64,000 nucleotides of DNA from Aurantimonas coralicida DSM 14790 (GTDB lineage: Bacteria; Pseudomonadota; Alphaproteobacteria; Rhizobiales; Rhizobiaceae). Of the stretch, positions 1 to 64,000 are shown piece after piece. Position 1 is the stretch's first letter. Each line of letters starts with the position of its first letter. The stretch spans positions 186,001-250,000 of the forward strand of contig NZ_ATXK01000003.1 in the NCBI RefSeq assembly GCF_000421645.1, written 5' to 3'. Both the position numbers and the translations under genes were made by a program. Under the pieces are notes generated by a model. The model was not told where the DNA came from. It ran no database searches and worked only from the letters and a program-made list of their open reading frames with translations.

Positions 1-344
1 TTGGGAGGCTGCGGTGCGCGTGCAGCCATCGGCGGCGGCACCGAAGCGGCCTGCGCCGGGCTCGGGGCCGGACGGACCGGACGGGCCGAGGATTTGGTCG
101 CTTCAGCGGTCAGCGCGACGGTTGCCTTCTCGACGCCCGGAACGCCGGACGCGGCCTTCTCGGCGGCGGCGCGCAGCGGCTCCAGCTCTTCCGCGCGGTC
201 GGCCGGAATGGTGAGAGAGAAGAACACCTTGCCGTCGGCGACGAAGATGTCGGAGACCAGCCCGAGATCGACGATGTTGCCGGTGAGATCCGGTCCCTTC
301 ACCCGCTTGAGCTGCTCCAGGATGTCTGCCTTGTCGATTGCCAA
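1..344 (-). CDS. mrp: Mrp/ApbC-family Fe-S cluster carrier, N-terminal part (cut by left edge)
   Basis: Only the first 114 codons are in the window. They encode a MIP18/DUF59-type domain (start MAIDKADILEQL, then a hydrophobic core around LVSDIFV and a segment ending GVEKATVAL), followed by a Pro/Ala-rich linker. This is the usual N-terminus of Mrp/ApbC proteins, whose P-loop ATPase domain binds and delivers iron-sulfur clusters in the cytosol. The ATPase domain would lie left of position 1 and is not visible. I chose a TTG start at 344 because the reading frame opens nowhere else near the domain start and a purine-rich GAGAGA lies just upstream. The neighbouring locus is full of Fe-S proteins, which fits, but mrp is also a common housekeeping gene. 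Confidence 0.8.
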   Translation of the reverse strand, partial: MAIDKADILEQLKRVKGPDLTGNIVDLGLVSDIFVADGKVFFSLTIPADRAEELEPLRAAAEKAASGVPGVEKATVALTAEATKSSARPVRPAPSPAQAASVPPPMAARAPQPP

Positions 345-464
345 AGGGTCTCTCGCTGCTATGAATTGGGTCCCGCGTCTCTTACGGCAAATGCCGCTCC
401 TGGCCAATCGCGATCCCGGGGCGGATCGGCGCGGACCTCACAGCGCGAACGGAGGCCCGAAGAC

Positions 465-755
465 TTGGAATCCCAGGGAAACCGCAAGCAGCGCCGCGCC
501 GCAGGCACGCCGCCGACGCTCGATCCGGACGCCTTCCTGAAGCTGGCGGACCGCTTCATCGACGTGGCCAACCGCGCCAACCAGAAGGTTCTGGCGACTG
601 ACATCCACATGGCGTTTCTCTACGCCGCGGCCCGCTACAACGCCTTTGTCGGCAACAAGGTGCGGGAAGTGGAGGATCACGAGGTCTACATCGAAGAGAT
701 GGCGGCCACCTACAAGGAGATGCTCCGCAACCATCTGGCCGATCCGAACCTCTGA
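465..755 (+). CDS. DUF3144-like small protein
   Basis: A 96-residue soluble protein. Residues from about 25 onward form one helical domain with the features I associate with DUF3144: FLKLADRFIDVAN, an AAARYNAFVG core and a C-terminal tail with YKEMLRNHL. No function is established for the family. The open frame continues upstream to 366, but the TTG at 465 is preferred because a GGAGG lies at 451-455 with nine bases between, and the residues before it look non-coding. It is divergent from mrp and convergent with the DUF3306 gene, whose stop is 13 bases away. No membrane segment or metal motif is visible. Confidence 0.7.
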   Translation: MESQGNRKQRRAAGTPPTLDPDAFLKLADRFIDVANRANQKVLATDIHMAFLYAAARYNAFVGNKVREVEDHEVYIEEMAATYKEMLRNHLADPNL

Positions 756-767
756 TTCGCCGCCGGC

Positions 768-1517
768 CTAACCCTGCAGGCGCTGGCGGATCGACACGCG
801 CCGCGCTTGCGGCTGTGGCTGTGCCCGGCTCTCGATTCGCTCGACCGGTTCGGGCTCCGGCACGGCGGCGATCGACACGCCCGTCTCCTCCGTGATCAGC
901 CGCCCGTCGTTGCCGGCAGCCTGCGGGCCCGCTTCGGCGACGGCGGTCTGCGGCTCGGCCCCCAAGTCTTCGTCGACGGCGGCGTCTACGGGCGCATCTG
1001 CCGCACTGTCTGCGACCGCGTCCGCGTCGCCCTGATCCTCCGCCTCCGCCGCCACGGAATCCGCTTCGGGCTCGGGCCGGGTCAGGCGGCCGGTCGCCTG
1101 TTGGGTGCTCTGCTCCTCGGTGCTCAGGAAGCCGCGTCCGAGCTGCCACAGCGAGGTGTAGCGATTGTGCGCGGGATTGCGGAAATCCTCGTCGTAATCG
1201 TTCAGACCGTCGAGATTGGCGAAGACCGGATTGGAGCGCCACAGCTTGCGCAGCGCCTTGCGGCGCAGGAGCTCCGGAACGCCACGCTTCATGAACAGGC
1301 CGAAATCGTCGCCGGCCTTCATGGAATCGATGTCGACCGCTTCCGCCGCCAGCCGGTTCTGCTCCAGCTCCTCGGCTTCGCGGGCAACGGCCTCGGGATC
1401 GACGACGTCGGGCGTCTGAGCGTCCGCCGCCTCGGCGGCTTCGGCCGCCTCGACCTCGCGCTTGCGGCGCGACCAGCGCGACAGGAAGCTGTCGTTTTCG
1501 CCCGTGCCATCAGCCAT
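768..1517 (-). CDS. DUF3306 protein, formate dehydrogenase accessory
   Basis: A 249-residue protein. An N-terminal segment (FLSRWSRRK) is followed by an Ala/Glu-rich helix. A conserved middle (about 60-125) contains DDFGLFMKRGVPELLRRKAL, a segment with WRSNPVFANLDGLNDYDEDF, and a Tyr/Trp motif. The last 110 residues are low-complexity acidic and Ala-rich. The conserved middle is the DUF3306 signature, a family of unknown biochemical role found almost only beside formate dehydrogenase genes. Its start overlaps the end of the DUF3305 gene by 8 bases, so the two are translationally coupled. The acidic tail overlaps many unrelated open frames on the other strand, which I treat as shadows. Confidence 0.85.
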   Translation of the reverse strand: MADGTGENDSFLSRWSRRKREVEAAEAAEAADAQTPDVVDPEAVAREAEELEQNRLAAEAVDIDSMKAGDDFGLFMKRGVPELLRRKALRKLWRSNPVFANLDGLNDYDEDFRNPAHNRYTSLWQLGRGFLSTEEQSTQQATGRLTRPEPEADSVAAEAEDQGDADAVADSAADAPVDAAVDEDLGAEPQTAVAEAGPQAAGNDGRLITEETGVSIAAVPEPEPVERIESRAQPQPQARRVSIRQRLQG

Positions 1518-2037
1518 CGAGATTGCCTCCGGCCGGCTTCTCGCGCTGCAGGAAGATCGGGTCCTTGCCGAATTTGTGGTCCTCGAGATCCAGCTTGTCG
1601 CGCTGGCGCTTCTTGAACTCCTCTTCCTGGTGATAGCGGTTCACGAAGTCCTTGAGCGTCTCGGTGATGTCCGGCGGCATCGGGACGCGCTCGACGATGT
1701 CCTCGCCGCTGTCGTCGTAATCCTGCGCGAGATAGGGTGAGGCGGTGACGCTGTGGACGAACCACGGCAGCGGGTGGCCATCTTCCGACGGGGAGCGGCG
1801 CAGCACGATGAACAGCGCCGGCACCTGGCTGTTGAAATTGTGCACATACGCCTCGGTATCGGCCGCATGGCAGGTGAGCGCATGCACGCCCATGAAATAG
1901 CGCGTCCGCTCGTCGTCGCTGAGCATCACGTCGCCGGTGGTCAGGCCCCCGGATGCCGGGGCGATTCCCACCGGGATCCAGTACTCCTTCGCCCAGCGCG
2001 AGACGGATCGGCGCCGCTCGGCCAGAACACCCAGCAT
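1510..2037 (-). CDS. DUF3305 protein, formate dehydrogenase accessory
   Basis: A 175-residue protein with the DUF3305 pattern. It starts MLGVLAERRRSVSRWAKE, continues with a WIPVGIAP strand, an acidic GLTTGDVMLSDD segment, and an inner region with FMGVHALTCHAADTEAYVHN. It ends in a charged helix (EEEFKKRQRDK). Known members sit upstream of DUF3306 in formate dehydrogenase loci, and their function is not settled. The frame stays open to 2136, but the ATG at 2037 matches the usual family N-terminus; the ribosome site there is weak, so the start is uncertain. The gene is divergent from the polyferredoxin at 2148, and the roughly 110 bases between would hold both promoters. Confidence 0.85.
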   Translation of the reverse strand: MLGVLAERRRSVSRWAKEYWIPVGIAPASGGLTTGDVMLSDDERTRYFMGVHALTCHAADTEAYVHNFNSQVPALFIVLRRSPSEDGHPLPWFVHSVTASPYLAQDYDDSGEDIVERVPMPPDITETLKDFVNRYHQEEEFKKRQRDKLDLEDHKFGKDPIFLQREKPAGGNLDG

Positions 2038-2147
2038 GATCGTCAGTTCACGGGCCAAATTGGCGCACCTTTCGCAGTCCGCGAGCTCGTTTTTCACCCG
2101 CCATAAACAGCGTAACGTGTTATTCCTCATCGACAAAGGGAGAAGTC

Positions 2148-4190
2148 ATGAGAGCGACGAGCCAACGGATTCTGGTCTGCAACTGCGAGAAGACCATGCA
2201 GGTGGACGGCAGGGCGATCGGCCGTGCCCTCGGTGGCGTGGACCTGCCGGTTCACACGCATCTGTGCCGCAGCCAGATCGGCACCTTCGAGGGCGCCATG
2301 GAGGGCGATGCGCCCGTGGTCGTCGCCTGTACCCAGGAGAGCCCGCTCTTCGCCGAGATCGCCGAGGAGAAGGGGCGCGAGGTTTCCGCCTTCGTCAACA
2401 TTCGCGAAATGGCCGGATGGACCGCCGACAAGGCGTCGATCGCGCCGAAGATGGCGGCGCTGATCGGCGCGGCCTCGCTGCCGGTGGCGCCGGCGCGCCT
2501 GCGGGCCATCGAAAGTGACGGGTTGTGCCTGGTGACCGGCCGGGGGCAGGCGGCCCTGGACGCCGCGACGCTGCTCAACCGCACGCTGTCGGTCACGCTG
2601 CTCTTGACCGATGCCGACGACATCCTGCTGCCCGAAGTGCTCGACTTCCCGGTCTTCCGCGGCCGGGTGGTTTCGGCCACCGGCACGCTCGGCGGTTTCG
2701 ACATCGTCGTCGACGATTACGCCGCCATGCTGCCGTCGTCGCGCGGCGAGCCGCAATTCGCCCTGCCGCGCAACGGCGCCAAATCGTCCTGCAGCGTCCT
2801 CTTCGACATGAGCGGCAACGCGCCGCTCTTTGCCCGCCCGACCGGTCGCGACGGCTATTTCCGCGCCGATCCCGCCGATCCGGCGGCGGTCATGCGGAGC
2901 GTCTTCGACGCCAGCGGCTACGAGGGCGAGTTCGAGAAGCCGATCTATGTCAGCTACGACGCGTCGATCTGCGCCCATGAGCGGTCGAAGAAGACCGGCT
3001 GCACGAAGTGCATCGACAATTGCCCGCCCAGCGCGATCTCGCCCGACGGCGACAACATCCTGATCGACACGGCGATCTGCGGTGGCTGCGGCAATTGCGC
3101 CGCCCATTGCCCGACCGGCGCGGTCTCCTACGACTATCCGGCGCGTGCCCAGTCGATCGAACGGGTGCAGACGCTGGCCCGCACCTATCTGGCCGCCGGC
3201 GGCGAGGCGCCCGTGCTGATGGTGCATGAGCGCGAGCATGGCGCATCGCTGATCAACGCCATGGCGCGTTTCGGTCGCGGCCTGCCGGCCAACGTCATTC
3301 CGCTGGAGATGCATTCGACGACGGCGCTGGGCCACGACCTGATCGTCGCGGCGCTGGCCGCCGGCTTCCGCTCGCTGGCGGTCCTGGTCGATCCGCGCAA
3401 ATCGGGCGAACTGCACGCGCTGCACGAGGAAATCGCGCTGACCGAGGCGCTGCTCGCCGGGCTCGGCCATGCGCCCGACCGGGTGCGGATCGTCGCCGAG
3501 CGCGATCCGGAAATCGTCGAGGCGCTGCTGTATGACCGGCAGGAGGCTGCCGAGATCGCCCGCACGGCGTTCGCGCCGGTCGGCGGCAAGCGCGAGGTGG
3601 CGCGCGCCGGCATCGCGATCGCCGCAGCCGCCGGTTCAGGCCCGGCCGACGATCTGATCCGCCTGCCGTCATCGGCGCCCTACGGCAATATTCTCGTCGA
3701 CAAGGAACGCTGCACGCTCTGCATGGCCTGCGTCTCGGCCTGTCCGGCCGACGCCCTGCGCGACACGCCGGGCAAGCCGGAACTGCGCTTCGTGGAGGCG
3801 GCCTGCGTCCAGTGCGGCATCTGTGCCGCGACCTGTCCGGAAATCGCGATCACGCTCGATCCGCGCTACAATCTGGCGCCGACGGTGATGCAGCCGGTGA
3901 CGCTGAACGAGGACGAACCGGCCGAATGCACCTGTTGCGGCAAGCCCTTCGCCGCGCGCGGCATGCTCGACCGGGTCAGGGAAACGCTCGGCGGCAAGCA
4001 CTGGATGTTCCAGACCGAGGAGCGGGTGGCGCTTCTGAGCATGTGCGAGAGCTGCCGGCTGGAAGCCCTGGCGGCCGACGGCGGCGACCCCTTCGCCATC
4101 GCCCAGCGGCCCAAGGTCCGCACCACCGATGATTATCTGGAAGCCGGCCGACGCGGCCTGACGGTCGACGACTTCCTCACCACCGACTGA
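2148..4190 (+). CDS. Polyferredoxin-like protein of the formate dehydrogenase locus (four [4Fe-4S] motifs)
   Basis: A 680-residue cytosolic Fe-S protein. The N-terminal ~250 residues carry LVCNCEKTM near the start and further isolated Cys residues. Two ferredoxin motifs follow: one starting at Cys275 (ending CTKCIDNCPP) and one at Cys311 (CGGCGNCAAHCP). After a spacer of about 190 residues comes a second pair, at Cys522 (CTLCMACVSACP) and Cys553 (CVQCGICAATCP). The C-terminus has two more Cys pairs (CTCCGKPF and CESC) that could bind zinc or another cluster. GGGAGAAG precedes the ATG. The protein probably passes electrons to or from formate dehydrogenase or takes part in its maturation. This is inferred from motifs and location; a named function is not known to me. 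Confidence 0.85.
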   Translation: MRATSQRILVCNCEKTMQVDGRAIGRALGGVDLPVHTHLCRSQIGTFEGAMEGDAPVVVACTQESPLFAEIAEEKGREVSAFVNIREMAGWTADKASIAPKMAALIGAASLPVAPARLRAIESDGLCLVTGRGQAALDAATLLNRTLSVTLLLTDADDILLPEVLDFPVFRGRVVSATGTLGGFDIVVDDYAAMLPSSRGEPQFALPRNGAKSSCSVLFDMSGNAPLFARPTGRDGYFRADPADPAAVMRSVFDASGYEGEFEKPIYVSYDASICAHERSKKTGCTKCIDNCPPSAISPDGDNILIDTAICGGCGNCAAHCPTGAVSYDYPARAQSIERVQTLARTYLAAGGEAPVLMVHEREHGASLINAMARFGRGLPANVIPLEMHSTTALGHDLIVAALAAGFRSLAVLVDPRKSGELHALHEEIALTEALLAGLGHAPDRVRIVAERDPEIVEALLYDRQEAAEIARTAFAPVGGKREVARAGIAIAAAAGSGPADDLIRLPSSAPYGNILVDKERCTLCMACVSACPADALRDTPGKPELRFVEAACVQCGICAATCPEIAITLDPRYNLAPTVMQPVTLNEDEPAECTCCGKPFAARGMLDRVRETLGGKHWMFQTEERVALLSMCESCRLEALAADGGDPFAIAQRPKVRTTDDYLEAGRRGLTVDDFLTTD

Positions 4191-4193
4191 GGA

Positions 4194-4493
4194 TCAGTTG
4201 CGCTGGTAGCAGAGGGAGCGCGCATCGGCGCGCGACTTCTCGGCGGCTTCGGCGGTGATCAGATCCTGCTGGACCATGACGTCGATGTCGGCGAAGCGCT
4301 TGTCCACGCAGGCCGCGACGTCGGGATCGACCCGCAGCGTGCCGAGCTCCTCGCCCCGCTCCTCGACACCGGCCACCCATTCTTCGGTCTGGATGTAGAC
4401 GAGGAAGGCGAGGGCGGCGAGGGCGATCGCGAAGACCAGCGCCACGAGGCGCATCCAGGGCGAGTTCGCGACGCTGTGTGATGAAGTCGTCAT
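4194..4493 (-). CDS. Small single-span membrane protein
   Basis: A 99-residue protein with one transmembrane helix at about 15-33 (LVALVFAIALAALAFLVYI). A soluble C-terminal part contains two Cys residues (ACVDKRF and SLCYQRN) that could form a disulfide if it faces the periplasm. It ends three bases from the stop of the convergent polyferredoxin gene and starts 13 bases after the DUF6352 stop, so it is probably the last gene of the long minus-strand FDH series. I do not recognise a family. Its conserved placement could be tested by synteny. Confidence 0.6.
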   Translation of the reverse strand: MTTSSHSVANSPWMRLVALVFAIALAALAFLVYIQTEEWVAGVEERGEELGTLRVDPDVAACVDKRFADIDVMVQQDLITAEAAEKSRADARSLCYQRN

Positions 4494-4506
4494 GTCGATT
4501 CCTTGA

Positions 4507-5556
4507 TCATTGGACGCCGGAGGTGAGGGGCAGATTGGTCAGAAGGTTCTGGGGCTTCAGCCGGATGAGACCGGTGGGGTTCACCGCCACGCCGAGATAG
4601 GCCGGCTTGCCCCGCATGGTCGGCAGGATCCGGTCGTCGTCCTTGAATTCCATGCGGAACAGCGCGGCGATCCGGCCGATGCGGTCCTCGTCGACCGTTT
4701 CGCCCTCGTAGAGCCCGTTCAGGGTCTGCGTTGCCTCGGCATCAAGCCCGACATGCCAGGACCAGTGCTGGTCGGTGATCGACTGCATCGCCTGGACCCG
4801 CACCGGCAGGTGCAGGAAATGCGCAACCCAGCGCTCGATCACCCGCGCCAGCGCATCCTGCCCCGGCTGGGTGAAGCGGAAATCGAGGGCGAAATTGAAC
4901 TGGTCGGCCCGGCCCCAATAGGTCTCGCAATTCTCCTCGCTCAGCACGTCGAGCGAGACTTCGCGCATCGGCGTGCCGGCTTCGGCCAGAAGCGAGCCCA
5001 GCCCGCCAAGGCCACCGGATTCGGAATACATCTCGACCACTTCGGCGTCGGCGAGCGTCAGCTGGCCGTCGCCCGTCGTCGCCATCTGGTCGCGGAAGAA
5101 CAGTTCGGCGGCGCGCAGAACGAAGGGGTCGGTTTCCTCGGCCAGAAGCCCGCCGAGGATCAGGTGCACCAGCTGTTCCATGAAGACCGGCGGCACGCGC
5201 GGTGCCTCCGGACGGAACAGGGCGAGATAGCCGGCCTCGATGGAACCGTGCCGCAGGAGATGGTCGCGATAGGCCAGCAGCATGCGGTAATTGTCGGCCG
5301 TGTCGGCATCGGCGAGCGCCGCCAGATCGGCCTCGGTGACCGTCGCGTCGGGCGTCTCCATCAGCCGCTCGAACAGGCGATGCTCGTTGTCGCAGCTTTC
5401 CTCGATCGGGTGGATTTCCGGCCGGGTGTAGTAGGCGCGCAGGAAATCCGGTGTGACCGCGAGCCAGCCATTGTCCAGCTTGTGGGTCAGATGCAGGCCG
5501 GCGGATTTCCAGACGACACGGCCCTGTGGCGCGAGGGGTTTCGCAGGCATCTGCAT
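4507..5556 (-). CDS. DUF6352-like protein of the formate dehydrogenase locus
   Basis: A 349-residue soluble protein without signal peptide or membrane helix. Recognisable segments are WKSAGLHLT, NGWLAVTPDFLRAYYTRPE, PIEESCDNEH, a central helical region and a C-terminal FKDDDRILPTMRGKPAYLGV block. I match it, from memory of gene neighbourhoods, to DUF6352. No catalytic motif is obvious. Its ATG overlaps the stop of the upstream ligase-like gene (TGATG), so the two are translationally coupled. A role in assembling or servicing formate dehydrogenase is inferred only from location. Confidence 0.75.
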   Translation of the reverse strand: MQMPAKPLAPQGRVVWKSAGLHLTHKLDNGWLAVTPDFLRAYYTRPEIHPIEESCDNEHRLFERLMETPDATVTEADLAALADADTADNYRMLLAYRDHLLRHGSIEAGYLALFRPEAPRVPPVFMEQLVHLILGGLLAEETDPFVLRAAELFFRDQMATTGDGQLTLADAEVVEMYSESGGLGGLGSLLAEAGTPMREVSLDVLSEENCETYWGRADQFNFALDFRFTQPGQDALARVIERWVAHFLHLPVRVQAMQSITDQHWSWHVGLDAEATQTLNGLYEGETVDEDRIGRIAALFRMEFKDDDRILPTMRGKPAYLGVAVNPTGLIRLKPQNLLTNLPLTSGVQ

Positions 5557-6323
5557 CAGGAATCGGCTCCGCTTGCGGCATCGGTCAGGGGCAGCAGCAC
5601 CGTGCGCCCATCGGTCTTCAACAGGGCCCCGCCGGCGTCGTCGAGGCCGATCATGGTGCCGGAATGCCGGACGCCGCCGAGGACGATGTCCACGGTCTCG
5701 CCCATCGCATCGGCGCGGGACGTCCAGCTCTGATGCGCGGCACGGAACCCGTCATGGGTCCATCCGTCGATCCACGACAGGAAATGCCGCGCCACCGCCT
5801 CGACGATGAGGGTGCGGTCGAGTTCGCCGCAGCCTTCTTCCATCAGGGCGGTCGCGGCCAGATCGTGGCCCGGCTCGGCAGGGCCGTTCCGCGACGCCTC
5901 GATGGTCAGCGCGTAGCCGACGACCATGTGGTCGGGGATCCCGTCTGGATCGCGCGGTTCTGGAACATGCAGGCGCGCGGCGCCGACGGTCGCGCCATTG
6001 GCCAGGATCGTGCCGGGCCAGCGGAAGGTCAGCGCCAGATTCGGCGGTCCGATGCCGCCCAGCGCGTCGCCGATCGCCACCATCAGGAGCGGCAGCATCT
6101 GCGCGGCCTTGGCGAGCGCGACGTCCGGCTCCAGGATCAGCGCGGCCGCCGCACAGTCCGTGTCGCGGCTCCAGAACAGATCGCCCGCGCCATGGGATTG
6201 CGCGCGCGCGGCATCGATCGCCGCCGCGAAGGGGTCGACGCCCGCAGCCACCGGGTGGCCGGTGAAGGCGGGGGGGAATTCAGGGTCCGCCAGGGGCGCG
6301 ATGTCGATCTGGCTGAGCGTCAC
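5556..6323 (-). CDS. Biotin/lipoate ligase-like protein with DUF4444-type C-terminus
   Basis: A 255-residue protein. Residues about 1-185 resemble the biotin/lipoate protein ligase fold and the last 60 resemble DUF4444 (VDIVLGGVRHSGTMIGLDD). The segment aligning with the BirA KWPND loop reads RWPGTILANGATVG. The lysine is Arg, and the second lysine (RKLAGIL in BirA) is also missing. The GRGRRGR-type nucleotide loop is not seen; SRDTDCAAAALI stands near its place. Ligase activity is therefore doubtful, and it may bind a cofactor or a partner instead. It overlaps the DUF6494 gene by 4 bases upstream and the DUF6352 gene by 1 base downstream, inside the FDH series. Confidence 0.75.
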   Translation of the reverse strand: MTLSQIDIAPLADPEFPPAFTGHPVAAGVDPFAAAIDAARAQSHGAGDLFWSRDTDCAAAALILEPDVALAKAAQMLPLLMVAIGDALGGIGPPNLALTFRWPGTILANGATVGAARLHVPEPRDPDGIPDHMVVGYALTIEASRNGPAEPGHDLAATALMEEGCGELDRTLIVEAVARHFLSWIDGWTHDGFRAAHQSWTSRADAMGETVDIVLGGVRHSGTMIGLDDAGGALLKTDGRTVLLPLTDAASGADS

Positions 6324-6511
6324 GGCAGCTGGATTTCACCCTCGACGACATGGTCCAACGGCTCACCCTCGGCGGTCAGATGCATGCGCACCTTCAAGGG
6401 GCCCGAGCCGGCCTTGCCGGAGCGCACCAGTTCCTCGATCTCGCGCTGCGAGGTCACGCCGACCTGCTTGAGAAACTTGCGCAGTGACATGTTGAAGGCT
6501 TCTTCGCTCAT
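6320..6511 (-). CDS. DUF6494-like small protein
   Basis: A 63-residue protein starting MSEEAFNMSLRKFLKQVG. It has a short helical N-terminal half (TSQREIEELVR) and a strand-rich C-terminal half (KVRMHLTAEG, then LDHVVEGEIQLP). This pattern is what I know as DUF6494, a family with no assigned function next to FDH genes. The ATG at 6511 has AGGA upstream and is preferred over a longer frame reaching 6574. The stop overlaps the next gene by 4 bases (ATGA), indicating translational coupling to the ligase-like protein. The fold could be a small carrier or adaptor domain, but that is speculation. Confidence 0.75.
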   Translation of the reverse strand: MSEEAFNMSLRKFLKQVGVTSQREIEELVRSGKAGSGPLKVRMHLTAEGEPLDHVVEGEIQLP

Positions 6512-6636
6512 CGGTCCTGTTCCTTGCTGTCGCGGTGCCGCCGGCGGCGCTCCGCGTGATGATCGGTCTCTCACCGGGCGTGTGAAGGCACCGTGCCGCC
6601 GCGTCCCGCGACGCGTGCGTGCGCGGTCGATCGGGC

Positions 6637-6765
6637 CTATTGCAGCCGGACGTTCTCGGTCGAATAGGCTTCGCTGGCCGATTGTTCCAGCTCGGTGTTG
6701 AGCAGGAGGCCGACGCCCAGCCCGATGAGCAGCACGATGGCCACGCTTAGCAGGAATGCCTTCAT
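6637..6765 (-). CDS. 42-residue membrane peptide
   Basis: A short frame starting MKAFLLSVAIVLLIGLGVG and ending ENVRLQ, followed by TAG. The first 22 residues form one hydrophobic helix with a single positive charge in front. About 20 polar residues follow (LNTELEQSASEAYSTE). The ATG overlaps the stop of the WD40-cytochrome c gene by four bases (ATGA), typical of real coupled genes. It lies between two genes of the FDH series. Small single-helix subunits are common in respiratory complexes, so a role as an extra membrane subunit is plausible but unproven. Confidence 0.65.
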   Translation of the reverse strand: MKAFLLSVAIVLLIGLGVGLLLNTELEQSASEAYSTENVRLQ

Positions 6766-8165
6766 TGTGGTGTGGTCTCCCCCGGTTCTGGTGCCGGTCG
6801 CCCGCTCGGCGGCGGCGTTTCGGCGTCGGTTGCGGTCGCCCGCTTCAGATAGGCGATCAGCGCATCGCGCCGTTCGACGCTCTTCAGGCGCTGCACCGGC
6901 ATCTTGGTGCCCGGCGTGACGACGTCGGGTCCATGGTCGAACAGCTGTGATACCGTGTCCTCGGTCCAGACGATATCCGATTCCGTCAACGCCTCCGAAT
7001 AGGCATAGCCTTCGACGGTGCCGGCCTTGCGTCCGAACAGGCCGAACAGCGTCGGCCCGGCGCGGTTGCCGTCATCCGGCGTCAGCGTATGGCAGACCGA
7101 GCATTTGCGCAGGAACTCGCTTTCGCCGGGATCGTCCGTGCCATGCGCCTGGAACCGCCGCGGATAGACCGACTGGATCGCCTCCATGCGCTGGCGCGGC
7201 GAGACCTGCCAGCGGATGGCGAAATCGTCGAGCCCGACCCGGTAGAGCTCCTTGCCGTCCGGCGTGAAGGACAGGCCCCAGACCGGGCCGTAGACGTCGC
7301 CATATTCCTCGACCAGCGTGCCGGTGTCGATGTCGAAGACCCGGATGCGCCCGTCGGCGCTGCCGGTGGCGAACCATCCGGCCCGTGGTGACGCGGCGAT
7401 CGACAGCACCGGATTCTCTTTCGCGGCGAGTTCCACGGTTTCCAGCGTCGGCAGGTCGACGAGACCGGTCACACCGTTCTGGCTGCCGAAGGCGAGCAGG
7501 GTGCCGCCGGGCAGGGGGGTGATGACGTTGACGCCCCAGCCATGGGTGTAGAGCACACGCGACGAACCGGCGATGCGGCCGTCGTCGAGCGGCCACGCAC
7601 GGATCGCGCCGTCATAGCCGGCGGTGAACAATTGCCGTCCGTCCAGCGCGAAGGTGACCGCGTTGACATTGCCCTGATGGCCCTCGGCGCGCGCGATCTC
7701 GCGACCCTCCGCAATGTCAAATATCCGCGCCGTTCCGTCCCAGCGCGCGGCGGCGGCAAAGCGGCCGTCCGGGCTGACGGCGACGTCGAGCACCTTGACC
7801 GGCGTATCGGTGATCCGCTGTTCGAGCTCGCCGGTCGCAAGATCCCAGATGGCGAAGGAGCCGTCGTCGGAGACCGAGACGGCCTTGTCCGTGCCGGGGA
7901 CGAAGGCGACGTCGTTGACCGCCGCGTCGTGGCCGGCGAGCCGGGCGGCGACGGTGCCGTCCGGGCCGGTCATGTCCCAGAGGATGATCGAATAATCGAA
8001 GGAGGCGGTCAGCGCGCGCGTGCCGTCGTCGGACAGCGCGACCGCCTTCACCGGTCCGCCGTGGCCGACCAGCCGCTCCGGCAGCGCCTCTGCGCCGGCC
8101 GGGTTCGACAGCATCGCGAGGATGGCGGCGGCGGCGAGCGCCGCCAGTCTCAAAGCGGGGCGCAT
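6762..8165 (-). CDS. WD40 repeat - cytochrome c fusion protein
   Basis: A 467-residue exported protein. Residues 1-25 form a signal peptide ending PAGAEA. Residues about 30-330 contain about seven WD40-type repeats (recurring D-G-T/R-A and W-D pairs, such as IILWDM, FAIWDL and IRAWPL), giving a beta propeller. A class I cytochrome c domain follows, with the heme motif CSVCH at 355-359 and a distal Met probably in GTKMPVQRL. The tail is Pro-rich. Its stop overlaps the 42-aa peptide, and it begins 19 bases after the FDH gamma stop. It is probably a periplasmic electron acceptor or docking partner of the FDH complex; this is inferred from position and domains. Confidence 0.85.
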   Translation of the reverse strand: MRPALRLAALAAAAILAMLSNPAGAEALPERLVGHGGPVKAVALSDDGTRALTASFDYSIILWDMTGPDGTVAARLAGHDAAVNDVAFVPGTDKAVSVSDDGSFAIWDLATGELEQRITDTPVKVLDVAVSPDGRFAAAARWDGTARIFDIAEGREIARAEGHQGNVNAVTFALDGRQLFTAGYDGAIRAWPLDDGRIAGSSRVLYTHGWGVNVITPLPGGTLLAFGSQNGVTGLVDLPTLETVELAAKENPVLSIAASPRAGWFATGSADGRIRVFDIDTGTLVEEYGDVYGPVWGLSFTPDGKELYRVGLDDFAIRWQVSPRQRMEAIQSVYPRRFQAHGTDDPGESEFLRKCSVCHTLTPDDGNRAGPTLFGLFGRKAGTVEGYAYSEALTESDIVWTEDTVSQLFDHGPDVVTPGTKMPVQRLKSVERRDALIAYLKRATATDAETPPPSGRPAPEPGETTPQ

Positions 8166-8184
8166 GGTCGCGTCACGCCGGCCG

Positions 8185-9360
8185 CTATTCCGCAGGTGCG
8201 GGATGCGCCCCGGCCTCGGGGCGGCCGTCCTTCTTCAGGACCTCATCCACCCAGAGCGCATGATGCTCGCGCGCCCAGTTCAGGTCGACGTCGCCGCTGC
8301 CCATCGCATCGAAGGCGCCTTCCATGCCGATCGTGCCGATATAGATGTGGCCGAAGATCACGCAGACCATGAACACCGCCATGACGGCGTGCCAGATGGT
8401 GTTGAACTGCTGCTCCTGGATCACCGAATAGGGCGGCTGCGGCAGGCCGAGCCAGGCCGGCACGTCGAGGCCGATGCCGGCAAGGGCGGTAAAGGTGTCG
8501 CCGAAGAAGCCGTGCTCGAACGGGAACAGCAGGGCCCAGCCCGAAACGCTGAGCGACAGGCCGCCGATCATCACCAGCCAGAAGATGACCTTCTGTCCGG
8601 CGTTGAACTTCCAGGCCGGCGGATGCGCGCCCTTGGAAAAGAAGCCGCCGCCCTTCATCAGCCAGACGAAGTCGGCGCGCGAGGGGAGGTTGTGGACGAT
8701 CCAGAGGACAAAGGCGACCACCAGCCCGGCCATGAAGGCGAAGGCCACGTAGTTGTGCGACATCTTCAGGAAGCCGGACATCGGGCCGAAGAGCTCCTTG
8801 CCGATCAGCGGCATGATCAGCTCGCGGCCATAGGAGATGTTCAGCCCGCTGATGGCGAGGATGATGAAGGACAGCGCCATCACCCAATGGGCGGTGCGCT
8901 CGACCAGGCCGAAGCGCTTGATGGTCACGCCGGCAAGACCGTGCTGGACGCGGATGCGGCCGCGAACGGCGAAGAAGACGGCGAGCAGGACCAGCATGCC
9001 GATCATCGCCAGTCCGAGATAGTCGAACATCGGACCGTTGCGCAGCAGGCGCCAGGACTCGCCCTCGGACTGCACCAGCACCGAGGCCTTCTTGTCGGGG
9101 ATCGAGACGCCGCCGGAAATGCCCTGGCGCACCGACCGCCAGATTTCGGCGTCAGAGGTGGTGCCGAGCGCGTCGCCGGGGACGGCGCCGCCGGTCGGCG
9201 AGGCGTTGTCCGGCGGCCGGACCGAGCTCTGGGCCTGGCCGGTGCCGGCTGCGGCGAACAGCATCAAGACGGCGATGGCGAGGACCGGCACGAGAGCTGC
9301 AAGACGCCGTAGCGGGGCGGAGCGTGACAAGACAGCGAGAGACGCTCTGAGGCTAGGCAT
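8185..9360 (-). CDS. fdoI: Formate dehydrogenase gamma subunit (membrane cytochrome b)
   Basis: A 391-residue membrane protein. A signal-like N-terminal helix is followed by a periplasmic stretch of about 70 residues, then five hydrophobic segments. Family features include the ERTAHW motif before the first core helix, HNYVAFAF in a later helix, and HAVMAVFMVCVIFGHIYIGT near the C-terminus. These His residues are the usual heme b ligands. The protein passes electrons from the beta subunit to the quinone pool or to the cytochrome c next door. The frame stays open upstream to 9951, but the ATG at 9360 gives the expected export signal and leaves the beta gene intact. It differs from E. coli FdoI in its N-terminal extension. 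Confidence 0.92.
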   Translation of the reverse strand: MPSLRASLAVLSRSAPLRRLAALVPVLAIAVLMLFAAAGTGQAQSSVRPPDNASPTGGAVPGDALGTTSDAEIWRSVRQGISGGVSIPDKKASVLVQSEGESWRLLRNGPMFDYLGLAMIGMLVLLAVFFAVRGRIRVQHGLAGVTIKRFGLVERTAHWVMALSFIILAISGLNISYGRELIMPLIGKELFGPMSGFLKMSHNYVAFAFMAGLVVAFVLWIVHNLPSRADFVWLMKGGGFFSKGAHPPAWKFNAGQKVIFWLVMIGGLSLSVSGWALLFPFEHGFFGDTFTALAGIGLDVPAWLGLPQPPYSVIQEQQFNTIWHAVMAVFMVCVIFGHIYIGTIGMEGAFDAMGSGDVDLNWAREHHALWVDEVLKKDGRPEAGAHPAPAE

Positions 9361-9432
9361 GTCCTCTATCCCCGTTCGGGTGAAAGATGCGGCGGGAATG
9401 GGCAACGCGGTGCGCCACCGGTCATGGTCGGG

Positions 9433-9458
9433 CGGCGGACGGCCGGAGCCGTCCGCCG
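9433..9458 (-). other. Perfect hairpin between FDH beta and gamma genes
   Basis: Ten-base arms CGGCGGACGG and CCGTCCGCCG enclose a six-base loop, in the 118-base gap between the beta stop and the gamma start. No T-run follows on the minus strand, so it is more likely an mRNA processing or stability element than a terminator. Apart from this the gap shows nothing. Confidence 0.5.
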
Positions 9459-9478
9459 GAAGTGCATGCGCGGCTGTA

Positions 9479-10075
9479 TCAGCCGCCCAGCTTCTGGTCG
9501 TAGGCGGTGCCCCAGCCCCAGGCGCCGGCGCCGAAGCCGCGGGCCACGACACGCTCGCGGTAGATCGACGACACCGTGTCGCCGTCGCCGGCGAGAAGCG
9601 CCTTGGTCGAGCACATCTCGGCGCACAGCGGCAGCTTGCCCTCGGCCAGACGGTTGCGACCGTATTTCTGGAACTCCACCGCCGAATTGTCCTCTTCCGG
9701 ACCGCCGGCGCAGAAGGTGCACTTGTCCATCTTGCCGCGCGAACCGAAATTCGAGGCCTGCGGATATTGCGGTGCGCCGAAGGGGCAGGCGTAGAAGCAA
9801 TAGCCGCAGCCGATGCACAGGTCCTTGGAGTGGAGAACCACGCCGTCGGAGGTCTGGTAGAAGCAGTCCACCGGGCAGACCGCCATGCAGGGTGCGTCGG
9901 AGCAGTGCATGCAGGCGACCGAGATCGACCGCTCGCCTGGCTTGCCGTCATTGATGGTGACGACGCGCCGGCGGTTCACGCCCCACGGAACCTCGTGCTC
10001 GTTCTTGCAGGCGGTCACGCAGGCGTTGCATTCGATGCAGCGCTCGGCGTCGCAGAGGAACTTCATTCGTGCCAT
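9479..10075 (-). CDS. fdh3B: Formate dehydrogenase beta subunit (FDH3-type four-cluster ferredoxin)
   Basis: A 198-residue electron-transfer subunit. Four [4Fe-4S] sites are visible: [12 protein letters not shown] near residue 13, [14 protein letters not shown] near 55, [12 protein letters not shown] near 87, and a fourth formed by CTFC and CAEMC further on. This is the standard arrangement of the beta subunit of respiratory formate dehydrogenases (DmsB/NrfC-type), carrying electrons from the molybdopterin subunit to the membrane cytochrome. It has no membrane anchor, unlike E. coli FdoH, which fits the shorter FDH3 type. It starts 15 bases after the alpha subunit stop. Confidence 0.93.
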
Positions 10076-10090
10076 TGGTCTGATCCTCCC

Positions 10091-13081
10091 TTACGCCCGT
10101 TCGATCCGGCAGAGCGTGGTCTTGGTTTCCTGCATCTGCGTCACCGAATCGTAGCCGTATGTCTGTGCCGTGTTGCAGGCTTCGCCGAGCACGTAAGGGT
10201 CGGCGCCATCGGGATATTTCCCGCGCAGGTCGTTGCCCTGGAAGTAGCCGCCGAAGTGGAAGGGCGTGAACACCACGCCGCGACCGACGCGTTCGGTGAC
10301 CATCGCCATGATGCGGATCTTGCCGCCTTCCGGGCTGTGCAGCCACACCGTGTCGCGGTCGCGAAGACCGAGATCGTTGGCGTCCGACGGGTTGATCTCG
10401 ACGAACATGTCCTGCTGCAGCTCGGCGAGCCACGGATTGGAGCGGGTCTCGTCGCCGCCGCCCTCGTATTCCACCAGACGCCCGGACGTCATGATCATCG
10501 GGAAGTCCTTGGAATAGTCGTTCTTCTGGATCGAGGCGTAGGCCGTCGGCACGCGCCAGAAGGTCTTGTCCTCATAGGTCGGATAATCCGTCACCAGATC
10601 GCGGCGCGGCGTGTAGAGCGGCTCGCGATGGATCGGCACCGGATCGGGGAAGGTCCAGACCACGGCGCGGGCCTTGGCGTTGCCGTAGGGGGCGCAGCCA
10701 TGGGCGATCGCCACGCGCTGGATGCCGCCCGACAGGTCGGTCTTCCAGTTCACGCCGCCGACCTTCTCGTCGTAGTCGGAATCGATCTCGCCGGTCTGCG
10801 ACTGCTCGCCGACATCGTCGCCCTGGCTCGGACGCTGGTCGGCGAAGCCGGCCACATAATCGATGTAGCGACGCTCGTAGGGCGTCAGGTCCTTGTCCCA
10901 GCCGAGCTCCTTGAGCATGGCGAAGGTGAACTCGGGATAGCCGTCCTCGATCTCCGAGCCGACCGGCCAGGAGCCCTCGGCGAGAAGGTTGTCGCCGTCA
11001 CGCTCGACGCCGAAGCGGGCGCGGAAGCCCATGCCGCCCTGCGCCACCGGGATCGAGGTGTCGTAGAGATTGGCCGAGCCGCTGTGCTTCATCTCGGCGG
11101 TGCCCCAGCACGGCCAGGGCATGCCGTAGAACTCGCCGTCATGCGCGCCGCCGACGCCGCGAAGCGTGGTGCGGTCGAAGGTGTGCTGGTTCTGCATGTG
11201 CGACTTGAGGCGCTCCGGCGACTGGCCGGTATAGCCGATGGTCCACATGCCGCGGTTGAACTCGCGGGTGATGTCCTCGACGACCGGCTCGCCGTCCTTG
11301 ACCTCGATGTTGCGGAACATGCGGTCCGCGAAGCCGAACTTCTCGGCGAATTTGTGCATGATCGTGTGGTCGGGCAGGGATTCGAACAGCGGCTCGACCA
11401 CCTTCTCGCGCCACTGCAGCGACCGGTTTGACGCGGTCACCGAGCCGGAGGTCTCGAACTGCGTGGAGGCCGGCAGCAGATAGACCCCGTCGGTGCGGTC
11501 CTGCAGGACGGCGGTCATGGTCGGATACGGGTCGATGACGACCAGCATCTCCAGCATGCCCATCGCCTTCTGCATTTCCGGCAGGCGGGTCTGCGAGTTC
11601 GGCGCATGGCCCCAGAACACCATGACCTTGGTGTTGTCGGGCTGCTCCAGGTTTTCCCTGGCCTCGAGAACGCCGTCGATCCAGCGCGAGACCGGGATGC
11701 CGGTCTCGTTCATCATCAGGCGGTCCTTGCCCTCGTCGCCGGCGCCCGGCATCACGGCAAAGCGGCCCTTGAGCCAGTCGAGTTCCTCTTCCCAGACCCG
11801 GGCCCAGTGCGCCCAGGAGCCGGCGGTCAGGCCGTAATAGCCCGGCAGCGTGTCGGCGAGGACGCCCAGATCGGTCGCGCCCTGCACATTGTCATGGCCG
11901 CGGAAGATGTTGGTGCCGCCGCCGGCTTTGCCCATGTTGCCGAGGGCGAGCTGCAGGATGCAGTAGGCGCGGGTGTTGTTGTTGCCGTTGGTGTGCTGGG
12001 TGCCGCCCATGCACCAGATCAGCGTCGCCGGACGGCTCTCGGCCATGGTCCGCGCGACGCGCTGGAGCTGCGAGCCCGGAACGCCCGTGACCCGCTCGAC
12101 CTCCTCGGGCGTCCAGCGGGCGACCTCGGTGCGGATCTGGTCCATGCCCCAGACGCGGCTGTTGATGAATTCCTTGTCTTCCCAGCCATTCTCGAAGATG
12201 TGGTAGAGAATGCCCCAGATCAGCGCGACGTCGGTGCCCGGCCGGAACCGCACATACTCGTCGGCATGGGCCGCGGTGCGCGTGAAGCGCGGGTCGCAGA
12301 CGATCAGCGGGGCGTTGTTCTCTTCCTTGGCCTTCAACAGATGCAGCAGCGAGACCGGATGCGCCTCGGCCGGGTTGCCGCCGATCAGGAAGATCGCCCG
12401 GGAATTGTGGATGTCGTTGTAGGAATTGGTCATCGCGCCGTAGCCCCAGGTGTTGGCAACACCTGCGACCGTGGTGGAGTGACAGATCCGGGCCTGATGG
12501 TCGATGTTGTTCGTGCCCCAATAGGCGGCGAACTTGCGGATCAGGTAGGACTGTTCGTTGGAATGCTTGGCCGAGCCGAGCCAGTAGACGGAATCGGGGC
12601 CGGCGGCCTCGCGGACCTCCAGCATCTTGTCGCCGATCTCGTTGATCGCCTCGTCCCAGCTGATGCGCTGCCATTTTCCGCCGACGAGCTTCATCGGGTA
12701 TTTCAGGCGGCGTTCGCCATGGGCGTGCTCGCGCACCGAGGCGCCCTTGGCGCAGTGGGCACCGAGATTGAACGGGGAATCGAAGCCCGGCTCCTGGCCG
12801 ACCCAGACGCCGTTCGACACTTCCGCCAGCACCGTGCAGCCGACCGAGCAATGAGTGCAGACCGACTTGCGGATCTCCATCTCGCCGGTCGCGGTCTCGC
12901 CCGCGGCCTCGGCGCGGCGCACCATGCCGCCGGACAGCGTCGCCACGGCGGCGGCGCCACCGATGGTCAGGCCCGAGCGCTTCAGGAAGGTCCGGCGATC
13001 AACCGCGGCCGTCCCCAGCTCCGACAGCGCCGACGCCATTCGGTTGCTCCGCGCCGCGCCGTTTGCCTTTTTCCTGAGCAT
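10091..13081 (-). CDS. fdhA: Formate dehydrogenase alpha subunit, Cys-type, Tat-exported
   Basis: A 996-residue bis-molybdopterin enzyme that oxidises formate to CO2 (or the reverse). Features in order: Tat signal RRTFLKRSG at about 29-37 with a hydrophobic h-region; a [4Fe-4S] site beginning CTHCSVGC at about 76 and completed by CAKGA; then the active-site segment ARICHS, where Cys200 occupies the place of selenocysteine in E. coli FdoG. The neighbouring His is kept. Later segments (GNPAEAHP, GGTQHTNG, GGTNIFRGHDN) are typical cofactor-binding loops. GGAGG precedes the ATG. The metal may be Mo or W; tupBCA next door favours W, but sequence alone does not decide. No UGA codon or SECIS element is needed. 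Confidence 0.95.
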   Translation of the reverse strand: MLRKKANGAARSNRMASALSELGTAAVDRRTFLKRSGLTIGGAAAVATLSGGMVRRAEAAGETATGEMEIRKSVCTHCSVGCTVLAEVSNGVWVGQEPGFDSPFNLGAHCAKGASVREHAHGERRLKYPMKLVGGKWQRISWDEAINEIGDKMLEVREAAGPDSVYWLGSAKHSNEQSYLIRKFAAYWGTNNIDHQARICHSTTVAGVANTWGYGAMTNSYNDIHNSRAIFLIGGNPAEAHPVSLLHLLKAKEENNAPLIVCDPRFTRTAAHADEYVRFRPGTDVALIWGILYHIFENGWEDKEFINSRVWGMDQIRTEVARWTPEEVERVTGVPGSQLQRVARTMAESRPATLIWCMGGTQHTNGNNNTRAYCILQLALGNMGKAGGGTNIFRGHDNVQGATDLGVLADTLPGYYGLTAGSWAHWARVWEEELDWLKGRFAVMPGAGDEGKDRLMMNETGIPVSRWIDGVLEARENLEQPDNTKVMVFWGHAPNSQTRLPEMQKAMGMLEMLVVIDPYPTMTAVLQDRTDGVYLLPASTQFETSGSVTASNRSLQWREKVVEPLFESLPDHTIMHKFAEKFGFADRMFRNIEVKDGEPVVEDITREFNRGMWTIGYTGQSPERLKSHMQNQHTFDRTTLRGVGGAHDGEFYGMPWPCWGTAEMKHSGSANLYDTSIPVAQGGMGFRARFGVERDGDNLLAEGSWPVGSEIEDGYPEFTFAMLKELGWDKDLTPYERRYIDYVAGFADQRPSQGDDVGEQSQTGEIDSDYDEKVGGVNWKTDLSGGIQRVAIAHGCAPYGNAKARAVVWTFPDPVPIHREPLYTPRRDLVTDYPTYEDKTFWRVPTAYASIQKNDYSKDFPMIMTSGRLVEYEGGGDETRSNPWLAELQQDMFVEINPSDANDLGLRDRDTVWLHSPEGGKIRIMAMVTERVGRGVVFTPFHFGGYFQGNDLRGKYPDGADPYVLGEACNTAQTYGYDSVTQMQETKTTLCRIERA

Positions 13082-13138
13082 ATCTGCCTCCGATCCTTGA
13101 TGTGCGGCCGCCCGCGATCCGTTTGACTGGCGGGTGGG

Positions 13139-13348
13139 TTAGAACCGTGCCGACTTGTAGAATGTCCTGACATGATCGGTTTCGCGGTAGCCCGCGCCCG
13201 TCGTGTCGTCCTCGGTGATCGCCGCTTCGGCGGGCGCGCCGGTGACCAGCGCGGCGCCGCCGGCCACGCCGCCCAGCCCTGCGAACTTCAGGAAAGCCCG
13301 GCGATCGGCCTGGGTGCCGCCCTTCGTTCCCGTGCTCTTGTCGCTCAT
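13139..13348 (-). CDS. 69-residue Tat-signal protein of the formate dehydrogenase operon
   Basis: A small protein made mostly of a twin-arginine signal: hydrophilic N-region, DRRAFLKFAG at about 15-24, and a hydrophobic stretch ending APAEA. Only about 25 residues remain after predicted cleavage (ITEDDTTGAGY, then HVRTFYKSARF). The ATG at 13348 has GGAGAAACG upstream; longer upstream frames have no support. Similar short Tat proteins sit just before FDH alpha genes in other proteobacteria. It may act as a co-exported or accessory peptide for the alpha subunit, but no activity is known to me. It lies 57 bases upstream of fdhA. Confidence 0.8.
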   Translation of the reverse strand: MSDKSTGTKGGTQADRRAFLKFAGLGGVAGGAALVTGAPAEAAITEDDTTGAGYRETDHVRTFYKSARF

Positions 13349-13427
13349 CTCGTTTCTCCGTGGTCGAAGGGCCGTGCCCTGGTCTCGTTCCTTTTGCGGG
13401 GTGCCGCCGTCCCCGCGGGTTGGGCGG

Positions 13428-14033
13428 CTACATGTCGAAGCCCGATTCCTCGATGGCCATGAACTGCCGGCCGATCGTGCCGACCGGGCGGTAGAGCCGC
13501 GCCGTGCGGTTGGTCTCCAGATCCGCAAAGAAATGCCCGGCCCAGGAGCCGACATGCTTGCGGAAGAAATCCTTCTGGACGGCAAGCGGCTGGATCTGCC
13601 CGAAGCTGCCCTCGATCAGCCCGGCCATCATCTCCATCAGAGCGCCGGCGTGATCCTCGGGATCGCGGCTGTCCTCGGAGCGGGCGATGCCCAGCGGCAC
13701 CATGTCGGAGCGCAGCCGCGCCAGCGGCTTTTCGTTGAGAAATCCGGTCAGGTAGTAGGAGCCGTAGGGCACGAGCTCGCCGCGCCCGACACCGATGAAC
13801 AGCTCCTGATATTCCTCGCGGGCTGCGGCGAGCGAAATCGCGCGCGCCTCGCCGGCGAGATCGCCGATGCCCCGGCCGAGCGGGCTGTCATCGCCGGACA
13901 GGCCCTGCAGCATCGCCAGCAACGCCTCGTCGGCCGGACGCGCCAGAAGGCGCGCAAGCAACCTGTAGAGGTTGGCGCGCAAGGCCTCGGCCTCGGCCGG
14001 TTCCGTCGTTACAGCGAGATTGTGGTTCTGCAA
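13428..14033 (-). CDS. TorD/DmsD-family maturation chaperone
   Basis: A 201-residue, all-helical cytosolic protein. It fits the TorD family by length and by features such as LRANLYRLLARLLARPADE near the N-terminus, EYQELFIGVGRGELVPYGSYYL in pieces around the middle, and a DHAGALMEMMAGLI helix. These chaperones bind the Tat signal of molybdoenzymes and hold export until the cofactor is inserted. Here the client is most likely the FDH alpha subunit. I chose TTG at 14033 because GGGAG lies seven bases upstream; the frame is open to 14138, but the extra residues do not resemble the family. It is the first gene of the FDH operon. Confidence 0.85.
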   Translation of the reverse strand: MQNHNLAVTTEPAEAEALRANLYRLLARLLARPADEALLAMLQGLSGDDSPLGRGIGDLAGEARAISLAAAREEYQELFIGVGRGELVPYGSYYLTGFLNEKPLARLRSDMVPLGIARSEDSRDPEDHAGALMEMMAGLIEGSFGQIQPLAVQKDFFRKHVGSWAGHFFADLETNRTARLYRPVGTIGRQFMAIEESGFDM

Positions 14034-14302
14034 GGCTGTTCTCCCACTCCAGTAGAGCAACAAATCGTCCGATTCACAACGGTTTTCTGGCCCTGCGGCA
14101 ATGTCGCCGAGCGGCTTGCTTAAACATGACTGTTTCACTCATATTTATATACTCTGCGTTGCGTACGACTTCCCGGGGCACGTCTCGCAACTGCGTTCGA
14201 ATACAACGCAGATGCGGTAACGATTGCTTAAGCTGGACGAAAAGGGCGTTCCCGGGCATAATCTCCCACGACGACGCAAGCAGGCGGACGAAACAGGAGA
14301 AA
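14034..14302. promoter_or_regulatory. Divergent control region between the FDH operon and tupBCA, with a spaced inverted repeat
   Basis: This 269-base gap must hold promoters for both the chaperone-fdh operon and tupBCA. It has an AT-rich patch (ATATTTATATA, about 14140-14150) in an otherwise GC-rich region. Next to it is an exact nine-base inverted repeat, TCTGCGTTG at 14153-14161 and CAACGCAGA at 14204-14212, about five helical turns apart centre to centre. A smaller pair, GTTGCG at 14158-14163 and CGCAAC at 14186-14191, lies inside. The nearby HTH/PBP regulator is a candidate binder. I find no clear E. coli ModE-type site. Confidence 0.45.
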
Positions 14303-15010
14303 ATGCAGGATTTCGCGAACTCATTTGCACTGGCAGGTCATCTGATCCTGTCCGGTGATCCGGAATTGCTGGCCATCGTCCTGCTCTCGCTCAGGGTGTC
14401 CCTGACCGCTGTTCTAATCGCCGCGGCGGTCGGAATGCCGCTCGGTGCGCTCCTCGCCGTCGGCCGTTTCCCGCTCCGACGCGTCGCCATCGTGCTGTTG
14501 AACGCCCTGATGGGGCTGCCGCCGGTCGTGGTCGGCCTGCTGGTCTATCTGATGCTGTCCAATGCCGGACCGCTGGGCGTGCTGCAGCTGCTCTACACGC
14601 CCACCGCGATGATCATCGCGCAGGTTGTCCTGGTGGTGCCGATCATCGCCGCTTTGACCCGCCAGGTGGTCGAGGATCTCGACGCCGAATATTCCGAGCA
14701 GCTCCGCTCCTTCGGCGTCTCGCGTCTCGCGGCGGTGCCGACGCTGCTCTGGGACGGGCGGCACAGCCTCGTCACCGCGCTGCTGGCCGGTTTCGGCCGG
14801 GCCATCGCGGAAGTCGGCGCGGTGATCATCGTCGGCGGCAACATCAACCACGTGACCCGGGTGATGACGACGGCGGTGGCGCTGGAAACCTCGAAGGGCA
14901 ATCTCTCGCTGGCCCTCGCCCTCGGCGCGATCCTGCTGATCATCGCCATCGCCATCAACGCGTCGGTCGGGCTCATCGGCGCCGGCCGCCCGCAGGCCGC
15001 CCATGCGTGA
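14303..15010 (+). CDS. tupB: Tungstate ABC transporter permease
   Basis: A 235-residue inner-membrane permease with about five to six hydrophobic helices. The cytoplasmic coupling loop reads EQLRSFGVSRLAAVPTLLWDGRHSL, seen here in pieces, and is followed by GFGRAIAEVGAVIIVGGNI. The IAEVGAV and GGNI segments are typical of TupB-type permeases rather than ModB. The ATG at 14303 has AGGAG eight bases before it. The stop overlaps the ATPase gene by 8 bases. The tupB-tupC-tupA order and the adjacent mobB and FDH genes support tungstate, or less likely molybdate, as the transported oxyanion. Confidence 0.88.
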   Translation: MQDFANSFALAGHLILSGDPELLAIVLLSLRVSLTAVLIAAAVGMPLGALLAVGRFPLRRVAIVLLNALMGLPPVVVGLLVYLMLSNAGPLGVLQLLYTPTAMIIAQVVLVVPIIAALTRQVVEDLDAEYSEQLRSFGVSRLAAVPTLLWDGRHSLVTALLAGFGRAIAEVGAVIIVGGNINHVTRVMTTAVALETSKGNLSLALALGAILLIIAIAINASVGLIGAGRPQAAHA

Positions 15011-15800
15011 CGATATCGCCCTTGAGCGGAGCGACGCCGACCTGTCACCGGTCCAAGCGCTCCCGGCCGCCGGCACGACCCAGGCCTCGGTCCTGCCGCT
15101 GCAGGCCGAGAACCTTGTGTTCCGGGCCGGCGGGCGGACACTCTTGGACGTTGCCGGACTGACCATTGCTGCCGGCGGTCCGACCCTGATTCTCGGGCCG
15201 AACGGCGCCGGCAAGAGCCTGCTCCTGCGGTTGCTGCACGGGCTGATCACGCCGGCCTCCGGGCAGTTGCGCTACAATGGCCAGGGTCTCGACAAGGCCG
15301 TGCGCCGGCGTCAGGCCATGGTGTTCCAGCGGCCGGTGCTGCTGCGCCGCTCCGTCGCCGCCAATGTCGACTACGCGCTGAAGGTCCATGGCATGCCACG
15401 CATCGCGCGCCTCGAACGCGTCGCCGCGCTCCTGGCCATGGGCGATCTGGCGGCCCGCGCAAACCAGCCGGCGCGCACCCTTTCGGGCGGCGAGCAGCAG
15501 CGTCTGGCGGTGGTCCGTGCGATCTCGACCGCGCCCGACATCCTGTTCATGGACGAGCCGACATCGAGCCTCGATCCGGGGGCGACCCAGGCGATCGAGA
15601 GCCTGCTGCGCCGCGTCGCGGCGGCCGGCACCAAGATCGTCATGGTCACCCACGACATCGGCCAGGCGCGGCGTCTGGCCGCCGAGATCGTGTTCGTTCA
15701 CGGCGGCCGCATCGTCGAGCAGACGCCGGTCGACCGGTTTTTCTATGAGCCTGTTTCACAGCCGGCGCGGCAGTTTCTCGCCGGTGGGCTGGTTCTGTAA
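15003..15800 (+). CDS. tupC: Tungstate ABC transporter ATP-binding protein
   Basis: A 265-residue ABC ATPase. Walker A is GPNGAGKS at 65-72, the Q-loop lies at VFQRPV, the signature is LSGGEQQR at 160-167, Walker B is ILFMDEP at 180-186, and the switch His follows in MVTHD. The first 30 residues are an extension before the core fold. There is no C-terminal oxyanion-sensing (TOBE/MOP) domain, which separates it from ModC and agrees with the Tup type. It overlaps tupB by 8 bases and is followed after 28 bases by the binding-protein gene, so all three are one operon. Confidence 0.88.
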   Translation: MRDDIALERSDADLSPVQALPAAGTTQASVLPLQAENLVFRAGGRTLLDVAGLTIAAGGPTLILGPNGAGKSLLLRLLHGLITPASGQLRYNGQGLDKAVRRRQAMVFQRPVLLRRSVAANVDYALKVHGMPRIARLERVAALLAMGDLAARANQPARTLSGGEQQRLAVVRAISTAPDILFMDEPTSSLDPGATQAIESLLRRVAAAGTKIVMVTHDIGQARRLAAEIVFVHGGRIVEQTPVDRFFYEPVSQPARQFLAGGLVL

Positions 15801-15828
15801 CGCCGTTCGCGGCGAAGGAGGGGAAAGC

Positions 15829-16671
15829 ATGAAGACGCAACTGATCGGGGCCATCGCCGCCGCCACGCTGGCGCTGGGCGCCATGGTCGCTCCGGCGACG
15901 GCCGAGGAGAACTTCATCGTCGTCCAGTCGACGACCTCCACCCAGAATTCCGGACTGCTGGACGCCATCCTGCCGGCCTTCATCGAAAAATCCGGCATCG
16001 AGGTTCGCGTTGTCGCGGTAGGCACCGGCCAGGCGATCAAGAACGCCGAGAATGGCGACGGCGACGTGCTGCTCGTTCACGCCAGGCCCGCCGAGGAGAA
16101 GTTCGTCGCGGCCGGCGGCGGTGTCGAGCGCTTCGACGTCATGTACAACGATTTCGTCGTCGTCGGCCCCGCCGCCGATCCCGCCGGTGTCGCGGGCATG
16201 AAGGACGCCGAGGCCGCGCTCGGGAAGATCGCGGCCGCCAAGGCGCCCTTCGCCTCGCGCGGCGACGACAGCGGCACCCACAAGGCCGAATTGCGCCTCT
16301 GGAAGGACGCCGGGATCGACCTCGCCGCCGCCTCCGGCAGCTGGTACCGCGAAACCGGATCGGGCATGGGCGCCACCCTTAACACCGGAATCGGCATGGG
16401 CGCCTACGTCCTGACCGACCGGGCGACCTGGATTTCCTTCGGCAACAAGGGCGATCACACGGTCGTCGTCGAGGGCGACCCGGAACTGTTCAACCAGTAT
16501 GGCGTGATCCTGGTGAACCCGGACAGGCATCCGGCGGTGAAGGCCGAAGCAGGGCAGGCCTTCATCGACTGGCTGACCGGAGACGAGGGGCAGGCGGCCA
16601 TCGCGAACTACAGGGTCGATGGCCAGCAGCTGTTCTTTCCGAATGCCGACATGACCGGCGATCGAAGCTGA
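15829..16671 (+). CDS. tupA: Tungstate-binding periplasmic protein
   Basis: A 280-residue exported substrate-binding protein. The signal peptide is residues 1-25 (ending APATA). Right after it comes VVQSTTSTQNSGLL at about 31-44, which contains the Thr/Ser motif (TTTS-like, here TTST) used by TupA proteins to hold tungstate. Other family segments are GDVLLVHA, a SRGDDSGTH ligand loop and GMGATLN. An AGGAGGGG ribosome site lies before the ATG at 15829. It completes tupBCA. Close homologues bind tungstate very tightly and molybdate less well; specificity here is inferred. Confidence 0.9.
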   Translation: MKTQLIGAIAAATLALGAMVAPATAEENFIVVQSTTSTQNSGLLDAILPAFIEKSGIEVRVVAVGTGQAIKNAENGDGDVLLVHARPAEEKFVAAGGGVERFDVMYNDFVVVGPAADPAGVAGMKDAEAALGKIAAAKAPFASRGDDSGTHKAELRLWKDAGIDLAAASGSWYRETGSGMGATLNTGIGMGAYVLTDRATWISFGNKGDHTVVVEGDPELFNQYGVILVNPDRHPAVKAEAGQAFIDWLTGDEGQAAIANYRVDGQQLFFPNADMTGDRS

Positions 16672-16697
16672 CACCGGCGCGCTTTCACGGCTGCCGG

Positions 16698-17588
16698 TCA
16701 GGGGCCGGGCGCGTTGTAATGTACCGTGCCTGCCGCGCGGACATCGTAGCCGCTCATCTCGGCCGCCCTGTCGTGGAATTCGGGCGTGTGCAGGAACCGC
16801 ATCAGCGCCTGCAGCGGCGGCTCGAAGAAGGCCTGCCGCCAGACCAGCAGATCGGTGCGGTCCTCGGCCAGCGGCACGAAACCGAGTCGGTACTGGGCCG
16901 CCATCGCCGCCAGCCCGAAGCCCGCATCCGCCTTGCCGTCCAGCACCAGCCGGGCGACGTCGTCCTCGGTCTTGGCGACGCCCGGCGGGCCGGCGAGCGC
17001 CGCCGGGTCGAGCCCGGCTTCCATCGCCAGCGCCTCGAATAGCTTCTGGCCGCCGGCGCCGGGCTGCCGCCGCGCAAAGCGCAGCGGCGCCAGATCGGTG
17101 ACCGCCTCGATCGCATGCGGATTGCCGGGGGCGACGATCAGGCCGCATTGGCGGCGGGCGAATTCGATCAGCACCACCGGGGCGTCGCCCAGCATGTCGC
17201 GCACCGTGGCGACATTCCAGTCGCCACCGGCTTCGCGAATATGGGTGGCACAGGCCGCCGCCTCGCGCCGCGCGACCCGGCCGATGCCGTCGGAGCTGCC
17301 GTCGAAGAAGGCGGCCAGTCCGCTGCCCGACTGGCGCAGCGCCCATTCCAGCAGCGGATCGTGACTGCCGGCGAGGATCATCGGCAGTCGGGTTTCGGTC
17401 GCCACCGGCCCGGAGCGCGCGGCGGCCATCCAGGCGGCGACCTCCTCGCGCGGAAACAGCAGCTTGCCGACCACGCGGATGCAGGGCACCTCGCCGCTGG
17501 CCGCCAGGTCGTAGACCTTGCGCTCCTTGATGCGCATGAGATCGGCGAGTTCGCGGGTGGTCAGATAGGTGGGCGCGGTATCGGACAT
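16698..17588 (-). CDS. Excisionase-type HTH regulator with periplasmic-binding-protein-like domain
   Basis: A 296-residue transcription factor. Residues about 8-58 form a MerR/excisionase-type winged helix (LTTRELADLMRIKERKVYDL, then GKLLFPREEVAAWM). Residues about 65-285 resemble a periplasmic-binding-protein domain (PBP_like) with LLEWALRQSGSGLAAFFDGS and KADAGFGLAAMA. This layout is used for intracellular sensing of molybdate or tungstate or of molybdenum cofactor status. The ATG at 17588 is preferred over an upstream start at 17666. It is convergent with tupA (26 bases apart, with a weak ACCGGC/GCCGGT repeat between) and divergent from mobB. It is the likely regulator of tup and perhaps of the FDH operon. 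Confidence 0.8.
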   Translation of the reverse strand: MSDTAPTYLTTRELADLMRIKERKVYDLAASGEVPCIRVVGKLLFPREEVAAWMAAARSGPVATETRLPMILAGSHDPLLEWALRQSGSGLAAFFDGSSDGIGRVARREAAACATHIREAGGDWNVATVRDMLGDAPVVLIEFARRQCGLIVAPGNPHAIEAVTDLAPLRFARRQPGAGGQKLFEALAMEAGLDPAALAGPPGVAKTEDDVARLVLDGKADAGFGLAAMAAQYRLGFVPLAEDRTDLLVWRQAFFEPPLQALMRFLHTPEFHDRAAEMSGYDVRAAGTVHYNAPGP

Positions 17589-17752
17589 CGCTCCATCTAT
17601 CGCCAAGCGTCCAGCGGCGGCAACGTCTCTTCGCCGTCGCACGCGCTGCGAACCGGCAGGACGCATGGCATCTCGACCGGGCTTTCCTTCCTCGCATAGA
17701 AGGGCAGGGACCCCGCCGGGCGGGCAGGATGCAGCGAAGGGACGGGTGCCAG

Positions 17753-18277
17753 GTGGAACAGCGCATATTCGGCATCACCGGCTGGAAGAACTCCGGCAAG
17801 ACGACCCTGACGGAGCGGCTGGTGACCGAGATCACCGCCCGCGGCTACCGGGTCGCGACGGTCAAGCACGCCCACCATGCCTTCGAGATCGATCGGGAGG
17901 GCACCGATTCCTTCCGCCATCGCAGCGCCGGCGCTGGCGAGGTGGCGATCGTCTCGGGAACACGCTGGGCGCTGATGCACGAATTGCGCGGCGCGCAAGA
18001 GCCGAGCCTTGCCGACATCGTCGCCCGGCTGTCGCCCTGTGACCTGGTTCTCGTGGAGGGCTACAAGCGCGAGCCGCACCCCAAGATCGAGTGCCGGCGA
18101 CAGGAGGCACGCGATCGCCGGCCGATGCAGGACCACGCACCAGGCATCGCGGCGATCGCCGCCGATCATCCGGTGACCGACAGCGCGCTGCCGGTCTTCG
18201 GCCTCGATGACATCGCGGCCATGGCGGATTTTGTCCTGGCCGAGACCGGTCTCGCCGGAGCGTCGGGGCCGGACTGA
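17753..18277 (+). CDS. mobB: Molybdopterin-guanine dinucleotide biosynthesis protein B
   Basis: A 174-residue P-loop protein beginning VEQRIFGITGWKNSGKTTL; the GWKNSGKT loop is the GTP-binding Walker A of MobB. Further segments are ATVKHAHHAFEIDREGTDS and LVLVEGYKREPHPKIE, both family hallmarks. MobB assists MobA in attaching GMP to molybdopterin, giving the bis-MGD cofactor that the adjacent formate dehydrogenase needs. I prefer the GTG at 17753 because it matches the normal length; an ATG eight codons upstream (17729) is possible. It faces away from the HTH/PBP regulator. Confidence 0.9.
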   Translation: MEQRIFGITGWKNSGKTTLTERLVTEITARGYRVATVKHAHHAFEIDREGTDSFRHRSAGAGEVAIVSGTRWALMHELRGAQEPSLADIVARLSPCDLVLVEGYKREPHPKIECRRQEARDRRPMQDHAPGIAAIAADHPVTDSALPVFGLDDIAAMADFVLAETGLAGASGPD

Positions 18278-18295
18278 CGCCGGCCGGGCGAAAGG

Positions 18296-18853
18296 CTACC
18301 AGCGCTTGCGGCGTTCCTCGAAGCGCTCGCGCCGTTCGCGAAAGCGGCTGTCGCCGCGCTGGTCGTCGCGGGTCCGGTCATTGTCGAAGCCGCGGCCATA
18401 GTCCCAGTCGCCGTCCGAGCCCCAATCCCGCCGATCCTCGTCCCGGTCGCGATGGTCCGCACGATGCCGGTCGTCGCGATCGCGATGATCGCGATCATGC
18501 CGGTCGCCATCCCGGCGCCTGTCGTCGCGCCGGCCATCGCGTCCGCGGCCGTCGTGGCGTGCGCGCTCCTCGGCGCGCCAGCGCGGCGCGTCGCGGAAAT
18601 CGTAGAGATACCGGTCGGCGTCGAGACTGCCGCGGTCGATCCCGTCACGGCCGCCTCGGTCGCCACCGCGCCGGTGACGACGCCCGTCGCCGCGATGCTG
18701 CACGAGGCGGAATGCTCCGGCCGGTTCGCCCGCCGGGGCCGCGCTGGCGGGGGCGACGCTGGTCGCGATGCCGGACGCGAGCGGAACCGGTCCGGGCGCG
18801 ACAACCGGCTGGGCGAGCCCGAAGCTCAGGAGGACGAGGGACGTTGCGAGCAT
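18296..18853 (-). CDS. Secreted Arg/Asp-rich low-complexity protein
   Basis: A 185-residue protein. Residues 1-14 are a hydrophobic signal and an Ala/Pro-rich segment runs to about 45. From 52 onward it is dominated by Arg, Asp, Gly and His (repeated RDR, HRD and DRR units), with one more ordered patch RYLYDFRDAPRWRAEERARH. The C-terminus is basic (FEERRKRW). GGAGG lies nine bases before the ATG. A second minus-strand frame (18166-18804) overlaps it, but its Ala/Thr-rich product has no signal and I treat it as a shadow. The function is unknown; polyampholytic stretches of this kind may bind metal or envelope polymers. It is convergent with mobB. Confidence 0.55.
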   Translation of the reverse strand: MLATSLVLLSFGLAQPVVAPGPVPLASGIATSVAPASAAPAGEPAGAFRLVQHRGDGRRHRRGGDRGGRDGIDRGSLDADRYLYDFRDAPRWRAEERARHDGRGRDGRRDDRRRDGDRHDRDHRDRDDRHRADHRDRDEDRRDWGSDGDWDYGRGFDNDRTRDDQRGDSRFRERRERFEERRKRW

Positions 18854-19004
18854 GTGCCGATGCCTCCGGGGCGAGGAACGATGAGGTCCGCGATCATGGC
18901 GCGGGCCGGATGAGGTGCCGATCCGCGCGGCGCTGGATCAGCTGGAACGCGGATCGTCCGACTGCCGGACGGCCGGGCCACGGCATCCATGTGGTGCCCG
19001 CGCG

Positions 19005-20867
19005 TCAGCGGGCGATGCGCAGGCTGGAAATCTGTTCGGTGATCGACTGGAAGGCGGCGGCCAGCTCTTCCTGGCTCTGGGCGTCGTAATAGAGCTTCTC
19101 GCTGGCATCGATCAGGCCGTTCGAGGCGCAGTCCTCCATCAGCTTCTTCACCGGTTCGCCGTCGCGCAGGTCGAAGGCGATGGTGAAGATCAGGATGCCG
19201 TCCGTGCCGCCGGGCTTGCGGCCATCGGCCTTCACGTTCTCGCAGACCTTGGCGACGTTCTGGTCCATGGCGGCGACATAGCTGTCGACGCTGTAGTCCT
19301 TCGCGTTGCCGGTGGTGCCGTCGTAGATGCGGCCGGGCTTGCGGGTGCTGCTGCCATGGGAATAGGCCGCGCCATAGCCGTAGGAGCCATAGGTGGAGCG
19401 GTTGTAGTCGCGGATCTCCAGCGGCCGTCCGCCGGAGTTCAGATTGTAGGTGTTGTTGCCGTCGGTCATCAGCACCAGCACCTTCAGATTGTCGGGCTCG
19501 TCGTGGCTGCGGCCCTCGGTGAAGGGCGGCCGCGCCGTCAGCAGCCGCCAGCCCCAAGCCAGGCCGTGCGGAATGTTGGTGGCGCCCTGGGCGTCCATCA
19601 CGTCGATGGCGTCGGTCACTGTCTTGAGCGTCTTGGTCAGCGGCGTGATCGGCGTCGTCGCGCAGGTGGAGTTCGGGCCCCAGTCGCTGCGATTGCTGCT
19701 CGGCGTCGTGATCGAGTAGCCGCTGTCGAAATACTTGGCGACCTTGGCCTGCTCGGCCATCGCCTCCTTGGCCGAGTCGGGCGATCCGCTGCCGCTGTCG
19801 AGATAGTCGTTCCAGCCATAGGCGGAATCGTCGTATTCGTCCGGCGCGAAGGTCGGCACGAACAGCGTCTCCGGCTTGGAACTGACCGGCTCGGTGTCGG
19901 TGGCGGCGAGCCCGTTCGGCCGCGCCTCGACGCAGCCCCGCCATGTGCCGAACTGGCTCTTGTAGCGCGCATTGTCGTAGACATAGAACCGGGTCAGCGG
20001 CTCGCCGGTGGTGATCCGCGTCCAGTAGGACCCGTTGTACCGCGCCAGGGGCGTGCCACTGGAGGGCGAGGTGTAGACCCAGCCCCTGTCCCGTATCCAC
20101 TCCCAGCCGCCGCTGGTCGCGCCGGACAGCCAGCCGCCCCAGTCGAGATTCTCGTGATGGATCGGCGAGCGGCCCTGCGTGTCCATCCAGTCGGCATTCT
20201 TGTATTGCGGGCCGACATTCACCGAACTGGAGAACGGGACGACCGCGAACTGGACGGGAAACTCTTCGGTCGAGCCCTTGTCGGCCGACAGGAACTGCTC
20301 GGCGAGGTCCTCGGCGGCGTCCTTGATGATGTCGATCTTGCTCTTGGTGCCGCCCGAGCGTGGCCGGTCCTGCATCGAGCCGGAATTGTCGAGCACCAGC
20401 GCCAGCTCGATCGAGCGGTTCTGCACGACGATCTCGCTCTTGGCGTAGAGCGGGAACTGCCGCCAGTCGAGCGTGCCGCCGGTGACCCACATCAGCGCAT
20501 CGCCGAAGAAGGTCGGCAATTGCCGCCGGGCGGTGACCTTGAGGATCGTCAGGCCGTCCTCGCGAAACACGCCGTCATAGCTGAACTGGGTGGTGCCGCG
20601 CGTCTCCTCGCCGGCATTGTGGAAGAAGAAGGCTTCCGAGACGCTCTTGAGATAATCCGCGTCCTGGGTTCGGCCGTACTCCCGGCCGGCGGCGAGGGCG
20701 GCGACGTCGGCCGCCTGCTGCAGGCTGCGATTGGCGCCGTAGATGCCCGACAGGTCCACCGCGGTCGCAAAGCAGAGCGCGAGGACCGGCAGCGTCAGTC
20801 CGAAGACCACGGCGACATTGCCGGTCTCCTCGCGACGAAACCGCATGATCCTCGTAAATATCTGCAC
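19005..20867 (-). CDS. TadG-like protein with von Willebrand factor A domain
   Basis: A 620-residue protein. Near the N-terminus is a TadE/TadG-type segment: [13 protein letters not shown] followed by one transmembrane helix and a [11 protein letters not shown] helix. From about residue 150 runs a von Willebrand A domain with the MIDAS motif DNSGS (in [12 protein letters not shown]) and later [10 protein letters not shown]. The middle is a long Ser/Gly/Tyr-rich insertion. Proteins of this type anchor or organise Flp/Tad pili or the envelope. No other tad gene is visible here, so it is an orphan. I chose GTG at 20867 because GGGAG precedes it; an ATG at 20879, 20846 or 20915 is also possible. 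Confidence 0.75.
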
Positions 20868-21103
20868 CGGGTCTCCCATGTGTCGCCACGACGAAAACAC
20901 CCAGCATAGGGACATACAGTTGCGATAAGGTTGCCGGTATCGTTCGCATATGCAGCGTCCGGGATTGTCGTGCTGCGATGGGGTTTCGCCGCGTGCCGGC
21001 GCCCGGCCTTCGCGGTGCGCCGGGTGGCTGGCATCGGGCCGCGGGCGATGCCATGGTGCGTTCGGCGCGGGGCACCGGACGATCCTGCGAGGAGGAGACG
21101 ACC

Positions 21104-21502
21104 ATGGACATCAAGCGCGGGGGATCGGTCCCGACACGGCGCGGGCCGGCCAGCTATTTCACCGGCACGGTCTGGCAGGACCCCATCATCGAGGCGCCGG
21201 AGCCGGCACGTGTGCGCTCCAACCTGGTGACCTTCGAGCCCGGCGCGCGCACCGCCTGGCACACCCATCCGCTAGGCCAGACGCTCTATGTGACGGCGGG
21301 GGCCGGGCGGTTCCAAACCGAGGGTGGGCCGGTCGAGACGATCCGCGCCGGCGACGTGATCTGGATCCCGCCGGGCGAGAAGCACTGGCACGGCGCCGGT
21401 CCCGACACGATGATGACCCATGTCTCGATCCAGGAGGCGCTCGACGGCGTCGCCATCGACTGGCTGGAGCATGTCAGCGACCTGGATTATGCCGCCGCGT
21501 GA
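21104..21502 (+). CDS. Single-domain cupin protein
   Basis: A 132-residue protein with one cupin barrel. The first motif is [15 protein letters not shown] (two metal-binding His, with an unusual Gln where Glu is common) and the second contains [10 protein letters not shown]. The start is well marked: GGAGGAG at 21090-21096, then ATG at 21104. Small cupins of this kind (related to quercetinase- or carboxymuconolactone-linked cupins) bind a divalent metal; the substrate cannot be told from sequence. It has no co-directed neighbour and is convergent with gapR across a hairpin. The roughly 235 bases upstream, up to the TadG-like gene, show nothing recognisable. Confidence 0.8.
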
Positions 21503-21539
21503 GGGCGGCGCCGGTGCCGCGCGCCGGCCCTGAAACGCA

Positions 21540-21567
21540 AGACGGCGCCCCGGTTGCGGCGCCGTCT
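21540..21567. terminator. Bidirectional terminator hairpin between cupin and gapR genes
   Basis: Perfect ten-base arms AGACGGCGCC and GGCGCCGTCT enclose an eight-base loop, midway between two convergent stops. On the minus strand it is followed by TTGCGTTTC, a weak T-rich tail; on the plus strand no T-run is seen. Its position favours termination of both genes. Confidence 0.65.
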
Positions 21568-21589
21568 GCGATGATCGGGTCTGGCCGGC

Positions 21590-21853
21590 TCAGGCGGCGA
21601 CGGCGGACGGGGCTTCTTCCATCGCCCGCATGTAGAGGTCGAGCAGCGTCTCGTGCTCGTCCCGCTCATCCTTGTCCTGCTTGCGCAGCTTGATGATCTC
21701 GCGGATCACCTTGACGTCGAAACCCTCACCCTTGGCCTCGGCGAAGACTTCCTTCTTGCCGTCGTTGAGGTCCTGGATCTCGCTCTCGATCTGCTCGATG
21801 CGCTCGACGAACGAACGGATCTGTCCGCCCGCAATCATGGCCGTGTCACTCAT
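21590..21853 (-). CDS. gapR: DUF2312 nucleoid-associated protein GapR
   Basis: An 87-residue protein with the DUF2312 layout: a first helix around GGQIRSFVERIEQIESEI, a charged loop DLNDGKKEVFAEAKGEG, then FDVKVIREIIKLRKQDKDER and a last helix ending YMRAMEE. The family, widespread in Alphaproteobacteria, is the GapR group shown in Caulobacter to bind overtwisted AT-rich DNA and stimulate type II topoisomerases during replication. Length and all helices are complete. The ATG at 21853 excludes a huge upstream frame that overlaps the aconitase X genes on the other strand. It stands alone between terminator and catabolic block. Confidence 0.9.
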   Translation of the reverse strand: MSDTAMIAGGQIRSFVERIEQIESEIQDLNDGKKEVFAEAKGEGFDVKVIREIIKLRKQDKDERDEHETLLDLYMRAMEEAPSAVAA

Positions 21854-22027
21854 GGTTTCTCCTTTGCGAATCCGGAGCCGCAATATCGACGGGGTCGGTA
21901 ACCGGATCCTTAACTCTGGCGATCCCGCGCGACTGACCTGTGGACGAGGGGCGAAGCGATATGTCCGCAAGGGCCGCCGGATGGGCCGCGCCGTCACGGC
22001 GGTCCACGCTTCCCGGGGAGGTGGGCG

Positions 22028-23284
22028 ATGACCCTGCGCCTCACAGACCATGACCGCGCACTGCTGAACGGCGAGGCGGGCGCCGCCGCGGCCTTCGCCA
22101 TGCAGATCCTGACCGGCTTCGCCCGGTCGGTGGGCGCCGAGGCACTGCTCAACATCGCCGGCGCCCATGTCGATGGCTGCCTCTATCACGGCGCCGTCAG
22201 CCTCGATTTCGTCGAGCGGCTGCTGGCCGGCGGCGGCCGCGTAAGAGTGCCGACCACCCTCAATGTCGGCTCGCTCGATCTCATCCATCCCGAGCTCGTT
22301 CGCCTCGACGCCGGCGAACGGCAGCCCCGGCGGCGACTCATGCAGGCCCACGAGGCGCTGGGCTGCCAGGCCCCCTTCACCTGCGCGCCCTACCAGACCC
22401 TGTTCCGGCCGCGCTTCGGCGAGCAGGTGGCCTGGGGCGAATCCAACGCCATCGTCTTCGCCAATTCGGTGATCGGCGCGCGCACCAACCGCTATGGCGA
22501 CTTCATCGATCTGTGCTGCGCGATCACCGGCCGGGCCCCGGCCTATGGCCTGCATCTGGACGAGCACCGCCGCGGTCGGGTGCTGTTTCGACTCAAGGGC
22601 TTTGCGCCGTCGCTCACGCCCGACGATGCCCTCTATGTGGCGGTCGGGCTGATCATCGGTGCGGCCTCCGGCGAGCTTGTTCCGGTGATCGAGGGCCTGC
22701 CGCCGCCGCGCGACGAGGACCAGCTGAAGGCTCTTGGCGCTGCCGCCGCCTCCGCCGGTGCGGTCGGCCTGTTCCACGCGGTCGGCATCACGCCGGAAGC
22801 CCTGACGCTGGCGGACGCGTTCGGTGGCCACGAGCCGGACCGCGTCGTTGCGATCACGCCGGCCTCCGTCGATGCCGTTCTCGCCCGCCTGTCCACCGTG
22901 CCGGAGGGCGCGCCGATCGACGCGGTCTGTCTCGGCACGCCGCATTTCTCGCGCGGCGAATGGGACCGGCTGCTGCCGCTCTTGCGCGAAATCCGGCCGG
23001 ACCGCGGCCTGCCGATCTACGTCAACACCAGCCGCGCGACCCTGGACGGGCTGCGCCGCGACGCGGCGCTGGCGGGACTGGAGGGTTCCGGCCTCGTTCC
23101 GGTCGTCGACACCTGCACCTATGTCACCGCAATCTTGCGCGACATCGACGGGGCGGTGATGACCAATTCCGGCAAATGGGCGCATTACGCACCCGGCAAT
23201 ATCGGCGTTTCGGTCGGCTTCGGCTCGCTGGAGGACTGCATCCTCTCCGCCGCCAGCGGCAGGGTCGTGAGGACGCGGACATGA
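22028..23284 (+). CDS. Aconitase X, large (catalytic) subunit
   Basis: A 418-residue protein matching the aconitase X catalytic family: LNGEAGAAAAFAMQIL near the N-terminus, AHVDGCLYHG at about 47-56, VPTTLNVGSLDL, a GESNAIVFANSVIGARTNRYG core in pieces, and a C-terminal VDTCTYVTAI with NSGKWAHYAPG. The conserved Cys residues and the SNAIVFANS core fit a dehydratase that binds an Fe-S cluster or a metal. Bacterial members characterised so far include cis-3-hydroxy-L-proline dehydratase; archaeal ones dehydrate mevalonate 5-phosphate. The substrate here is open. The stop overlaps the small-subunit start by four bases (ATGA). GGGGAGG precedes the ATG. Confidence 0.9.
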   Translation: MTLRLTDHDRALLNGEAGAAAAFAMQILTGFARSVGAEALLNIAGAHVDGCLYHGAVSLDFVERLLAGGGRVRVPTTLNVGSLDLIHPELVRLDAGERQPRRRLMQAHEALGCQAPFTCAPYQTLFRPRFGEQVAWGESNAIVFANSVIGARTNRYGDFIDLCCAITGRAPAYGLHLDEHRRGRVLFRLKGFAPSLTPDDALYVAVGLIIGAASGELVPVIEGLPPPRDEDQLKALGAAAASAGAVGLFHAVGITPEALTLADAFGGHEPDRVVAITPASVDAVLARLSTVPEGAPIDAVCLGTPHFSRGEWDRLLPLLREIRPDRGLPIYVNTSRATLDGLRRDAALAGLEGSGLVPVVDTCTYVTAILRDIDGAVMTNSGKWAHYAPGNIGVSVGFGSLEDCILSAASGRVVRTRT

Positions 23285-23703
23285 CGCGCACGGGGACGGT
23301 CGTCGTCGCGGGCCGCGCGGAAGGGACGGCACTGGTTCTTGCCGAACCGCTCAGCTTCTGGGGCGGGATCGACGTGGAGACCGGCGCCATCATCGATCAT
23401 TCGCACCCTTCGCTCGGTGCCAGCGTCACCGGGCGCATCCTAGTCATGCCCAGCGGCCGCGGCTCGTCGTCCTCCGCCTCTGTCTTCGCCGAATCCATCC
23501 GGCGCGGCACCGGGCCGCTTGGCGTGCTCTTGGCGCACGCCGATCCGATCCTTACCGTCGGCGCGATGGTCGCCGCCTCCCTCTACGGCCCGGACTGCCC
23601 CATCGTCGTCTGCGACATCGCCGGCATTGGCGACGGCGATGTCGTGGCGATCGACGCCAGCGCCGATGCCGGTGATGGCGCCGTCGCGATCCGCCCGGCG
23701 TGA
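23281..23703 (+). CDS. Aconitase X, small (swivel, DUF126) subunit
   Basis: A 140-residue protein with the DUF126 or swivel-domain pattern: AEGTALVLAEPLSFWGGID, then TGAIIDHSHPSLGASVTGRILVMPSGRGSSSSA read in parts, and an acidic C-terminus. The PSGRGSSSS loop is characteristic and probably closes the active site made with the large subunit. In fungi and some bacteria the two are fused; here they are separate and coupled through an ATGA overlap. After its stop come 100 bases containing a hairpin, then the enolase-superfamily gene. Confidence 0.9.
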   Translation: MTRTGTVVVAGRAEGTALVLAEPLSFWGGIDVETGAIIDHSHPSLGASVTGRILVMPSGRGSSSSASVFAESIRRGTGPLGVLLAHADPILTVGAMVAASLYGPDCPIVVCDIAGIGDGDVVAIDASADAGDGAVAIRPA

Positions 23704-23767
23704 CACGCTTCGTAACAGGCGCATGCCTTGACCGCGGCCGTCCATCCCGACGAAGAAGAGCCGGGGA

Positions 23768-23787
23768 TTTGCGAGGGGAATCGCAAA
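23768..23787 (+). promoter_or_regulatory. Inverted repeat just upstream of the enolase-superfamily gene
   Basis: Exact arms TTTGCGA (23768-23774) and TCGCAAA (23781-23787) with loop GGGGAA. The repeat ends 16 bases before the ATG and touches the purine-rich ribosome site. It could be an operator or a translation-controlling hairpin. Confidence 0.4.
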
Positions 23788-23803
23788 GGGGGAACCTGCC
23801 GGC

Positions 23804-25003
23804 ATGAAGATCACCGCCATCGAGACGCTGCGGACCGAGGAATTCGCCAATGTCCTCTGGGTGCGCGTCCACACCGATGCGGGGATCATCGGGCTCGGCG
23901 AGACCTTCTACGGCGCCGGCGCCGTCGCGGCGCACATCCACGACACGCTGGCCGGGCGCCTGATCGGCCGCAATCCGCTGCATATCGAGGCGCTGTCGAA
24001 GGAGATGGTCAATCTGCCCATGGCGCAATCCTCGACCGGCGTCGAGTACCGCGCCGCCTCGGCGATCGACATCGCGCTGTGGGACATCTTCGGCAAGCTC
24101 TGCGACCAGCCGGTGCACCAGATGCTGGGCGGCCTGTGCCGCGACCGTCTGCGCATCTACAACACCTGTGCCGGCACCCGCTATGTCAGCTCGAGCAACA
24201 TCCGACCCGTGTCGAACTGGAATCTCGGCGAGACGTCCGGTCCCTACGAGGACCTCGACGCCTTCATGACCGATGCCGGCACGCTGGCCGAGGACCTCCT
24301 CGACAATGGCATTGACGCCATGAAGATCTGGCCCTTCGATCCGATCGCCAACGAGACCGGCGGCCTCTACCTCACCGCCGAGCAGATGCGGCGCGGGCTC
24401 GAGCCCTTCGAGAAGATCCGCAAGGCCGTCGGCGACAGGATCGACATCATGGTGGAGTTCCACTCGCTGTGGAACCTGCCGGCCGCCAAGATGATCGCCA
24501 AGGAACTCGAGCCCTACAAGCCGATGTGGTTCGAGGACCCGATCCGCATGAACTCGCCGCAGGCGCTCGCCGAATATGCCCGCTCGACCGACGTCTGGGT
24601 CTGCGCCTCCGAGACCCTCGGCTCGCGCTGGCCCTACAAGGACATGCTCGACCGCGACGCCCTGTCGGTGGCGATGGTCGATCTGTGCTGGTCCGGCGGC
24701 CTCACCGAGGGCCGCAAGATCGCGGCGCTCGCCGAAACCTGGCACCGGCCCTTCGCACCGCATGACTGCATCGGCCCGGTCGGCTTCGTCGCCGCCGTCC
24801 ACATGTCATTCAGCCAGCCCAACACGCTGATCCAGGAATCCGTTAGGGCCTTCTATCGCGGCTGGTATACGCAACTCGTGACCGCGGTGCCGAGAATCGA
24901 GGGTGGCTACGTCTACCCGATGGAGGGGCCGGGCCTCGGCGTCGAGCTGAAATCCGACGTGTTCGAGCGCGCCGATCTCATGCGCCGCATCAGTGAAATC
25001 TAG
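23804..25003 (+). CDS. Mandelate racemase/muconate lactonizing-type enolase-superfamily enzyme
   Basis: A 399-residue enzyme with the two-domain enolase-superfamily layout. The N-terminal capping domain (ETFYGAGAVAAHIHDTLAG) precedes a barrel with AMKIWPFD, then metal-ligand positions in VEFHSLWN, WFEDPIR and ASETLGSR. APHDCIGPVG carries the His of the expected His-Asp dyad. The Lys of KIWPFD stands where many members have KxK. Activity is probably racemisation or dehydration of a sugar acid, but the exact reaction is not deducible. An insertion at about 125-160 (SSSNIRPVSNWN onward) is unusual. It is followed 13 bases later by an SDR gene. Confidence 0.85.
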   Translation: MKITAIETLRTEEFANVLWVRVHTDAGIIGLGETFYGAGAVAAHIHDTLAGRLIGRNPLHIEALSKEMVNLPMAQSSTGVEYRAASAIDIALWDIFGKLCDQPVHQMLGGLCRDRLRIYNTCAGTRYVSSSNIRPVSNWNLGETSGPYEDLDAFMTDAGTLAEDLLDNGIDAMKIWPFDPIANETGGLYLTAEQMRRGLEPFEKIRKAVGDRIDIMVEFHSLWNLPAAKMIAKELEPYKPMWFEDPIRMNSPQALAEYARSTDVWVCASETLGSRWPYKDMLDRDALSVAMVDLCWSGGLTEGRKIAALAETWHRPFAPHDCIGPVGFVAAVHMSFSQPNTLIQESVRAFYRGWYTQLVTAVPRIEGGYVYPMEGPGLGVELKSDVFERADLMRRISEI

Positions 25004-25016
25004 AGGGGAAGACACC

Positions 25017-25787
25017 ATGACCGAAACCGCATCCTTCGACCTGACAGGCCGCACGGCGCTGATCACCGGCTCCTCGCGCGGCCTCGGCAAGGCGATGGCG
25101 CAGGGACTGGCCGAGGCCGGCGCGGTCGTGATCCTCAACGGGCGCAATGCCGAGACGGTCGCTGCCGCCGCCAAGGAACTGCGCGACGCCGGCCACACCG
25201 TCCACGAGGCGATCTTCGACGTGACCGGCGAAGCCGCCGTGGTCGCCGCCTTCGAGAAGTTCGACGCCGAGGGCCTGGAGATCGACATCGTCATCAACAA
25301 TGCCGGCATCCAGCATCGCCAGCCGATGCTCGAACTGGCCCTGGCCGACTGGCAGCGGGTGATCGACACCAACCTCACCAGCGCCTTCCTGATCGGCCGC
25401 GAGGCCGCCCGCCGCATGGTTCCGCGCGGCCGCGGCAAGATCATCAACATCGGCTCGCTGACCAGCGCGCTCGCCCGTGCGACGGTGATCCCGTATACGG
25501 TCGCCAAGGGCGGCATCAAGCTCCTGACCCAGGGCATGGCCGCCGAATGGGCCGCGTCCGGCATCCAGGCCAATGCCATCGGACCCGGCTACATGCTGAC
25601 CGACATGAACGAGGCGCTGGTCGCCAACAAGGATTTCGACAACTGGGTGAAGAGCCGCACGCCGGCCGGGCGCTGGGGCCAGCCGGAGGAACTCGTCGGC
25701 ACGGCGATCTTCCTGGCGTCCTCGGCCTCCGACTACGTCAACGGCCAGATCATCTATGTCGACGGCGGCATGCTGTCGGTCCTCTAA
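25017..25787 (+). CDS. SDR oxidoreductase, gluconate 5-dehydrogenase-like
   Basis: A 256-residue short-chain dehydrogenase. The cofactor loop is TGSSRGLGKAMAQG, NNAG is present, the catalytic Ser lies in INIGSLTS, and YTVAKGG gives the Tyr-x-x-x-Lys pair. The C-terminus (GQIIYVDGGM) is standard. It most resembles 5-keto-D-gluconate reductase (IdnO/Gno) types, which with the next gene would link L-idonate and D-gluconate through 5-ketogluconate. Preceding bases GAGGGGAAG form the ribosome site for the ATG at 25017. It sits between the enolase-superfamily gene and an IdnD-like gene in one plus-strand operon. Confidence 0.82.
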   Translation: MTETASFDLTGRTALITGSSRGLGKAMAQGLAEAGAVVILNGRNAETVAAAAKELRDAGHTVHEAIFDVTGEAAVVAAFEKFDAEGLEIDIVINNAGIQHRQPMLELALADWQRVIDTNLTSAFLIGREAARRMVPRGRGKIINIGSLTSALARATVIPYTVAKGGIKLLTQGMAAEWAASGIQANAIGPGYMLTDMNEALVANKDFDNWVKSRTPAGRWGQPEELVGTAIFLASSASDYVNGQIIYVDGGMLSVL

Positions 25788-25809
25788 GACCGCGAAAGCT
25801 GGAGACACC

Positions 25810-26865
25810 ATGAAAGCGATCGTTGCACACGGCCCCCACGACCTCCGCATCGAGGAGCGCCCCGATCCGGGCGCGCCGGGGGCGGGTGAGGTGCGGCTGC
25901 GCGTCCAGTCGGGCGGCATCTGCGGTTCCGACCTGCATTACTACCACCATGGCGGCTTCGGCACGATCCGCATCAAGGAGCCGATGATCCTCGGGCACGA
26001 AGCCTCGGGCATCGTCGAGGAACTGGGCGCCGGCGTCTCCGGCCTCGCCATCGGCGACCGGGTCGCGATCAATCCGTCGCGGCCCTGCGAGAACTGCGAA
26101 TACTGCCGCCGGGACATGCGCAATCATTGTCTCGACATGGTGTTCAGCGGCAGCGCCATGCGCTTCCCGCATGTCGAGGGCATGTTCCGCGAAGTGCTGG
26201 TGGTGCCGGCGGCGCAGGCCGTGCCGGTGGGCGCGGCGACCGATACAGGCCTGGCCGCGCTGGCGGAGCCCTTCGCCGTCTGCCTGCACGCCGCGCGTCA
26301 GGCCGGTCCGCTGCTCGGCGCCAGCGTGCTCGTCTCCGGCTGTGGCCCGATCGGCTGCCTCGCGGTGGCCGCGGCCCGCCGCGCCGGGGCGGCGCACATC
26401 ACCGCCTGCGACGTCGTCGACGAACCGCTGGAGACCGCCCGCAAGCTCGGCGCCGACGCGGTGATCGATCTCGGCAGCGACCGCAGCGGGCTCGACGCGC
26501 TGAAGGCGGACAAGGGCCGCATCGACGTGGTGTTCGAATGTTCGGGCAACCCGGCCGCCGTCACCACCGCCGTCGAATGCGTGCGGCCGCGCGGCCGGCT
26601 GGTCGCGGTGGGCAATGGCGGCCCGGTCGAGTTCCCGCTCGCCTCGCTGGTGGCCAAGGAGATCGAGATGGTCGGCTCCTTCCGCTTCGACACGGAATTC
26701 GCGCTGGCCGCGGATCTCGTCTCGCGCCAGCTCGTCGATCTGGCGCCGTTGATCAGCCACAGGATGCCAGCGGGCCGGGCGGTGGAGGCCTTCGATCTGG
26801 CCAGCGACCGCAGCCAGGCGATGAAGGTGCAGCTCGACCTGACGGACTGGACCGCCGCGACCTGA
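25810..26865 (+). CDS. L-idonate 5-dehydrogenase-like zinc alcohol dehydrogenase
   Basis: A 351-residue medium-chain dehydrogenase. The catalytic zinc site is GGICGSDLHYYHHGG with GHEASG. The structural zinc Cys set is CENCEYCRRDMRNHC. The Rossmann motif is VSGCGPIGCLAV. The YYHHGGFG segment followed by IRIKEP is typical of L-idonate 5-dehydrogenase (IdnD). With the SDR upstream it can be read as an idonate-to-gluconate pair, although sorbitol- or galactitol-type substrates are possible. It starts 22 bases after the SDR stop. A double hairpin follows its stop. Confidence 0.82.
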   Translation: MKAIVAHGPHDLRIEERPDPGAPGAGEVRLRVQSGGICGSDLHYYHHGGFGTIRIKEPMILGHEASGIVEELGAGVSGLAIGDRVAINPSRPCENCEYCRRDMRNHCLDMVFSGSAMRFPHVEGMFREVLVVPAAQAVPVGAATDTGLAALAEPFAVCLHAARQAGPLLGASVLVSGCGPIGCLAVAAARRAGAAHITACDVVDEPLETARKLGADAVIDLGSDRSGLDALKADKGRIDVVFECSGNPAAVTTAVECVRPRGRLVAVGNGGPVEFPLASLVAKEIEMVGSFRFDTEFALAADLVSRQLVDLAPLISHRMPAGRAVEAFDLASDRSQAMKVQLDLTDWTAAT

Positions 26866-26877
26866 GCGTCGACAATA

Positions 26878-26906
26878 CCGGAAAGGCACGCCGGCCTTTC
26901 CGGCGT
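26878..26906 (+). promoter_or_regulatory. Two overlapping, mutually exclusive hairpins
   Basis: Hairpin A pairs CCGGAAAGGC (26878-26887) with GCCTTTCCGG (26894-26903). Hairpin B pairs ACGCCGG (26888-26894) with CCGGCGT (26900-26906). They share bases, so only one can form. No T-run follows. The element lies between the dehydrogenase and the PLP enzyme and could adjust expression between them. Confidence 0.5.
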
Positions 26907-26935
26907 CTGACGATGACAGGAACGGACCGCCGCGC

Positions 26936-28042
26936 ATGCTGCAGAATCCGCCGGCCGAGCCGGGCATGGCCGAGGACGAGGTCGACACCCCGGCGCTCCT
27001 CGTCGACCTCGACGCGCTGGAACACAATCTCGACCGCATGGCGGCCTTCGCTGCCAGGGCCGGCATCCGCCTGCGGCCCCACGCCAAGACCCATAAATCA
27101 CCGGTCATCGCGCATTGGCAGGCCCAGCGTGGTGCCGTCGGGCAATGCGTGCAGAAGGTCGGCGAGGCCGAGATCCTCGCCTGGGCGGGCGTTCCCGACA
27201 TTCTCATCACCAACGAGATCGTCTCGCCGCGCAAGCTGGCGCGCGTCGCGGCGCTGTCGAAGATGACGAACATCGCGCTCTGCGCCGACGATGCGGGCAT
27301 GGTGGACCTCATCGAGGCCGCCGCCGAAGCGGCGAGTTGCCGGTTGACGGTGCTGGTCGAGATCCATGTCGGCGCCAATCGCGCCGGGGTCGGCTCGCCG
27401 GCCGCCGCCATCGCCCTGGGCGAGCGCATCGCAAGCAGTCACGCACTGATCTTCGGCGGCCTGCAGGCCTATCACGGCGGCGCCCAGCATCTGCGCGACC
27501 TTGATGCGCGCCGCGCCGCCATCGCTTCGGTGGCCGATGCCGCCCGGGCGGTCGTCGACGGTCTTGCCGCGAGGGGAATCGCCTGCCCGGCGGTGACCGG
27601 CGCGGGCACCGGCACCTTCGAGCTGGAGGCGGCGAGCGGCGTCTTCACCGAATTGCAGGCCGGCTCCTACGCCTTCATGGATGCCGATTACGGCCGCAAC
27701 CGCCCGGCGCCGGACTTTCGCCAGTCGCTGTTCGTCGCGGCGACCGTGATGAGCGCGGCGCGCGAGGGTGTCGCGGTGGTGGATTGCGGCCACAAGGGTA
27801 TCGCCATCGAGAGCGGGCTGCCGTTGGTCCACGAACGGCCCGGCGTGACCTATGCCGGCGCGTCGGACGAGCACGGCCAACTGGCCTATGCGGCGGGCAC
27901 GACACTGTCGGTGGGCGAGCGCCTGCGGCTGGTGCCGGGGCATTGCGACCCGACGGTCGATCGCTACGACTGGTATGTCGGGGTGCGGGACGGCTGGGTC
28001 GAGGCCGTCTGGCCGGTTGCCGCACGCGGCATGATGGCCTGA
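26936..28042 (+). CDS. D-threonine aldolase/D-serine dehydratase-type PLP enzyme
   Basis: A 368-residue fold-type III PLP protein (alanine racemase-like N-terminal barrel). After a short lead comes DTPALLVDLDALEHNL. RPHAKTHKSP at about 48-57 contains the PLP lysine. VLVEIHVGANRAGV follows. The C-terminal domain ends with PGHCDPTVDRYD, whose His and Cys bind a metal in D-threonine aldolase and DSD1-type enzymes. The reaction is cleavage or dehydration of a D-3-hydroxy amino acid. This suggests that the block handles a hydroxy amino acid as well as sugar acids. It is the last plus-strand gene and is convergent with the TRAP genes. Confidence 0.82.
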   Translation: MLQNPPAEPGMAEDEVDTPALLVDLDALEHNLDRMAAFAARAGIRLRPHAKTHKSPVIAHWQAQRGAVGQCVQKVGEAEILAWAGVPDILITNEIVSPRKLARVAALSKMTNIALCADDAGMVDLIEAAAEAASCRLTVLVEIHVGANRAGVGSPAAAIALGERIASSHALIFGGLQAYHGGAQHLRDLDARRAAIASVADAARAVVDGLAARGIACPAVTGAGTGTFELEAASGVFTELQAGSYAFMDADYGRNRPAPDFRQSLFVAATVMSAAREGVAVVDCGHKGIAIESGLPLVHERPGVTYAGASDEHGQLAYAAGTTLSVGERLRLVPGHCDPTVDRYDWYVGVRDGWVEAVWPVAARGMMA

Positions 28043-28075
28043 GCGGCGATGATCCGGAGACCGCCGCCGCTCAGG
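28038..28075. terminator. Bidirectional terminator hairpin between PLP enzyme and TRAP genes
   Basis: Perfect 11-base arms CCTGAGCGGCG and CGCCGCTCAGG enclose a 16-base loop. The first arm contains the stop codon of the PLP-enzyme gene, and the second arm ends ten bases before the dctQ stop. There is no T-run, but the convergent setting favours a terminator. Confidence 0.6.
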
Positions 28076-28085
28076 AATATCGGGC

Positions 28086-28592
28086 TCAGACGTGGTGGAT
28101 CACGTCCGAGCGGGGCGGCGGGCCCTGCAGGGTGTTGATCAGGAACTGCAGGCCGAGCGCGCCAAAGCCGATCGGCAGCATGCCGTAGGGCAGCCACATC
28201 GGCGTGCCGAAGCCGCTCGAGACGCGTTCGCCATAGGCCCAGGCATCGTAGGCCATGAGGCCGCCGCGCCAGGTGATGATCGCGCAGAACACGCAGCCGA
28301 CGATGCCGACGATGGCGGACAGCACGCGCCGCCCGTTGCTGCCCATGCTGTCGGGCAGGAGCGTGATGCCGATATGCTCGCCGCGCCGCTGCACGTCCGC
28401 CGCCGTCATGACCGCCAGATAGACGACCAGGAAGGCGTTGATCTCTAGGCTCCACGACGTCGGCGCCGCGAAGATGTAGCGCATCGTCGCGTCATAGGTG
28501 ATCGTCAGCGCCATGAAGGCGAGCACGACCTGGCCCATGATTTGCAGAAGCCTGGCGAAATGTTCGAACAGCCTGACCGGAACGGCGAGCAT
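28086..28592 (-). CDS. TRAP transporter small permease (DctQ type)
   Basis: A 168-residue membrane protein with four hydrophobic helices. The family motif around YIFAAPTSWSLEINAFLVVY and the DVQRRGEHIGITLLPD segment identify the small TRAP permease. It bridges the substrate-binding protein and the large permease in Na+-driven uptake of carboxylates. It lies 11 bases downstream of the dctP-type gene and is last in the minus-strand unit CoA transferase, DctM, DctP, DctQ. This is the reverse of the common P-Q-M order. Confidence 0.88.
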   Translation of the reverse strand: MLAVPVRLFEHFARLLQIMGQVVLAFMALTITYDATMRYIFAAPTSWSLEINAFLVVYLAVMTAADVQRRGEHIGITLLPDSMGSNGRRVLSAIVGIVGCVFCAIITWRGGLMAYDAWAYGERVSSGFGTPMWLPYGMLPIGFGALGLQFLINTLQGPPPRSDVIHHV

Positions 28593-28603
28593 GATGGTTC
28601 CCC

Positions 28604-29644
28604 TTACGCGTCTTCGCCGTGCGCGAGCGCAATGGCGCGGCGGCCGACCTCTTCACCGACCTCCGAGACCCAGCTCTCGCGGACATTGGCGCTGATCTCG
28701 TTGAAGCGCTCCACGGCGGCCTCGTCGGGCTCGATTTCCTCGATGCCGAGCTCGCGGAAGGCCGGCCAGTACTTCTGCTCGAAATAGTCGGTGTTGGCGA
28801 CCTGGGCACTGTGGGTGTCGAACCATTCGACGCCGTCCATGAAGGCGTCGCGCACCGCCTGGTCCATCGCTTCCCAGCGATCGGTCTGGACGAACACGCC
28901 GATGGCGAAGCCGGTGAGCGGCATGCGGTAGACGTGACCGACCTGCTCCTGGATGCTGCGGCCGTTGATCGTCGAGATGTTGGCGACGGCCGCATCGACG
29001 GTGCCGCGCTGCAGCGCGAGATAGAGCTCGGAGGAGGGGATACGCACCGAAGCGCCGCCCAGATCCTCGATCGCCTTGGTCGCCTCGAAAGAGACGACGC
29101 GGATCTTCTTGCCCTCGATGTCGTCGAGATTGCGGATCGGCGCGTCCTTGGTGCTCCAGATGTATTCCGGCTCCATGATGCCGCCGCCGAGGCTGAGGAC
29201 GGTGAGGCCGTTCTTCTTCAGCTCGTCCTGGATGAGCTGGAACAGCGGCGAACCACGCTTCAGCCGGTCGGGATTGCGGGCGAGGTCGCCGACGACGCCC
29301 GGCAGCCCGGTGATGCCGAGGATCGGCAGCGAACGGGTGACGTAGGACGTGGTGTGGAACATGAAGTCGATGGTGCCCGACCGCAGCGCCGGCAGCTGCT
29401 CGTCGGCCGACAGCAGGCGGCCGGAATCGTAGAAGTCGATGGCGACGGTTTCGCCGGCCTTCTCGTTGATCCGGTCGACCAGGCCCTGCGAGCCATAGGC
29501 GAGATCCGCGTAGGACGGCGGCAGGTAGGTGACGCCCGTCAGCTTCTGGGCGGCGGCGGCCTGCCTTGTGGTGCCAAGGCCCAGGGCCGAAGCCAGCGCG
29601 ACGGCGCCCGTGGTGGTGATGAGCCTGCGTCTGTCGATGGTCAT
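28604..29644 (-). CDS. TRAP transporter substrate-binding protein (DctP type)
   Basis: A 346-residue exported protein. The N-terminus MTIDRRRLITTTGAVALAS looks like a twin-arginine signal with cleavage near QAAAA. Family segments are GLVDRINEKAGETVAIDFY, LPALRSGTIDFMF, DDIEGKKIRVVS and ELYLALQRGTVDAA; in DctP proteins an Arg in the IRVVS region binds the substrate carboxylate. The substrate is unknown but should match the enzymes facing it. The start at 29644 removes a long upstream overlap with the DctM gene. Confidence 0.88.
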   Translation of the reverse strand: MTIDRRRLITTTGAVALASALGLGTTRQAAAAQKLTGVTYLPPSYADLAYGSQGLVDRINEKAGETVAIDFYDSGRLLSADEQLPALRSGTIDFMFHTTSYVTRSLPILGITGLPGVVGDLARNPDRLKRGSPLFQLIQDELKKNGLTVLSLGGGIMEPEYIWSTKDAPIRNLDDIEGKKIRVVSFEATKAIEDLGGASVRIPSSELYLALQRGTVDAAVANISTINGRSIQEQVGHVYRMPLTGFAIGVFVQTDRWEAMDQAVRDAFMDGVEWFDTHSAQVANTDYFEQKYWPAFRELGIEEIEPDEAAVERFNEISANVRESWVSEVGEEVGRRAIALAHGEDA

Positions 29645-29667
29645 GTCTTTTCCTCCCTTGATGAAAC

Positions 29668-30966
29668 TCAACGCATGAGATTGGGCAGCCAGAGGCTGAT
29701 GGCGGGGAACAGCACGAAGATGATGAGCATCACGAACTGCACCATGACGAAGGGCACCACGCTGCGGACGATCTCCTCGATCTTCAGCATCGGGGCCACC
29801 GCCTTGAGCGTGTAGAGGTTGAGGCCGACCGGCGGCGTGACAACCGCGATCTCCAAATTCATCACCAGGATGATGCCGAACCACAAAGGGTCGTAGCCGA
29901 GCGTCGTGATCAGCGGCAGCAGGATCGGCGTGGTGACGACGATCAGCGACACCGCATCGACCAGCATGCCGAGGCCGACAAGGGCCAGCATGATCAGGAC
30001 GAGGATGACCTCCGGCGGCAACTCGGTGCCGATCAGAAGGCCGGTGATCGCGTCGGGCACCCGCACGAGATTGAGATAGTCGCCGAAGATCCGGGCGCAG
30101 CCCATGATCAGCAGGATCGCGCCGGAGATGCGGGCGCTGGAGCCCAGCACCTTCATCGTGCCGCGGACGTCGACACTGCGGAAGATGACGGCGGCGATCA
30201 GGAAGGCGCCGACGGCGCCGAAGGCCGCGGCCTCCGAAGGGGTGGCGACGCCGGTGTAGATCGTGCCGAGGACGACGACGATCAGCAGGATGGCGTGCCA
30301 GATGCCGCCGATGGCGCGCAGGCGGTCACCCCAGCTGTATTCCACATGTGCCTGGCGCGGCGCTTCCGCCGGATTGAGCAGCACCCGGAAATAGAGATAG
30401 ACCGAAAGTGCCACGGCGAGGGAGATGCCCGGCACGATGCCGCCGATGAACAGGTCGGCCACCGAGACGCCGGAGACCGCGCCGTAGATGATCAGCGGCA
30501 CGCTGGGCGGGATCAGCATGGCCAGCGCCCCGGCGCTGACGACGCTGCCGGCGGCGATCGAGCGGCTGTAGCCGCGCGCCAGCATTTCCGGCACGGCGAT
30601 GGAGCCGACCGCCGCGACGCCGGCGATGGAGACGCCGGAGACCGCGCCGAAGACGGCCGACGCGCCGACGGTGGCGATCGCCAGTCCGCCGCGCAGCCAT
30701 TGCAGCCAGACGACGGCGGCGTGGAAGAGGTTCTTGCCGACGGGCGTCGCCGCAAGGAAATTGCCCATCAGCACGAAGAGCGGCAGCGCCAGCAATTCAA
30801 AGCTGTTGAGCTGGCCGAACAGCGAGGTCGGGCCAAAGAAGAAGGCCATCGACCCGCGCGCCATGTAGAGGCCCGTGAGGCCGGCAGCGCCCAGCGCGAG
30901 AAAGATCGGCGCCCCGATGGCGATCATCGCCAGGAGGATGACGACGACGATGATGGGCTCGATCAT
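29668..30966 (-). CDS. TRAP transporter large permease (DctM type)
   Basis: A 432-residue integral membrane protein with about twelve helices and the DctM signature segments FGAVSGVSIAGVAAVGSI and AMLIPPSVPLIIYG, and later TPPVGLNLYTLKAV. It forms the transport channel together with the small permease. It lies between the CoA transferase gene (181-base gap upstream) and the binding-protein gene (23-base gap downstream). The start at 30966 keeps the usual MIEPIIVVVILL first helix. Confidence 0.9.
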   Translation of the reverse strand: MIEPIIVVVILLAMIAIGAPIFLALGAAGLTGLYMARGSMAFFFGPTSLFGQLNSFELLALPLFVLMGNFLAATPVGKNLFHAAVVWLQWLRGGLAIATVGASAVFGAVSGVSIAGVAAVGSIAVPEMLARGYSRSIAAGSVVSAGALAMLIPPSVPLIIYGAVSGVSVADLFIGGIVPGISLAVALSVYLYFRVLLNPAEAPRQAHVEYSWGDRLRAIGGIWHAILLIVVVLGTIYTGVATPSEAAAFGAVGAFLIAAVIFRSVDVRGTMKVLGSSARISGAILLIMGCARIFGDYLNLVRVPDAITGLLIGTELPPEVILVLIMLALVGLGMLVDAVSLIVVTTPILLPLITTLGYDPLWFGIILVMNLEIAVVTPPVGLNLYTLKAVAPMLKIEEIVRSVVPFVMVQFVMLIIFVLFPAISLWLPNLMR

Positions 30967-31100
30967 CGCGGCGCCACCATGCCATGCGCGGCGGGTTGCC
31001 GCGTGCGCTCTGCACCAGAGGCCGACCGGCGGCCGGCATCAGCCTTCGTCGCGCGCATCCGCAATTCGAGTGGCAATGACATTCCTCCCACTGGCCGGTT

Positions 31101-31133
31101 CGCGCGACGCCCGGCTCCCTGCCGCGTCGCGCG
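31101..31133 (-). other. Intercistronic hairpin between CoA transferase and DctM
   Basis: Nine-base arms CGCGCGACG (31101-31109) and CGTCGCGCG (31125-31133) with a 15-base loop. A third copy, CGTCGCGCG, lies at 31047-31055. No T-run follows. It may attenuate transcription or protect the downstream TRAP message. Nothing else is recognisable in the 181-base gap. Confidence 0.4.
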
Positions 31134-31147
31134 TCCGGTCGCGTTCC

Positions 31148-32338
31148 CTAGATGATTTCGGCAGCTTCCAGCGCGTCGATCCGCGCGTCGTCGTAGTCCA
31201 GCCATTCGCGCAGCACGGGCCGGGTGTGTTCGCCGAGCTTCGGCCCGGTCCGCTCGACGGCGCCGGGCGAGGCGGAAAGGCGCGGGAAGACATTCTGCAT
31301 GGCGGTCGCTCCCAGCGTCTCGTCCTCGACCCGCACGATCGATTCCCGCGCGATGAAGTGCGGGTCCTCCAGCATGTCGTGGGCGCGATAGGTCAGGCCG
31401 GCCGGGACGCCGGCCTCGGCGAGGAGCTCGACCAGCGGATGCGCCTCCTGCGTCTGCGTCCATTCGCCGATGATCGCGTCGATTTCCGCCTGGTTGCGGC
31501 CGCGCGCCTGGTGATTGGAGAAACGCGAGTCGTCGGCGAGCTCCGGCTGGCCCATCAGGGCCGTCAGCCGGCGGAACAGGCTGTCCTGATTGGCGCCGAT
31601 GATGATCGTGTCGCCGTCCTTGGTGGGATAGGCGTTGGACGGCGCGATGCCCGGCAGGAAGCTGCCGGAGCGCTCGCGCACATGGCCGCCGCGGTCGTAT
31701 TCGGTGACGACGCTCTCCATCACCGACAGGACGGCCTCGTAGATCGAGGCGTCGACCATCTGGCCTTCACCGGTGACATTGCGGTGCTGCAGCGCCAGGA
31801 GCGCGCCCTGGAAGCCGCTCTGGCCGGCCAGCGTGTCGCCGATCGACAGGCCGATGCGCACCGGCGGGCGGTCGGGGTAGCCGCCGATGTAGCGCATGCC
31901 GCCCATCGCCTCGCAGACGGCGGCGAAGCCGGCGCGGTTGCTGTAGGGGCCGGTCTGGCCGAAGCCGGTGATGCGGACCATGATCAGGCGCGGATTGATC
32001 GCCTTCAGCGTCTCGTAGTCGAGGCCCCAGGCCTCCATGCGTCCGGCACGGAAATTCTCGACGATGATGTCGGTCGACGCGACGAGTTCGCGGACCAGTT
32101 CCTGCGCTTCCGGCTTGCGCAGGTCGAGCGTCAACGACTTCTTGTTGCGGGCGATCACCGGCCACCACAGCGGATGGCCCTCGGCATCGGTGCGGCCCCA
32201 CTGGCGCATGGCGTCGCCGACGCGCGGCGGCTCGATCTTCACGACCTCGGCGCCGAAATCCGCCAGCAGCTGCCCGCAGAAGGGACCGGCGATAAGCTGG
32301 CCCATTTCGAGCACACGGATTCCGTCTAGCGCTTTCAT
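31148..32338 (-). CDS. CaiB/BaiF-family (class III) CoA transferase
   Basis: A 396-residue protein with class III CoA transferase features: GIRVLEMGQLIAGPFCGQLLADFGAEVVKIE in pieces at the N-terminus, NKKSLTLDLRKPE, then IIVENFRAGRMEAWGLDYETL and a GFGQTGPY loop. The catalytic Asp of the family lies in a segment like GGHVRERSGS or nearby; I cannot fix it by eye. It would activate an organic acid to its CoA ester, probably the acid taken up by the TRAP system in the same unit. An operator-like sequence and a leader hairpin lie upstream of the ATG at 32338. Confidence 0.88.
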   Translation of the reverse strand: MKALDGIRVLEMGQLIAGPFCGQLLADFGAEVVKIEPPRVGDAMRQWGRTDAEGHPLWWPVIARNKKSLTLDLRKPEAQELVRELVASTDIIVENFRAGRMEAWGLDYETLKAINPRLIMVRITGFGQTGPYSNRAGFAAVCEAMGGMRYIGGYPDRPPVRIGLSIGDTLAGQSGFQGALLALQHRNVTGEGQMVDASIYEAVLSVMESVVTEYDRGGHVRERSGSFLPGIAPSNAYPTKDGDTIIIGANQDSLFRRLTALMGQPELADDSRFSNHQARGRNQAEIDAIIGEWTQTQEAHPLVELLAEAGVPAGLTYRAHDMLEDPHFIARESIVRVEDETLGATAMQNVFPRLSASPGAVERTGPKLGEHTRPVLREWLDYDDARIDALEAAEII

Positions 32339-32361
32339 CGATCCTCCCGGGCATGTCCTCC

Positions 32362-32385
32362 ACGGCCGCGTCCCACCGCGGCCGT
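32362..32385 (-). promoter_or_regulatory. Leader hairpin of the CoA transferase-TRAP unit
   Basis: Perfect nine-base arms ACGGCCGCG and CGCGGCCGT with a six-base loop, 24 bases upstream of the ATG and downstream of the operator at 32425. It would be in the 5' leader of the message. Confidence 0.4.
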
Positions 32386-32424
32386 CGCCAGCCCGAACCG
32401 AGCTTGCGCCGGCACGCTATCGCT

Positions 32425-32436
32425 ATTGTATCCAAT
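32425..32436. promoter_or_regulatory. GntR operator-like site upstream of the CoA transferase-TRAP unit
   Basis: The 12-base sequence ATTGTATCCAAT is the exact reverse complement of ATTGGATACAAT found upstream of the gntR gene at 33246. VanR/FadR-type GntR regulators bind short near-palindromes of this kind with GTAT or ATAC cores. Two identical copies flanking one regulator gene are unlikely by chance. Confidence 0.7.
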
Positions 32437-32516
32437 GCGTCAATCTTGCACTGCACCCAAGGCGCGGCCGGCGCGGCCCGACAAGCCGGAAAGTGGCGCG
32501 TTCGGCCGGGGACCGG

Positions 32517-33218
32517 CTAGCGCGTCGGTGGCGATGTCTCGGGGGCTTCCGGGATCGTATCGCGCACCGTCGTCAGGGCCGTGCGCGTTGCCAGCATGTG
32601 CGAGCGCATCACCGCGGTGGCCCAGTCGCTGTCGCCGGCGGTCAGCGCGTCGATGAGGACGCGGTGCTCGGCGAGGGAGCGTCGGATGTCGGGGCTGCCG
32701 AAACTGCCATAGGTGTGGATCAGGAGGCCGATCCCCATCAGGCGCAGGGCGGCTTCCTCCAGCGTGCTGTTGCCGCTCGCCGCAGCGATCACCTGGTGGA
32801 ACTCCTGGTTGAGCCGGGACAGCCGCTCGATCTGGCCGCGATCGGCGACGATCCGCTCCATTTCCTCGGCCAGATGCGTCAGCCGGGCAAGGTCGGCCTC
32901 GCTGCGCCGGGTCGCCGCAAGGCCGGCGGCCGTGCCTTCGAGCAGAGCGCGGACGCCGTAGATCTCGGCGAGTTCGGCCTGCGAGCGGGTTTTGATCAGC
33001 GCCCCGATCCGCGGGATCATGTCGACGAAGCCGTCGCTGGCGAGCTTGTGCAGGGCGGCCCGGACCGGGGTGCGGCTCACCTCGTAGCGCTCGGCCAGCA
33101 TTTCCTCTGTCAGCCGCGATCCGGGCGGATGCTGGCCGCGGATGATGTCGGCCCGCACGTCCTCATAGACGCGGTCGACGGTCCGCTGCTTGGCATTGCG
33201 ATGGCGACTTCCGGTCAT
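32517..33218 (-). CDS. GntR-family regulator, FCD type
   Basis: A 233-residue regulator. The N-terminal winged helix reads YEDVRADIIRGQHPPGSRLTEEMLAERYEVSRTPVRAAL in parts, with the standard SRTPVRAAL recognition region. The C-terminal FCD domain binds ligand with a metal; FHQVIAAASGN and EHRVLIDALTAGD provide its usual His residues. ATG at 33218 is chosen over a longer frame to 33299, because the latter would run through the operator at 33246-33257. It probably represses itself and the divergent-looking CoA transferase-TRAP unit through the paired sites. Confidence 0.88.
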   Translation of the reverse strand: MTGSRHRNAKQRTVDRVYEDVRADIIRGQHPPGSRLTEEMLAERYEVSRTPVRAALHKLASDGFVDMIPRIGALIKTRSQAELAEIYGVRALLEGTAAGLAATRRSEADLARLTHLAEEMERIVADRGQIERLSRLNQEFHQVIAAASGNSTLEEAALRLMGIGLLIHTYGSFGSPDIRRSLAEHRVLIDALTAGDSDWATAVMRSHMLATRTALTTVRDTIPEAPETSPPTR

Positions 33219-33245
33219 GGCCGGTCCCGAGGCTCCATGGGCATG

Positions 33246-33257
33246 ATTGGATACAAT
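33246..33257. promoter_or_regulatory. GntR operator-like site upstream of gntR
   Basis: ATTGGATACAAT, 27 bases before the gntR start. It is the second copy of the site at 32425, in opposite orientation, and fits autoregulation. Confidence 0.7.
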
Positions 33258-33323
33258 CGAAACGGGTTGCGGAAAGCAACTGCCGATCGTGCGCGGCACC
33301 GACGGCGTCGGAATCGTGCCGGT

Positions 33324-34181
33324 TCAGCGGTTCTCGCGCCACCAGATGTAGAGACCGCTGGCGACCAGGATCACGGTGCCGAGGATCATCGGCGGTTGCA
33401 ACGGGTCGCCGAACAGAACCACGCTGAGGATGCTGGCGACCAGCACCTGCGAATAGAGGAAGGGCGACAGCAGCGAGGCCGGGGCGTGGGAGAAGGCCGT
33501 GACGAGGGTGAAATGGCCGATCGATCCGGCAACGCCGCTGAGGACCAGAAGGGCCAGCGTTGCCGGGGTCGGCGTCTCCCAGAAGGGGATGATGACGAGG
33601 GTCAGGATGACCGCACCGGCCGCCGTCGTGTTGAACTGCGTCGAGGCGGCGTCCTCGGTGCCGGCGAGGCGGCGGGTCATCAACAGGTAGCAGGCGTTGA
33701 AGCCCGATGCCGCCAGGGCGAAGCCCAGCGCCGGTTCGATGCCGGCAAAGCCCGGCCGCAGGATCAGCAGCATGCCGCAGAAGCCGGCGATGATCGCGCC
33801 GATCCGGTGGATGCCGATGCTCTCCTTCAGGACGATGACCGACAGGATGGTCACGACGATCGGGGTGAAGAACAGGACGGCCGTCGCATCGGCCAGCGGC
33901 ACGCGGGCAAGGGCGTTGTACATGCAGATCGTCGCCGCCAGGAGGAGCATGCCGCGCACGAGCTGCAGATAGGGGTGGCGGGCCTTCAGGAAGCCGGTGC
34001 CGGTGGTGGCGCCGAGATAGCTGCCGAGGATCAGCGTCTGGAAGAAATAGCGGCCCCAGATCACCTGCAGCACCGGCACCAGCGTCGTCAGATGCTTGCC
34101 GAGGGAATCCATGCCCGCGAAGACGCTGCCGGCAAGGACCGTCAACAGGATGCCGGTCAGGAGAGAACTGAAGGATTTCAC
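33324..34181 (-). CDS. DMT-family (EamA) transporter
   Basis: A 285-residue membrane protein with ten predicted helices in two EamA repeats. Typical segments are LQVIWGRYFFQTLIL in the first repeat, RVPLADATAVLFFTPI, a second repeat with GIHRIGAIIAGFCGMLL, and the C-terminal GDPLQPPMILGTVILVASG. Members export or import metabolites, and the substrate cannot be read from sequence. The start is GTG at 34181 with AAAGGCG upstream. It is divergent from the MATE gene; the 212-base gap between holds only a small hairpin with arms AAGCCGA and TCGGCTT (34233-34251). Confidence 0.82.
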   Translation of the reverse strand: MKSFSSLLTGILLTVLAGSVFAGMDSLGKHLTTLVPVLQVIWGRYFFQTLILGSYLGATTGTGFLKARHPYLQLVRGMLLLAATICMYNALARVPLADATAVLFFTPIVVTILSVIVLKESIGIHRIGAIIAGFCGMLLILRPGFAGIEPALGFALAASGFNACYLLMTRRLAGTEDAASTQFNTTAAGAVILTLVIIPFWETPTPATLALLVLSGVAGSIGHFTLVTAFSHAPASLLSPFLYSQVLVASILSVVLFGDPLQPPMILGTVILVASGLYIWWRENR

Positions 34182-34393
34182 GGGATCGACGCCTTTGCTA
34201 AGCGTTGCTTACTGGAAAGCCGCGGCGCTGAAAAGCCGATCGGCTCGGCTTAAGGGTCGACATCCGGGATAATCGGTCCAGCCCTGCGCCACCCTCGTGG
34301 CAGCCATGTCGCCGGAGGCCAGCGCGCGGCGACGGCGTCGCTGGACTTCCCCGTCGCACCCTTCTAGGCCACCGGGCATCAGGCGGTGATGTC

Positions 34394-35821
34394 ATGCAGA
34401 CGAATGTTTCAGAACGGTCCGGCGCGCAAACGCTGCCGCTGCCCGGGGCCGATGGCCGTGGGCCGGTGCAGTCGTGGCTGCGCCACGCCGTCGCGACGGT
34501 CGTTCTGGCGGTGCCGCTGATCGGCGCGCAGCTGGCGCAGATGACCATGAACGTCACCGACACGGTGATGATCGGCTGGCTCGGCGCCACCGAGCTGGCG
34601 GCCGGCGTCCTGGCCACCCAGACCTTCTTCATCGTCTTCATCTTCGGGGCCGGCTTCGCCCAGGCGGTGCTGCCGCTGGCGGCCGGCGCCGAGGGCCGCG
34701 GCGACGTGCACGACGTGCGCCGCTCGATCCGCATGGGTCTGTGGGTGCTGATGCTCTACAGCGCGCTCGTCATGCTGCCGCTCTGGTACACCGAGGCGAT
34801 CCTGGTGGCGCTCGGCCAGGACCCGGAGATCTCGGCCCTCGCCGGGGCCTATATGCGCGTTGCCCAATGGTCGATGTTTCCGGCGCTGCTGGTCCTGGGA
34901 CTGCGATCCTACCTGACCGTCGTCAACCGCGCCTATCTCGTCTTGGCGGTGATCCTCGTCGGCGCCGTGGTCAATGCCGGGCTGAACTATCTCCTGATCT
35001 TCGGCCATTTCGGCGCGCCGGCGCTCGGCATCGTCGGGGCGGCGGTGGCGACGCTCGGCAGCAATCTCCTGATGACCGGCCTGCTGGTCGCCTATACGGC
35101 GCTGGCGCCGAGCCTGCGCCGCTACGAGCTCTACGCCCGCTTCTGGCGGGCGGACTGGCCGGACTTTTTCGAGGTGCTGCGGCTTGGCTGGCCGATCGGC
35201 GCGACGATCATCGCCGAGGTCGGGCTGTTCGTCGCCTCCTCGATCATGATGGGCTGGCTCGGCACCATTCCGCTGGCCGCCCATGGCATCGCGCTGCAGA
35301 TCGCCTCCATCGCCTTCATGGTGCCCCTCGGCCTGTCGAGCGCCGCAACGGTGCGGGTCGGGCTCGCCTTCGGGCGCGGCGACCGCCGCGATCTCGACCG
35401 GGCATCGGCAGTGGCGCTGGGCATCGGCACGCTGATCTCGATCGGCGGCGCATGCCTGTTCTGGTTCTGGCCGCAGGAACTGATCGGGCTCTATCTCGAT
35501 CGGGACAACGCCAACGCCGAGGCGGTTCTGGCCTATGGCGTGCCGCTGCTGGTGGTCGCTGCGCTTTTCCAGATCGCCGATGCGCTGCAGGTCGTGGCCG
35601 CCGGCATCCTGCGCGGCGTGAAGGATACCCGCACGCCGATGCTGATCGCGCTGTTCAGCTATTGGCTGGTCGGCATGCCGGTGGCCTATGTCCTCGCCTT
35701 CATGGTGGGGTGGGGCGGCGTCGGCCTGTGGTGGGGGCTGGCCTTCGGGCTGTCCACCGCGGCGCTGTTGCTCAATGCCCGCTTCCTGCTGCGCGAGCGT
35801 TACGGTCTGCTCGACGCCTGA
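34394..35821 (+). CDS. MATE-family efflux transporter
   Basis: A 475-residue membrane protein with twelve helices in two MATE repeats. Landmarks are LIGAQLAQMTMNVTDTVMIGWLG at the first helix pair (read in parts), FGAGFAQAVLPLAAGAEGRGD, and in the second half IIAEVGLFVASSIMMGWLG and SSAATVRVGLAFGRGD. It resembles NorM-type exporters that use Na+ or H+ to extrude cationic compounds. AGGCGG lies before the ATG at 34394. Its stop is 20 bases from that of nadD on the other strand, at the border between the accessory block and the core genes. Confidence 0.88.
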   Translation: MQTNVSERSGAQTLPLPGADGRGPVQSWLRHAVATVVLAVPLIGAQLAQMTMNVTDTVMIGWLGATELAAGVLATQTFFIVFIFGAGFAQAVLPLAAGAEGRGDVHDVRRSIRMGLWVLMLYSALVMLPLWYTEAILVALGQDPEISALAGAYMRVAQWSMFPALLVLGLRSYLTVVNRAYLVLAVILVGAVVNAGLNYLLIFGHFGAPALGIVGAAVATLGSNLLMTGLLVAYTALAPSLRRYELYARFWRADWPDFFEVLRLGWPIGATIIAEVGLFVASSIMMGWLGTIPLAAHGIALQIASIAFMVPLGLSSAATVRVGLAFGRGDRRDLDRASAVALGIGTLISIGGACLFWFWPQELIGLYLDRDNANAEAVLAYGVPLLVVAALFQIADALQVVAAGILRGVKDTRTPMLIALFSYWLVGMPVAYVLAFMVGWGGVGLWWGLAFGLSTAALLLNARFLLRERYGLLDA

Positions 35822-35841
35822 CCGGCCCCGTCAACGGCGGC

Positions 35842-36489
35842 TCAGTCGCCGTTCTGCCGCCGCAGCAAGGTGGAGGAGACGGTCGAGCGCGGCCCGTGCA
35901 GGAACACCCAGGCCGGCGGCCGACGCAGGGGCAGGGCCCTGGCCGCCGTCTCCGGCAGGCGGAAGCGGGACAGCACCTGCGGCGTGACCGCCGAGAGGAC
36001 GGAGAGGGTCGAGCCGGGCCGGTCGACCACGGCGATCGGCAGGCTGGTCGCGATCTCCTGCCAGTCCTGCCAGCGATGGAAGCTGGCGAGGCTGTCGGCG
36101 CCCATGATCCAGACGAAATGCACGCCCGGATGGCGCCGCCGCAGCAAGGCGACCGTATCGGCCGAATAGCGGATGCGATGGCGCGCCTCGAAGGCGGTGG
36201 GCACCGAATGGGGGCCCGGCGCCAGCGCCCGGACCGCGGCGAGGCGTTCGCCGATTGGCCGCAGCTTGCCGTGATCCTTCAGCGGATTGCCCGGCGTCAC
36301 CATCCACCAGACCTTATCGAGCCCGAGCCGCCGGCGGGCCGTCTCGGCGACCAGCAGATGGCCTTCATGCGGCGGGTTGAACGAGCCGCCGAACAGGCCG
36401 ATCCGCATGCCGGGCTGCGCCGGTGGCATGGCCAGCGCCGCCGCATCGACGCCCTTGAGGGCGGCGGCGGCGGTATCGCCCAGCCTCAC
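35842..36489 (-). CDS. nadD: Nicotinate-nucleotide adenylyltransferase
   Basis: A 215-residue enzyme that makes nicotinate adenine dinucleotide from nicotinate mononucleotide and ATP, an essential step in NAD synthesis. The nucleotidyl-transfer motif [15 protein letters not shown] starts near residue 32. [13 protein letters not shown] follows, and the C-terminal SSTLLR matches the ATP-binding SSTxIR motif. The ATG overlaps the proA stop by four bases (ATGA). In most relatives rsfS comes next; here a convergent MATE gene follows instead. Confidence 0.93.
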
Positions 36490-37766
36490 GGGCGCGTCTG
36501 GCCGTTGCCGCGGACGCGATAGTTGAAGCTGGTCAACTGCTCGACGCCGACCGGACCGCGCGCATGCATCTTGCCGGTGGCGATGCCGATCTCCGCGCCC
36601 ATGCCGAACTCGCCGCCGTCGGCGAACTGGGTCGAGGCGTTGTGGAGCAGGATCGCCGAATCGATGCCGGCGAAGAAGGTCTCCGCCGTGGCCGCGTCGT
36701 CGGTCACGATCGCTTCGGTGTGATGCGAGGAATGGCTCTCGATATGATCGATCGCGCCCGCAACGCCGTCGACCAGCGCGACGGAGATGATGGCGTCGAG
36801 ATATTCGGTGACGAAGTCCGCGTCGCTGGCCGGCTCGGCGGTCGGGTAGCGCTGGCGCACCTCGTCGGTCGCGCGGATCTCGCAGCCGGCCTCGCGCAGC
36901 GCTTCCATCAGCGGCAGCAGATGCGTGTCCGCGGCGGCGCGGTCGATCAGCAGCGTTTCGGCGGACCCGCAGATGCCGGTGCGGCGCATCTTGGAATTGA
37001 CGACGATGTCCCGCGCCATGTCGAGATTGGCCGCCCGGTCGACATATACGTGGCAGAGCCCTTCGAGATGGGCGAAGACCGGCACCCGCGCCTCGTCCTG
37101 CACGCGGGCGACCAGCGAACGGCCGCCACGCGGCACGATGACGTCGATGGCCCCGTCGAGGCCGCGCAGCATGGCGCCGACGGCGGCGCGGTCGGTGGAC
37201 GGGACGATCTGGATCGCGTCCTCGGGCAGGCCGGCGGCGGTGAGCCCGGCGACCATGGCGGCGTGGATCGCGGCCGAGGAGCGGACCGAATCCGAGCCGC
37301 CGCGCAGGATCACCGCATTGCCGGATTTCAGGCAGAGCGCCCCGGCATCGGCGGTCACGTTCGGCCGGCTCTCGTAGATGACGCCGATGACGCCGAGCGG
37401 CGTGCGCACGCGCTCGATCGCCAAGCCGTTCGGCCGGTCCCAGGCGGTGACGGTCGCGCCGACCGGGTCGGGCAGGGCGGCGATGGCGCGCAGGCCGTCG
37501 GCCATTGCGGTGATGCGGTCGGGCGTCAGCGTCAGCCGGTCGACGAAGGAGGCGGCCATGCCGGCCTCCGCCGCGCGGTCGAGATCCGCGGCATTCTCGG
37601 CGAGGATGGTGTCGGTGGAGGCGGCCAGCGCATCGGCCATCGCCAGAAGCGCTGCGTTCTTCGTCTCCGTCGGCGCCAGGGCGAGGCGGCGCGCCGCGGC
37701 GCGGGCCCGCTTGCCGATGGCGTCCATCAGCGTGTCGATCGATCCGGTCTCGGTGCTATCACGCAT
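36486..37766 (-). CDS. proA: Gamma-glutamyl phosphate reductase
   Basis: A 426-residue NADPH-dependent enzyme of proline synthesis, converting gamma-glutamyl phosphate to glutamate semialdehyde. Hallmarks are [20 protein letters not shown] in pieces, [21 protein letters not shown], and [16 protein letters not shown] containing the catalytic Cys. The aldehyde dehydrogenase fold is complete and of normal length. It lies between proB (75-base gap upstream) and nadD (4-base overlap downstream). Confidence 0.95.
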
Positions 37767-37841
37767 GGGTGTGGTCTCCGAAATCTGTACTGCGTCGCGG
37801 CAAGGGGCAGGCCCTCTCGCCTTGCCTTCGCGCCGTCTGTC

Positions 37842-38995
37842 TCAGGCTGAGGTGAGCTGCTGTCCCGGCGTCTCCGCCGCGCCCGGATCGACGGCGAGGT
37901 CGTCACGATGGATCATCGCCGCGCGGCCCTCATAGCCCAGCGCCGCGCCGATCTCGGAGGAGCGCAGGCCGGCGACCAGCCGTGCCTCGTCGGAATCATA
38001 GGCGATCAGACCACGGGCGATCTCGCGGCGGGCATTGTCGTACACCGCCACCGTGTCGCCCCTGCGAAACTCGCCCTCGACCTTGCTGACGCCAGCCGGC
38101 AGCAGGCTGCGGCCGGCGACCAGCGCCTTGACGGCGCCGGCATCGACGAACAGGCGACCGGTGGCATGGAGCTGCCCGGCGATCCAGCGCTTGCGGGCGC
38201 CGACCGGCGTATCGACGGCGCGAAACAGCGTGGCGCGCTCGCCGGTCTCGATGGCCGACAGGGGATAGAGCCGGTTGCCCGCCGTGATGATCATGGCGGT
38301 GCCGGAGCCGGTCGCGATCCGCGCGGCGTCGATCTTGGTCTTCATGCCGCCGCGCGACAGTTCCGAACCGGCGGAGCCCGCCATCGCCTCGATCTGCGGC
38401 GTGATCTGATCGACCAGCGGAATGTGCTCGGCGTTCGGGTCGAGATGCGGCGGCGCCGTGTAGAGCCCGTCGACATCCGAGAGGAGAACCAGCATGTCGG
38501 CGTCGATCATCGTGGCGACCCGGGCGGCCAGCCGGTCATTGTCGCCGTAGCGGATCTCGGAGGTGGCGACGGTGTCGTTCTCGTTGATGACCGGCACGGC
38601 CTTGAGGGCCAGCAGCGTCGCGATGGTGGCGCGTGCGTTGAGATAGCGCCGCCGCTCTTCGGTGTCGCCGAGGGTCAAGAGGATCTGCCCGGTCTCGATG
38701 CCGTGGCGGCCGAGGATCTCCAGATAGGTGCGCGACAGGGCGATCTGGCCCACCGAGGCGGCGGCCTGGCTCTCCTCCAGCCGCAGCGGACCGCGCGGCA
38801 TCTTCAGGATCTTGCGGCCGAGCGCGATGGCGCCCGACGACACGACGAGAATTTCCCGGCCCTCGCCGACGAGGCGCGCAATGTCCTCGCCCAGCGATTC
38901 CAGCCAGGTCCGCTTCAGTCCGCGTTCGCGGTCCACGAGCAGCGACGAACCGATCTTGATGACGATCCGCCGGTAGCCGTGGAGGGGATTGCTCA

Positions 38996-38996
<1 letters not shown>
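37842..38996 (-). CDS. proB: Glutamate 5-kinase
   Basis: A 384-residue enzyme catalysing the first step of proline synthesis. The amino acid kinase domain starts [14 protein letters not shown] and contains [21 protein letters not shown] and [10 protein letters not shown], plus GTGGMKTK-like [14 protein letters not shown]. The C-terminal PUA domain covers about the last 80 residues. The ATG overlaps the obgE stop by one base (TGATG); a GTG one codon upstream is possible. Regulation by proline feedback is typical of the family. Confidence 0.95.
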
Positions 38997-40183
<1,187 letters not shown>

Positions 40184-40214
40184 TCATGTTGGCGGACCCG
40201 GTCGGCCCGGGCCG

Positions 40215-40808
40215 TCAGTGGGCGTCGAGCGCAGCCTTGTCCTTGGCGAAGACCACGTCGGACGTGGCCAGCGGTACGCCGAATTTCGACACGCTGACTT
40301 GGTTGGCGACCGTCCCGTCCGACTGTCGCGTCATGCGGTGGCGAAAGTGCAGCAGCGTGTCGCCGCCACCCGGCGCGTAGCCGTCATAGTCGAGAACGAC
40401 ACCGTTCGGCGCCAGCCTGCCGGCAACGGCCACCGGCGGCGACAATTCGCCGTCGCCGCCCTCGGTCCGCACCGTGCCGGCGTAGAGGCCGGGGCCGGTC
40501 ATGCCGAGGTCCCAGCGCTGCAGCCGGTCGCCGTCGGGAAAGCTGAACTGCTCGTCGAGAAGCAGCCGCCCATCCTGGCGCGTGCCGGAAAAGCGCGCGG
40601 TGAAGTCCTCGGTGAAGAACAGCGCCGTGGTGACCGACCCCTTCGAATAGGACGCCCCCGCGAAGAACTCCTCCAGCGCCAGGCCGTCGGCGACGGACGC
40701 GGGGGGCACGTCGGCAGGATCGTCGCCGCAGGCCGCAAGTCCGGCCAGCAGCAGCGCCCCGGCGAGGGCGCCACCGATCCTGCGCGCAACGATCATCCGG
40801 CGGCTCAT
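40215..40808 (-). CDS. DUF3833-like lipoprotein
   Basis: A 197-residue protein with a lipoprotein signal: GGALAGALLLAGLAACGDD, cleavage before the Cys at about residue 27. The rest is a beta-rich lipocalin-like domain with ALEEFFAG, FSGTRQDGRLLLDEQFSF, RWDLGMTGPG and a C-terminal repeat of strands, matching DUF3833. Function is unknown; it probably sits in the outer or inner membrane facing the periplasm. The ATG at 40808 overlaps the stop of the GNAT gene by four bases. The gap to obgE (139 bases) shows nothing. Confidence 0.75.
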   Translation of the reverse strand: MSRRMIVARRIGGALAGALLLAGLAACGDDPADVPPASVADGLALEEFFAGASYSKGSVTTALFFTEDFTARFSGTRQDGRLLLDEQFSFPDGDRLQRWDLGMTGPGLYAGTVRTEGGDGELSPPVAVAGRLAPNGVVLDYDGYAPGGGDTLLHFRHRMTRQSDGTVANQVSVSKFGVPLATSDVVFAKDKAALDAH

Positions 40809-41371
40809 GCCCGACCCCATGCCTTGAGCGACGTCCAGCACCGCCGGTCCATGACGAAATGCTCGCTGGCCACGCGCCCGGAACTGATCGTGTCGATGAG
40901 GCCGCTGCCGGTGAAGTGGAAGCCGCATTTGCGGATCACCCGGCGCGACGCCTCGTTGACGACGCGGCAATCGACGGCGATGGCGTCGGCCTTCAGCGCG
41001 GCGAATCCGAAATCGATCACGGCCTGCGCTGCCTCGGTGGCAAAACCCTTGCCCCAGAAACGGCGGCCGACCCAGTAACCGATGTCGAGCCGGCCGGGCA
41101 CGCTCTCCGGCTTCAGGCTGCAGCAGCCGACGAGGTCGCCGCCATCCTTCAGGCAGAGCGCAAAGACCGTTTCCGGTGCATGGTCGCTGATGAAGGCGCG
41201 GGCATCGGCCAGACCGTAGGGATGCGGCACGCGGGCCAGCATCCGGGCGATCTCGCGGTCGTTGATCAGCTTCGCCAGCGCGCCGGCATCGTCCATCGTC
41301 AGCGGCCGCAACAGCAGCCTGCGGGTCTCGATCGTCTCGCCGTCCCGTTCGACGGTCGTGTCCTCAAGCAT
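40805..41371 (-). CDS. GNAT-family N-acetyltransferase (RimJ-like)
   Basis: A 188-residue acetyltransferase. The first strand RRLLLRPLTMDDAGALAKL, the IARMLARVPHPYGLADARAFI helix region, and the acetyl-CoA motif WVGRRFWGKGFATEAAQAVIDF (read as two pieces) are typical of the RimJ/RimL group. It probably acetylates an amino group of a protein or small molecule. It forms a two-gene unit with the DUF3833 lipoprotein and starts after the rpmA terminator, so it is probably transcribed separately from the ribosomal genes. Confidence 0.85.
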   Translation of the reverse strand: MLEDTTVERDGETIETRRLLLRPLTMDDAGALAKLINDREIARMLARVPHPYGLADARAFISDHAPETVFALCLKDGGDLVGCCSLKPESVPGRLDIGYWVGRRFWGKGFATEAAQAVIDFGFAALKADAIAVDCRVVNEASRRVIRKCGFHFTGSGLIDTISSGRVASEHFVMDRRCWTSLKAWGRA

Positions 41372-41396
41372 CGCATCGTTCCTTCCAGACGCGAAA

Positions 41397-41422
41397 AGGG
41401 GAGATGGCGGTCCATCTCCCCT
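41397..41422 (-). terminator. Rho-independent terminator downstream of rpmA
   Basis: On the minus strand, 11-base perfect arms (AGGGGAGATGG and CCATCTCCCCT) with a four-base loop are followed directly by TTTTCGCG. It lies 78 bases after the rpmA stop and ends the rplU-rpmA message. Confidence 0.85.
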
Positions 41423-41454
41423 GTCGTGCTCTGAAGGTCCGATCGTTCGGAGGG

Positions 41455-41492
41455 TTCAGAGTGCCGGGTCGGTGGAACGCCGGCGCTCTGAA
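41455..41492 (-). terminator. Second hairpin directly after rpmA
   Basis: Arms TTCAGAGTGCCGG and CCGGCGCTCTGAA pair over 13 bases with one G-U pair and a 12-base loop, starting 8 bases after the rpmA stop. There is no T-run. A further CTCTGAA at 41429-41435 could compete for the same arm. Confidence 0.45.
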
Positions 41493-41499
41493 GCTCCGG

Positions 41500-41769
41500 T
41501 CACTCGGCGGCTTCGGCTTTCGGCATGACGGCCACGTAGGTGCGACCGTTCGCCTTGTGCTGGAACGCCACGTTGCCTTCGGCCTTCGCGAAGAGGGTAT
41601 GGTCCTTGCCCATGCCGACATTGGCACCCGGATGCCAGCGCGTGCCGCGCTGACGGATCAGGATGTTGCCCGGAATGACGGACTCGCCACCGAACTTCTT
41701 GACGCCAAGGCGTTTGGACTCCGAATCGCGACCGTTGCGCGAAGAGCCGCCTGCTTTTTTATGTGCCAT
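41500..41769 (-). CDS. rpmA: 50S ribosomal protein L27
   Basis: An 89-residue ribosomal protein with the standard start [20 protein letters not shown] and the conserved [15 protein letters not shown] segment. The N-terminal tail reaches the peptidyl-transferase centre in the ribosome. Length is normal. It follows rplU by 48 bases and ends the ribosomal operon. Confidence 0.97.
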
Positions 41770-41817
41770 CGTAGGTCTCCTTGCCTGTCAGGGCTCGCGG
41801 GGGATATGGCCCCGGAA

Positions 41818-42438
41818 TTACTGCTTCGCCAGTTCGCCGGCCTGGGCGCGCCAGTCTTCGATCTGCGCGGCGCTGAACGGCATGTTCGCGTCGATACGGG
41901 CAACGTCCTCGTCGGACAGGGCCGCGATCTGGGCATAGGTGGTGATGCCCTGCTCGTTGAGCTGCTTCTCGGCGACCGGGCCGATGCCCTTGATCTTGGT
42001 CAGCTTGTCCTGCTCGCCGCTGGTCGGGGCGGTGAACATCGGCACGTCCGGCGTGGCGTCGGTCGTCTCGGCGGACGGCTTGGGCGCAGCAACCTTGGCC
42101 GGCTTCGGCGCGGCGGCGGTCTGCGACGGGGCCTTGCCGTCGGTCAGGATCTCGGCGATGCGGATCATCGTCAGGTCCTGACGGTGGCCACGGGTACGCT
42201 TGGAGTTCTGGCGACGACGCTTCTTGAAGGAGATCACCTTCTTGCCGCGGGTCTGCTCGACGATCTCGGCCGTGACGGCAGCGCCCTGAACGAACGGCGC
42301 ACCGATGGTCGAACCGACCATCAGGACCTCGTTGAAGGTCACGAGATCACCGGCGGCGCCCGGGAGACGCTCGATGGTGAACTTGTCGTTGGGGACAACG
42401 CGGTACTGCTTGCCACCGGTCTTAATGACTGCGAACAT
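41818..42438 (-). CDS. rplU: 50S ribosomal protein L21 with C-terminal helix-hairpin-helix extension
   Basis: A 206-residue protein. Residues 1-103 are a complete L21 ([18 protein letters not shown], and the basic [17 protein letters not shown]). The second half is an extension not found in E. coli: an Ala/Pro/Lys linker (103-145), then a helix-hairpin-helix region [19 protein letters not shown] and a last helical part with [10 protein letters not shown]. Such extended L21 proteins occur in Alphaproteobacteria. The extension may touch rRNA or another factor. Confidence 0.95.
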
Positions 42439-42562
42439 TTTAGCTCCGTTCGTTCGATCGGTTCTCGTGTCCCGCGGGACCCGGACCGTCTTCTTGTCAG
42501 TCGGTTACTGAATGGGCGAAAACAAACAGGCGCGGCAGTGCCACGCCCAGAATTGCGATTTG

Positions 42563-42591
42563 TGACTAGCGGCAAGGCCGCGCAAGGTCAA
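42563..42591 (-). promoter_or_regulatory. Candidate sigma-70 promoter for rplU-rpmA
   Basis: On the minus strand, TTGACC (42591-42586) is followed by a 17-base spacer and TAGTCA (42568-42563). The 236-base gap up to the GntR gene otherwise shows nothing recognisable. Confidence 0.45.
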
Positions 42592-42674
42592 GCCTTCCGG
42601 CCGTCAAACCGGGTCCGGGGCGCTGAAGGTTCCCCAGCGTCGAGTGCAAGCGCCTCGCGGCGGGCCCCGGCGGG

Positions 42675-43343
42675 CTAGAGCTTGCCGGCCTGCCGGCGCA
42701 GCAGTTCCAGCGCCTGCCGGTCGGTGCGGTCGCGGTGCAGCTGATGCAGGCGCCCGGCTTCCTCGCTGTCGCGGTCGAGAATCGCCTGGACGATCTGCCG
42801 GTGTTCCTGGTCGGACTGGACCGGCTTGATGCGCAGCGGGATGATCGCCATGCGGGCCCGGTACTGCTGTTCCCAATATTGCCGCAGGGTCGCCTGCAGG
42901 CGGGAATTGCCGCACAGCGAGACGATGTCCGAATGGAAGGCATCGTCGAATTGCGACCAGCGCTCGATGTCGTCGCTGCGCGTCGCCTTCTCCATCTGGT
43001 CCATCAGCGATTTCAGCCGTTCGCTCTCGCTCGGCTCCAGTCCGCGCACGGCGGCAAGGCGCGCGGCCTGCACCTCCAGCGCCGAGAAGACCTCGTAGAT
43101 TTCCGCCAGATCGTCGAGCGACTGGGCACGGACGGTGACCCCGTGCCGGGGCTTCACCTCGACCAGCCCTTCCTCCTCGAGGCGGATCAGCGCTTCGCGG
43201 ATCGGCGTGCGGCTGAGCGACAGGAGATTGGCGACCTCCGTCTCCAGGAGCGTGGTGCCGGGCGGCAGCCGACCCTCCAGGATCCGGTACTTCAGCTCGT
43301 GATAGGCCCGCTCGCGTGCCGCCATCTTGGCGACGCCCTGCAT
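42675..43343 (-). CDS. GntR-family regulator, FCD type, of the sugar-acid cluster
   Basis: A 222-residue regulator. The winged helix includes ELKYRILEGRLPPGTTLLE and SLSRTPIREALIRLEEEGL. The FCD ligand domain contains FHSDIVSLCGN with metal-binding His. Near the C-terminus it is Arg/His-rich and slightly extended. It is the last gene of the minus-strand series after the dehydrogenase at 43467 (123-base gap). The perfect palindrome upstream of the dehydratase at 48167 is its most likely binding site. Start at 43343 or at the ATG six codons later is possible. Confidence 0.87.
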   Translation of the reverse strand: MQGVAKMAARERAYHELKYRILEGRLPPGTTLLETEVANLLSLSRTPIREALIRLEEEGLVEVKPRHGVTVRAQSLDDLAEIYEVFSALEVQAARLAAVRGLEPSESERLKSLMDQMEKATRSDDIERWSQFDDAFHSDIVSLCGNSRLQATLRQYWEQQYRARMAIIPLRIKPVQSDQEHRQIVQAILDRDSEEAGRLHQLHRDRTDRQALELLRRQAGKL

Positions 43344-43466
43344 GCTCGGCCGGGGGCGCGAGCCGCTGGCGGGAGGACGGCGATGGGGTGCGTTCGTCGC
43401 ATCCTGTTTCGTCAGTGCCGGCCTCCCTTGTTCATCTGCCGGGGATCCTTCTCCCGGTCGTATTCG

Positions 43467-44372
43467 TCAGCTCTTCGAGCCGTCGGGCGTTGCGACCCCG
43501 TTCAGCTCGAAGACGATGTCGGACAGCATCGGCAGATAGTCGCTGCCGCGCCCGATCGCCTCGGCCGTGGCGAGGCCGTTCTTTACCGACGCCGAAACAT
43601 GCGTGGCAATACCGCTTTGGTCGGCCATCGACACCACGTAGCGCATGTCCTTGTGGGCGTTGCGGATCGTGAACTTGTGGGCATCGCGGTCGCGGTCGAC
43701 CACGTATTTCATGAAGGTCTGGTAGAACCCCGAATCCATCCGGCCGCCGCTGATCACGCCGTGGAAGGTCTTGGCGTCGATGCCGTTCTTGGCGCCGATC
43801 GCCAGCGCTTCGGAATAGAGCGCCGCATAGCCGAGCGAGACGAAGTTGTTGAGGAGCTTCATCGTGTGCCCGGCGCCGATGTCGCCGACCCGCACGATCT
43901 TGCCGGCCCAGGTTTCCAGAAGCGTCTTCACCCGCTCGAAATCGGCCTCGGACGCGCCGACCATGGTGTCGAGCGTGCCCTCCCAGGCTTCCTTCGGCGT
44001 GCGCGACAGCGGCGCGTCGATCAGCGTCACGCCGGCCTCGCTGCAGCGTTCGGCCAGCGCCCGCGTCGAGACGGGATTGGCGGTCGAGCAATCGATAATC
44101 GTCCTGCAGGCGCCGTTCGCGGCGAGGATCTCGCCGACGACGGCTTCCACCTGCGGACTGCCTGGCAGGCAGAGGAAGATGATCTCGGCGGCCTTCGCGA
44201 CGCCGACGACGCTGTCGGCCTCGCTGGCGCCGCGGGACTTCAGATCCTCGATCGGCTCGCGATTGCGATGGGCGAGGACGGTCAGCGTGTAGCCGGCCTC
44301 GACGATGTTCTTGGCCATGCCGTGGCCCATCAGGCCGACGCCGATGAAGCCGATGCTGGGACGGTTCGTCAT
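43467..44372 (-). CDS. 3-Hydroxyisobutyrate dehydrogenase-family oxidoreductase (LtnD-like)
   Basis: A 301-residue NAD(P)-dependent beta-hydroxyacid dehydrogenase. The cofactor loop is GFIGVGLMGHGMAKN, and GAGHTMKLLNNF carries the catalytic Lys. The substrate loop, normally DAPVSGG, here reads DAPLSRTPKEAWEG, so the substrate differs from 3-hydroxyisobutyrate. With DenD as neighbour, an L-threonate dehydrogenase-like role is reasonable but not certain. AGGAG precedes the ATG at 44372. It is encoded between DenD (39 bases upstream) and the GntR gene. Confidence 0.83.
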   Translation of the reverse strand: MTNRPSIGFIGVGLMGHGMAKNIVEAGYTLTVLAHRNREPIEDLKSRGASEADSVVGVAKAAEIIFLCLPGSPQVEAVVGEILAANGACRTIIDCSTANPVSTRALAERCSEAGVTLIDAPLSRTPKEAWEGTLDTMVGASEADFERVKTLLETWAGKIVRVGDIGAGHTMKLLNNFVSLGYAALYSEALAIGAKNGIDAKTFHGVISGGRMDSGFYQTFMKYVVDRDRDAHKFTIRNAHKDMRYVVSMADQSGIATHVSASVKNGLATAEAIGRGSDYLPMLSDIVFELNGVATPDGSKS

Positions 44373-44411
44373 GTACACTCCTGGTCGAATGCCGGGGACG
44401 CTGCGCGGCGG

Positions 44412-45398
44412 TCAGGCCGCGGCGTTGCGTGCCGCTTCGTCGGCGATATGGGCGCGGATGATGTCCGCGAAATTGTCGTCGGCGACGAAGCCGACCTCGG
44501 ACGCCCGCGAGGCGTCGAAATCACGCGGCCAGCCGGCGACGATCTTCTCGATGGTGGCGTCCGGCTCGCGGCGGATAAGGGCGACGGCCTCGTCGCCGGC
44601 AACCTCGCGCAGCGCCTCGATCATCTCGCCGATGGTGATCGACAGGCCCGGCATGGTCAGGCAGCGGCGGGCGCCCAGCGTCTCGGTGTCCATCGTCGCG
44701 GCATGCAGCAGGAAGCCGACCGCAGCGGCCGGGCTGGCAACCCAGTGGCGCACGCTGTCGTCGACCGGCAGGATCGCCTCGTGGCCGGCCAGCGGCTCGC
44801 GGATGATGCCGGAGAAGAAGCCCGACGCGGCCTTGTTCGGCTTGCCGGGGCGCACGACGATGGTCGGCAGGCGAATGCCGACGCCGTCGACGAAGCCCTT
44901 GCGGCTGTAATCCGACAGCAGCAGCTCGCCGATCGCCTTCTGGGCGCCGTAGCTGGTCAGCGGGGCCGACAGGAAGGTGTCGGTGATCGGGTCCTCGAAC
45001 GGCGCGCCGAAGACGGCAATGGAGGAGGTGAAGACGAGGCGCGGCCGGTAGACGCCGTCCTGCTGGCGGATCGCCTCGAGGAGATAGCGCGTGCCGTCGA
45101 GATTGATGGCGTAGCCCTTCTCGAACTCGGCCTCGGCCTCGCCGGAAACGATCGCGGCGAGATGGAAGATCATGTCGGGCCGCTTGTCGACCAGGGCGCG
45201 CACCGTCGCCTCGTCGGCGATGTTGCCGGCGCTGCACTCGATGGTGATGCCGCCAGCCTGGCTGTCGAAGGCCGGCTTGACGACGTCGAAGGCGTCGATC
45301 TCAGTGACCTTGTCGCCGAGGCGCGTGTCGTCGGCGATGATTGCCTCGATCAGCTGCCGGCCGACCATGCCGGCGGCGCCCAGTACCAGAATCCGCAT
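44412..45398 (-). CDS. denD: D-erythronate dehydrogenase-like (DenD) NAD-dependent epimerase/dehydratase
   Basis: A 328-residue extended SDR. The cofactor motif is VLGAAGMVGRQL, FHLAAIVSG follows, the catalytic Ser is in FTSSIAVFG, and SYGAQKAIGELLL gives Tyr-x-x-x-Lys. The LPTIVVRPGKPNKAASGF segment is characteristic of DenD, which oxidises D-erythronate at C2 to 2-oxotetronate. Length and motifs are complete. It lies in a probable operon with an SDR upstream (49-base gap) and the LtnD-like gene downstream. Confidence 0.83.
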   Translation of the reverse strand: MRILVLGAAGMVGRQLIEAIIADDTRLGDKVTEIDAFDVVKPAFDSQAGGITIECSAGNIADEATVRALVDKRPDMIFHLAAIVSGEAEAEFEKGYAINLDGTRYLLEAIRQQDGVYRPRLVFTSSIAVFGAPFEDPITDTFLSAPLTSYGAQKAIGELLLSDYSRKGFVDGVGIRLPTIVVRPGKPNKAASGFFSGIIREPLAGHEAILPVDDSVRHWVASPAAAVGFLLHAATMDTETLGARRCLTMPGLSITIGEMIEALREVAGDEAVALIRREPDATIEKIVAGWPRDFDASRASEVGFVADDNFADIIRAHIADEAARNAAA

Positions 45399-45447
45399 CG
45401 TGTCCTCTTCCCTGTTGTCGTTCGGTGTCGTCGCTTGTGCTGCGCTC

Positions 45448-46200
45448 CTAGAGCGTCCAGCCGCCGTCGATCACCTGCATTGTTCCTGTCGTGAAGGTGC
45501 TCTCGTCCGAGGCGAGATAGACCGCCAGCATGGCGATCTCCGACGGCTTGCCGAGGCGGCCCATGGGCTGGCGCTCGATGAACATCGCCTTGGCCTTGTC
45601 GGTGCCGCCGATGGTCTTGCCGAGATCGGCGATCCGCTCCTCCAGCGAGGGGGATTCGATCGTGCCGGGGCAGATGGCGTTGCAGCGGATGCCCTTGCCG
45701 ACGAAGTCGACCGCGACCGAGCGTGTGAGGCCCGCCACCGCGGCCTTGGTCGACATGTAGACATAGCGGTTCTGGGCGGCTTTGACCGGGCCGGCGGCCG
45801 AGCAGATGTTGACGATCGAACCGCCGCCCGCCTCGAGCATGCGCGGCAGCAGGCCGGCGATCATCCGGTGCATCGAGCGGACATTGAGATCGAAGGAGAA
45901 GTCCCAGGCCGCGTCGTCGCAGTCGAGAATGGTGCCGTGGTGAACGTAGCCGGCGCAGTTGAACAGGATGTCCGGGGTCGGCACGCCCGCGAGATACGCC
46001 TTCACCGCTTCGCCGTCGGTGACGTCCAGCGCGGCGGTATGGACCGGGCCGAAGGCGTCGAGGCCCTCCAGCTTCTCCGCGTCGCGATCGCTTGCATAGA
46101 CGGTGGCGCCTTCCTTCAGGAAGGTCTCGACCACCTGGCGGCCGATCCCCTGGCCGGCCGCGGTGCAGACGGCGGTCTTGCCGTCCAGGCGTTTCGTCAT
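45448..46200 (-). CDS. SDR oxidoreductase (BDH2/2-keto-3-deoxy sugar acid dehydrogenase-like)
   Basis: A 250-residue short-chain dehydrogenase. Cofactor loop TAAGQGIGRQVV, NCAG, catalytic Ser in NICSAAG, and YVYMSTKAAV with Tyr-x-x-x-Lys. The CNAICPGTIESPSLEERI region resembles 2-keto-3-deoxy-L-fuconate dehydrogenase and BDH2-type enzymes. It may oxidise the 2-keto-3-deoxy acid made by the IlvD/Edd dehydratase encoded just upstream. A terminator-like hairpin separates the two genes. ATG at 46200 is preferred over an open frame to 46383. Confidence 0.83.
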   Translation of the reverse strand: MTKRLDGKTAVCTAAGQGIGRQVVETFLKEGATVYASDRDAEKLEGLDAFGPVHTAALDVTDGEAVKAYLAGVPTPDILFNCAGYVHHGTILDCDDAAWDFSFDLNVRSMHRMIAGLLPRMLEAGGGSIVNICSAAGPVKAAQNRYVYMSTKAAVAGLTRSVAVDFVGKGIRCNAICPGTIESPSLEERIADLGKTIGGTDKAKAMFIERQPMGRLGKPSEIAMLAVYLASDESTFTTGTMQVIDGGWTL

Positions 46201-46255
46201 GGCTCTGTCCCGTTCCTCTCGGTGCGCGAAGCGATGCGCGGCGATGGTGTGAAAA

Positions 46256-46284
46256 GGGCGGGCCGCGTCATGCGCGGTCCGCCC
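46256..46284 (-). terminator. Terminator-like hairpin between dehydratase and SDR genes
   Basis: Minus-strand arms GGGCGGACCGCG and CGCGGCCCGCCC pair over 12 bases with one G-U, a five-base loop, then TTTTC. It begins 8 bases after the dehydratase stop. It may stop most transcripts here or act as partial attenuator. Confidence 0.7.
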
Positions 46285-46291
46285 CGTCAGA

Positions 46292-48109
46292 TCAGTGGTT
46301 GTCGCGCGGCACCGGGGCAGACTTGCCGTCGATGCCGCCCTGGGCGAGGCGCTGATACGAGATCGCCGGCTCCAGCACCGCACCGGTGGAGAGTTGCGAG
46401 ACGATGCCGCGCTGGATCTCCTGCCACGGCGTCTGGTGCGCCGGGTAGGCGTAACCGCCGGCTTCCTCGAGCGCCTTGTGACGCGCGGCGAGTTCCTCGT
46501 CGGAGATCAGGATGTTGGCGGTGCCCCGGCCCAGATCGATGCGGACCATGTCGCCGGTCTTCAGGATGGCGAGACCGCCGCCGGCCGCCGCCTCGGGCGA
46601 GGCGTTGAGGATCGACGGGCTGCCCGACGTGCCGGACTGCCGGCCGTCGCCGATGCAGGGCAGGGAGTGGATGCCGCGCTTCAGGAGATAGTCGGGAGCC
46701 CGCATGTTCACGACTTCCGCCGCGCCCGGATAGCCGATCGGGCCGGCGCCGCGCATGAACAGGACCGAGCGCTCGTCCACCGCCGTCGCCGGATCGTCGA
46801 TCCGGTGGTGGTAGTCCTCCGGGCCGTCGAAGACGATCGCCTTGCCCTCGAAGGCCATCGGGTCGTCGGCATTGGAGAGGTAGCGGTCGCGGAACTCCTT
46901 GGAGATCACCGACAGCTTCATGATGGCGGAGTCGAAGAGATTGCCCTTCAGGACGCGGAAGCCGGCATGGTCGATCAGCGGCCGGTCGATCGGCCGGATG
47001 ACGTTCTCGTCCTCGATGATCGCGCCGCGGCAATTGTCGCCGATGGTCTTGCCGTTGGCGGTCGGGGCGTCCTCGTGGATCAGGCCCCGTTCCATCAGCT
47101 GGTTGACCACCGCCGGCACGCCGCCGGCATGGTAATAGTCTTCCGCCAGATATTCGCCGGCCGGCTGCAGATTGACCAGCAGCGGCACTTCCTCGCCATA
47201 GGTCTGCCAGTCGTCGATGGTCAGCTCGACGCCGAGGTGACGGGCGAGGCCGTTCAGATGGATCGGCGCGTTGGTCGAGCCGCCGATGGCCGAATTGACG
47301 CGGATCGCGTTGATAAACGCGTCCTTGGTCATGATGTCGGTCGGCTTCAGGTCCTCATGGACCATCTCGACGATGCGCTTGCCGGTCAGATAGGCGACCT
47401 CCTGGCGGTCGCGGTAGGGGGCGGGGATGGCCGCCGAGCCTGGCAGCTGCATGCCCAGCGCCTCGGCCAGCGAGTTCATCGTCGAGGCCGTGCCCATGGT
47501 GTTGCAATAGCCCGTCGACGGCGCCGAGGAGGCGACCAGCTTGACGAAGCCGGCATAGTCGATCTCGCCGGCGGCCATCATCTCGCGGGCCTTCCAGACG
47601 ATCGTGCCCGAACCGGTGCGCTCGCCGCGGAACCAGCCGTTCAGCATCGGGCCGACCGACAGCGCGATCGACGGCAGGTTGACGGTGGCCGCGCCCATCA
47701 GCATGGCGGGTGTGGTCTTGTCGCAGCCGATGGTCAACACGACGCCGTCGAGCGGATAGCCGTAGAGCACCTCGACGAGGCCGAGATAGGCAAGGTTGCG
47801 GTCGAGGCCTGCGGTCGGGCGCTTGCCGGTCTCCTGGATCGGATGGACTGGGAACTCGAGCGCGATGCCGCCGGCCTCGCGAATGCCCTCGCGCACCCGC
47901 TTGGCGAGTTCGAGATGATGGCGGTTGCAGGGGCTGAGATCGGAGCCGGTCTGGGCGATGCCGATGATCGGCTTGCCCGACTGCAGCTCTTCCTGGCTGA
48001 GGCCGAAATTCAGATAGCGCTCGAGATACAGCGCGGTCATGTCCGGATTGGAAGGATTGTCGAACCACGCGCGCGAGCGCAGCGGGCCGGCTTTGATGTC
48101 GTTGGTCAT
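46292..48109 (-). CDS. IlvD/Edd-family sugar acid dehydratase
   Basis: A 605-residue Fe-S dehydratase. Fe-S ligand segments are [13 protein letters not shown] (first Cys), [14 protein letters not shown] (second) and [15 protein letters not shown] (third). The C-terminal domain includes [14 protein letters not shown] and [20 protein letters not shown], whose Ser is the likely catalytic residue. The length and the [13 protein letters not shown]-like region fit pentonate/hexonate dehydratases (D-xylonate or L-arabinonate type) rather than IlvD of branched-chain synthesis. It is first in the series controlled by the palindrome at 48167. Confidence 0.9.
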
Positions 48110-48166
48110 GGGGTCTCCGGAACGTCGATCTCTGGTTGCATCCGCAGCGCGGGCAGCCTCTGACGC

Positions 48167-48178
48167 AATGTATACATT
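48167..48178. promoter_or_regulatory. Perfect GntR-type palindrome upstream of the dehydratase gene
   Basis: AATGTATACATT is a perfect 12-base palindrome 57 bases before the dehydratase start. GntR/FCD regulators typically bind such ATGTATACAT cores. The GntR encoded at 42675 is the likely partner. Confidence 0.75.
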
Positions 48179-48257
48179 AACCCGGCGCCGGTTCCAACCC
48201 GTGACGCGGTATCACGCGGTGAATGAATCGGCAGCCGGGTGATTTGGGTTCTGGGTG

Positions 48258-49037
48258 TCAGCTGCGCGCCGGCGACTTGTAGGCGGTCATCCAGCCGAGA
48301 CCGGCGTCGGTTGTCGTGCGCGGGCGGTATTCCGCGCCGACATGGCCGTCCCAGCCGAGGTCGGCCATGGCCGGCAGCAGGCGGTCATAGGCGATCTCGC
48401 CCTCGTCCGGCTCGCCGCGCGAGGGAACGGCGGCGATCTGCAGATGGCCGATCACCGGCAGATGCTGCTCGAAGCGCTTGAGGAGGTCACCCTCCATGAT
48501 CTGCGCGTGATAGCAGTCGAACATGATCTTCAGATTGGGCTTGCCGACCCGCGCGATGATCTCGGCGGCCTGCGCCTGATAGGACAGGAAATAGCCCGGC
48601 GCATCGCGCTGGTTGATCGGCTCGATGAGGATCGTCATGTCGCCGGCGGCCTCGCAGGCATAGGCGAGATTGGCCTCGAACGTCGCCTGCGCGCCGTCCA
48701 CACCGTGCGACTTGCCGGCCATCACGTGCACCGCGCCGGCGCCGATCGCCCTGGCATAATCGACGGCCTGGTCGATGGCGGCGCGGGCTTCCTCGACGCG
48801 GTCGGGCAGGGCGGCGAGGCCGAAATCACTCTCGCGGTCGCCGCGGCTGGTGTTGAGGCCGAGCATCTTCAGGCCGGTCTCGTCGAGGGCGGCCTTCACG
48901 GCAGCCGGATCGACCGCATAGGGGAAGTGGCACTCGACCGCGTCGAAGCCGGCGTCTCTGGCGCGCCGGATGGCGTCGGGCAGGGCAAGCTCCTGCCACA
49001 GGAATCCGAGATTGGCGGAAAAGCGGATCGTCGGCAC
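48258..49037 (-). CDS. otnI: Hydroxypyruvate isomerase-family protein (OtnI/Hyi-like)
   Basis: A 259-residue TIM-barrel protein. It begins VPTIRFSANLGFLWQEL with GTG at 49037 and GGAG seven bases upstream. Metal-binding acidic and His residues lie in FDAVECHFPY, ILIEPINQRDAPGYF, FDCYHAQIMEGD and HVGAEYRP, as in Hyi and OtnI (2-oxotetronate isomerase). With DenD in the cluster OtnI is the better reading. A longer frame from 49064 is possible but lacks a ribosome site. It ends 80 bases upstream of the palindrome. Confidence 0.82.
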   Translation of the reverse strand: MPTIRFSANLGFLWQELALPDAIRRARDAGFDAVECHFPYAVDPAAVKAALDETGLKMLGLNTSRGDRESDFGLAALPDRVEEARAAIDQAVDYARAIGAGAVHVMAGKSHGVDGAQATFEANLAYACEAAGDMTILIEPINQRDAPGYFLSYQAQAAEIIARVGKPNLKIMFDCYHAQIMEGDLLKRFEQHLPVIGHLQIAAVPSRGEPDEGEIAYDRLLPAMADLGWDGHVGAEYRPRTTTDAGLGWMTAYKSPARS

Positions 49038-49166
49038 GGCTGATCTCCAGAAGGCGCTGCGCATCCCCTGTGGATACGCAAGGCCCCGCTATGGCCCATG
49101 CGCGATCCGTACGCAAAGGGGCCGTCGCGGAAAAGGCGCGCCATGGTAAGGCGAGCGAGGCGGTTA

Positions 49167-49802
49167 TCAGTAGCGGTCGGCGCGGATCAGATCGTCGATG
49201 CTGATCGGCTCCAGCGCGGCGCTGGTGGAACCCGCCGACCGGGACGCGGCCATGGTTGCCATGGCGGACGGCTGGGCAGCGGGGCGCCTGGGATCGTAGG
49301 GCTCGGGATTGCGGAACGGCGGGTCGCTCAGCCGGCGGGCATTCTTGCGTTTCTCGTAGAAGACGTTGCCGCCCGCTTCGACGAGGTAATGCATGTTGGT
49401 GTAGGGGAAGGTCATGCCGGCGGTGTGGAAGAACATCGCCTTCTCGACATTGCGGTGGCGGGCGCCGTTCAGCACCTTGGTGGCGGTCCGCGACGCGAGA
49501 TCCTTGCCCTTTTCCATCGAGCGCGTGAGGACGCCCGGCGCGAACTGGTTCTTCTGGCCGACAACGCCGCAGACGGTCTTGGGGTAGCGGCCGCTCTCCA
49601 GACGGTTCATCACCACGGTGCCGACCGCGATCATGCCCTCTTCGCTGCTGCGGTTGGATTCGAAATACATCACCCGCGTCATGCATTCATGCGCCGTCAT
49701 CGGCCGCAGGCGCGGCCCGCCGGCGCAGGCGCCCAGCACCGTGACCAGGGCAAGGAGCGCCAGTGTCGCCCGGGCGCGCGTGATGGTGGGTCGAAATGCC
49801 AT
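49167..49802 (-). CDS. SleB-type cell wall hydrolase, lipoprotein
   Basis: A 211-residue protein with a lipoprotein signal (LALLALVTVLGACAGG, Cys near residue 26). The mature part is the hydrolase-2/SleB domain: MTRVMYFESNRSSEEGMIAVG contains the catalytic Glu, and VVMNRLESGRYPKTVCGVV follows. YTNMHYLVEAGGNVFY comes later. The family cleaves peptidoglycan as a lytic transglycosylase. The last 50 residues are a Pro/Ala/Ser-rich tail. The gap between it and the isomerase gene (129 bases) holds nothing obvious. Confidence 0.85.
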   Translation of the reverse strand: MAFRPTITRARATLALLALVTVLGACAGGPRLRPMTAHECMTRVMYFESNRSSEEGMIAVGTVVMNRLESGRYPKTVCGVVGQKNQFAPGVLTRSMEKGKDLASRTATKVLNGARHRNVEKAMFFHTAGMTFPYTNMHYLVEAGGNVFYEKRKNARRLSDPPFRNPEPYDPRRPAAQPSAMATMAASRSAGSTSAALEPISIDDLIRADRY

Positions 49803-50134
49803 GCGGCAAGCCTCGGCAGGGTGTCGGGGCACAGCCAGCATCGCCGGCGCCCAAACCCGACAAATCGCCGAAATTTCTTAACCGGGCGTTCAGATGACGC
49901 GGCGCCCGGCGACCCATCCATCGGCATCGTTAAAATTGTCTGAAATTCCGGCGGGATTCCGGGGAAACCGCCGCGATACTAGTCTTGCCGGCTCCGCGAG
50001 CGACAGTGCGGCACCATACTGGACGCCCGCCCGGTCTGGAGATTCGCCTCCGGAGCGGCTATGCCGAAGGCGCGGTTCACTGGCAACGCAACGTCGGCTT
50101 CTCGATGCCGGCCGTCGGCCGCCGTGCCGCCGTG
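49803..50134. other. Intergenic region between the divergent SleB and hydrolase genes
   Basis: These 332 bases should hold two promoters. I see a seven-base inverted repeat CCGGGCG (49882-49888) and CGCCCGG (49903-49909) and an AT-rich patch around 49930, but no confident promoter. The hydrolase frame is open from 49985, so its start may lie inside. Confidence 0.4.
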
Positions 50135-51442
50135 ATGTTAAGCGAGGCGGGTTGCCCGCCGGCCCGTGCCGTTCCGCGCCCATCGGAGGCTTCGATCCTG
50201 ACCTGCAGCCTTCCTCGCCCCGGCCTGTCGCTCCTTGTCTGCCTGCTTCTCGCCGTGGCGGGCTGCGCGGGGCGGCCGCTGGGCACGATGGTCCCGATCG
50301 CCGGAACCGTCGCCGGCGCCAGCACGGTCGACATGCTGGTCGCCACCACGCGCGCGCCGTCGCCGGTCGCCGGCGTCGTCTATACCGGCAATCGCGGCAG
50401 CACCCTGTCGGTGGACAACATCGTCGTCTCGGTCCCGCCCTCCGCCAATCGCAATGCCGGCGAACTGACCTATCCCACCGCCAACGCGGCCAATCCGCAG
50501 ACCGAATTCGCGGTGCTGAAGCTGGCGCCGATGGACGATGCGGCGGCGCAGCGCTGGTTCGACCGGGTGGCCGGCACCAAGCAGGGCGACGTCCTGATCT
50601 TCGTCCACGGCTTCAATACGACCTACGAGGAATCGGTCTTCCGCTTCGCCCAGATCGCCCATGACACGGCGGCCTCGGCGGCGCCGATCCTGTTTTCCTG
50701 GCCGTCCCACGGCAGCGTCTTTGACTATCTCTACGACCGCGAAAGCGCCAATTTCTCGCGCAACGCGCTGGAAGAGATCATCGAGAAGGCCGCCGACGAT
50801 CCGCGCGTGCGCAATGTCACGGTGATGGCCCATTCGATGGGAAGCTGGCTGACCATGGAGGCGCTGCGGCAGCTGTCGATCCGCCGCGGCAAGCTGCCGG
50901 CCAAGGTCCGCAACGTGATCCTCGCCTCGCCCGATCTCGACGTCGATGTCTTCTCCCACCAGCTCGACGAGATCGACACCGAGCGCACGCAGCTGACCAT
51001 CTTCGCCTCGACCGACGACCGCGCCCTGCAGGTGTCGCGGCGGCTGGCCGGCGGCGTCCAGCGCCTCGGCGCCATCGACGTGTCGCAGGAACCGTATCGC
51101 AGCGGGATCGAAGCCAAGGGCGTCGACGTGATCGACCTGTCCGCGCTGCAGTCGGGCTCGGCCCTCAATCATTCGAAATTCGCCGAGAGCCCGCAGATCG
51201 TGCGGCTCATCGGCCAGCGGCTGATCGCCGGGCAGGCGATCGGCGAAGAGGGCATCTCTCTTGGCGAGACCCTGGGCGCGGCGGCCCTCGGCACGGCCCA
51301 GACCGTCGGCTCGGCGGCCGGTGCGGTGGTCACCGCCCCCGGTGCGCTCATCAGCCAGCGCGGCCGCGAAGAGTTCGGCCGGCAGGTCGGCAATATGGGC
51401 CGCAATCTCGGCGGCACGCTGCAGACGGCCACCGGCCAGTAG
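50135..51442 (+). CDS. DUF900-type alpha/beta hydrolase lipoprotein
   Basis: A 435-residue protein with a lipoprotein signal (LLVCLLLAVAGCAGRP). The hydrolase domain contains VLIFVHGFNTTYEE, the HxMG nucleophile elbow in VTVMAHSMGSWLTMEAL (Ser is nucleophile), an Asp in NVILASPDLDVDVF, and a possible His near ALNHSKFAESP. The C-terminal 60 residues are Gly/Ala-rich. Typical DUF900 hydrolases act on esters in the envelope. The start is uncertain (ATG at 50135 without strong ribosome site; upstream starts to 49985 possible). Confidence 0.78.
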   Translation: MLSEAGCPPARAVPRPSEASILTCSLPRPGLSLLVCLLLAVAGCAGRPLGTMVPIAGTVAGASTVDMLVATTRAPSPVAGVVYTGNRGSTLSVDNIVVSVPPSANRNAGELTYPTANAANPQTEFAVLKLAPMDDAAAQRWFDRVAGTKQGDVLIFVHGFNTTYEESVFRFAQIAHDTAASAAPILFSWPSHGSVFDYLYDRESANFSRNALEEIIEKAADDPRVRNVTVMAHSMGSWLTMEALRQLSIRRGKLPAKVRNVILASPDLDVDVFSHQLDEIDTERTQLTIFASTDDRALQVSRRLAGGVQRLGAIDVSQEPYRSGIEAKGVDVIDLSALQSGSALNHSKFAESPQIVRLIGQRLIAGQAIGEEGISLGETLGAAALGTAQTVGSAAGAVVTAPGALISQRGREEFGRQVGNMGRNLGGTLQTATGQ

Positions 51443-51583
51443 GGCCTGGCCACAATCCTCTTCGGCTTTCCAGGCGCAGCGCTGACACGCGGTGGGACCG
51501 GCGTGTCGTTCGGTGCGCGCATCGGATCGCGGTTACCGCCTAGGCAGTGGCGGCAATAATCGCTGTTGCCCGAGAGGCAATCG

Positions 51584-51618
51584 GGTCAATTTTTGACCAG
51601 ACGATAAAAAATTTGACC
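51584..51618. promoter_or_regulatory. RutR-like half-sites upstream of preT
   Basis: GGTCAA (51584-51589), TTGACCA (51593-51599) and TTGACC (51613-51618) lie 100-134 bases before the preT start. The first two form an inverted pair. TTGACCA is the half-site of the E. coli RutR consensus TTGACCANNTGGTCAA, also seen at 59657. A seven-base hairpin (GACACGC/GCGTGTC, 51484-51507) after the hydrolase stop may end that gene's transcript. Confidence 0.5.
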
Positions 51619-51717
51619 TTTTGAAAAACTGGCATCATTCTAATCTTCCACGAGCCGTCGAAGGCCGGAAGATCGCCGTCGCCGGCTCCCTGGAAGGTTT
51701 CGAGGGGGATGCGACGC

Positions 51718-53145
51718 ATGAACGAAACCCGACCGTTCCGGCCCGATATCGGCGCAGGGCGCCTCGCTTCCGACAAGCTGGCGGGCAATTTCTCTGACAT
51801 CCATCCGCCGCTCGAGCAGCACGAGGCGCTGGTCGAGGCCGATCGTTGCTATTTCTGCTACGACGCGCCGTGCATGACGGCCTGTCCGACGTCGATCGAC
51901 ATCCCGCTGTTCATCCGCGAGATCCAGGCCGGCAACCCGACCGGCGCGGCGAAGACCATCCTCTCGTCGAACATACTCGGCGGTATGTGCGCCCGGGTCT
52001 GCCCGACCGAGACCTTGTGCGAGGAGGTCTGTGTCCGCGAAGTGGGCGAGGGCAAGCCGGTGAAGATCGGCCTCCTGCAGCGCTATGCGACCGACCATCT
52101 GATGGAGGCGGGGGAGCATCCCTTCACCCGCGCCGAGCCGACCGGCAAGACGATCGCCGTGGTCGGCGCCGGGCCCGCCGGCCTCTCCTGCGCCCATCGG
52201 CTCGCCCTGCACGGTCACGACGTCACGCTCTATGACGCACGGCCCAAGCCCGGCGGCCTCAACGAATATGGCATCGCCGCCTACAAGGCGACGGAACAGT
52301 TCGCCCAGCGCGAAGTGGACTTCATCCTCTCCATCGGCGGCATCACGCTGGAGACCGGCAAGGCGCTCGGTCGCGACATCCATCTCGCCGATCTGCGCCG
52401 CGACTACGACGCGGTCTTCCTCGGGCTCGGTCTGGCCGGCGTCAACGCCCTCGGCGCCGAGGGCGAGACGAGCAGCGGTTCGGCCGACGCCGTCGCTTGG
52501 ATCGCGGATCTCCGCCAGACCACCGATCTCACCAACCTGCCGGTCGGCCGCCGCGTCGTCGTCATCGGCGGCGGCATGACCGCCGTCGACGCGGCCGTGC
52601 AGGCCAAGGCGCTCGGCGCGGAGGAGGTGACCATTGCCTATCGCCGGGGCCAGGACGCCATGAACGCCTCGGCCTACGAGCAGGAGATCGCCCAGACCCG
52701 CGGCGTGCAGATCCGCTGCCATCTGCAGCCAAAGCGCATTCTCGCCGAGGGGGGCCATGTCCGCGGCATCGAACTGGAGCGCACGACCATCGAGAACGGC
52801 CGGCTGACGGGCACCGGCGAGACGGTGACCATCGAGGCCGACCAGATCTTCAAGGCGATCGGCCAGAGCTTCCTGCCCGATGGCCTCGACGACGAGAGCG
52901 ACGGCATCGCGCTGGAGCGCGGGCGCATCCGCGTCGATGCCGAGCGACGCACGTCGCTCAAGGGCGTGTGGGCCGGCGGCGACTGCATTTTCGAGGGCGA
53001 GGACCTCACCGTCGTGGCCGTCGAGGACGGCAAGGTCGCAGCCGAAAGCATCCATGCGGAGCTGGCGGCGGAGAAGGGGCTCGGCGCCCGGATCGCTGGT
53101 GTCATGTCCGATGCGGTCGAAGCACTGACCCCCGGTCGGATCTAG
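51718..53145 (+). CDS. preT: NAD(P)-dependent dihydropyrimidine dehydrogenase subunit PreT
   Basis: A 475-residue FAD/Fe-S protein. The N-terminal Cys-rich region has CYFCYDAPCMTACP at about 44-57, and CARVCPTETLCEEVC further on. The FAD motif is VVGAGPAGLSCA and the NAD(P) motif VVIGGGMTAVDAA. It passes electrons from NADH to PreA for reduction of uracil and thymine. The ATG at 51718 has GAGGGGG nine bases before it; the ATG at 51709 is too close to that site. It is encoded 12 bases upstream of preA. Confidence 0.93.
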   Translation: MNETRPFRPDIGAGRLASDKLAGNFSDIHPPLEQHEALVEADRCYFCYDAPCMTACPTSIDIPLFIREIQAGNPTGAAKTILSSNILGGMCARVCPTETLCEEVCVREVGEGKPVKIGLLQRYATDHLMEAGEHPFTRAEPTGKTIAVVGAGPAGLSCAHRLALHGHDVTLYDARPKPGGLNEYGIAAYKATEQFAQREVDFILSIGGITLETGKALGRDIHLADLRRDYDAVFLGLGLAGVNALGAEGETSSGSADAVAWIADLRQTTDLTNLPVGRRVVVIGGGMTAVDAAVQAKALGAEEVTIAYRRGQDAMNASAYEQEIAQTRGVQIRCHLQPKRILAEGGHVRGIELERTTIENGRLTGTGETVTIEADQIFKAIGQSFLPDGLDDESDGIALERGRIRVDAERRTSLKGVWAGGDCIFEGEDLTVVAVEDGKVAAESIHAELAAEKGLGARIAGVMSDAVEALTPGRI

Positions 53146-53157
53146 GGAGAACGAGCC

Positions 53158-54501
53158 ATGGCCAATCTCGCGACGAACTTTCTCGGCATCTCCTCGCCGA
53201 ATCCGTTCTGGCTCGCCTCGGCGCCGCCGACCGACAAGGAATACAATGTCCAGCGCGCCTTCGAGCAGGGCTGGGGCGGGGTCGTCTGGAAGACCCTCGG
53301 CGAGGACCCGCCGGTGGTCAATGTCAACGGCCCGCGCTACGGCGCGATCTATGGCCCGGACCGGCGGCTGCTGGGTCTGAACAATATCGAGCTGATCACC
53401 GACAGGGCGCTCGATACGAACCTCGAGGAAATCGCGCGGGTCAAGCGCAACTGGCCCGACCGGGCGATGATCGTGTCGCTGATGGTGCCCTGCGAGGAGG
53501 CGCCCTGGCAGAAGATCCTCGCCCTCGTCGAGGAGACCGGCGCCGACGGTGTGGAACTGAATTTCGGCTGCCCGCACGGCATGAGCGAGCGCGGCATGGG
53601 CGCGGCGGTCGGTCAGGTGCCCGAATATATCGAGATGGTCGCGCGCTGGTGCAAGCAGCACTCGAAGCTGCCGGTCATCGTCAAGCTGACCCCGAACATC
53701 ACCGACATCCGCTTTCCGGCCCGGGCGGCCAGGAAGGGCGGCGCCGACGCGGTGTCGCTGATCAACACCATCTCGTCGATCGTCTCCATCGACCTCGACA
53801 ATTTCGCCCCGACCCCGTCCATCGACGGCAAGGGCAGCCATGGCGGCTATTGCGGCCCGGCGGTCAAGCCGATCGCGCTCAACATGGTGGCGGAGATCGC
53901 CCGCGATCCCGAGACGGCCGGAATGCCCATGTCGGGCATTGGCGGCATCACCACCTGGCGCGACGCGGCGGAGTTCATCGCGCTTGGCTGCGGCACCGTG
54001 CAGGTCTGCACGGCGGCGATGACCTACGGCTTCAAGGTGGTGAAGGAGATGAGCTCCGGCCTGTCCGACTGGATGGACGAGAAGGGCTATGCCTCGATCG
54101 AGGATTTCCGCGGCCGCGCCGCACCCAACGTCACCGACTGGCAGTATCTCAACCTCAACTACGTCACCAAGGCGCGGATCGACCAGGACAAGTGCATCTC
54201 CTGCGGGCGCTGCCACATCGCCTGCGAGGACACCTCGCATCAGGCGATCACCAGCATGGTCGACGGCATCCGCAAGTTCGAGGTGATCGACGAGGAATGC
54301 GTCGGCTGCAATCTGTGCGTCGACGTCTGCCCGGTCGAGGACTGCATCACCATGGAGCGGATCACCGGCTTCGATCCGCGCACCAAGCGGCCGATCCCCG
54401 ACACCTACGGCAACTGGACGAGCCATCCGAACAATCCGATGGCGAAGGAGCGCCAGCAGCACGCCGCCGAGCCGGTGGTGCTGCCCGACGCCGCCGAGTG
54501 A
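53158..54501 (+). CDS. preA: NAD(P)-dependent dihydropyrimidine dehydrogenase subunit PreA
   Basis: A 447-residue FMN/Fe-S enzyme that reduces uracil to dihydrouracil. The FMN barrel starts GISSPNPFWLASAPPTDK, and Cys138 in LNFGCPHGMSERGMG is the catalytic acid. KLTPNITDI and GIGGITTW bind FMN phosphate. The C-terminal ferredoxin domain has CISCGRCHIACED and CVGCNLCVDVCPVEDC, two [4Fe-4S] motifs, one with unusual spacing. It forms the catalytic half of the PreTA complex. The stop is followed after 93 bases by an FAD dehydrogenase gene. Confidence 0.95.
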   Translation: MANLATNFLGISSPNPFWLASAPPTDKEYNVQRAFEQGWGGVVWKTLGEDPPVVNVNGPRYGAIYGPDRRLLGLNNIELITDRALDTNLEEIARVKRNWPDRAMIVSLMVPCEEAPWQKILALVEETGADGVELNFGCPHGMSERGMGAAVGQVPEYIEMVARWCKQHSKLPVIVKLTPNITDIRFPARAARKGGADAVSLINTISSIVSIDLDNFAPTPSIDGKGSHGGYCGPAVKPIALNMVAEIARDPETAGMPMSGIGGITTWRDAAEFIALGCGTVQVCTAAMTYGFKVVKEMSSGLSDWMDEKGYASIEDFRGRAAPNVTDWQYLNLNYVTKARIDQDKCISCGRCHIACEDTSHQAITSMVDGIRKFEVIDEECVGCNLCVDVCPVEDCITMERITGFDPRTKRPIPDTYGNWTSHPNNPMAKERQQHAAEPVVLPDAAE

Positions 54502-54594
54502 CGCGACACGGCGTCGCGCGGAGGCGACGGCCGTAGGCATCTCCTGGCTGACGGAGGGCGGCATCGGGACAAGCATCGGGGGGAGGGGACCGAT

Positions 54595-56256
54595 TTGAGC
54601 GAACGCACCGATGCGGTCGTCGTGGGCGCTGGCCTGGCCGGACTGGTGGCGGCGAGCGAACTGGCCGACGCCGGACGCCGCGTCGTCATCGTTGATCAGG
54701 AGAGCGCCGATCATCTCGGCGGGCAGGCCTTCTGGTCGCTCGGTGGCCTGTTCATGGTGGACACCCCCGAACAGCGCCGCCTGGGCATTCGCGACAGCCG
54801 CGAACTGGCGCTGCAGGATTGGCTGGGCTCGGCCGGCTTCGACCGCGAGGAGGATCACTGGCCGCGCATCGTCGCCGAGGCCTATGTGGACTTCGCCGCC
54901 GGCGAGATGCGGTCCTGGCTGCATGCGATGGGCCTGCGCTGGTTTCCGGTCGTCGGCTGGGCCGAGCGCGGCGGCAGCCTGGCCACCGGCCATGGCAATT
55001 CCGTGCCGCGCTTTCACATCACCTGGGGTACCGGTCCCGGTGTGCTCGCGCCCTTCGAGCGGCGCGTGCGCGCGCACATGGCGGCCGGGCGCATCATCCT
55101 GAAAGGCCGCCACCGGGTCAGCGAATTGCGGATCGTCGATGGCACGGCGACGGGCGTTGCGGGCGAAATCCTCGCCCCGGCCACGACGGCCCGCGGAGAA
55201 ACCTCGTCCCGCGCGGTGATCGGCGATTTCGAGATCGAGGCCGGCGCGATCCTGCTGACGGCCGGCGGGGTCGGCGGCAATCACGAGATGGTACGGTGCA
55301 ACTGGCCGGTCGCGCGGCTCGGACCGGCGCCGCAGAAGATGATCTCGGGCGTTCCAGCCCATGTCGACGGTCGCATGCTGGAGATCGCCGAGGCGGCCGG
55401 CGGCCGCGTCATCAACCGCGACCGCATGTGGCACTATACCGAGGGTGTCACCAATCACGACCCGATCTGGCCGATGCACGGCATCCGCATCCTGCCCGGC
55501 CCGTCGTCCCTGTGGTTCGATGCGCTCGGCAATCGCATGGAGCCGCCGGCACTGCCGGGTTTCGACACGCTGGCGACCCTCAAGCGGATCCTGTCGACCG
55601 GCCATTGCCATTCCTGGTTCGTGCTGACCCAGTCGATCATCAAGAAGGAATTCGCGCTGTCCGGGTCCGAACAGAACCCGGACATGACCGGCAAGGACTG
55701 GCGCGCCGTGCTGCGCAACCGGCGCGGCCGCAATGCACCGCCACCGGTCGAGGCGTTCAAGCGGCATGGCGAGGATTTCGTCGTTGCCGACACATTGGGC
55801 GAACTGGTCGACGGCATGAACGCGATTGCCGGCGAGCCGAGGCTCGACCGGGCGCATCTGGAAGCGCAGATCGTCGCGCGCGATCGCGAGATCGCCAACC
55901 CCTTCTCCAAGGATGCGCAGATCATCGCGCTGCGCGGCGCCCGCCGGTATCTGGGCGACCGGCTGATCCGGACCGCCAGGCCCCATGCGATCCTCGATCC
56001 CGCCCATGGACCGCTGATCGCTGTCCGCCTGAACGTCCTGACGCGCAAGACTCTCGGCGGTCTTCATGCGGATCTGGACGGCCGGGTGCTCGCGGCGGAC
56101 GATCGGCCCATCCCGGGATTGTATGCCGCTGGCGAGATCGCCGGCTTCGGCGGCGGCGGCTACCACGGATACAATGCGCTCGAAGGCGGCTTTCTTGGCG
56201 GCTGCCTGTTCTCCGGACGCCGCGCCGGCCGGTATGCAGCCAAAGCCACAGGTTGA
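54595..56256 (+). CDS. FAD-binding dehydrogenase (KstD/fumarate reductase flavoprotein-like)
   Basis: A 553-residue flavoprotein. The FAD loop is VVVGAGLAGLVAASEL; HLGGQAFWSLGGLF follows. The C-terminal FAD-binding part ends PGLYAAGEIAGFGGGG with YHGYNALEGGFLGGCLFSGR. Together they fit the FAD_binding_2 family that includes ketosteroid dehydrogenases and fumarate reductases. The substrate is unknown. A TTG start at 54595 is used with GGGGAGGGG upstream. It has no obvious place in pyrimidine degradation and may be a passenger; it is followed by a c-di-GMP gene after 141 bases. Confidence 0.82.
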   Translation: MSERTDAVVVGAGLAGLVAASELADAGRRVVIVDQESADHLGGQAFWSLGGLFMVDTPEQRRLGIRDSRELALQDWLGSAGFDREEDHWPRIVAEAYVDFAAGEMRSWLHAMGLRWFPVVGWAERGGSLATGHGNSVPRFHITWGTGPGVLAPFERRVRAHMAAGRIILKGRHRVSELRIVDGTATGVAGEILAPATTARGETSSRAVIGDFEIEAGAILLTAGGVGGNHEMVRCNWPVARLGPAPQKMISGVPAHVDGRMLEIAEAAGGRVINRDRMWHYTEGVTNHDPIWPMHGIRILPGPSSLWFDALGNRMEPPALPGFDTLATLKRILSTGHCHSWFVLTQSIIKKEFALSGSEQNPDMTGKDWRAVLRNRRGRNAPPPVEAFKRHGEDFVVADTLGELVDGMNAIAGEPRLDRAHLEAQIVARDREIANPFSKDAQIIALRGARRYLGDRLIRTARPHAILDPAHGPLIAVRLNVLTRKTLGGLHADLDGRVLAADDRPIPGLYAAGEIAGFGGGGYHGYNALEGGFLGGCLFSGRRAGRYAAKATG

Positions 56257-56397
56257 AAAACCGGCGAAAATAATTCGCGCGACCCGTCGTCACGTAACCG
56301 TGAAGTAACCTAGCCGAAGCATTCTTCTGTCAGAACTGCTGCGTGCGCGTCGAGAATGCGGTTGCCTGAAATGGCAGCCGATTGGGAAATGAGCTGT

Positions 56398-58842
56398 ATG
56401 TCGATCCATTTGCGTCTCATTATCGGCAGTTCGATCTTCGCGGTGCTGGCGCTCCTGTTCGCGGCCTTTTCCTATCATTCCCAGTCCGTCTCCCTCGGTT
56501 TCGCGCAGAATTTCTACGACGGCGGGATCGATCCGCTGGGGCGGCTTCAGGTCGCCAAGGGCAAGACGGTCGCATTGGCCGAGAGCCTCGGCGCCCAGGA
56601 GACAGCCAGCGGCAGCGACGCGCAGGTCCGGCTGGAACCGGCGATGCGCACCATCTCCTCGATCAAGGCCGACGTGCAGACAGCCCTCGCCCAGTCCGGC
56701 TCCGCCGAGGTTCAGGCCATCCTGTCCGAGCTCCTGTATCCGTTGAGCCGGCTGGAAGCCTCCGGCGGCAACATGTCGGCCCGCATGGCGGCCCGCGAGA
56801 TCGCCAGCACCGCGCTGGTTCTCGACCGCGCGGTCACGGCGATGAACGCCGACCTGGTTCAGACCAAGGCCGAGGCGGTCGGCGCCATCGAAAGCGCGCG
56901 GTTGCGCAATTTCGCCGGCCTGGCTGCGATCCTCATCGGCATGGCGGGCTTTGCCGTCTTCCTGTCGCGCTCCGTCGGCGCCTCGCTGCGGCGGGTGTCG
57001 GGCCTTGCCCGCAACCTGGCCAGCGGCATCGAGTGCGACATGATCGAGGCCCGCGGCCCGAGCGAGGTGCGCGATGTTCTGAATGCCCTTCGCCAGATGC
57101 AGGAGCATTGCGAGAAGCTCGAGACGATGATGCTCGACAAGGTCGACCTGATGGCCGGCCGGCTCAACACGCAGCAGGACCAGCTGACCGCGGCCCTGAA
57201 CAACATGACCCAGGCGCTCTGCATGCTGGACGGCCAGAAGCGCATGATCCTGTGCAACGAGACCTTCACCGAACTCTTCGGCGATCATCCGGCGGGCACC
57301 AACGCCCGCGACTTCTTCACCGATGCGCGGCTGACCGGCCGTGTCGCCCCGAACGACACGGCGTCGCATGTCCAGGAAGTCGGCGAGGGTCAGATCATGG
57401 AAGTGAAGCGTCGCGGCATGTCCGGCGACGGCCTTCTGATCACCTTCGAGGACATCACCGAGCGCGAGGCCATCGCCCGGCGCCTGCAGCATCTCTCCGG
57501 CCACGACGCCCTGACCGAACTGCCCAATCGCGGCGTCTTCGCCGAAATCCTCGACGAGGCGCTCGGCAAGGGCCGCAAGGCGCTGACCATCGCGGTCATC
57601 GACATTCGCGGCTTCAAGACCATCAACGACACCTATGGCCATCCCGTCGGCGACGCCATCCTGCGCCAGTGCGGTGCGCGGCTGATCGAGAAGGCCGGCA
57701 CGAAGGCGACGGTTGCGCGCCTCGGCGGCAACGAATTCGCCGTCATCCTCCTCGGCGGCCGCTCCGCCGCCGATGCCGAGGATCTCGCTCGTTCGATGGT
57801 CGCCAGCTTCGACGAGCCCTTCGAGGTCGAGGGGCGCAACATCAGCGCCGCCGGCAGCGTCGGCGCCCTTTATGTTGCAGGCGGCAAGCGGCCCGAGGAT
57901 CTCGACGCCGCGATCGCGCTGCAAAATTGCGACCTCGCGCTCTACCAGGCCAAGCAGTCGGCCGGCAGCAGCTACCGCATGTTCCAGCCGAGCATGCGCC
58001 AGAAGCTGCAGCAGCGCCGCGAACTGGAGATCGACCTGCAGAAGGCGATCGAAGAGGGCCAGTTCGAGCTGTTCTACCAGCCCTTCGTCGATACCGGGCG
58101 CCGCGCGATCAGCGGCTTCGAGGCCCTGCTGCGCTGGAACCACCCGGAACGCGGCCGCGTCAGCCCCTCCACCTTCATCCCGCTGGCCGAGGAAACCGGG
58201 CTGATTACCCAGATCGGCCTGTGGGCGCTGGAAACCGCCTGCGAGCAGGCGTCGAGCTGGGTCAGCGATCTCGCCATCTCGGTCAACCTCTCGGCGGTGC
58301 AGTTCAAGAGCCCGACCCTCGTCGCCGATGTGCGGCGCGTTCTGGCCAAGTCCGGGCTGCAGCCGTCGCGACTGCAGATCGAGGTCACCGAATCCCTGTT
58401 CCTCGACGAGGGCGACAAGGTGCTCTCGATCCTGACGGAATTCCGCCGGATGGGCCTGACCATCTCGATGGACGATTTCGGCACCGGCTATTCCTCGCTC
58501 GGCTATCTGAACCGCTTCCCCTTCGACAAGATCAAGATCGACCAGTCCTTCGTGCGCGACATGTCGCGGCCGGAGAACATCGCCATCGTGCGTTCGGTCA
58601 TCGGCCTGTCCAACGCCCTCGACATGCGGGTCATCGCCGAGGGTATCGAGACGCCGGAGCAGATGCGCATTCTCTACGCCGAGGGATGCCGCGAGATGCA
58701 GGGCTATTATTTCTCGCGGCCGCGCCCGGCTTCGGACCTGCCGAAGATGCTGGTCGAGATCGCCGACCGCTGGCCGCATGAATTCGAGGCGCTGACCCAG
58801 GACGCGATCGAGCCGCGCAGCACCGCGGCCACCGCCGCCTGA
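56398..58842 (+). CDS. GGDEF-EAL protein with degenerate GGDEF motif
   Basis: An 814-residue membrane protein. A first helix (IGSSIFAVLALLFAAF) and a second one near 185 flank a periplasmic sensor region. After a short HAMP-like part comes a PAS-like domain (CMLDGQKRMILCNETFTELFG), then GGDEF and EAL domains. The GGDEF core reads LGGNEF (442-447), with Asn replacing the catalytic Asp. The EAL domain keeps its ligands: GFEALLRW (EAL at 575), EVTES, DDFGTG at 692 and KIDQSF. It is probably a c-di-GMP phosphodiesterase whose GGDEF part acts as a regulatory domain. The ATG at 56398 is preferred over 56356 and 56389. Confidence 0.88.
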   Translation: MSIHLRLIIGSSIFAVLALLFAAFSYHSQSVSLGFAQNFYDGGIDPLGRLQVAKGKTVALAESLGAQETASGSDAQVRLEPAMRTISSIKADVQTALAQSGSAEVQAILSELLYPLSRLEASGGNMSARMAAREIASTALVLDRAVTAMNADLVQTKAEAVGAIESARLRNFAGLAAILIGMAGFAVFLSRSVGASLRRVSGLARNLASGIECDMIEARGPSEVRDVLNALRQMQEHCEKLETMMLDKVDLMAGRLNTQQDQLTAALNNMTQALCMLDGQKRMILCNETFTELFGDHPAGTNARDFFTDARLTGRVAPNDTASHVQEVGEGQIMEVKRRGMSGDGLLITFEDITEREAIARRLQHLSGHDALTELPNRGVFAEILDEALGKGRKALTIAVIDIRGFKTINDTYGHPVGDAILRQCGARLIEKAGTKATVARLGGNEFAVILLGGRSAADAEDLARSMVASFDEPFEVEGRNISAAGSVGALYVAGGKRPEDLDAAIALQNCDLALYQAKQSAGSSYRMFQPSMRQKLQQRRELEIDLQKAIEEGQFELFYQPFVDTGRRAISGFEALLRWNHPERGRVSPSTFIPLAEETGLITQIGLWALETACEQASSWVSDLAISVNLSAVQFKSPTLVADVRRVLAKSGLQPSRLQIEVTESLFLDEGDKVLSILTEFRRMGLTISMDDFGTGYSSLGYLNRFPFDKIKIDQSFVRDMSRPENIAIVRSVIGLSNALDMRVIAEGIETPEQMRILYAEGCREMQGYYFSRPRPASDLPKMLVEIADRWPHEFEALTQDAIEPRSTAATAA

Positions 58843-58881
58843 GCGGTGGGCGAGCGCAATCCGTCCGACCGCGAGTGAACG

Positions 58882-59544
58882 TCAATCCCGTGGCCGGATG
58901 CCGTTGAGGACGACCGACAGCACGGCCTGCGCGGTCTGCTCGCGGAAGCCGGGCGCATCGACCTGACGGCCGACGATCGCGCGGATCTGCACGTCGAAAT
59001 CGGCATAGTGCTGGGTCGTCGCCCAGATCATGAAGATCAGATGGTACGGATCGACCGGTGCGAGCTGGCCACGATCGACCCAGTCCCGAATGACCCGCGC
59101 CTTCACGTCGACGAGCTGCTTGAGCCGGGTGGCGAGAAAGTCGCCGACCACCGGGGCCCCGGCCAGGACCTCGTTGGCGAACAGGCGCGAGGCGGCCGGA
59201 TTGTCTTCCGACATGGCGAGCTTGGCGGTGATGTAGCGGCGCAGCTCCTCGATCGGGTCGCCGTCGGCGTTCATCGCTTCCAGCGGCGCCAGCCAGTCGT
59301 CCAGCGTGTGCTCCAGCACCGCCCGGTAGATGTCCTGCTTGCGGCGGAAATAATAGAGGAGATTCGGCTTCGACATCTTCGCCCGCACGGCGATCTGGTC
59401 GACGGTCGATCCCCGGAAGCCGTTGACCGAAAACACTTCGAGCGCGGCGTCCAGGATGATCTCGCGGTTGATCGCCTGGATGCGGGTCGGCTGGCGGTCG
59501 CCATGCGGCAACTCTGTGCCGGAATGCTCGACTGTCTGGTCCAC
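58882..59544 (-). CDS. rutR: RutR-like TetR regulator of pyrimidine catabolism
   Basis: A 220-residue TetR protein. The DNA-binding part has IILDAALEVFSVNGFRGSTVDQIAVRAKMSKPNLLYYFRRKQDIY in pieces. The C-terminal domain matches the YcdC/RutR ligand-binding region (LLAGAPVV-like VLAGAPVVGDFLATRL, MIWATTQHYADFD). RutR senses uracil and represses pyrimidine-degradation genes. The GTG at 59544 with GGAGAGG nine bases before it is preferred over a GTG at 59589. It is divergent from the transaminase gene, with a near-perfect RutR operator between. Confidence 0.87.
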   Translation of the reverse strand: MDQTVEHSGTELPHGDRQPTRIQAINREIILDAALEVFSVNGFRGSTVDQIAVRAKMSKPNLLYYFRRKQDIYRAVLEHTLDDWLAPLEAMNADGDPIEELRRYITAKLAMSEDNPAASRLFANEVLAGAPVVGDFLATRLKQLVDVKARVIRDWVDRGQLAPVDPYHLIFMIWATTQHYADFDVQIRAIVGRQVDAPGFREQTAQAVLSVVLNGIRPRD

Positions 59545-59656
59545 GCGTTCCGCCCTCTCCAAACCGGAGTCTGCCCGCCTATTTTGCACTGCGATATTCT
59601 GCGCAGATCTTCAGCAGGACGCTTGACCGGTTCCTGACGACCTTCTAGCCTCGCTT

Positions 59657-59672
59657 TTGACCAATTAGTCAA
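59657..59672. promoter_or_regulatory. RutR-type operator between rutR and the transaminase gene
   Basis: TTGACCAATTAGTCAA fits the RutR consensus TTGACCANNTGGTCAA at every defined base but one (A for G in the right half). It lies 112 bases from the rutR start and 49 bases from the transaminase start, so one site could control both. Confidence 0.75.
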
Positions 59673-59721
59673 GATTTCGGACGATCCGGGCTTCGGAACC
59701 GTCCCATTGAGGCGGCAGCCG

Positions 59722-61050
59722 ATGAACGAGAACGCACCGATCGCGCCCAACAATCTCGAAGCCTTCTGGATGCCGTTCACCGCGAACCGGCAGTTCAAGC
59801 AGACGCCGCGCATGTTCGTCGCGGCCAAGGACATGCACTACACCACGTCCGACGGGCGCCAGGTACTGGATGGCACCGCCGGCCTGTGGTGCGTCAATGC
59901 CGGCCATTGCCGGCCGCGGATCGTCGAGGCGATCCAGAAGCAGGCGGCCGAGCTCGACTACGCGCCGGCCTTCCAGATGGGACATCCGAAGGCCTTCGAA
60001 CTGGCCTCGCGCCTTGCCGCGATCGCGCCGTCCGGCCTCGACCACGTGTTCTTCACCAATTCCGGCTCCGAGTCGGTCGAGACCGCGCTGAAGATCGCGC
60101 TCGCCTATCACCGGGCGAAGGGCGATGGAGCCCGCTTCCGCCTGATCGGGCGTGAGCGCGGCTATCACGGGGTCAATTTCGGCGGCATCTCGGTCGGCGG
60201 CATTGTCGGCAACCGCAAGATGTTCGGCACGCTCCTGACCGGCGTCGACCACATGCGCCACACCCACGATCCGGTCCGCAACGGCTATTCCAGCGGCGAG
60301 ACCGAGCATGGCGCCGAACTGGCCGACGACCTCCTGCGCATCGCCACCCTGCACGATCCCTCGACCATCGCGGCGGTGATCGTCGAGCCGGTGGCCGGTT
60401 CGACCGGCGTCCTGCCGCCGCCGAAGGGCTATCTGAAGCGGCTGCGCGAGATCTGCGACCAGCACGGTATCCTGCTCATCTTCGACGAGGTGATCACCGG
60501 CTACGGGCGCATGGGCACGGCCTTCGCCGCCGATTATTTCGGCGTGACACCGGACATCATGGTCACCGCCAAGGGCCTGACCAACGGCGTCATCCCGATG
60601 GGCGCAGTCTATGTGAAGGACGAGATCTACGACGCCTTCATGGGCGGCGCCGAGCATCTGATCGAGTTCGCTCACGGCTATACCTATTCCGGCAACCCGA
60701 TCGCCGCGGCGGCGGGTCTCGCAACGCTGGAGACCTACAAGGAAGACGGGCTGTTCGAGCGGGCGAAGGCGCTGGAGCCGGTCTGGGCCGAGGCGATCCA
60801 TTCGCTGAAGGGCGAGCCCCATGTGATCGACATCCGCACCATCGGCCTGATCGGCGCCATCGAGCTGGAGCCGATCGCCGGGGAGCCGACCAAGCGGGCC
60901 TTCTCGGCCTTCCTGGAAGCCTACGAAAAGGGGCTGTTGATCCGCACCACCGGCGATATCATCGCCCTGTCGCCGCCGCTGATGATCTCCGAGGACCAGA
61001 TCGGCGAGATCGTCGAAACGCTGCGCGGCATCCTGAAGACCCTCGCCTGA
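59722..61050 (+). CDS. Class III aminotransferase, beta-alanine:pyruvate type
   Basis: A 442-residue PLP enzyme. N-terminal FWMPFTANRQFKQTPRM is typical of omega-amino acid:pyruvate transaminases. SGSESVETALKIAL and GRERGYHGVNFGG lie in the large domain; IFDEVITGYGRMG contains the conserved Asp; TAKGLTNGVIPMG has the PLP Lys. It would convert beta-alanine, the end product of uracil reduction, to malonate semialdehyde. ATG at 59722 with GAGGCGG upstream. It is followed by the carbamoyl hydrolase gene 31 bases later. Confidence 0.9.
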   Translation: MNENAPIAPNNLEAFWMPFTANRQFKQTPRMFVAAKDMHYTTSDGRQVLDGTAGLWCVNAGHCRPRIVEAIQKQAAELDYAPAFQMGHPKAFELASRLAAIAPSGLDHVFFTNSGSESVETALKIALAYHRAKGDGARFRLIGRERGYHGVNFGGISVGGIVGNRKMFGTLLTGVDHMRHTHDPVRNGYSSGETEHGAELADDLLRIATLHDPSTIAAVIVEPVAGSTGVLPPPKGYLKRLREICDQHGILLIFDEVITGYGRMGTAFAADYFGVTPDIMVTAKGLTNGVIPMGAVYVKDEIYDAFMGGAEHLIEFAHGYTYSGNPIAAAAGLATLETYKEDGLFERAKALEPVWAEAIHSLKGEPHVIDIRTIGLIGAIELEPIAGEPTKRAFSAFLEAYEKGLLIRTTGDIIALSPPLMISEDQIGEIVETLRGILKTLA

Positions 61051-61081
61051 CGGCACCGCAACAGATCGAGAGAGTGACCCC

Positions 61082-62329
61082 ATGAGCCCAGCCACCAATC
61101 TCCAGATCGACGGCGACCGCCTCTGGGATTCGCTGATGGAGATGGCGAAGATCGGCCCGGGCATCGCCGGCGGCAACAACCGCCAGACCCTGACCGACGA
61201 GGACGCCGAGGGGCGGTCGCTCTTCAAGGCATGGTGCGAGGCGGCCGGACTGACCATGGGCCTCGACACGATGGGCAACATGTTCGCCCGCCGCGAAGGC
61301 ACCGATCCCGACGCGCTGCCGGTCTATGTCGGCAGTCATCTCGATACCCAGCCGACCGGCGGCAAGTACGACGGCGTCCTCGGCGTGCTGGCCGGCCTCG
61401 AACTGGTGCGCACCCTCAACGACCTCAATATCCGCACTCGGCATCCGATCGTCGTCACCAACTGGACGAACGAGGAGGGCACCCGCTTTGCCCCGGCCAT
61501 GCTGGCCTCGGGTGTCTTCGCCGGCGTTCTGGAAGAGAGCTGGGCCAAGGACCGCAAGGACGCCGCCGGCAAGAGCTTCGGCGCCGAACTCGAACGGATC
61601 GGCTGGCAGGGCGACGAACCGGTCGGCAGCCGCAAGATGAAGGCGTTCTTCGAACTGCACATCGAGCAGGGGCCGATCCTGGAGGACGAGGGGATCGACA
61701 TCGGCGTCGTCACCCACGGCCAGGGGCTCTACTGGCTCGAGGTCACCCTGACCGGCAAGGAGAGCCACACCGGCTCGACGCCGATGTACAAGCGGCGCAA
61801 TGCCGGCCTCGGCATGGCGCGGGTGATCGAGCTCGTCCACGAGGTGGCGATGGATTACCAGCCGAACGCCGTCGGCACGATCGGCCAGATCGATGTCCAT
61901 CCGAACTCGCGCAACATCATTCCCGGCCGCTGCGTCTTCACCGTCGACATCCGCTCGCCGTCCAAGGAGACCCTCGACACGATGCGCGAGCGCATCGAGG
62001 ACGGCATCGACCTGATCGCCGACGCGCTGGACATCGACGTGTCCGTCGACGAGGTCGGCCATTTCGATCCGGTGACCTTCGACGAGACCTGCGTGACGGC
62101 CATCCGTAACGCCGCCGAGGCGCTCAGCTATTCCCACCGCAACATCGTCTCGGGCGCCGGTCACGACGCCTGCTGGATCAACCGCGTCGCACCGACCGCC
62201 ATGGTCATGTGCCCATGCGTCGACGGTCTGTCCCACAACGAGGCGGAAGAGATTTCCAAGGAATGGGCGACGGCCGGCGCCAACGTCCTGATGCGCGCAG
62301 TCGTGGAGACCGCGGGGATCGTGGAGTAG
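61082..62329 (+). CDS. M20-family N-carbamoyl-beta-alanine/amino acid hydrolase
   Basis: A 415-residue zinc amidohydrolase. Metal-binding segments are VGSHLDTQPTGGKYDGVLG (His and Asp), TNEEGTRFAPAM (Glu pair), FELHIEQGPILED (His) and GHDACW near the C-terminus. HTGSTPMYKRRNA belongs to the lid domain. These place it with beta-ureidopropionases and carbamoyl amino acid hydrolases (PydC/HyuC/AmaB). In this operon it should release beta-alanine, CO2 and ammonia from N-carbamoyl-beta-alanine made by dihydropyrimidinase. Confidence 0.9.
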   Translation: MSPATNLQIDGDRLWDSLMEMAKIGPGIAGGNNRQTLTDEDAEGRSLFKAWCEAAGLTMGLDTMGNMFARREGTDPDALPVYVGSHLDTQPTGGKYDGVLGVLAGLELVRTLNDLNIRTRHPIVVTNWTNEEGTRFAPAMLASGVFAGVLEESWAKDRKDAAGKSFGAELERIGWQGDEPVGSRKMKAFFELHIEQGPILEDEGIDIGVVTHGQGLYWLEVTLTGKESHTGSTPMYKRRNAGLGMARVIELVHEVAMDYQPNAVGTIGQIDVHPNSRNIIPGRCVFTVDIRSPSKETLDTMRERIEDGIDLIADALDIDVSVDEVGHFDPVTFDETCVTAIRNAAEALSYSHRNIVSGAGHDACWINRVAPTAMVMCPCVDGLSHNEAEEISKEWATAGANVLMRAVVETAGIVE

Positions 62330-62364
62330 GCTGGACCGGGATCGCGCAACGCCAGGAGGTCGTC

Positions 62365-62586
62365 ATGGGCAGGCCGAAGGAACTGACCGAGGGGCCGCGC
62401 GCCGACCTTCTTGCGAGAGGATATCGCCCCGTGGAGGTCTGGGTCATCGATCGCGACAGCGAAGCCCACCGTGCGGATGCGGAGCGCCAGGTTGCGAGCG
62501 CCGCCGAAGCGGATTCGCGTGACGCCGGCATCGACGAATGGACGGCGGGGATGAGCGCGAATTTGTGGGACGAAGGGGAATCGTGA
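62365..62586 (+). CDS. MazE-like antitoxin (DUF3018)
   Basis: A 73-residue protein. MGRPKELTEGPRADLLARGYRPVEVWVIDRDSE, read in parts, matches the DUF3018/MazE-like antitoxin pattern (an RxxL-ARG-RPVEVWV strand), followed by a helical acidic C-terminus that would wrap the toxin. AGGAGG lies before the ATG at 62365. The stop overlaps the toxin start by four bases (GTGA), typical of toxin-antitoxin pairs. It lies inside the pyrimidine operon, 35 bases after the hydrolase stop. Confidence 0.82.
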   Translation: MGRPKELTEGPRADLLARGYRPVEVWVIDRDSEAHRADAERQVASAAEADSRDAGIDEWTAGMSANLWDEGES

Positions 62587-62947
62587 GACGCGGCGATGTC
62601 TTCATTGCGTCTATGCGCGGTCCCTCGGGGAAGCCGAGGCCGACTGTCGTGATCCACGCCGATGAGTTCATCCGGTCGGATGGTCCGGTCATTGTCTGCC
62701 CGATGACGAGTGAACTGGCGGATGCCGCGTCGATTCGCGTGCGGATCGAACCGCGCCGTCGAATGGGTTGCGGGTCGATTCCGACGTTATGGTCGACCGG
62801 ATGGCGGCTGCCTTTGCGCGCGATCTCGGTCACCATGTCGGTCGACTGGAGCCCGCCGACATGACCCGCATCGAATTTGCCGCGATGAATGTTCTCGGTC
62901 TCGGCAAAGCCGCATCGATCATTGCAGCAGGAGGGGAAAGCCCATGA
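62583..62947 (+). pseudogene. MazF-like toxin with a frame shift in the middle
   Basis: From GTG at 62583 the frame encodes RRGDVFIASMRGPSGKPRP, VVIHADEF, VIVCPMTSEL and RVRIEPRRR, a MazF-type N-terminal half. In this frame it then continues into unrelated residues to a stop at 62864. In the minus-one frame, from AAT at 62762, it reads NGLRVDSDVMVDRMAAAFA, GHHVGRLEPADM and MNVLGLGKAAS, the expected MazF C-terminal half, to a stop at 62945-62947. One base appears to be missing, or there is a minus-one slip at CGA. The reading to 62947 overlaps the dihydropyrimidinase ATG by four bases. The cause could be mutation, sequencing error or recoding. Confidence 0.8.
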
Positions 62948-64000
62948 CCATCGTCATCAAGGGCGGCACGATCGTAACCGCCGATCTCACCTACAAGGCC
63001 GACATCCTGATCGACGGCGACACCATCGCGGCGATCGGACCGGACCTGTCGGGCGACGAGGTGATCGACGCCTCCGGCACCTACGTCATGCCCGGCGGCA
63101 TCGACCCGCACACCCATATGGAAATGCCCTTCATGGGCACCCATTCGGCCGACGATTTCGATTCCGGCTCGGCCGCGGCGCTGGCCGGCGGCACCACCAT
63201 GACCGTCGATTTCTGCCTGCCGGGGCCCGACCAGGGCCCCCTGGACGCGCTGCAGACCTGGTTCCAGAAGGCCGGCCCGGCCCGCACCGACTATTCCTTC
63301 CACATGGGCGTGACATGGTGGGGGCAGAAATATTTCGACGAGATGCCCAAGGTGGTCGAGGCGGGCATCAACACCTTCAAGCACTTCATGGCCTACAAGG
63401 GCGCGCTGATGGTGAATGACGACGAGATGTTCGCGTCCTTCACCCGCTGCGCCGAGCTCGGTGCCATGCCGCTGGTCCATGCCGAGAACGGCGACGTCGT
63501 CGCCTTCCTGCAGCAGAAGCTGCTGGCCGAGGGCAATAACGGGCCGGAGGGCCATGCCTATTCGCGCCCGCCCGAGGTCGAGGGCGAGGCGGTCAACCGC
63601 GCCATCATGATCGCCGATCAGGCGGGCGTGCCGCTCTACGTCGTCCACACCTCCTGCGAGCAGGCCCATGAAGCGATCCGCCGGGCCCGCCAGAAGGGCA
63701 TGCGGGTCTATGGCGAGCCGCTGATCCAGCATCTGGTGCTGGACGAGAGCGAGTATTTCCATCCCGACTGGCAGCACGCCGCCCGCCGGGTGATGTCGCC
63801 GCCCTTCCGCGACAAGAAGAACCAGGATTCCCTCTGGGCGGGGCTCGCCGCCGGCTCGCTGCAGGTCGTCGCGACGGACCATTGCGCCTTCACCGACGAG
63901 CAGAAGCGCATGGGGCTCGGCGACTTCACCAAGATCCCCAACGGCACCGGCGGCCTGGAAGACCGGCTTGCGGTCCTGTGGACCAAGGGCGTCGGCACCG
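62944..64000 (+). CDS. hydA: Dihydropyrimidinase (cut by right edge)
   Basis: The first 352 residues of a cyclic amidase that opens dihydrouracil to N-carbamoyl-beta-alanine. Metal ligands: PGGIDPHTHMEM (HxH), FKHFMAYKGALM with the Lys that becomes carboxylated, VHAEN and YVVHTSCE His residues, and VATDHCAF with the catalytic Asp. AGGAGGGG lies 8 bases before the ATG at 62944. The stop is beyond the window. It completes the set PreTA, dihydropyrimidinase, carbamoyl hydrolase and transaminase. Confidence 0.95.
   Translation, partial: MTIVIKGGTIVTADLTYKADILIDGDTIAAIGPDLSGDEVIDASGTYVMPGGIDPHTHMEMPFMGTHSADDFDSGSAAALAGGTTMTVDFCLPGPDQGPLDALQTWFQKAGPARTDYSFHMGVTWWGQKYFDEMPKVVEAGINTFKHFMAYKGALMVNDDEMFASFTRCAELGAMPLVHAENGDVVAFLQQKLLAEGNNGPEGHAYSRPPEVEGEAVNRAIMIADQAGVPLYVVHTSCEQAHEAIRRARQKGMRVYGEPLIQHLVLDESEYFHPDWQHAARRVMSPPFRDKKNQDSLWAGLAAGSLQVVATDHCAFTDEQKRMGLGDFTKIPNGTGGLEDRLAVLWTKGVGT

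Follow-up and report, generated by a model that had tools for sequence, protein, structure and literature searches.

Tungsten- and molybdenum-dependent formate dehydrogenases (FDHs) are sought for CO2 reduction. Previous work described torD/dmsD-fdhGHI operons that carry DUF3305, DUF3306, fer4 and a small Tat protein ("fdh tat") (Bay et al. 2015, PMC4464133); 60% of the operons of one type were reported to include DUF3305 and DUF3306, and in the available part of that paper co-regulation is the sole suggestion made for them. Several proteins serve maturation elsewhere: FdhD, FdhE and the TorD homologue FdhM of Campylobacter act in FDH maturation, and NapF is a cytoplasmic [4Fe-4S] protein involved in assembly of NapA (PMC10609526). 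SoFdhAB of S. oneidensis is reported to be O2-tolerant, to hold tungsten in its active site, and to contain one [4Fe-4S] cluster in FdhA and four in FdhB (PMC13397495). For another W-dependent FDH, a 2026 study reported that maturation of the catalytic subunit is the bottleneck in E. coli and suggested co-expression of native maturation factors (PMC13396061). In C. necator, knocking out membrane-bound FDH was reported not to change fitness significantly (PMC11540253).

Here, we analyze an FDH locus and its accessory genes in a window of 64,000 nucleotides from Aurantimonas coralicida DSM 14790 (contig NZ_ATXK01000003.1, positions 186,001 to 250,000).

The locus and its enzyme

The genes named in an initial annotation, among them FdhABC, TorD, DUF3305, DUF3306 and a polyferredoxin, are all present where it placed them; it had overlooked a 69-aa Tat-signal protein and a DUF3144 gene. 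The features are as follows (window coordinates, strand, description).

1-407 (remainder outside the window, L166:7184-8407), minus: 5' end of the frame of an Mrp/ApbC Fe-S carrier (PF10609, 347.5 bits; PF01883, 49.3 bits)
366-755, plus: DUF3144 protein, a recurrent neighbor in close relatives (PF11342, 51.6 bits)
768-1517, minus: DUF3306 protein, 249 aa, core accessory (PF11748, 84.4 bits; cut-off 25)
1510-2136 (likely true start ATG 2037), minus: DUF3305 protein, core accessory (PF11749, 117.2 bits)
2148-4190, plus: polyferredoxin, 680 aa (Fer4 families)
4194-4493, minus: 99-aa protein with one membrane helix, residues 11-37 (hydropathy)
4507-5556, minus: DUF6352 protein, 349 aa, extension gene (PF19879, 253.7 bits)
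5556-6323, minus: biotin/lipoate-ligase-like pseudo-ligase, BPL_LplA_LipB_2 (PF16917, 227.6 bits; cut-off 27)
6320-6511, minus: DUF6494 small protein (PF20104, 95.1 bits)
6637-6765, minus: 42-aa one-helix membrane peptide (hydropathy)
6762-8165, minus: WD40 beta-propeller with a c-type cytochrome region (WD40 families; one CxxCH, residue 355)
8185-9360, minus: FdhC, cytochrome b subunit (TIGR01583, 130.7 bits; cut-off 115.85; TM-like segments)
9479-10075, minus: FdhB, iron-sulfur subunit, FDH3 type (NF038355, 347.7 bits; cut-off 240)
10091-13081, minus: FdhA, catalytic subunit (molybdopterin Pfam domains)
13139-13348, minus: small Tat-signal protein of FDH regions, 69 aa (TIGR02811, 54.4 bits; cut-off 48.45)
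13428-14033 (possible upstream start 14138), minus: TorD-family chaperone (PF02613, 93.8 bits; cut-off 22.2)
14126-15010 (true start probably further in), plus: TupB-like ABC permease (PF00528, 33.9 bits; gene order with TupC and TupA)
15003-15800, plus: TupC-like ABC ATPase (PF00005)
15830-16671, plus: TupA-like tungstate-binding protein (NF041772, 213.5 bits, below the cut-off of 400)
16698-17666, minus: regulator with HTH and periplasmic-binding-like domains (PF12727, PF12728)

The set runs on past the window start, with Mrp/ApbC followed by MoeA, FdhD and MobA. The genes had been described as overlapping in many places by 1-8 bases and thus made together. Such overlaps exist, in four pairs (DUF3305/DUF3306, 8 bp; DUF6352/pseudo-ligase, 1 bp; pseudo-ligase/DUF6494, 4 bp; peptide/WD40 protein, 4 bp), for which "many" is generous. 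The polyferredoxin gene lies on the strand opposite to its flanking genes and thereby divides the module into three or more transcription units, whose genes are not necessarily all made together. ATG 2037, directly ahead of the Pfam domain, is the more likely DUF3305 start and would leave a gap of about 110 bp between the divergent DUF3305 and polyferredoxin genes. Neither the 99-aa protein (Pfam, NCBIfam) nor the 42-aa peptide matched a family above cut-off. Hidden homology among the module proteins was sought by comparing the profiles of 12 families (all but those of polyferredoxin and the WD40 protein) with one another, and rejected: a single weak pair, DUF6494 and the small Tat protein (30% probability), exceeded 15% probability.

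By sequence, the enzyme belongs to the FDH3 type of formate dehydrogenases and is related to the S. oneidensis W-Cys enzyme, whose structure is solved. FdhB passes the FDH3 beta model and aligns over residues 1-189 with 9vap_B, and FdhA matches 9vap_A at 1399.8 bits while falling below other FDH alpha models (TIGR01591, 482.1 against 666.25 bits; TIGR01553, 339.5 against 814.2). FdhA carries a Tat motif by pattern match (DRRTFLK, residue 28) and, by eye, a cysteine at the position of selenocysteine in Sec enzymes. The enzyme is probably tungsten-dependent, and a TupA-like protein is encoded nearby. The chaperone passes PF02613 and does not reach the TorD equivalog NF003442 (50.9 against 132 bits); the WD40 protein scores 62.7 bits against the cytochrome c model NF043008, under its cut-off of 240.

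Distribution of the core and the extension

Eight genes recur in 21 or 22 of the 22 FDH clusters examined: FdhA, FdhB, FdhC, TorD, DUF3305 and DUF3306 (the last three in all 22), together with polyferredoxin and the small Tat protein (21 each). These eight form a near-constant core, but the genes do not make up one block: the extension (DUF6352, DUF6494, DUF6505 and a biotin-ligase-like protein without ligase motifs) is present in part of the clusters, and the WD40-cytochrome c and the 42-aa peptide are a separable add-on present in 11 and 13 of the 22 clusters; the WD40-cytochrome c also occurs in 30 of 44 linked named loci. The 99-aa protein was seen in 2 clusters and 27 of the 44 loci, and DUF3144 in 2 clusters and 18 loci.

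Occurrence of the families mostly apart from FDH genes, which the initial annotation had set against its own proposal, is not what we find. Among 180 genomes, the 21 that have FdhA of this clade are also the 21 that have DUF3305. In a sample of 279 Alphaproteobacteria (290 requested), FdhA proteins of the clade stand clear of others (full matches at least 862 bits, other proteins at most 240, not counting C-terminal fragments of the FdhA genes themselves), and 37 of the 38 genomes with DUF3305 also have FdhA, the other having DUF3305 only. At the level of copies, 5 of 40 FdhA genes had no DUF3305 gene, and 4 of 39 DUF3305 genes no FdhA gene, within a distance of 20 kb.

The extension tracks FDH as well. 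In the 279-genome sample, 30 of 31 genomes with DUF6352 have FDH; where the only DUF6352 is unlinked (on another contig or more than 20 kb away) FDH is present in 13 of 14 genomes, versus 7 of 248 without DUF6352. Of 24 named genomes that have DUF6352 but did not show it next to FDH, 21 carry DUF3305, and G016 contains all three of DUF6352, DUF6505 and DUF6494, although on one contig they are a long way from FdhA. DUF6494 and DUF6352 each show one exception to co-occurrence, that of DUF6494 being G107, which lacks this FDH; the G317 exception may be a miss, since the FdhA class search scored two candidates per genome. The genes next to isolated DUF6352 copies (MlaD, DUF2155, an ABC transporter and a class II ribonucleotide reductase) gave no lead. 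The whole extension is missing from 7 of the 22 clusters (G016, G019, G050, G066, G086, G098 and G111), and the genomes of G050, G066, G098 and G111 have no DUF6352, DUF6494, DUF6505 or strong pseudo-ligase at all ("strong" being E < 1e-45, set after viewing the list; the next match, in G016, has 4.7e-27). The extension is therefore not required everywhere.

Linkage and presence/absence together show the set to be bound to the FdhA clade, and the co-occurrence counts place the association beyond chance, with presence/absence p-values that take no account of shared descent. From the co-occurrence of DUF3305, DUF6352, DUF6494 and DUF6505 with FDH it would follow that the accessory families share a joint, FDH-specific role, which we regard as well supported.

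Possible roles of the accessory proteins

All biochemical roles considered here are ones that we infer. We think it fairly probable that the cytoplasmic members constitute a maturation line dedicated to a single FDH, an FDH3-type enzyme that is Tat-exported and probably depends on tungsten. TupABC would import tungstate, and the bis-MGD cofactor would be made and sulfurated by MoeA, MobA and FdhD. DUF3305 (and DUF3306) may assist its transfer to the apo-FdhA that TorD holds, and polyferredoxin may load the [4Fe-4S] clusters of FdhA and FdhB or check them, as NapF does for NapA. In part of the clusters, a dedicated Mrp/ApbC with DUF6494, the pseudo-ligase, DUF6505 and DUF6352 could likewise load or check the clusters of both subunits. 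Export would be gated by TorD and the small Tat protein, whereas the WD40-cytochrome c, the 42-aa peptide and FdhC, in the membrane or outside, would drain electrons and have no maturation role.

Pattern and hydropathy searches found no Tat motif or membrane helix in DUF3305, DUF3306, DUF6352, DUF6494, the pseudo-ligase or Mrp. DUF3305 matches positions 221-372 of the MobA-DUF3305 model NF011058, under its cut-off, and the island MobA covers positions 8-198; the two are separate genes, and no fused frame was present in the FDH loci examined. That both match one model speaks for the maturation line, and the lack of a fused frame in these loci against it. Within 10 kb on each side (less for some) of 42 named linked FDH loci, the 44 less two that were too short, we counted MobA near 8, FdhD near 9, MoeA near 6 and Mrp near 10; FdhD, MobA and MoeA adjoin Mrp in the island. 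Their position beside Mrp weighs for the maturation line, and their presence near only some of the loci weighs against it. Fold searches of the PDB with AlphaFold models of DUF3305 (pLDDT 87.6) and DUF6352 (pLDDT 93.6, pTM 0.90) gave nothing at E <= 0.001, and thus the folds suggest no function. DUF6494 carries a near-invariant FNMSxRKFLKxVGVTSQ (47 sequences).

A more specific scheme is possible, and we hold it only tentatively: a dedicated Fe-S delivery complex in which Mrp/ApbC, recruited more than once (Rhodobacterales- and Hyphomicrobiales-type), would load FdhA and FdhB with DUF6494, the pseudo-ligase as a binding adaptor, DUF6505 and DUF6352, while DUF3305 and DUF3306 would carry cofactor from MobA to FdhA, and the folds of DUF3305 and DUF6352 would be new, as would their roles in the assembly of metalloenzymes. 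The FDH-linked Mrp is a second copy in the Aurantimonas genome, just under the ApbC equivalog cut-off (NF008669, 346.3 against 348 bits), and groups with other FDH-linked copies; these lie in two parts of the Mrp tree, which was built without G066 (long branch), the L036 fragment or the FDH-linked Mrps of G067 and G174. CxxC is the cluster-binding motif of Mrp/ApbC. The island Mrp has CPDC and the other copy in the same genome has no CxxC. All 16 distinct FDH-linked copies read have the motif, as do 11 of 16 unlinked copies (absent in 2, not read in 3), so CxxC does not mark FDH-linked Mrps; G067 and L036 were not part of this comparison, and the motif was unreadable in G008, G019 and G066. 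We rate the delivery complex lower because CxxC is not special to FDH-linked copies and because the tree does not resolve the Rhodobacterales copies as a single clade.

The initial annotation had left assembly and electron transfer side by side; for the cytoplasmic proteins the evidence favors assembly. That the accessory proteins instead form an electron-transfer apparatus, with polyferredoxin and partners linking FDH to a cytoplasmic partner and the WD40-cytochrome c linking it to periplasmic acceptors, is unlikely. Polyferredoxin has four [4Fe-4S]-type Cys motifs and a CxxC...CxxC near the C terminus, with conserved cysteines across 64 sequences. It resembles HdrA/MvhB-type ferredoxin regions and has a stretch similar to FlpD that stays under the threshold (E 0.016; 15.7 bits, cut-off 22.3); its N-terminal 233 residues matched no Pfam family at E <= 1 and, by eye, may resemble HdrA N-termini. 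The WD40 protein with its haem motif, encoded after FdhC, also fits such a role and recurs as counted above. However, polyferredoxin has no Tat motif and no clear signal, only one borderline hydrophobic stretch (398-416), and because FdhA does have a Tat motif the two would lie on opposite sides of the membrane. Moreover, DUF3305, DUF3306, DUF6352, DUF6494 and the pseudo-ligase matched no redox family in a Pfam search, and FdhC, by its family, would already give electrons a quinone route.

It is less likely still that part of the extension serves not assembly but sensing or regulation, for instance of the status of metal or formate, with the pseudo-ligase a ligand-binding adaptor and DUF6352 its partner. 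Ligases of this family are marked by a GRGRxx loop and a catalytic lysine, and some biotin ligases are ligand-dependent regulators. The pseudo-ligase keeps the PF16917 profile, and a GRGR-like or catalytic-lysine-like pattern appears in 0 of 64 sequences, which led us to reject an active biotin/lipoate ligase and is compatible with regulation; against this, no DNA-binding domain was matched in the pseudo-ligase or DUF6352, and the island already has its HTH/periplasmic-binding-like regulator. Hitchhiking, an old neighborhood inherited together with no joint function, is very improbable: gene order is well kept in relatives and co-inheritance alone yields linkage, but DUF6352 tracks FDH when unlinked and G016 keeps three extension genes far from FdhA.

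Comparison with known systems

The maturation line that we favor draws on genes partly known beside FDH. The core matches that of the operons of Bay et al. (PMC4464133), whose available text names no DUF6352, DUF6494, DUF6505, pseudo-ligase or Mrp. The module had been called undescribed; this suits the extension, whose FDH link did not appear in the literature searched and is apparently new to it, whereas DUF3305, DUF3306, fer4 and the small Tat protein were in print with FDH in 2015. The island would thus offer a likely context for five families of unknown function: DUF3305, DUF3306, DUF6352, DUF6494 and DUF6505.

The pseudo-ligases are relatives of PDB 3bfm, a biotin protein ligase-like structure titled as of unknown function, and give a prediction for it; that of the window matches 3bfm_A at 124.4 bits and that of a Sagittula FDH cluster at 293.2 bits. 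Two stretches of the Ruegeria TM1040 megaplasmid contained no FDH subunits. SoFdhAB (PDB 9VAP), with a Cys ligand and W, comprises relatives of the window's FdhA and FdhB; it was expressed as a dimer, and the available part of its report mentions no accessory genes (PMC13397495). For the FDH branch that includes SoFdhAB, the island provides a short, testable list of maturation factors.

As in the systems with FdhD and FdhM, FdhD is found in the island and TorD in the cluster; the available text on those systems names no DUF proteins (PMC10609526). A known parallel to polyferredoxin is NapF, likewise a cytosolic protein with four [4Fe-4S] motifs that serves a Tat-exported molybdoenzyme, a role that polyferredoxin would share (PMC10609526). 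The two differ in extent: polyferredoxin scores 42.3 bits against the NapF model TIGR00402 (cut-off 102.2), and the model spans 149 positions, whereas polyferredoxin has 680 residues, with additional N-terminal, middle and CxxC regions.

The formate dehydrogenase island

The genes that the initial annotation named around the formate dehydrogenase (FDH; window 1510-14033) are all present in the sequence, with the stated family matches except for the 99-aa protein and the 42-aa peptide, for which family profile searches gave no match above cut-off. Many of these genes had been described as overlapping by 1-8 bases and made together; four pairs do overlap (by 1, 4, 4 and 8 bases), but a single common transcript does not hold, since the polyferredoxin gene on the + strand is flanked on each side by a - strand group, implying at least three transcription units. 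Overlooked were a 69-aa Tat-signal protein (TIGR02811), a DUF3144 gene, and genes across and beyond the window start. The DUF3144 gene (window 366-755) is flanked by DUF3306 and Mrp, runs on the strand opposite to theirs, and adjoins the module in close relatives.

FdhB scores above the cut-off of an FDH3 beta-subunit model (347.7 versus 240), and FdhA and FdhB match both chains of PDB 9VAP, a W-Cys enzyme from S. oneidensis (PMC13397495). A sequence pattern search finds a Tat motif in FdhA, which also, judged by eye, has a Cys at the position of Sec in Sec-type enzymes. Tungsten is the likely metal, going by an adjoining TupBCA-like transporter whose TupA scores below the curated cut-off of its model. 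A second FDH cluster in this genome (locus L013, G000:C3:38001-58000) contains the core genes, DUF6505 and DUF6352, and nothing in it matches the pseudo-ligase, DUF6494 or the WD40-cytochrome c; its FdhA has diverged (59% identical) and its genes lie on two strands.

The ligase-like protein (PF16917; hereafter pseudo-ligase) matches the biotin/lipoate ligase family profile, and a pattern search found ligase patterns in 0 of 64 sequences; its relative 3bfm is a solved structure titled as of unknown function. DUF3305 and DUF6352 gave confident structure models, and Foldseek returned no PDB fold match for either predicted structure at E <= 0.001.

Association with FDH across genomes

In a single sample of 180 genomes of the phylum, with the FdhA threshold (E <= 1e-150) fixed before other results were known, FdhA and DUF3305 occurred in identical sets of 21 genomes. 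All 9 genomes with DUF6352 and all 15 with DUF6505 fell among these 21, as did 7 of the 8 with DUF6494; the exception (G107:C8:291659-291844) marks the only genome of the sample that has DUF6494 but not this FDH. PF16917 is broad (111/180), and its strong matches (E < 1e-45, a cut chosen after the list was known) were confined to 14 genomes, all among the 21. The synteny survey proposed in the initial annotation, made by reading 19-30 kb stretches around the 22 FDH clusters of these genomes, showed a core, each gene of which occurs in 21 or 22 clusters; 7 of the 22 stretches hold none of DUF6352, DUF6505, DUF6494, the pseudo-ligase or Mrp.

Gene content of FDH clusters (phylum survey, of 22) and of FDH- or DUF3305-linked DUF6352 loci (best 80 of 549 relatives, of 44, some cut by contig ends)
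TorD: 22; 38
FdhA: 22; 40
FdhB, FdhC: 22 each
DUF3305: 22; 41
DUF3306: 22; 41
Polyferredoxin: 21; 38
Tat protein: 21; 40
Pseudo-ligase: 14; 42
DUF6505: 14; 26
42-aa peptide: 13; 27
WD40-cytochrome c: 11; 30
DUF6352: 8
Mrp: 8
DUF6494: 5; 34
99-aa protein: 2; 27
DUF3144: 2; 18

A DUF6352 profile scan of named genomes, using the best 80 of 549 relatives, gave 44 loci with FDH or DUF3305 in the stretch, 17 in which neither appears although each flank spans more than 7 kb, and a further 19 set aside as too short, one of which (L052) carries FdhB and FdhC. Whole-genome searches of 24 of the 36 remaining genomes from these 80 (17 lone and 7 short) found DUF3305 in 21, and not in G193, G200 and G203. 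Lone DUF6352 loci in this set (L059, L065, L066 and others) lie near MlaD, DUF2155, ribonucleotide reductase and other genes.

Among 279 Alphaproteobacteria, the FdhA clade was present in 37 genomes, with two candidates scored per genome and full matches (>= 862 bits) well separated from other proteins (<= 240), barring C-terminal pieces of the same genes. DUF3305 occurred in 38 genomes, 37 of them with FDH, and DUF6352 in 31, 30 of them with FDH (the exception, G210, is an assembly in 810 contigs). The one DUF3305 outside this pattern (G317:C3:109094-109516) is in a genome where FDH3-type FdhA was not detected among the 2 of 11 candidates scored. FdhA lay within 20 kb of 35 of 39 DUF3305 copies, and DUF3305 within 20 kb of 35 of 40 FdhA copies. 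Where DUF6352 was solely unlinked (other contig or >20 kb), 13 of 14 genomes had FDH, versus 7 of 248 lacking DUF6352; some of the 14 are drafts, and a few may truly be linked, while in G016 and G420 DUF6352 and FDH sit far apart on one contig. Fisher p values (2e-45, 2e-32, 3e-16) take no account of shared descent; they indicate large effects and should not be taken as exact probabilities.

Mrp and cofactor genes

Across the window start and upstream on the same contig lie Mrp/ApbC, MoeA, FdhD, MobA, a MoeA-PBP fusion and another MoeA-like gene. Island MobA and window DUF3305 match positions 8-198 and 221-372 of one NCBIfam model ("MobA, DUF3305 domain-containing"), each below its whole-model cut-off; these matches to two parts of one model suggest that the proteins act together, and no fusion was found in the loci examined. 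The same gene set occurs on annotated plasmids of Sinorhizobium, with mobA and fdhD adjoining, and Sagittula, with Mrp within. Among 42 named linked loci (from the best 80 of 549), only a minority have Mrp (10), FdhD (9), MobA (8) or MoeA (6) within the stretches examined.

We found two Mrp/ApbC copies in this genome: the window-adjacent one, which keeps CxxC, and another without it (G000:C3:333814-334581; L167:7974-9647). In a tree of 30 sequences the former falls into a moderately supported group (87/85) with eight other FDH-linked copies: seven come from Hyphomicrobiales and one from a Paracoccaceae, and the near-identical A. manganoxydans is among the eight. FDH-linked copies from Rhodobacterales and two f38 genomes fall in a separate part with ordinary Rhodobacterales copies (clade 100/99), where they do not resolve as a single group; they had been united at 92/90 in a previous tree, some rows of which were partial. 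CxxC is kept in all 16 distinct FDH-linked copies read and in 11 of 16 others; among these others, the second copy here and the one in family-mate G051 lack it, and 3 were unread.

Proposed role and relation to known systems

We consider it somewhat probable that the accessory set serves FDH maturation, because simple prediction places its strictest partners in the cytoplasm and the enzyme itself appears to be exported, because cofactor genes adjoin the module in this genome, and because lineages that differ in Mrp type have an Fe-S carrier within the island. DUF3305 and DUF3306 would take part in cofactor hand-over, and the extension (DUF6352, DUF6494, DUF6505 and the pseudo-ligase) in Fe-S loading. 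The main alternative, that the polyferredoxin acts in electron transfer, appears unlikely; [4Fe-4S]-type motifs are conserved in this protein, a single hydrophobic stretch in it is borderline, and a pattern search found no Tat motif.

The initial annotation had called the apparatus undescribed. For the core this does not stand, as Bay et al. 2015 reported torD/dmsD-fdh operons accompanied by DUF3305, DUF3306, fer4 and the Tat protein (PMC4464133). What appears to be new is the extension of this molybdo/tungstoenzyme accessory set: in the open-licence PMC literature, searches for DUF6352, DUF6494 and DUF6505 by name, and for FDH combined with Mrp/ApbC, TorD and DUF terms, found no paper. A precedent that further favours maturation is cytosolic NapF, which has four [4Fe-4S] motifs and is reported to be necessary for the NapA cluster in R. 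sphaeroides and to have a marginal effect when lost in E. coli and Wolinella (PMC10609526).
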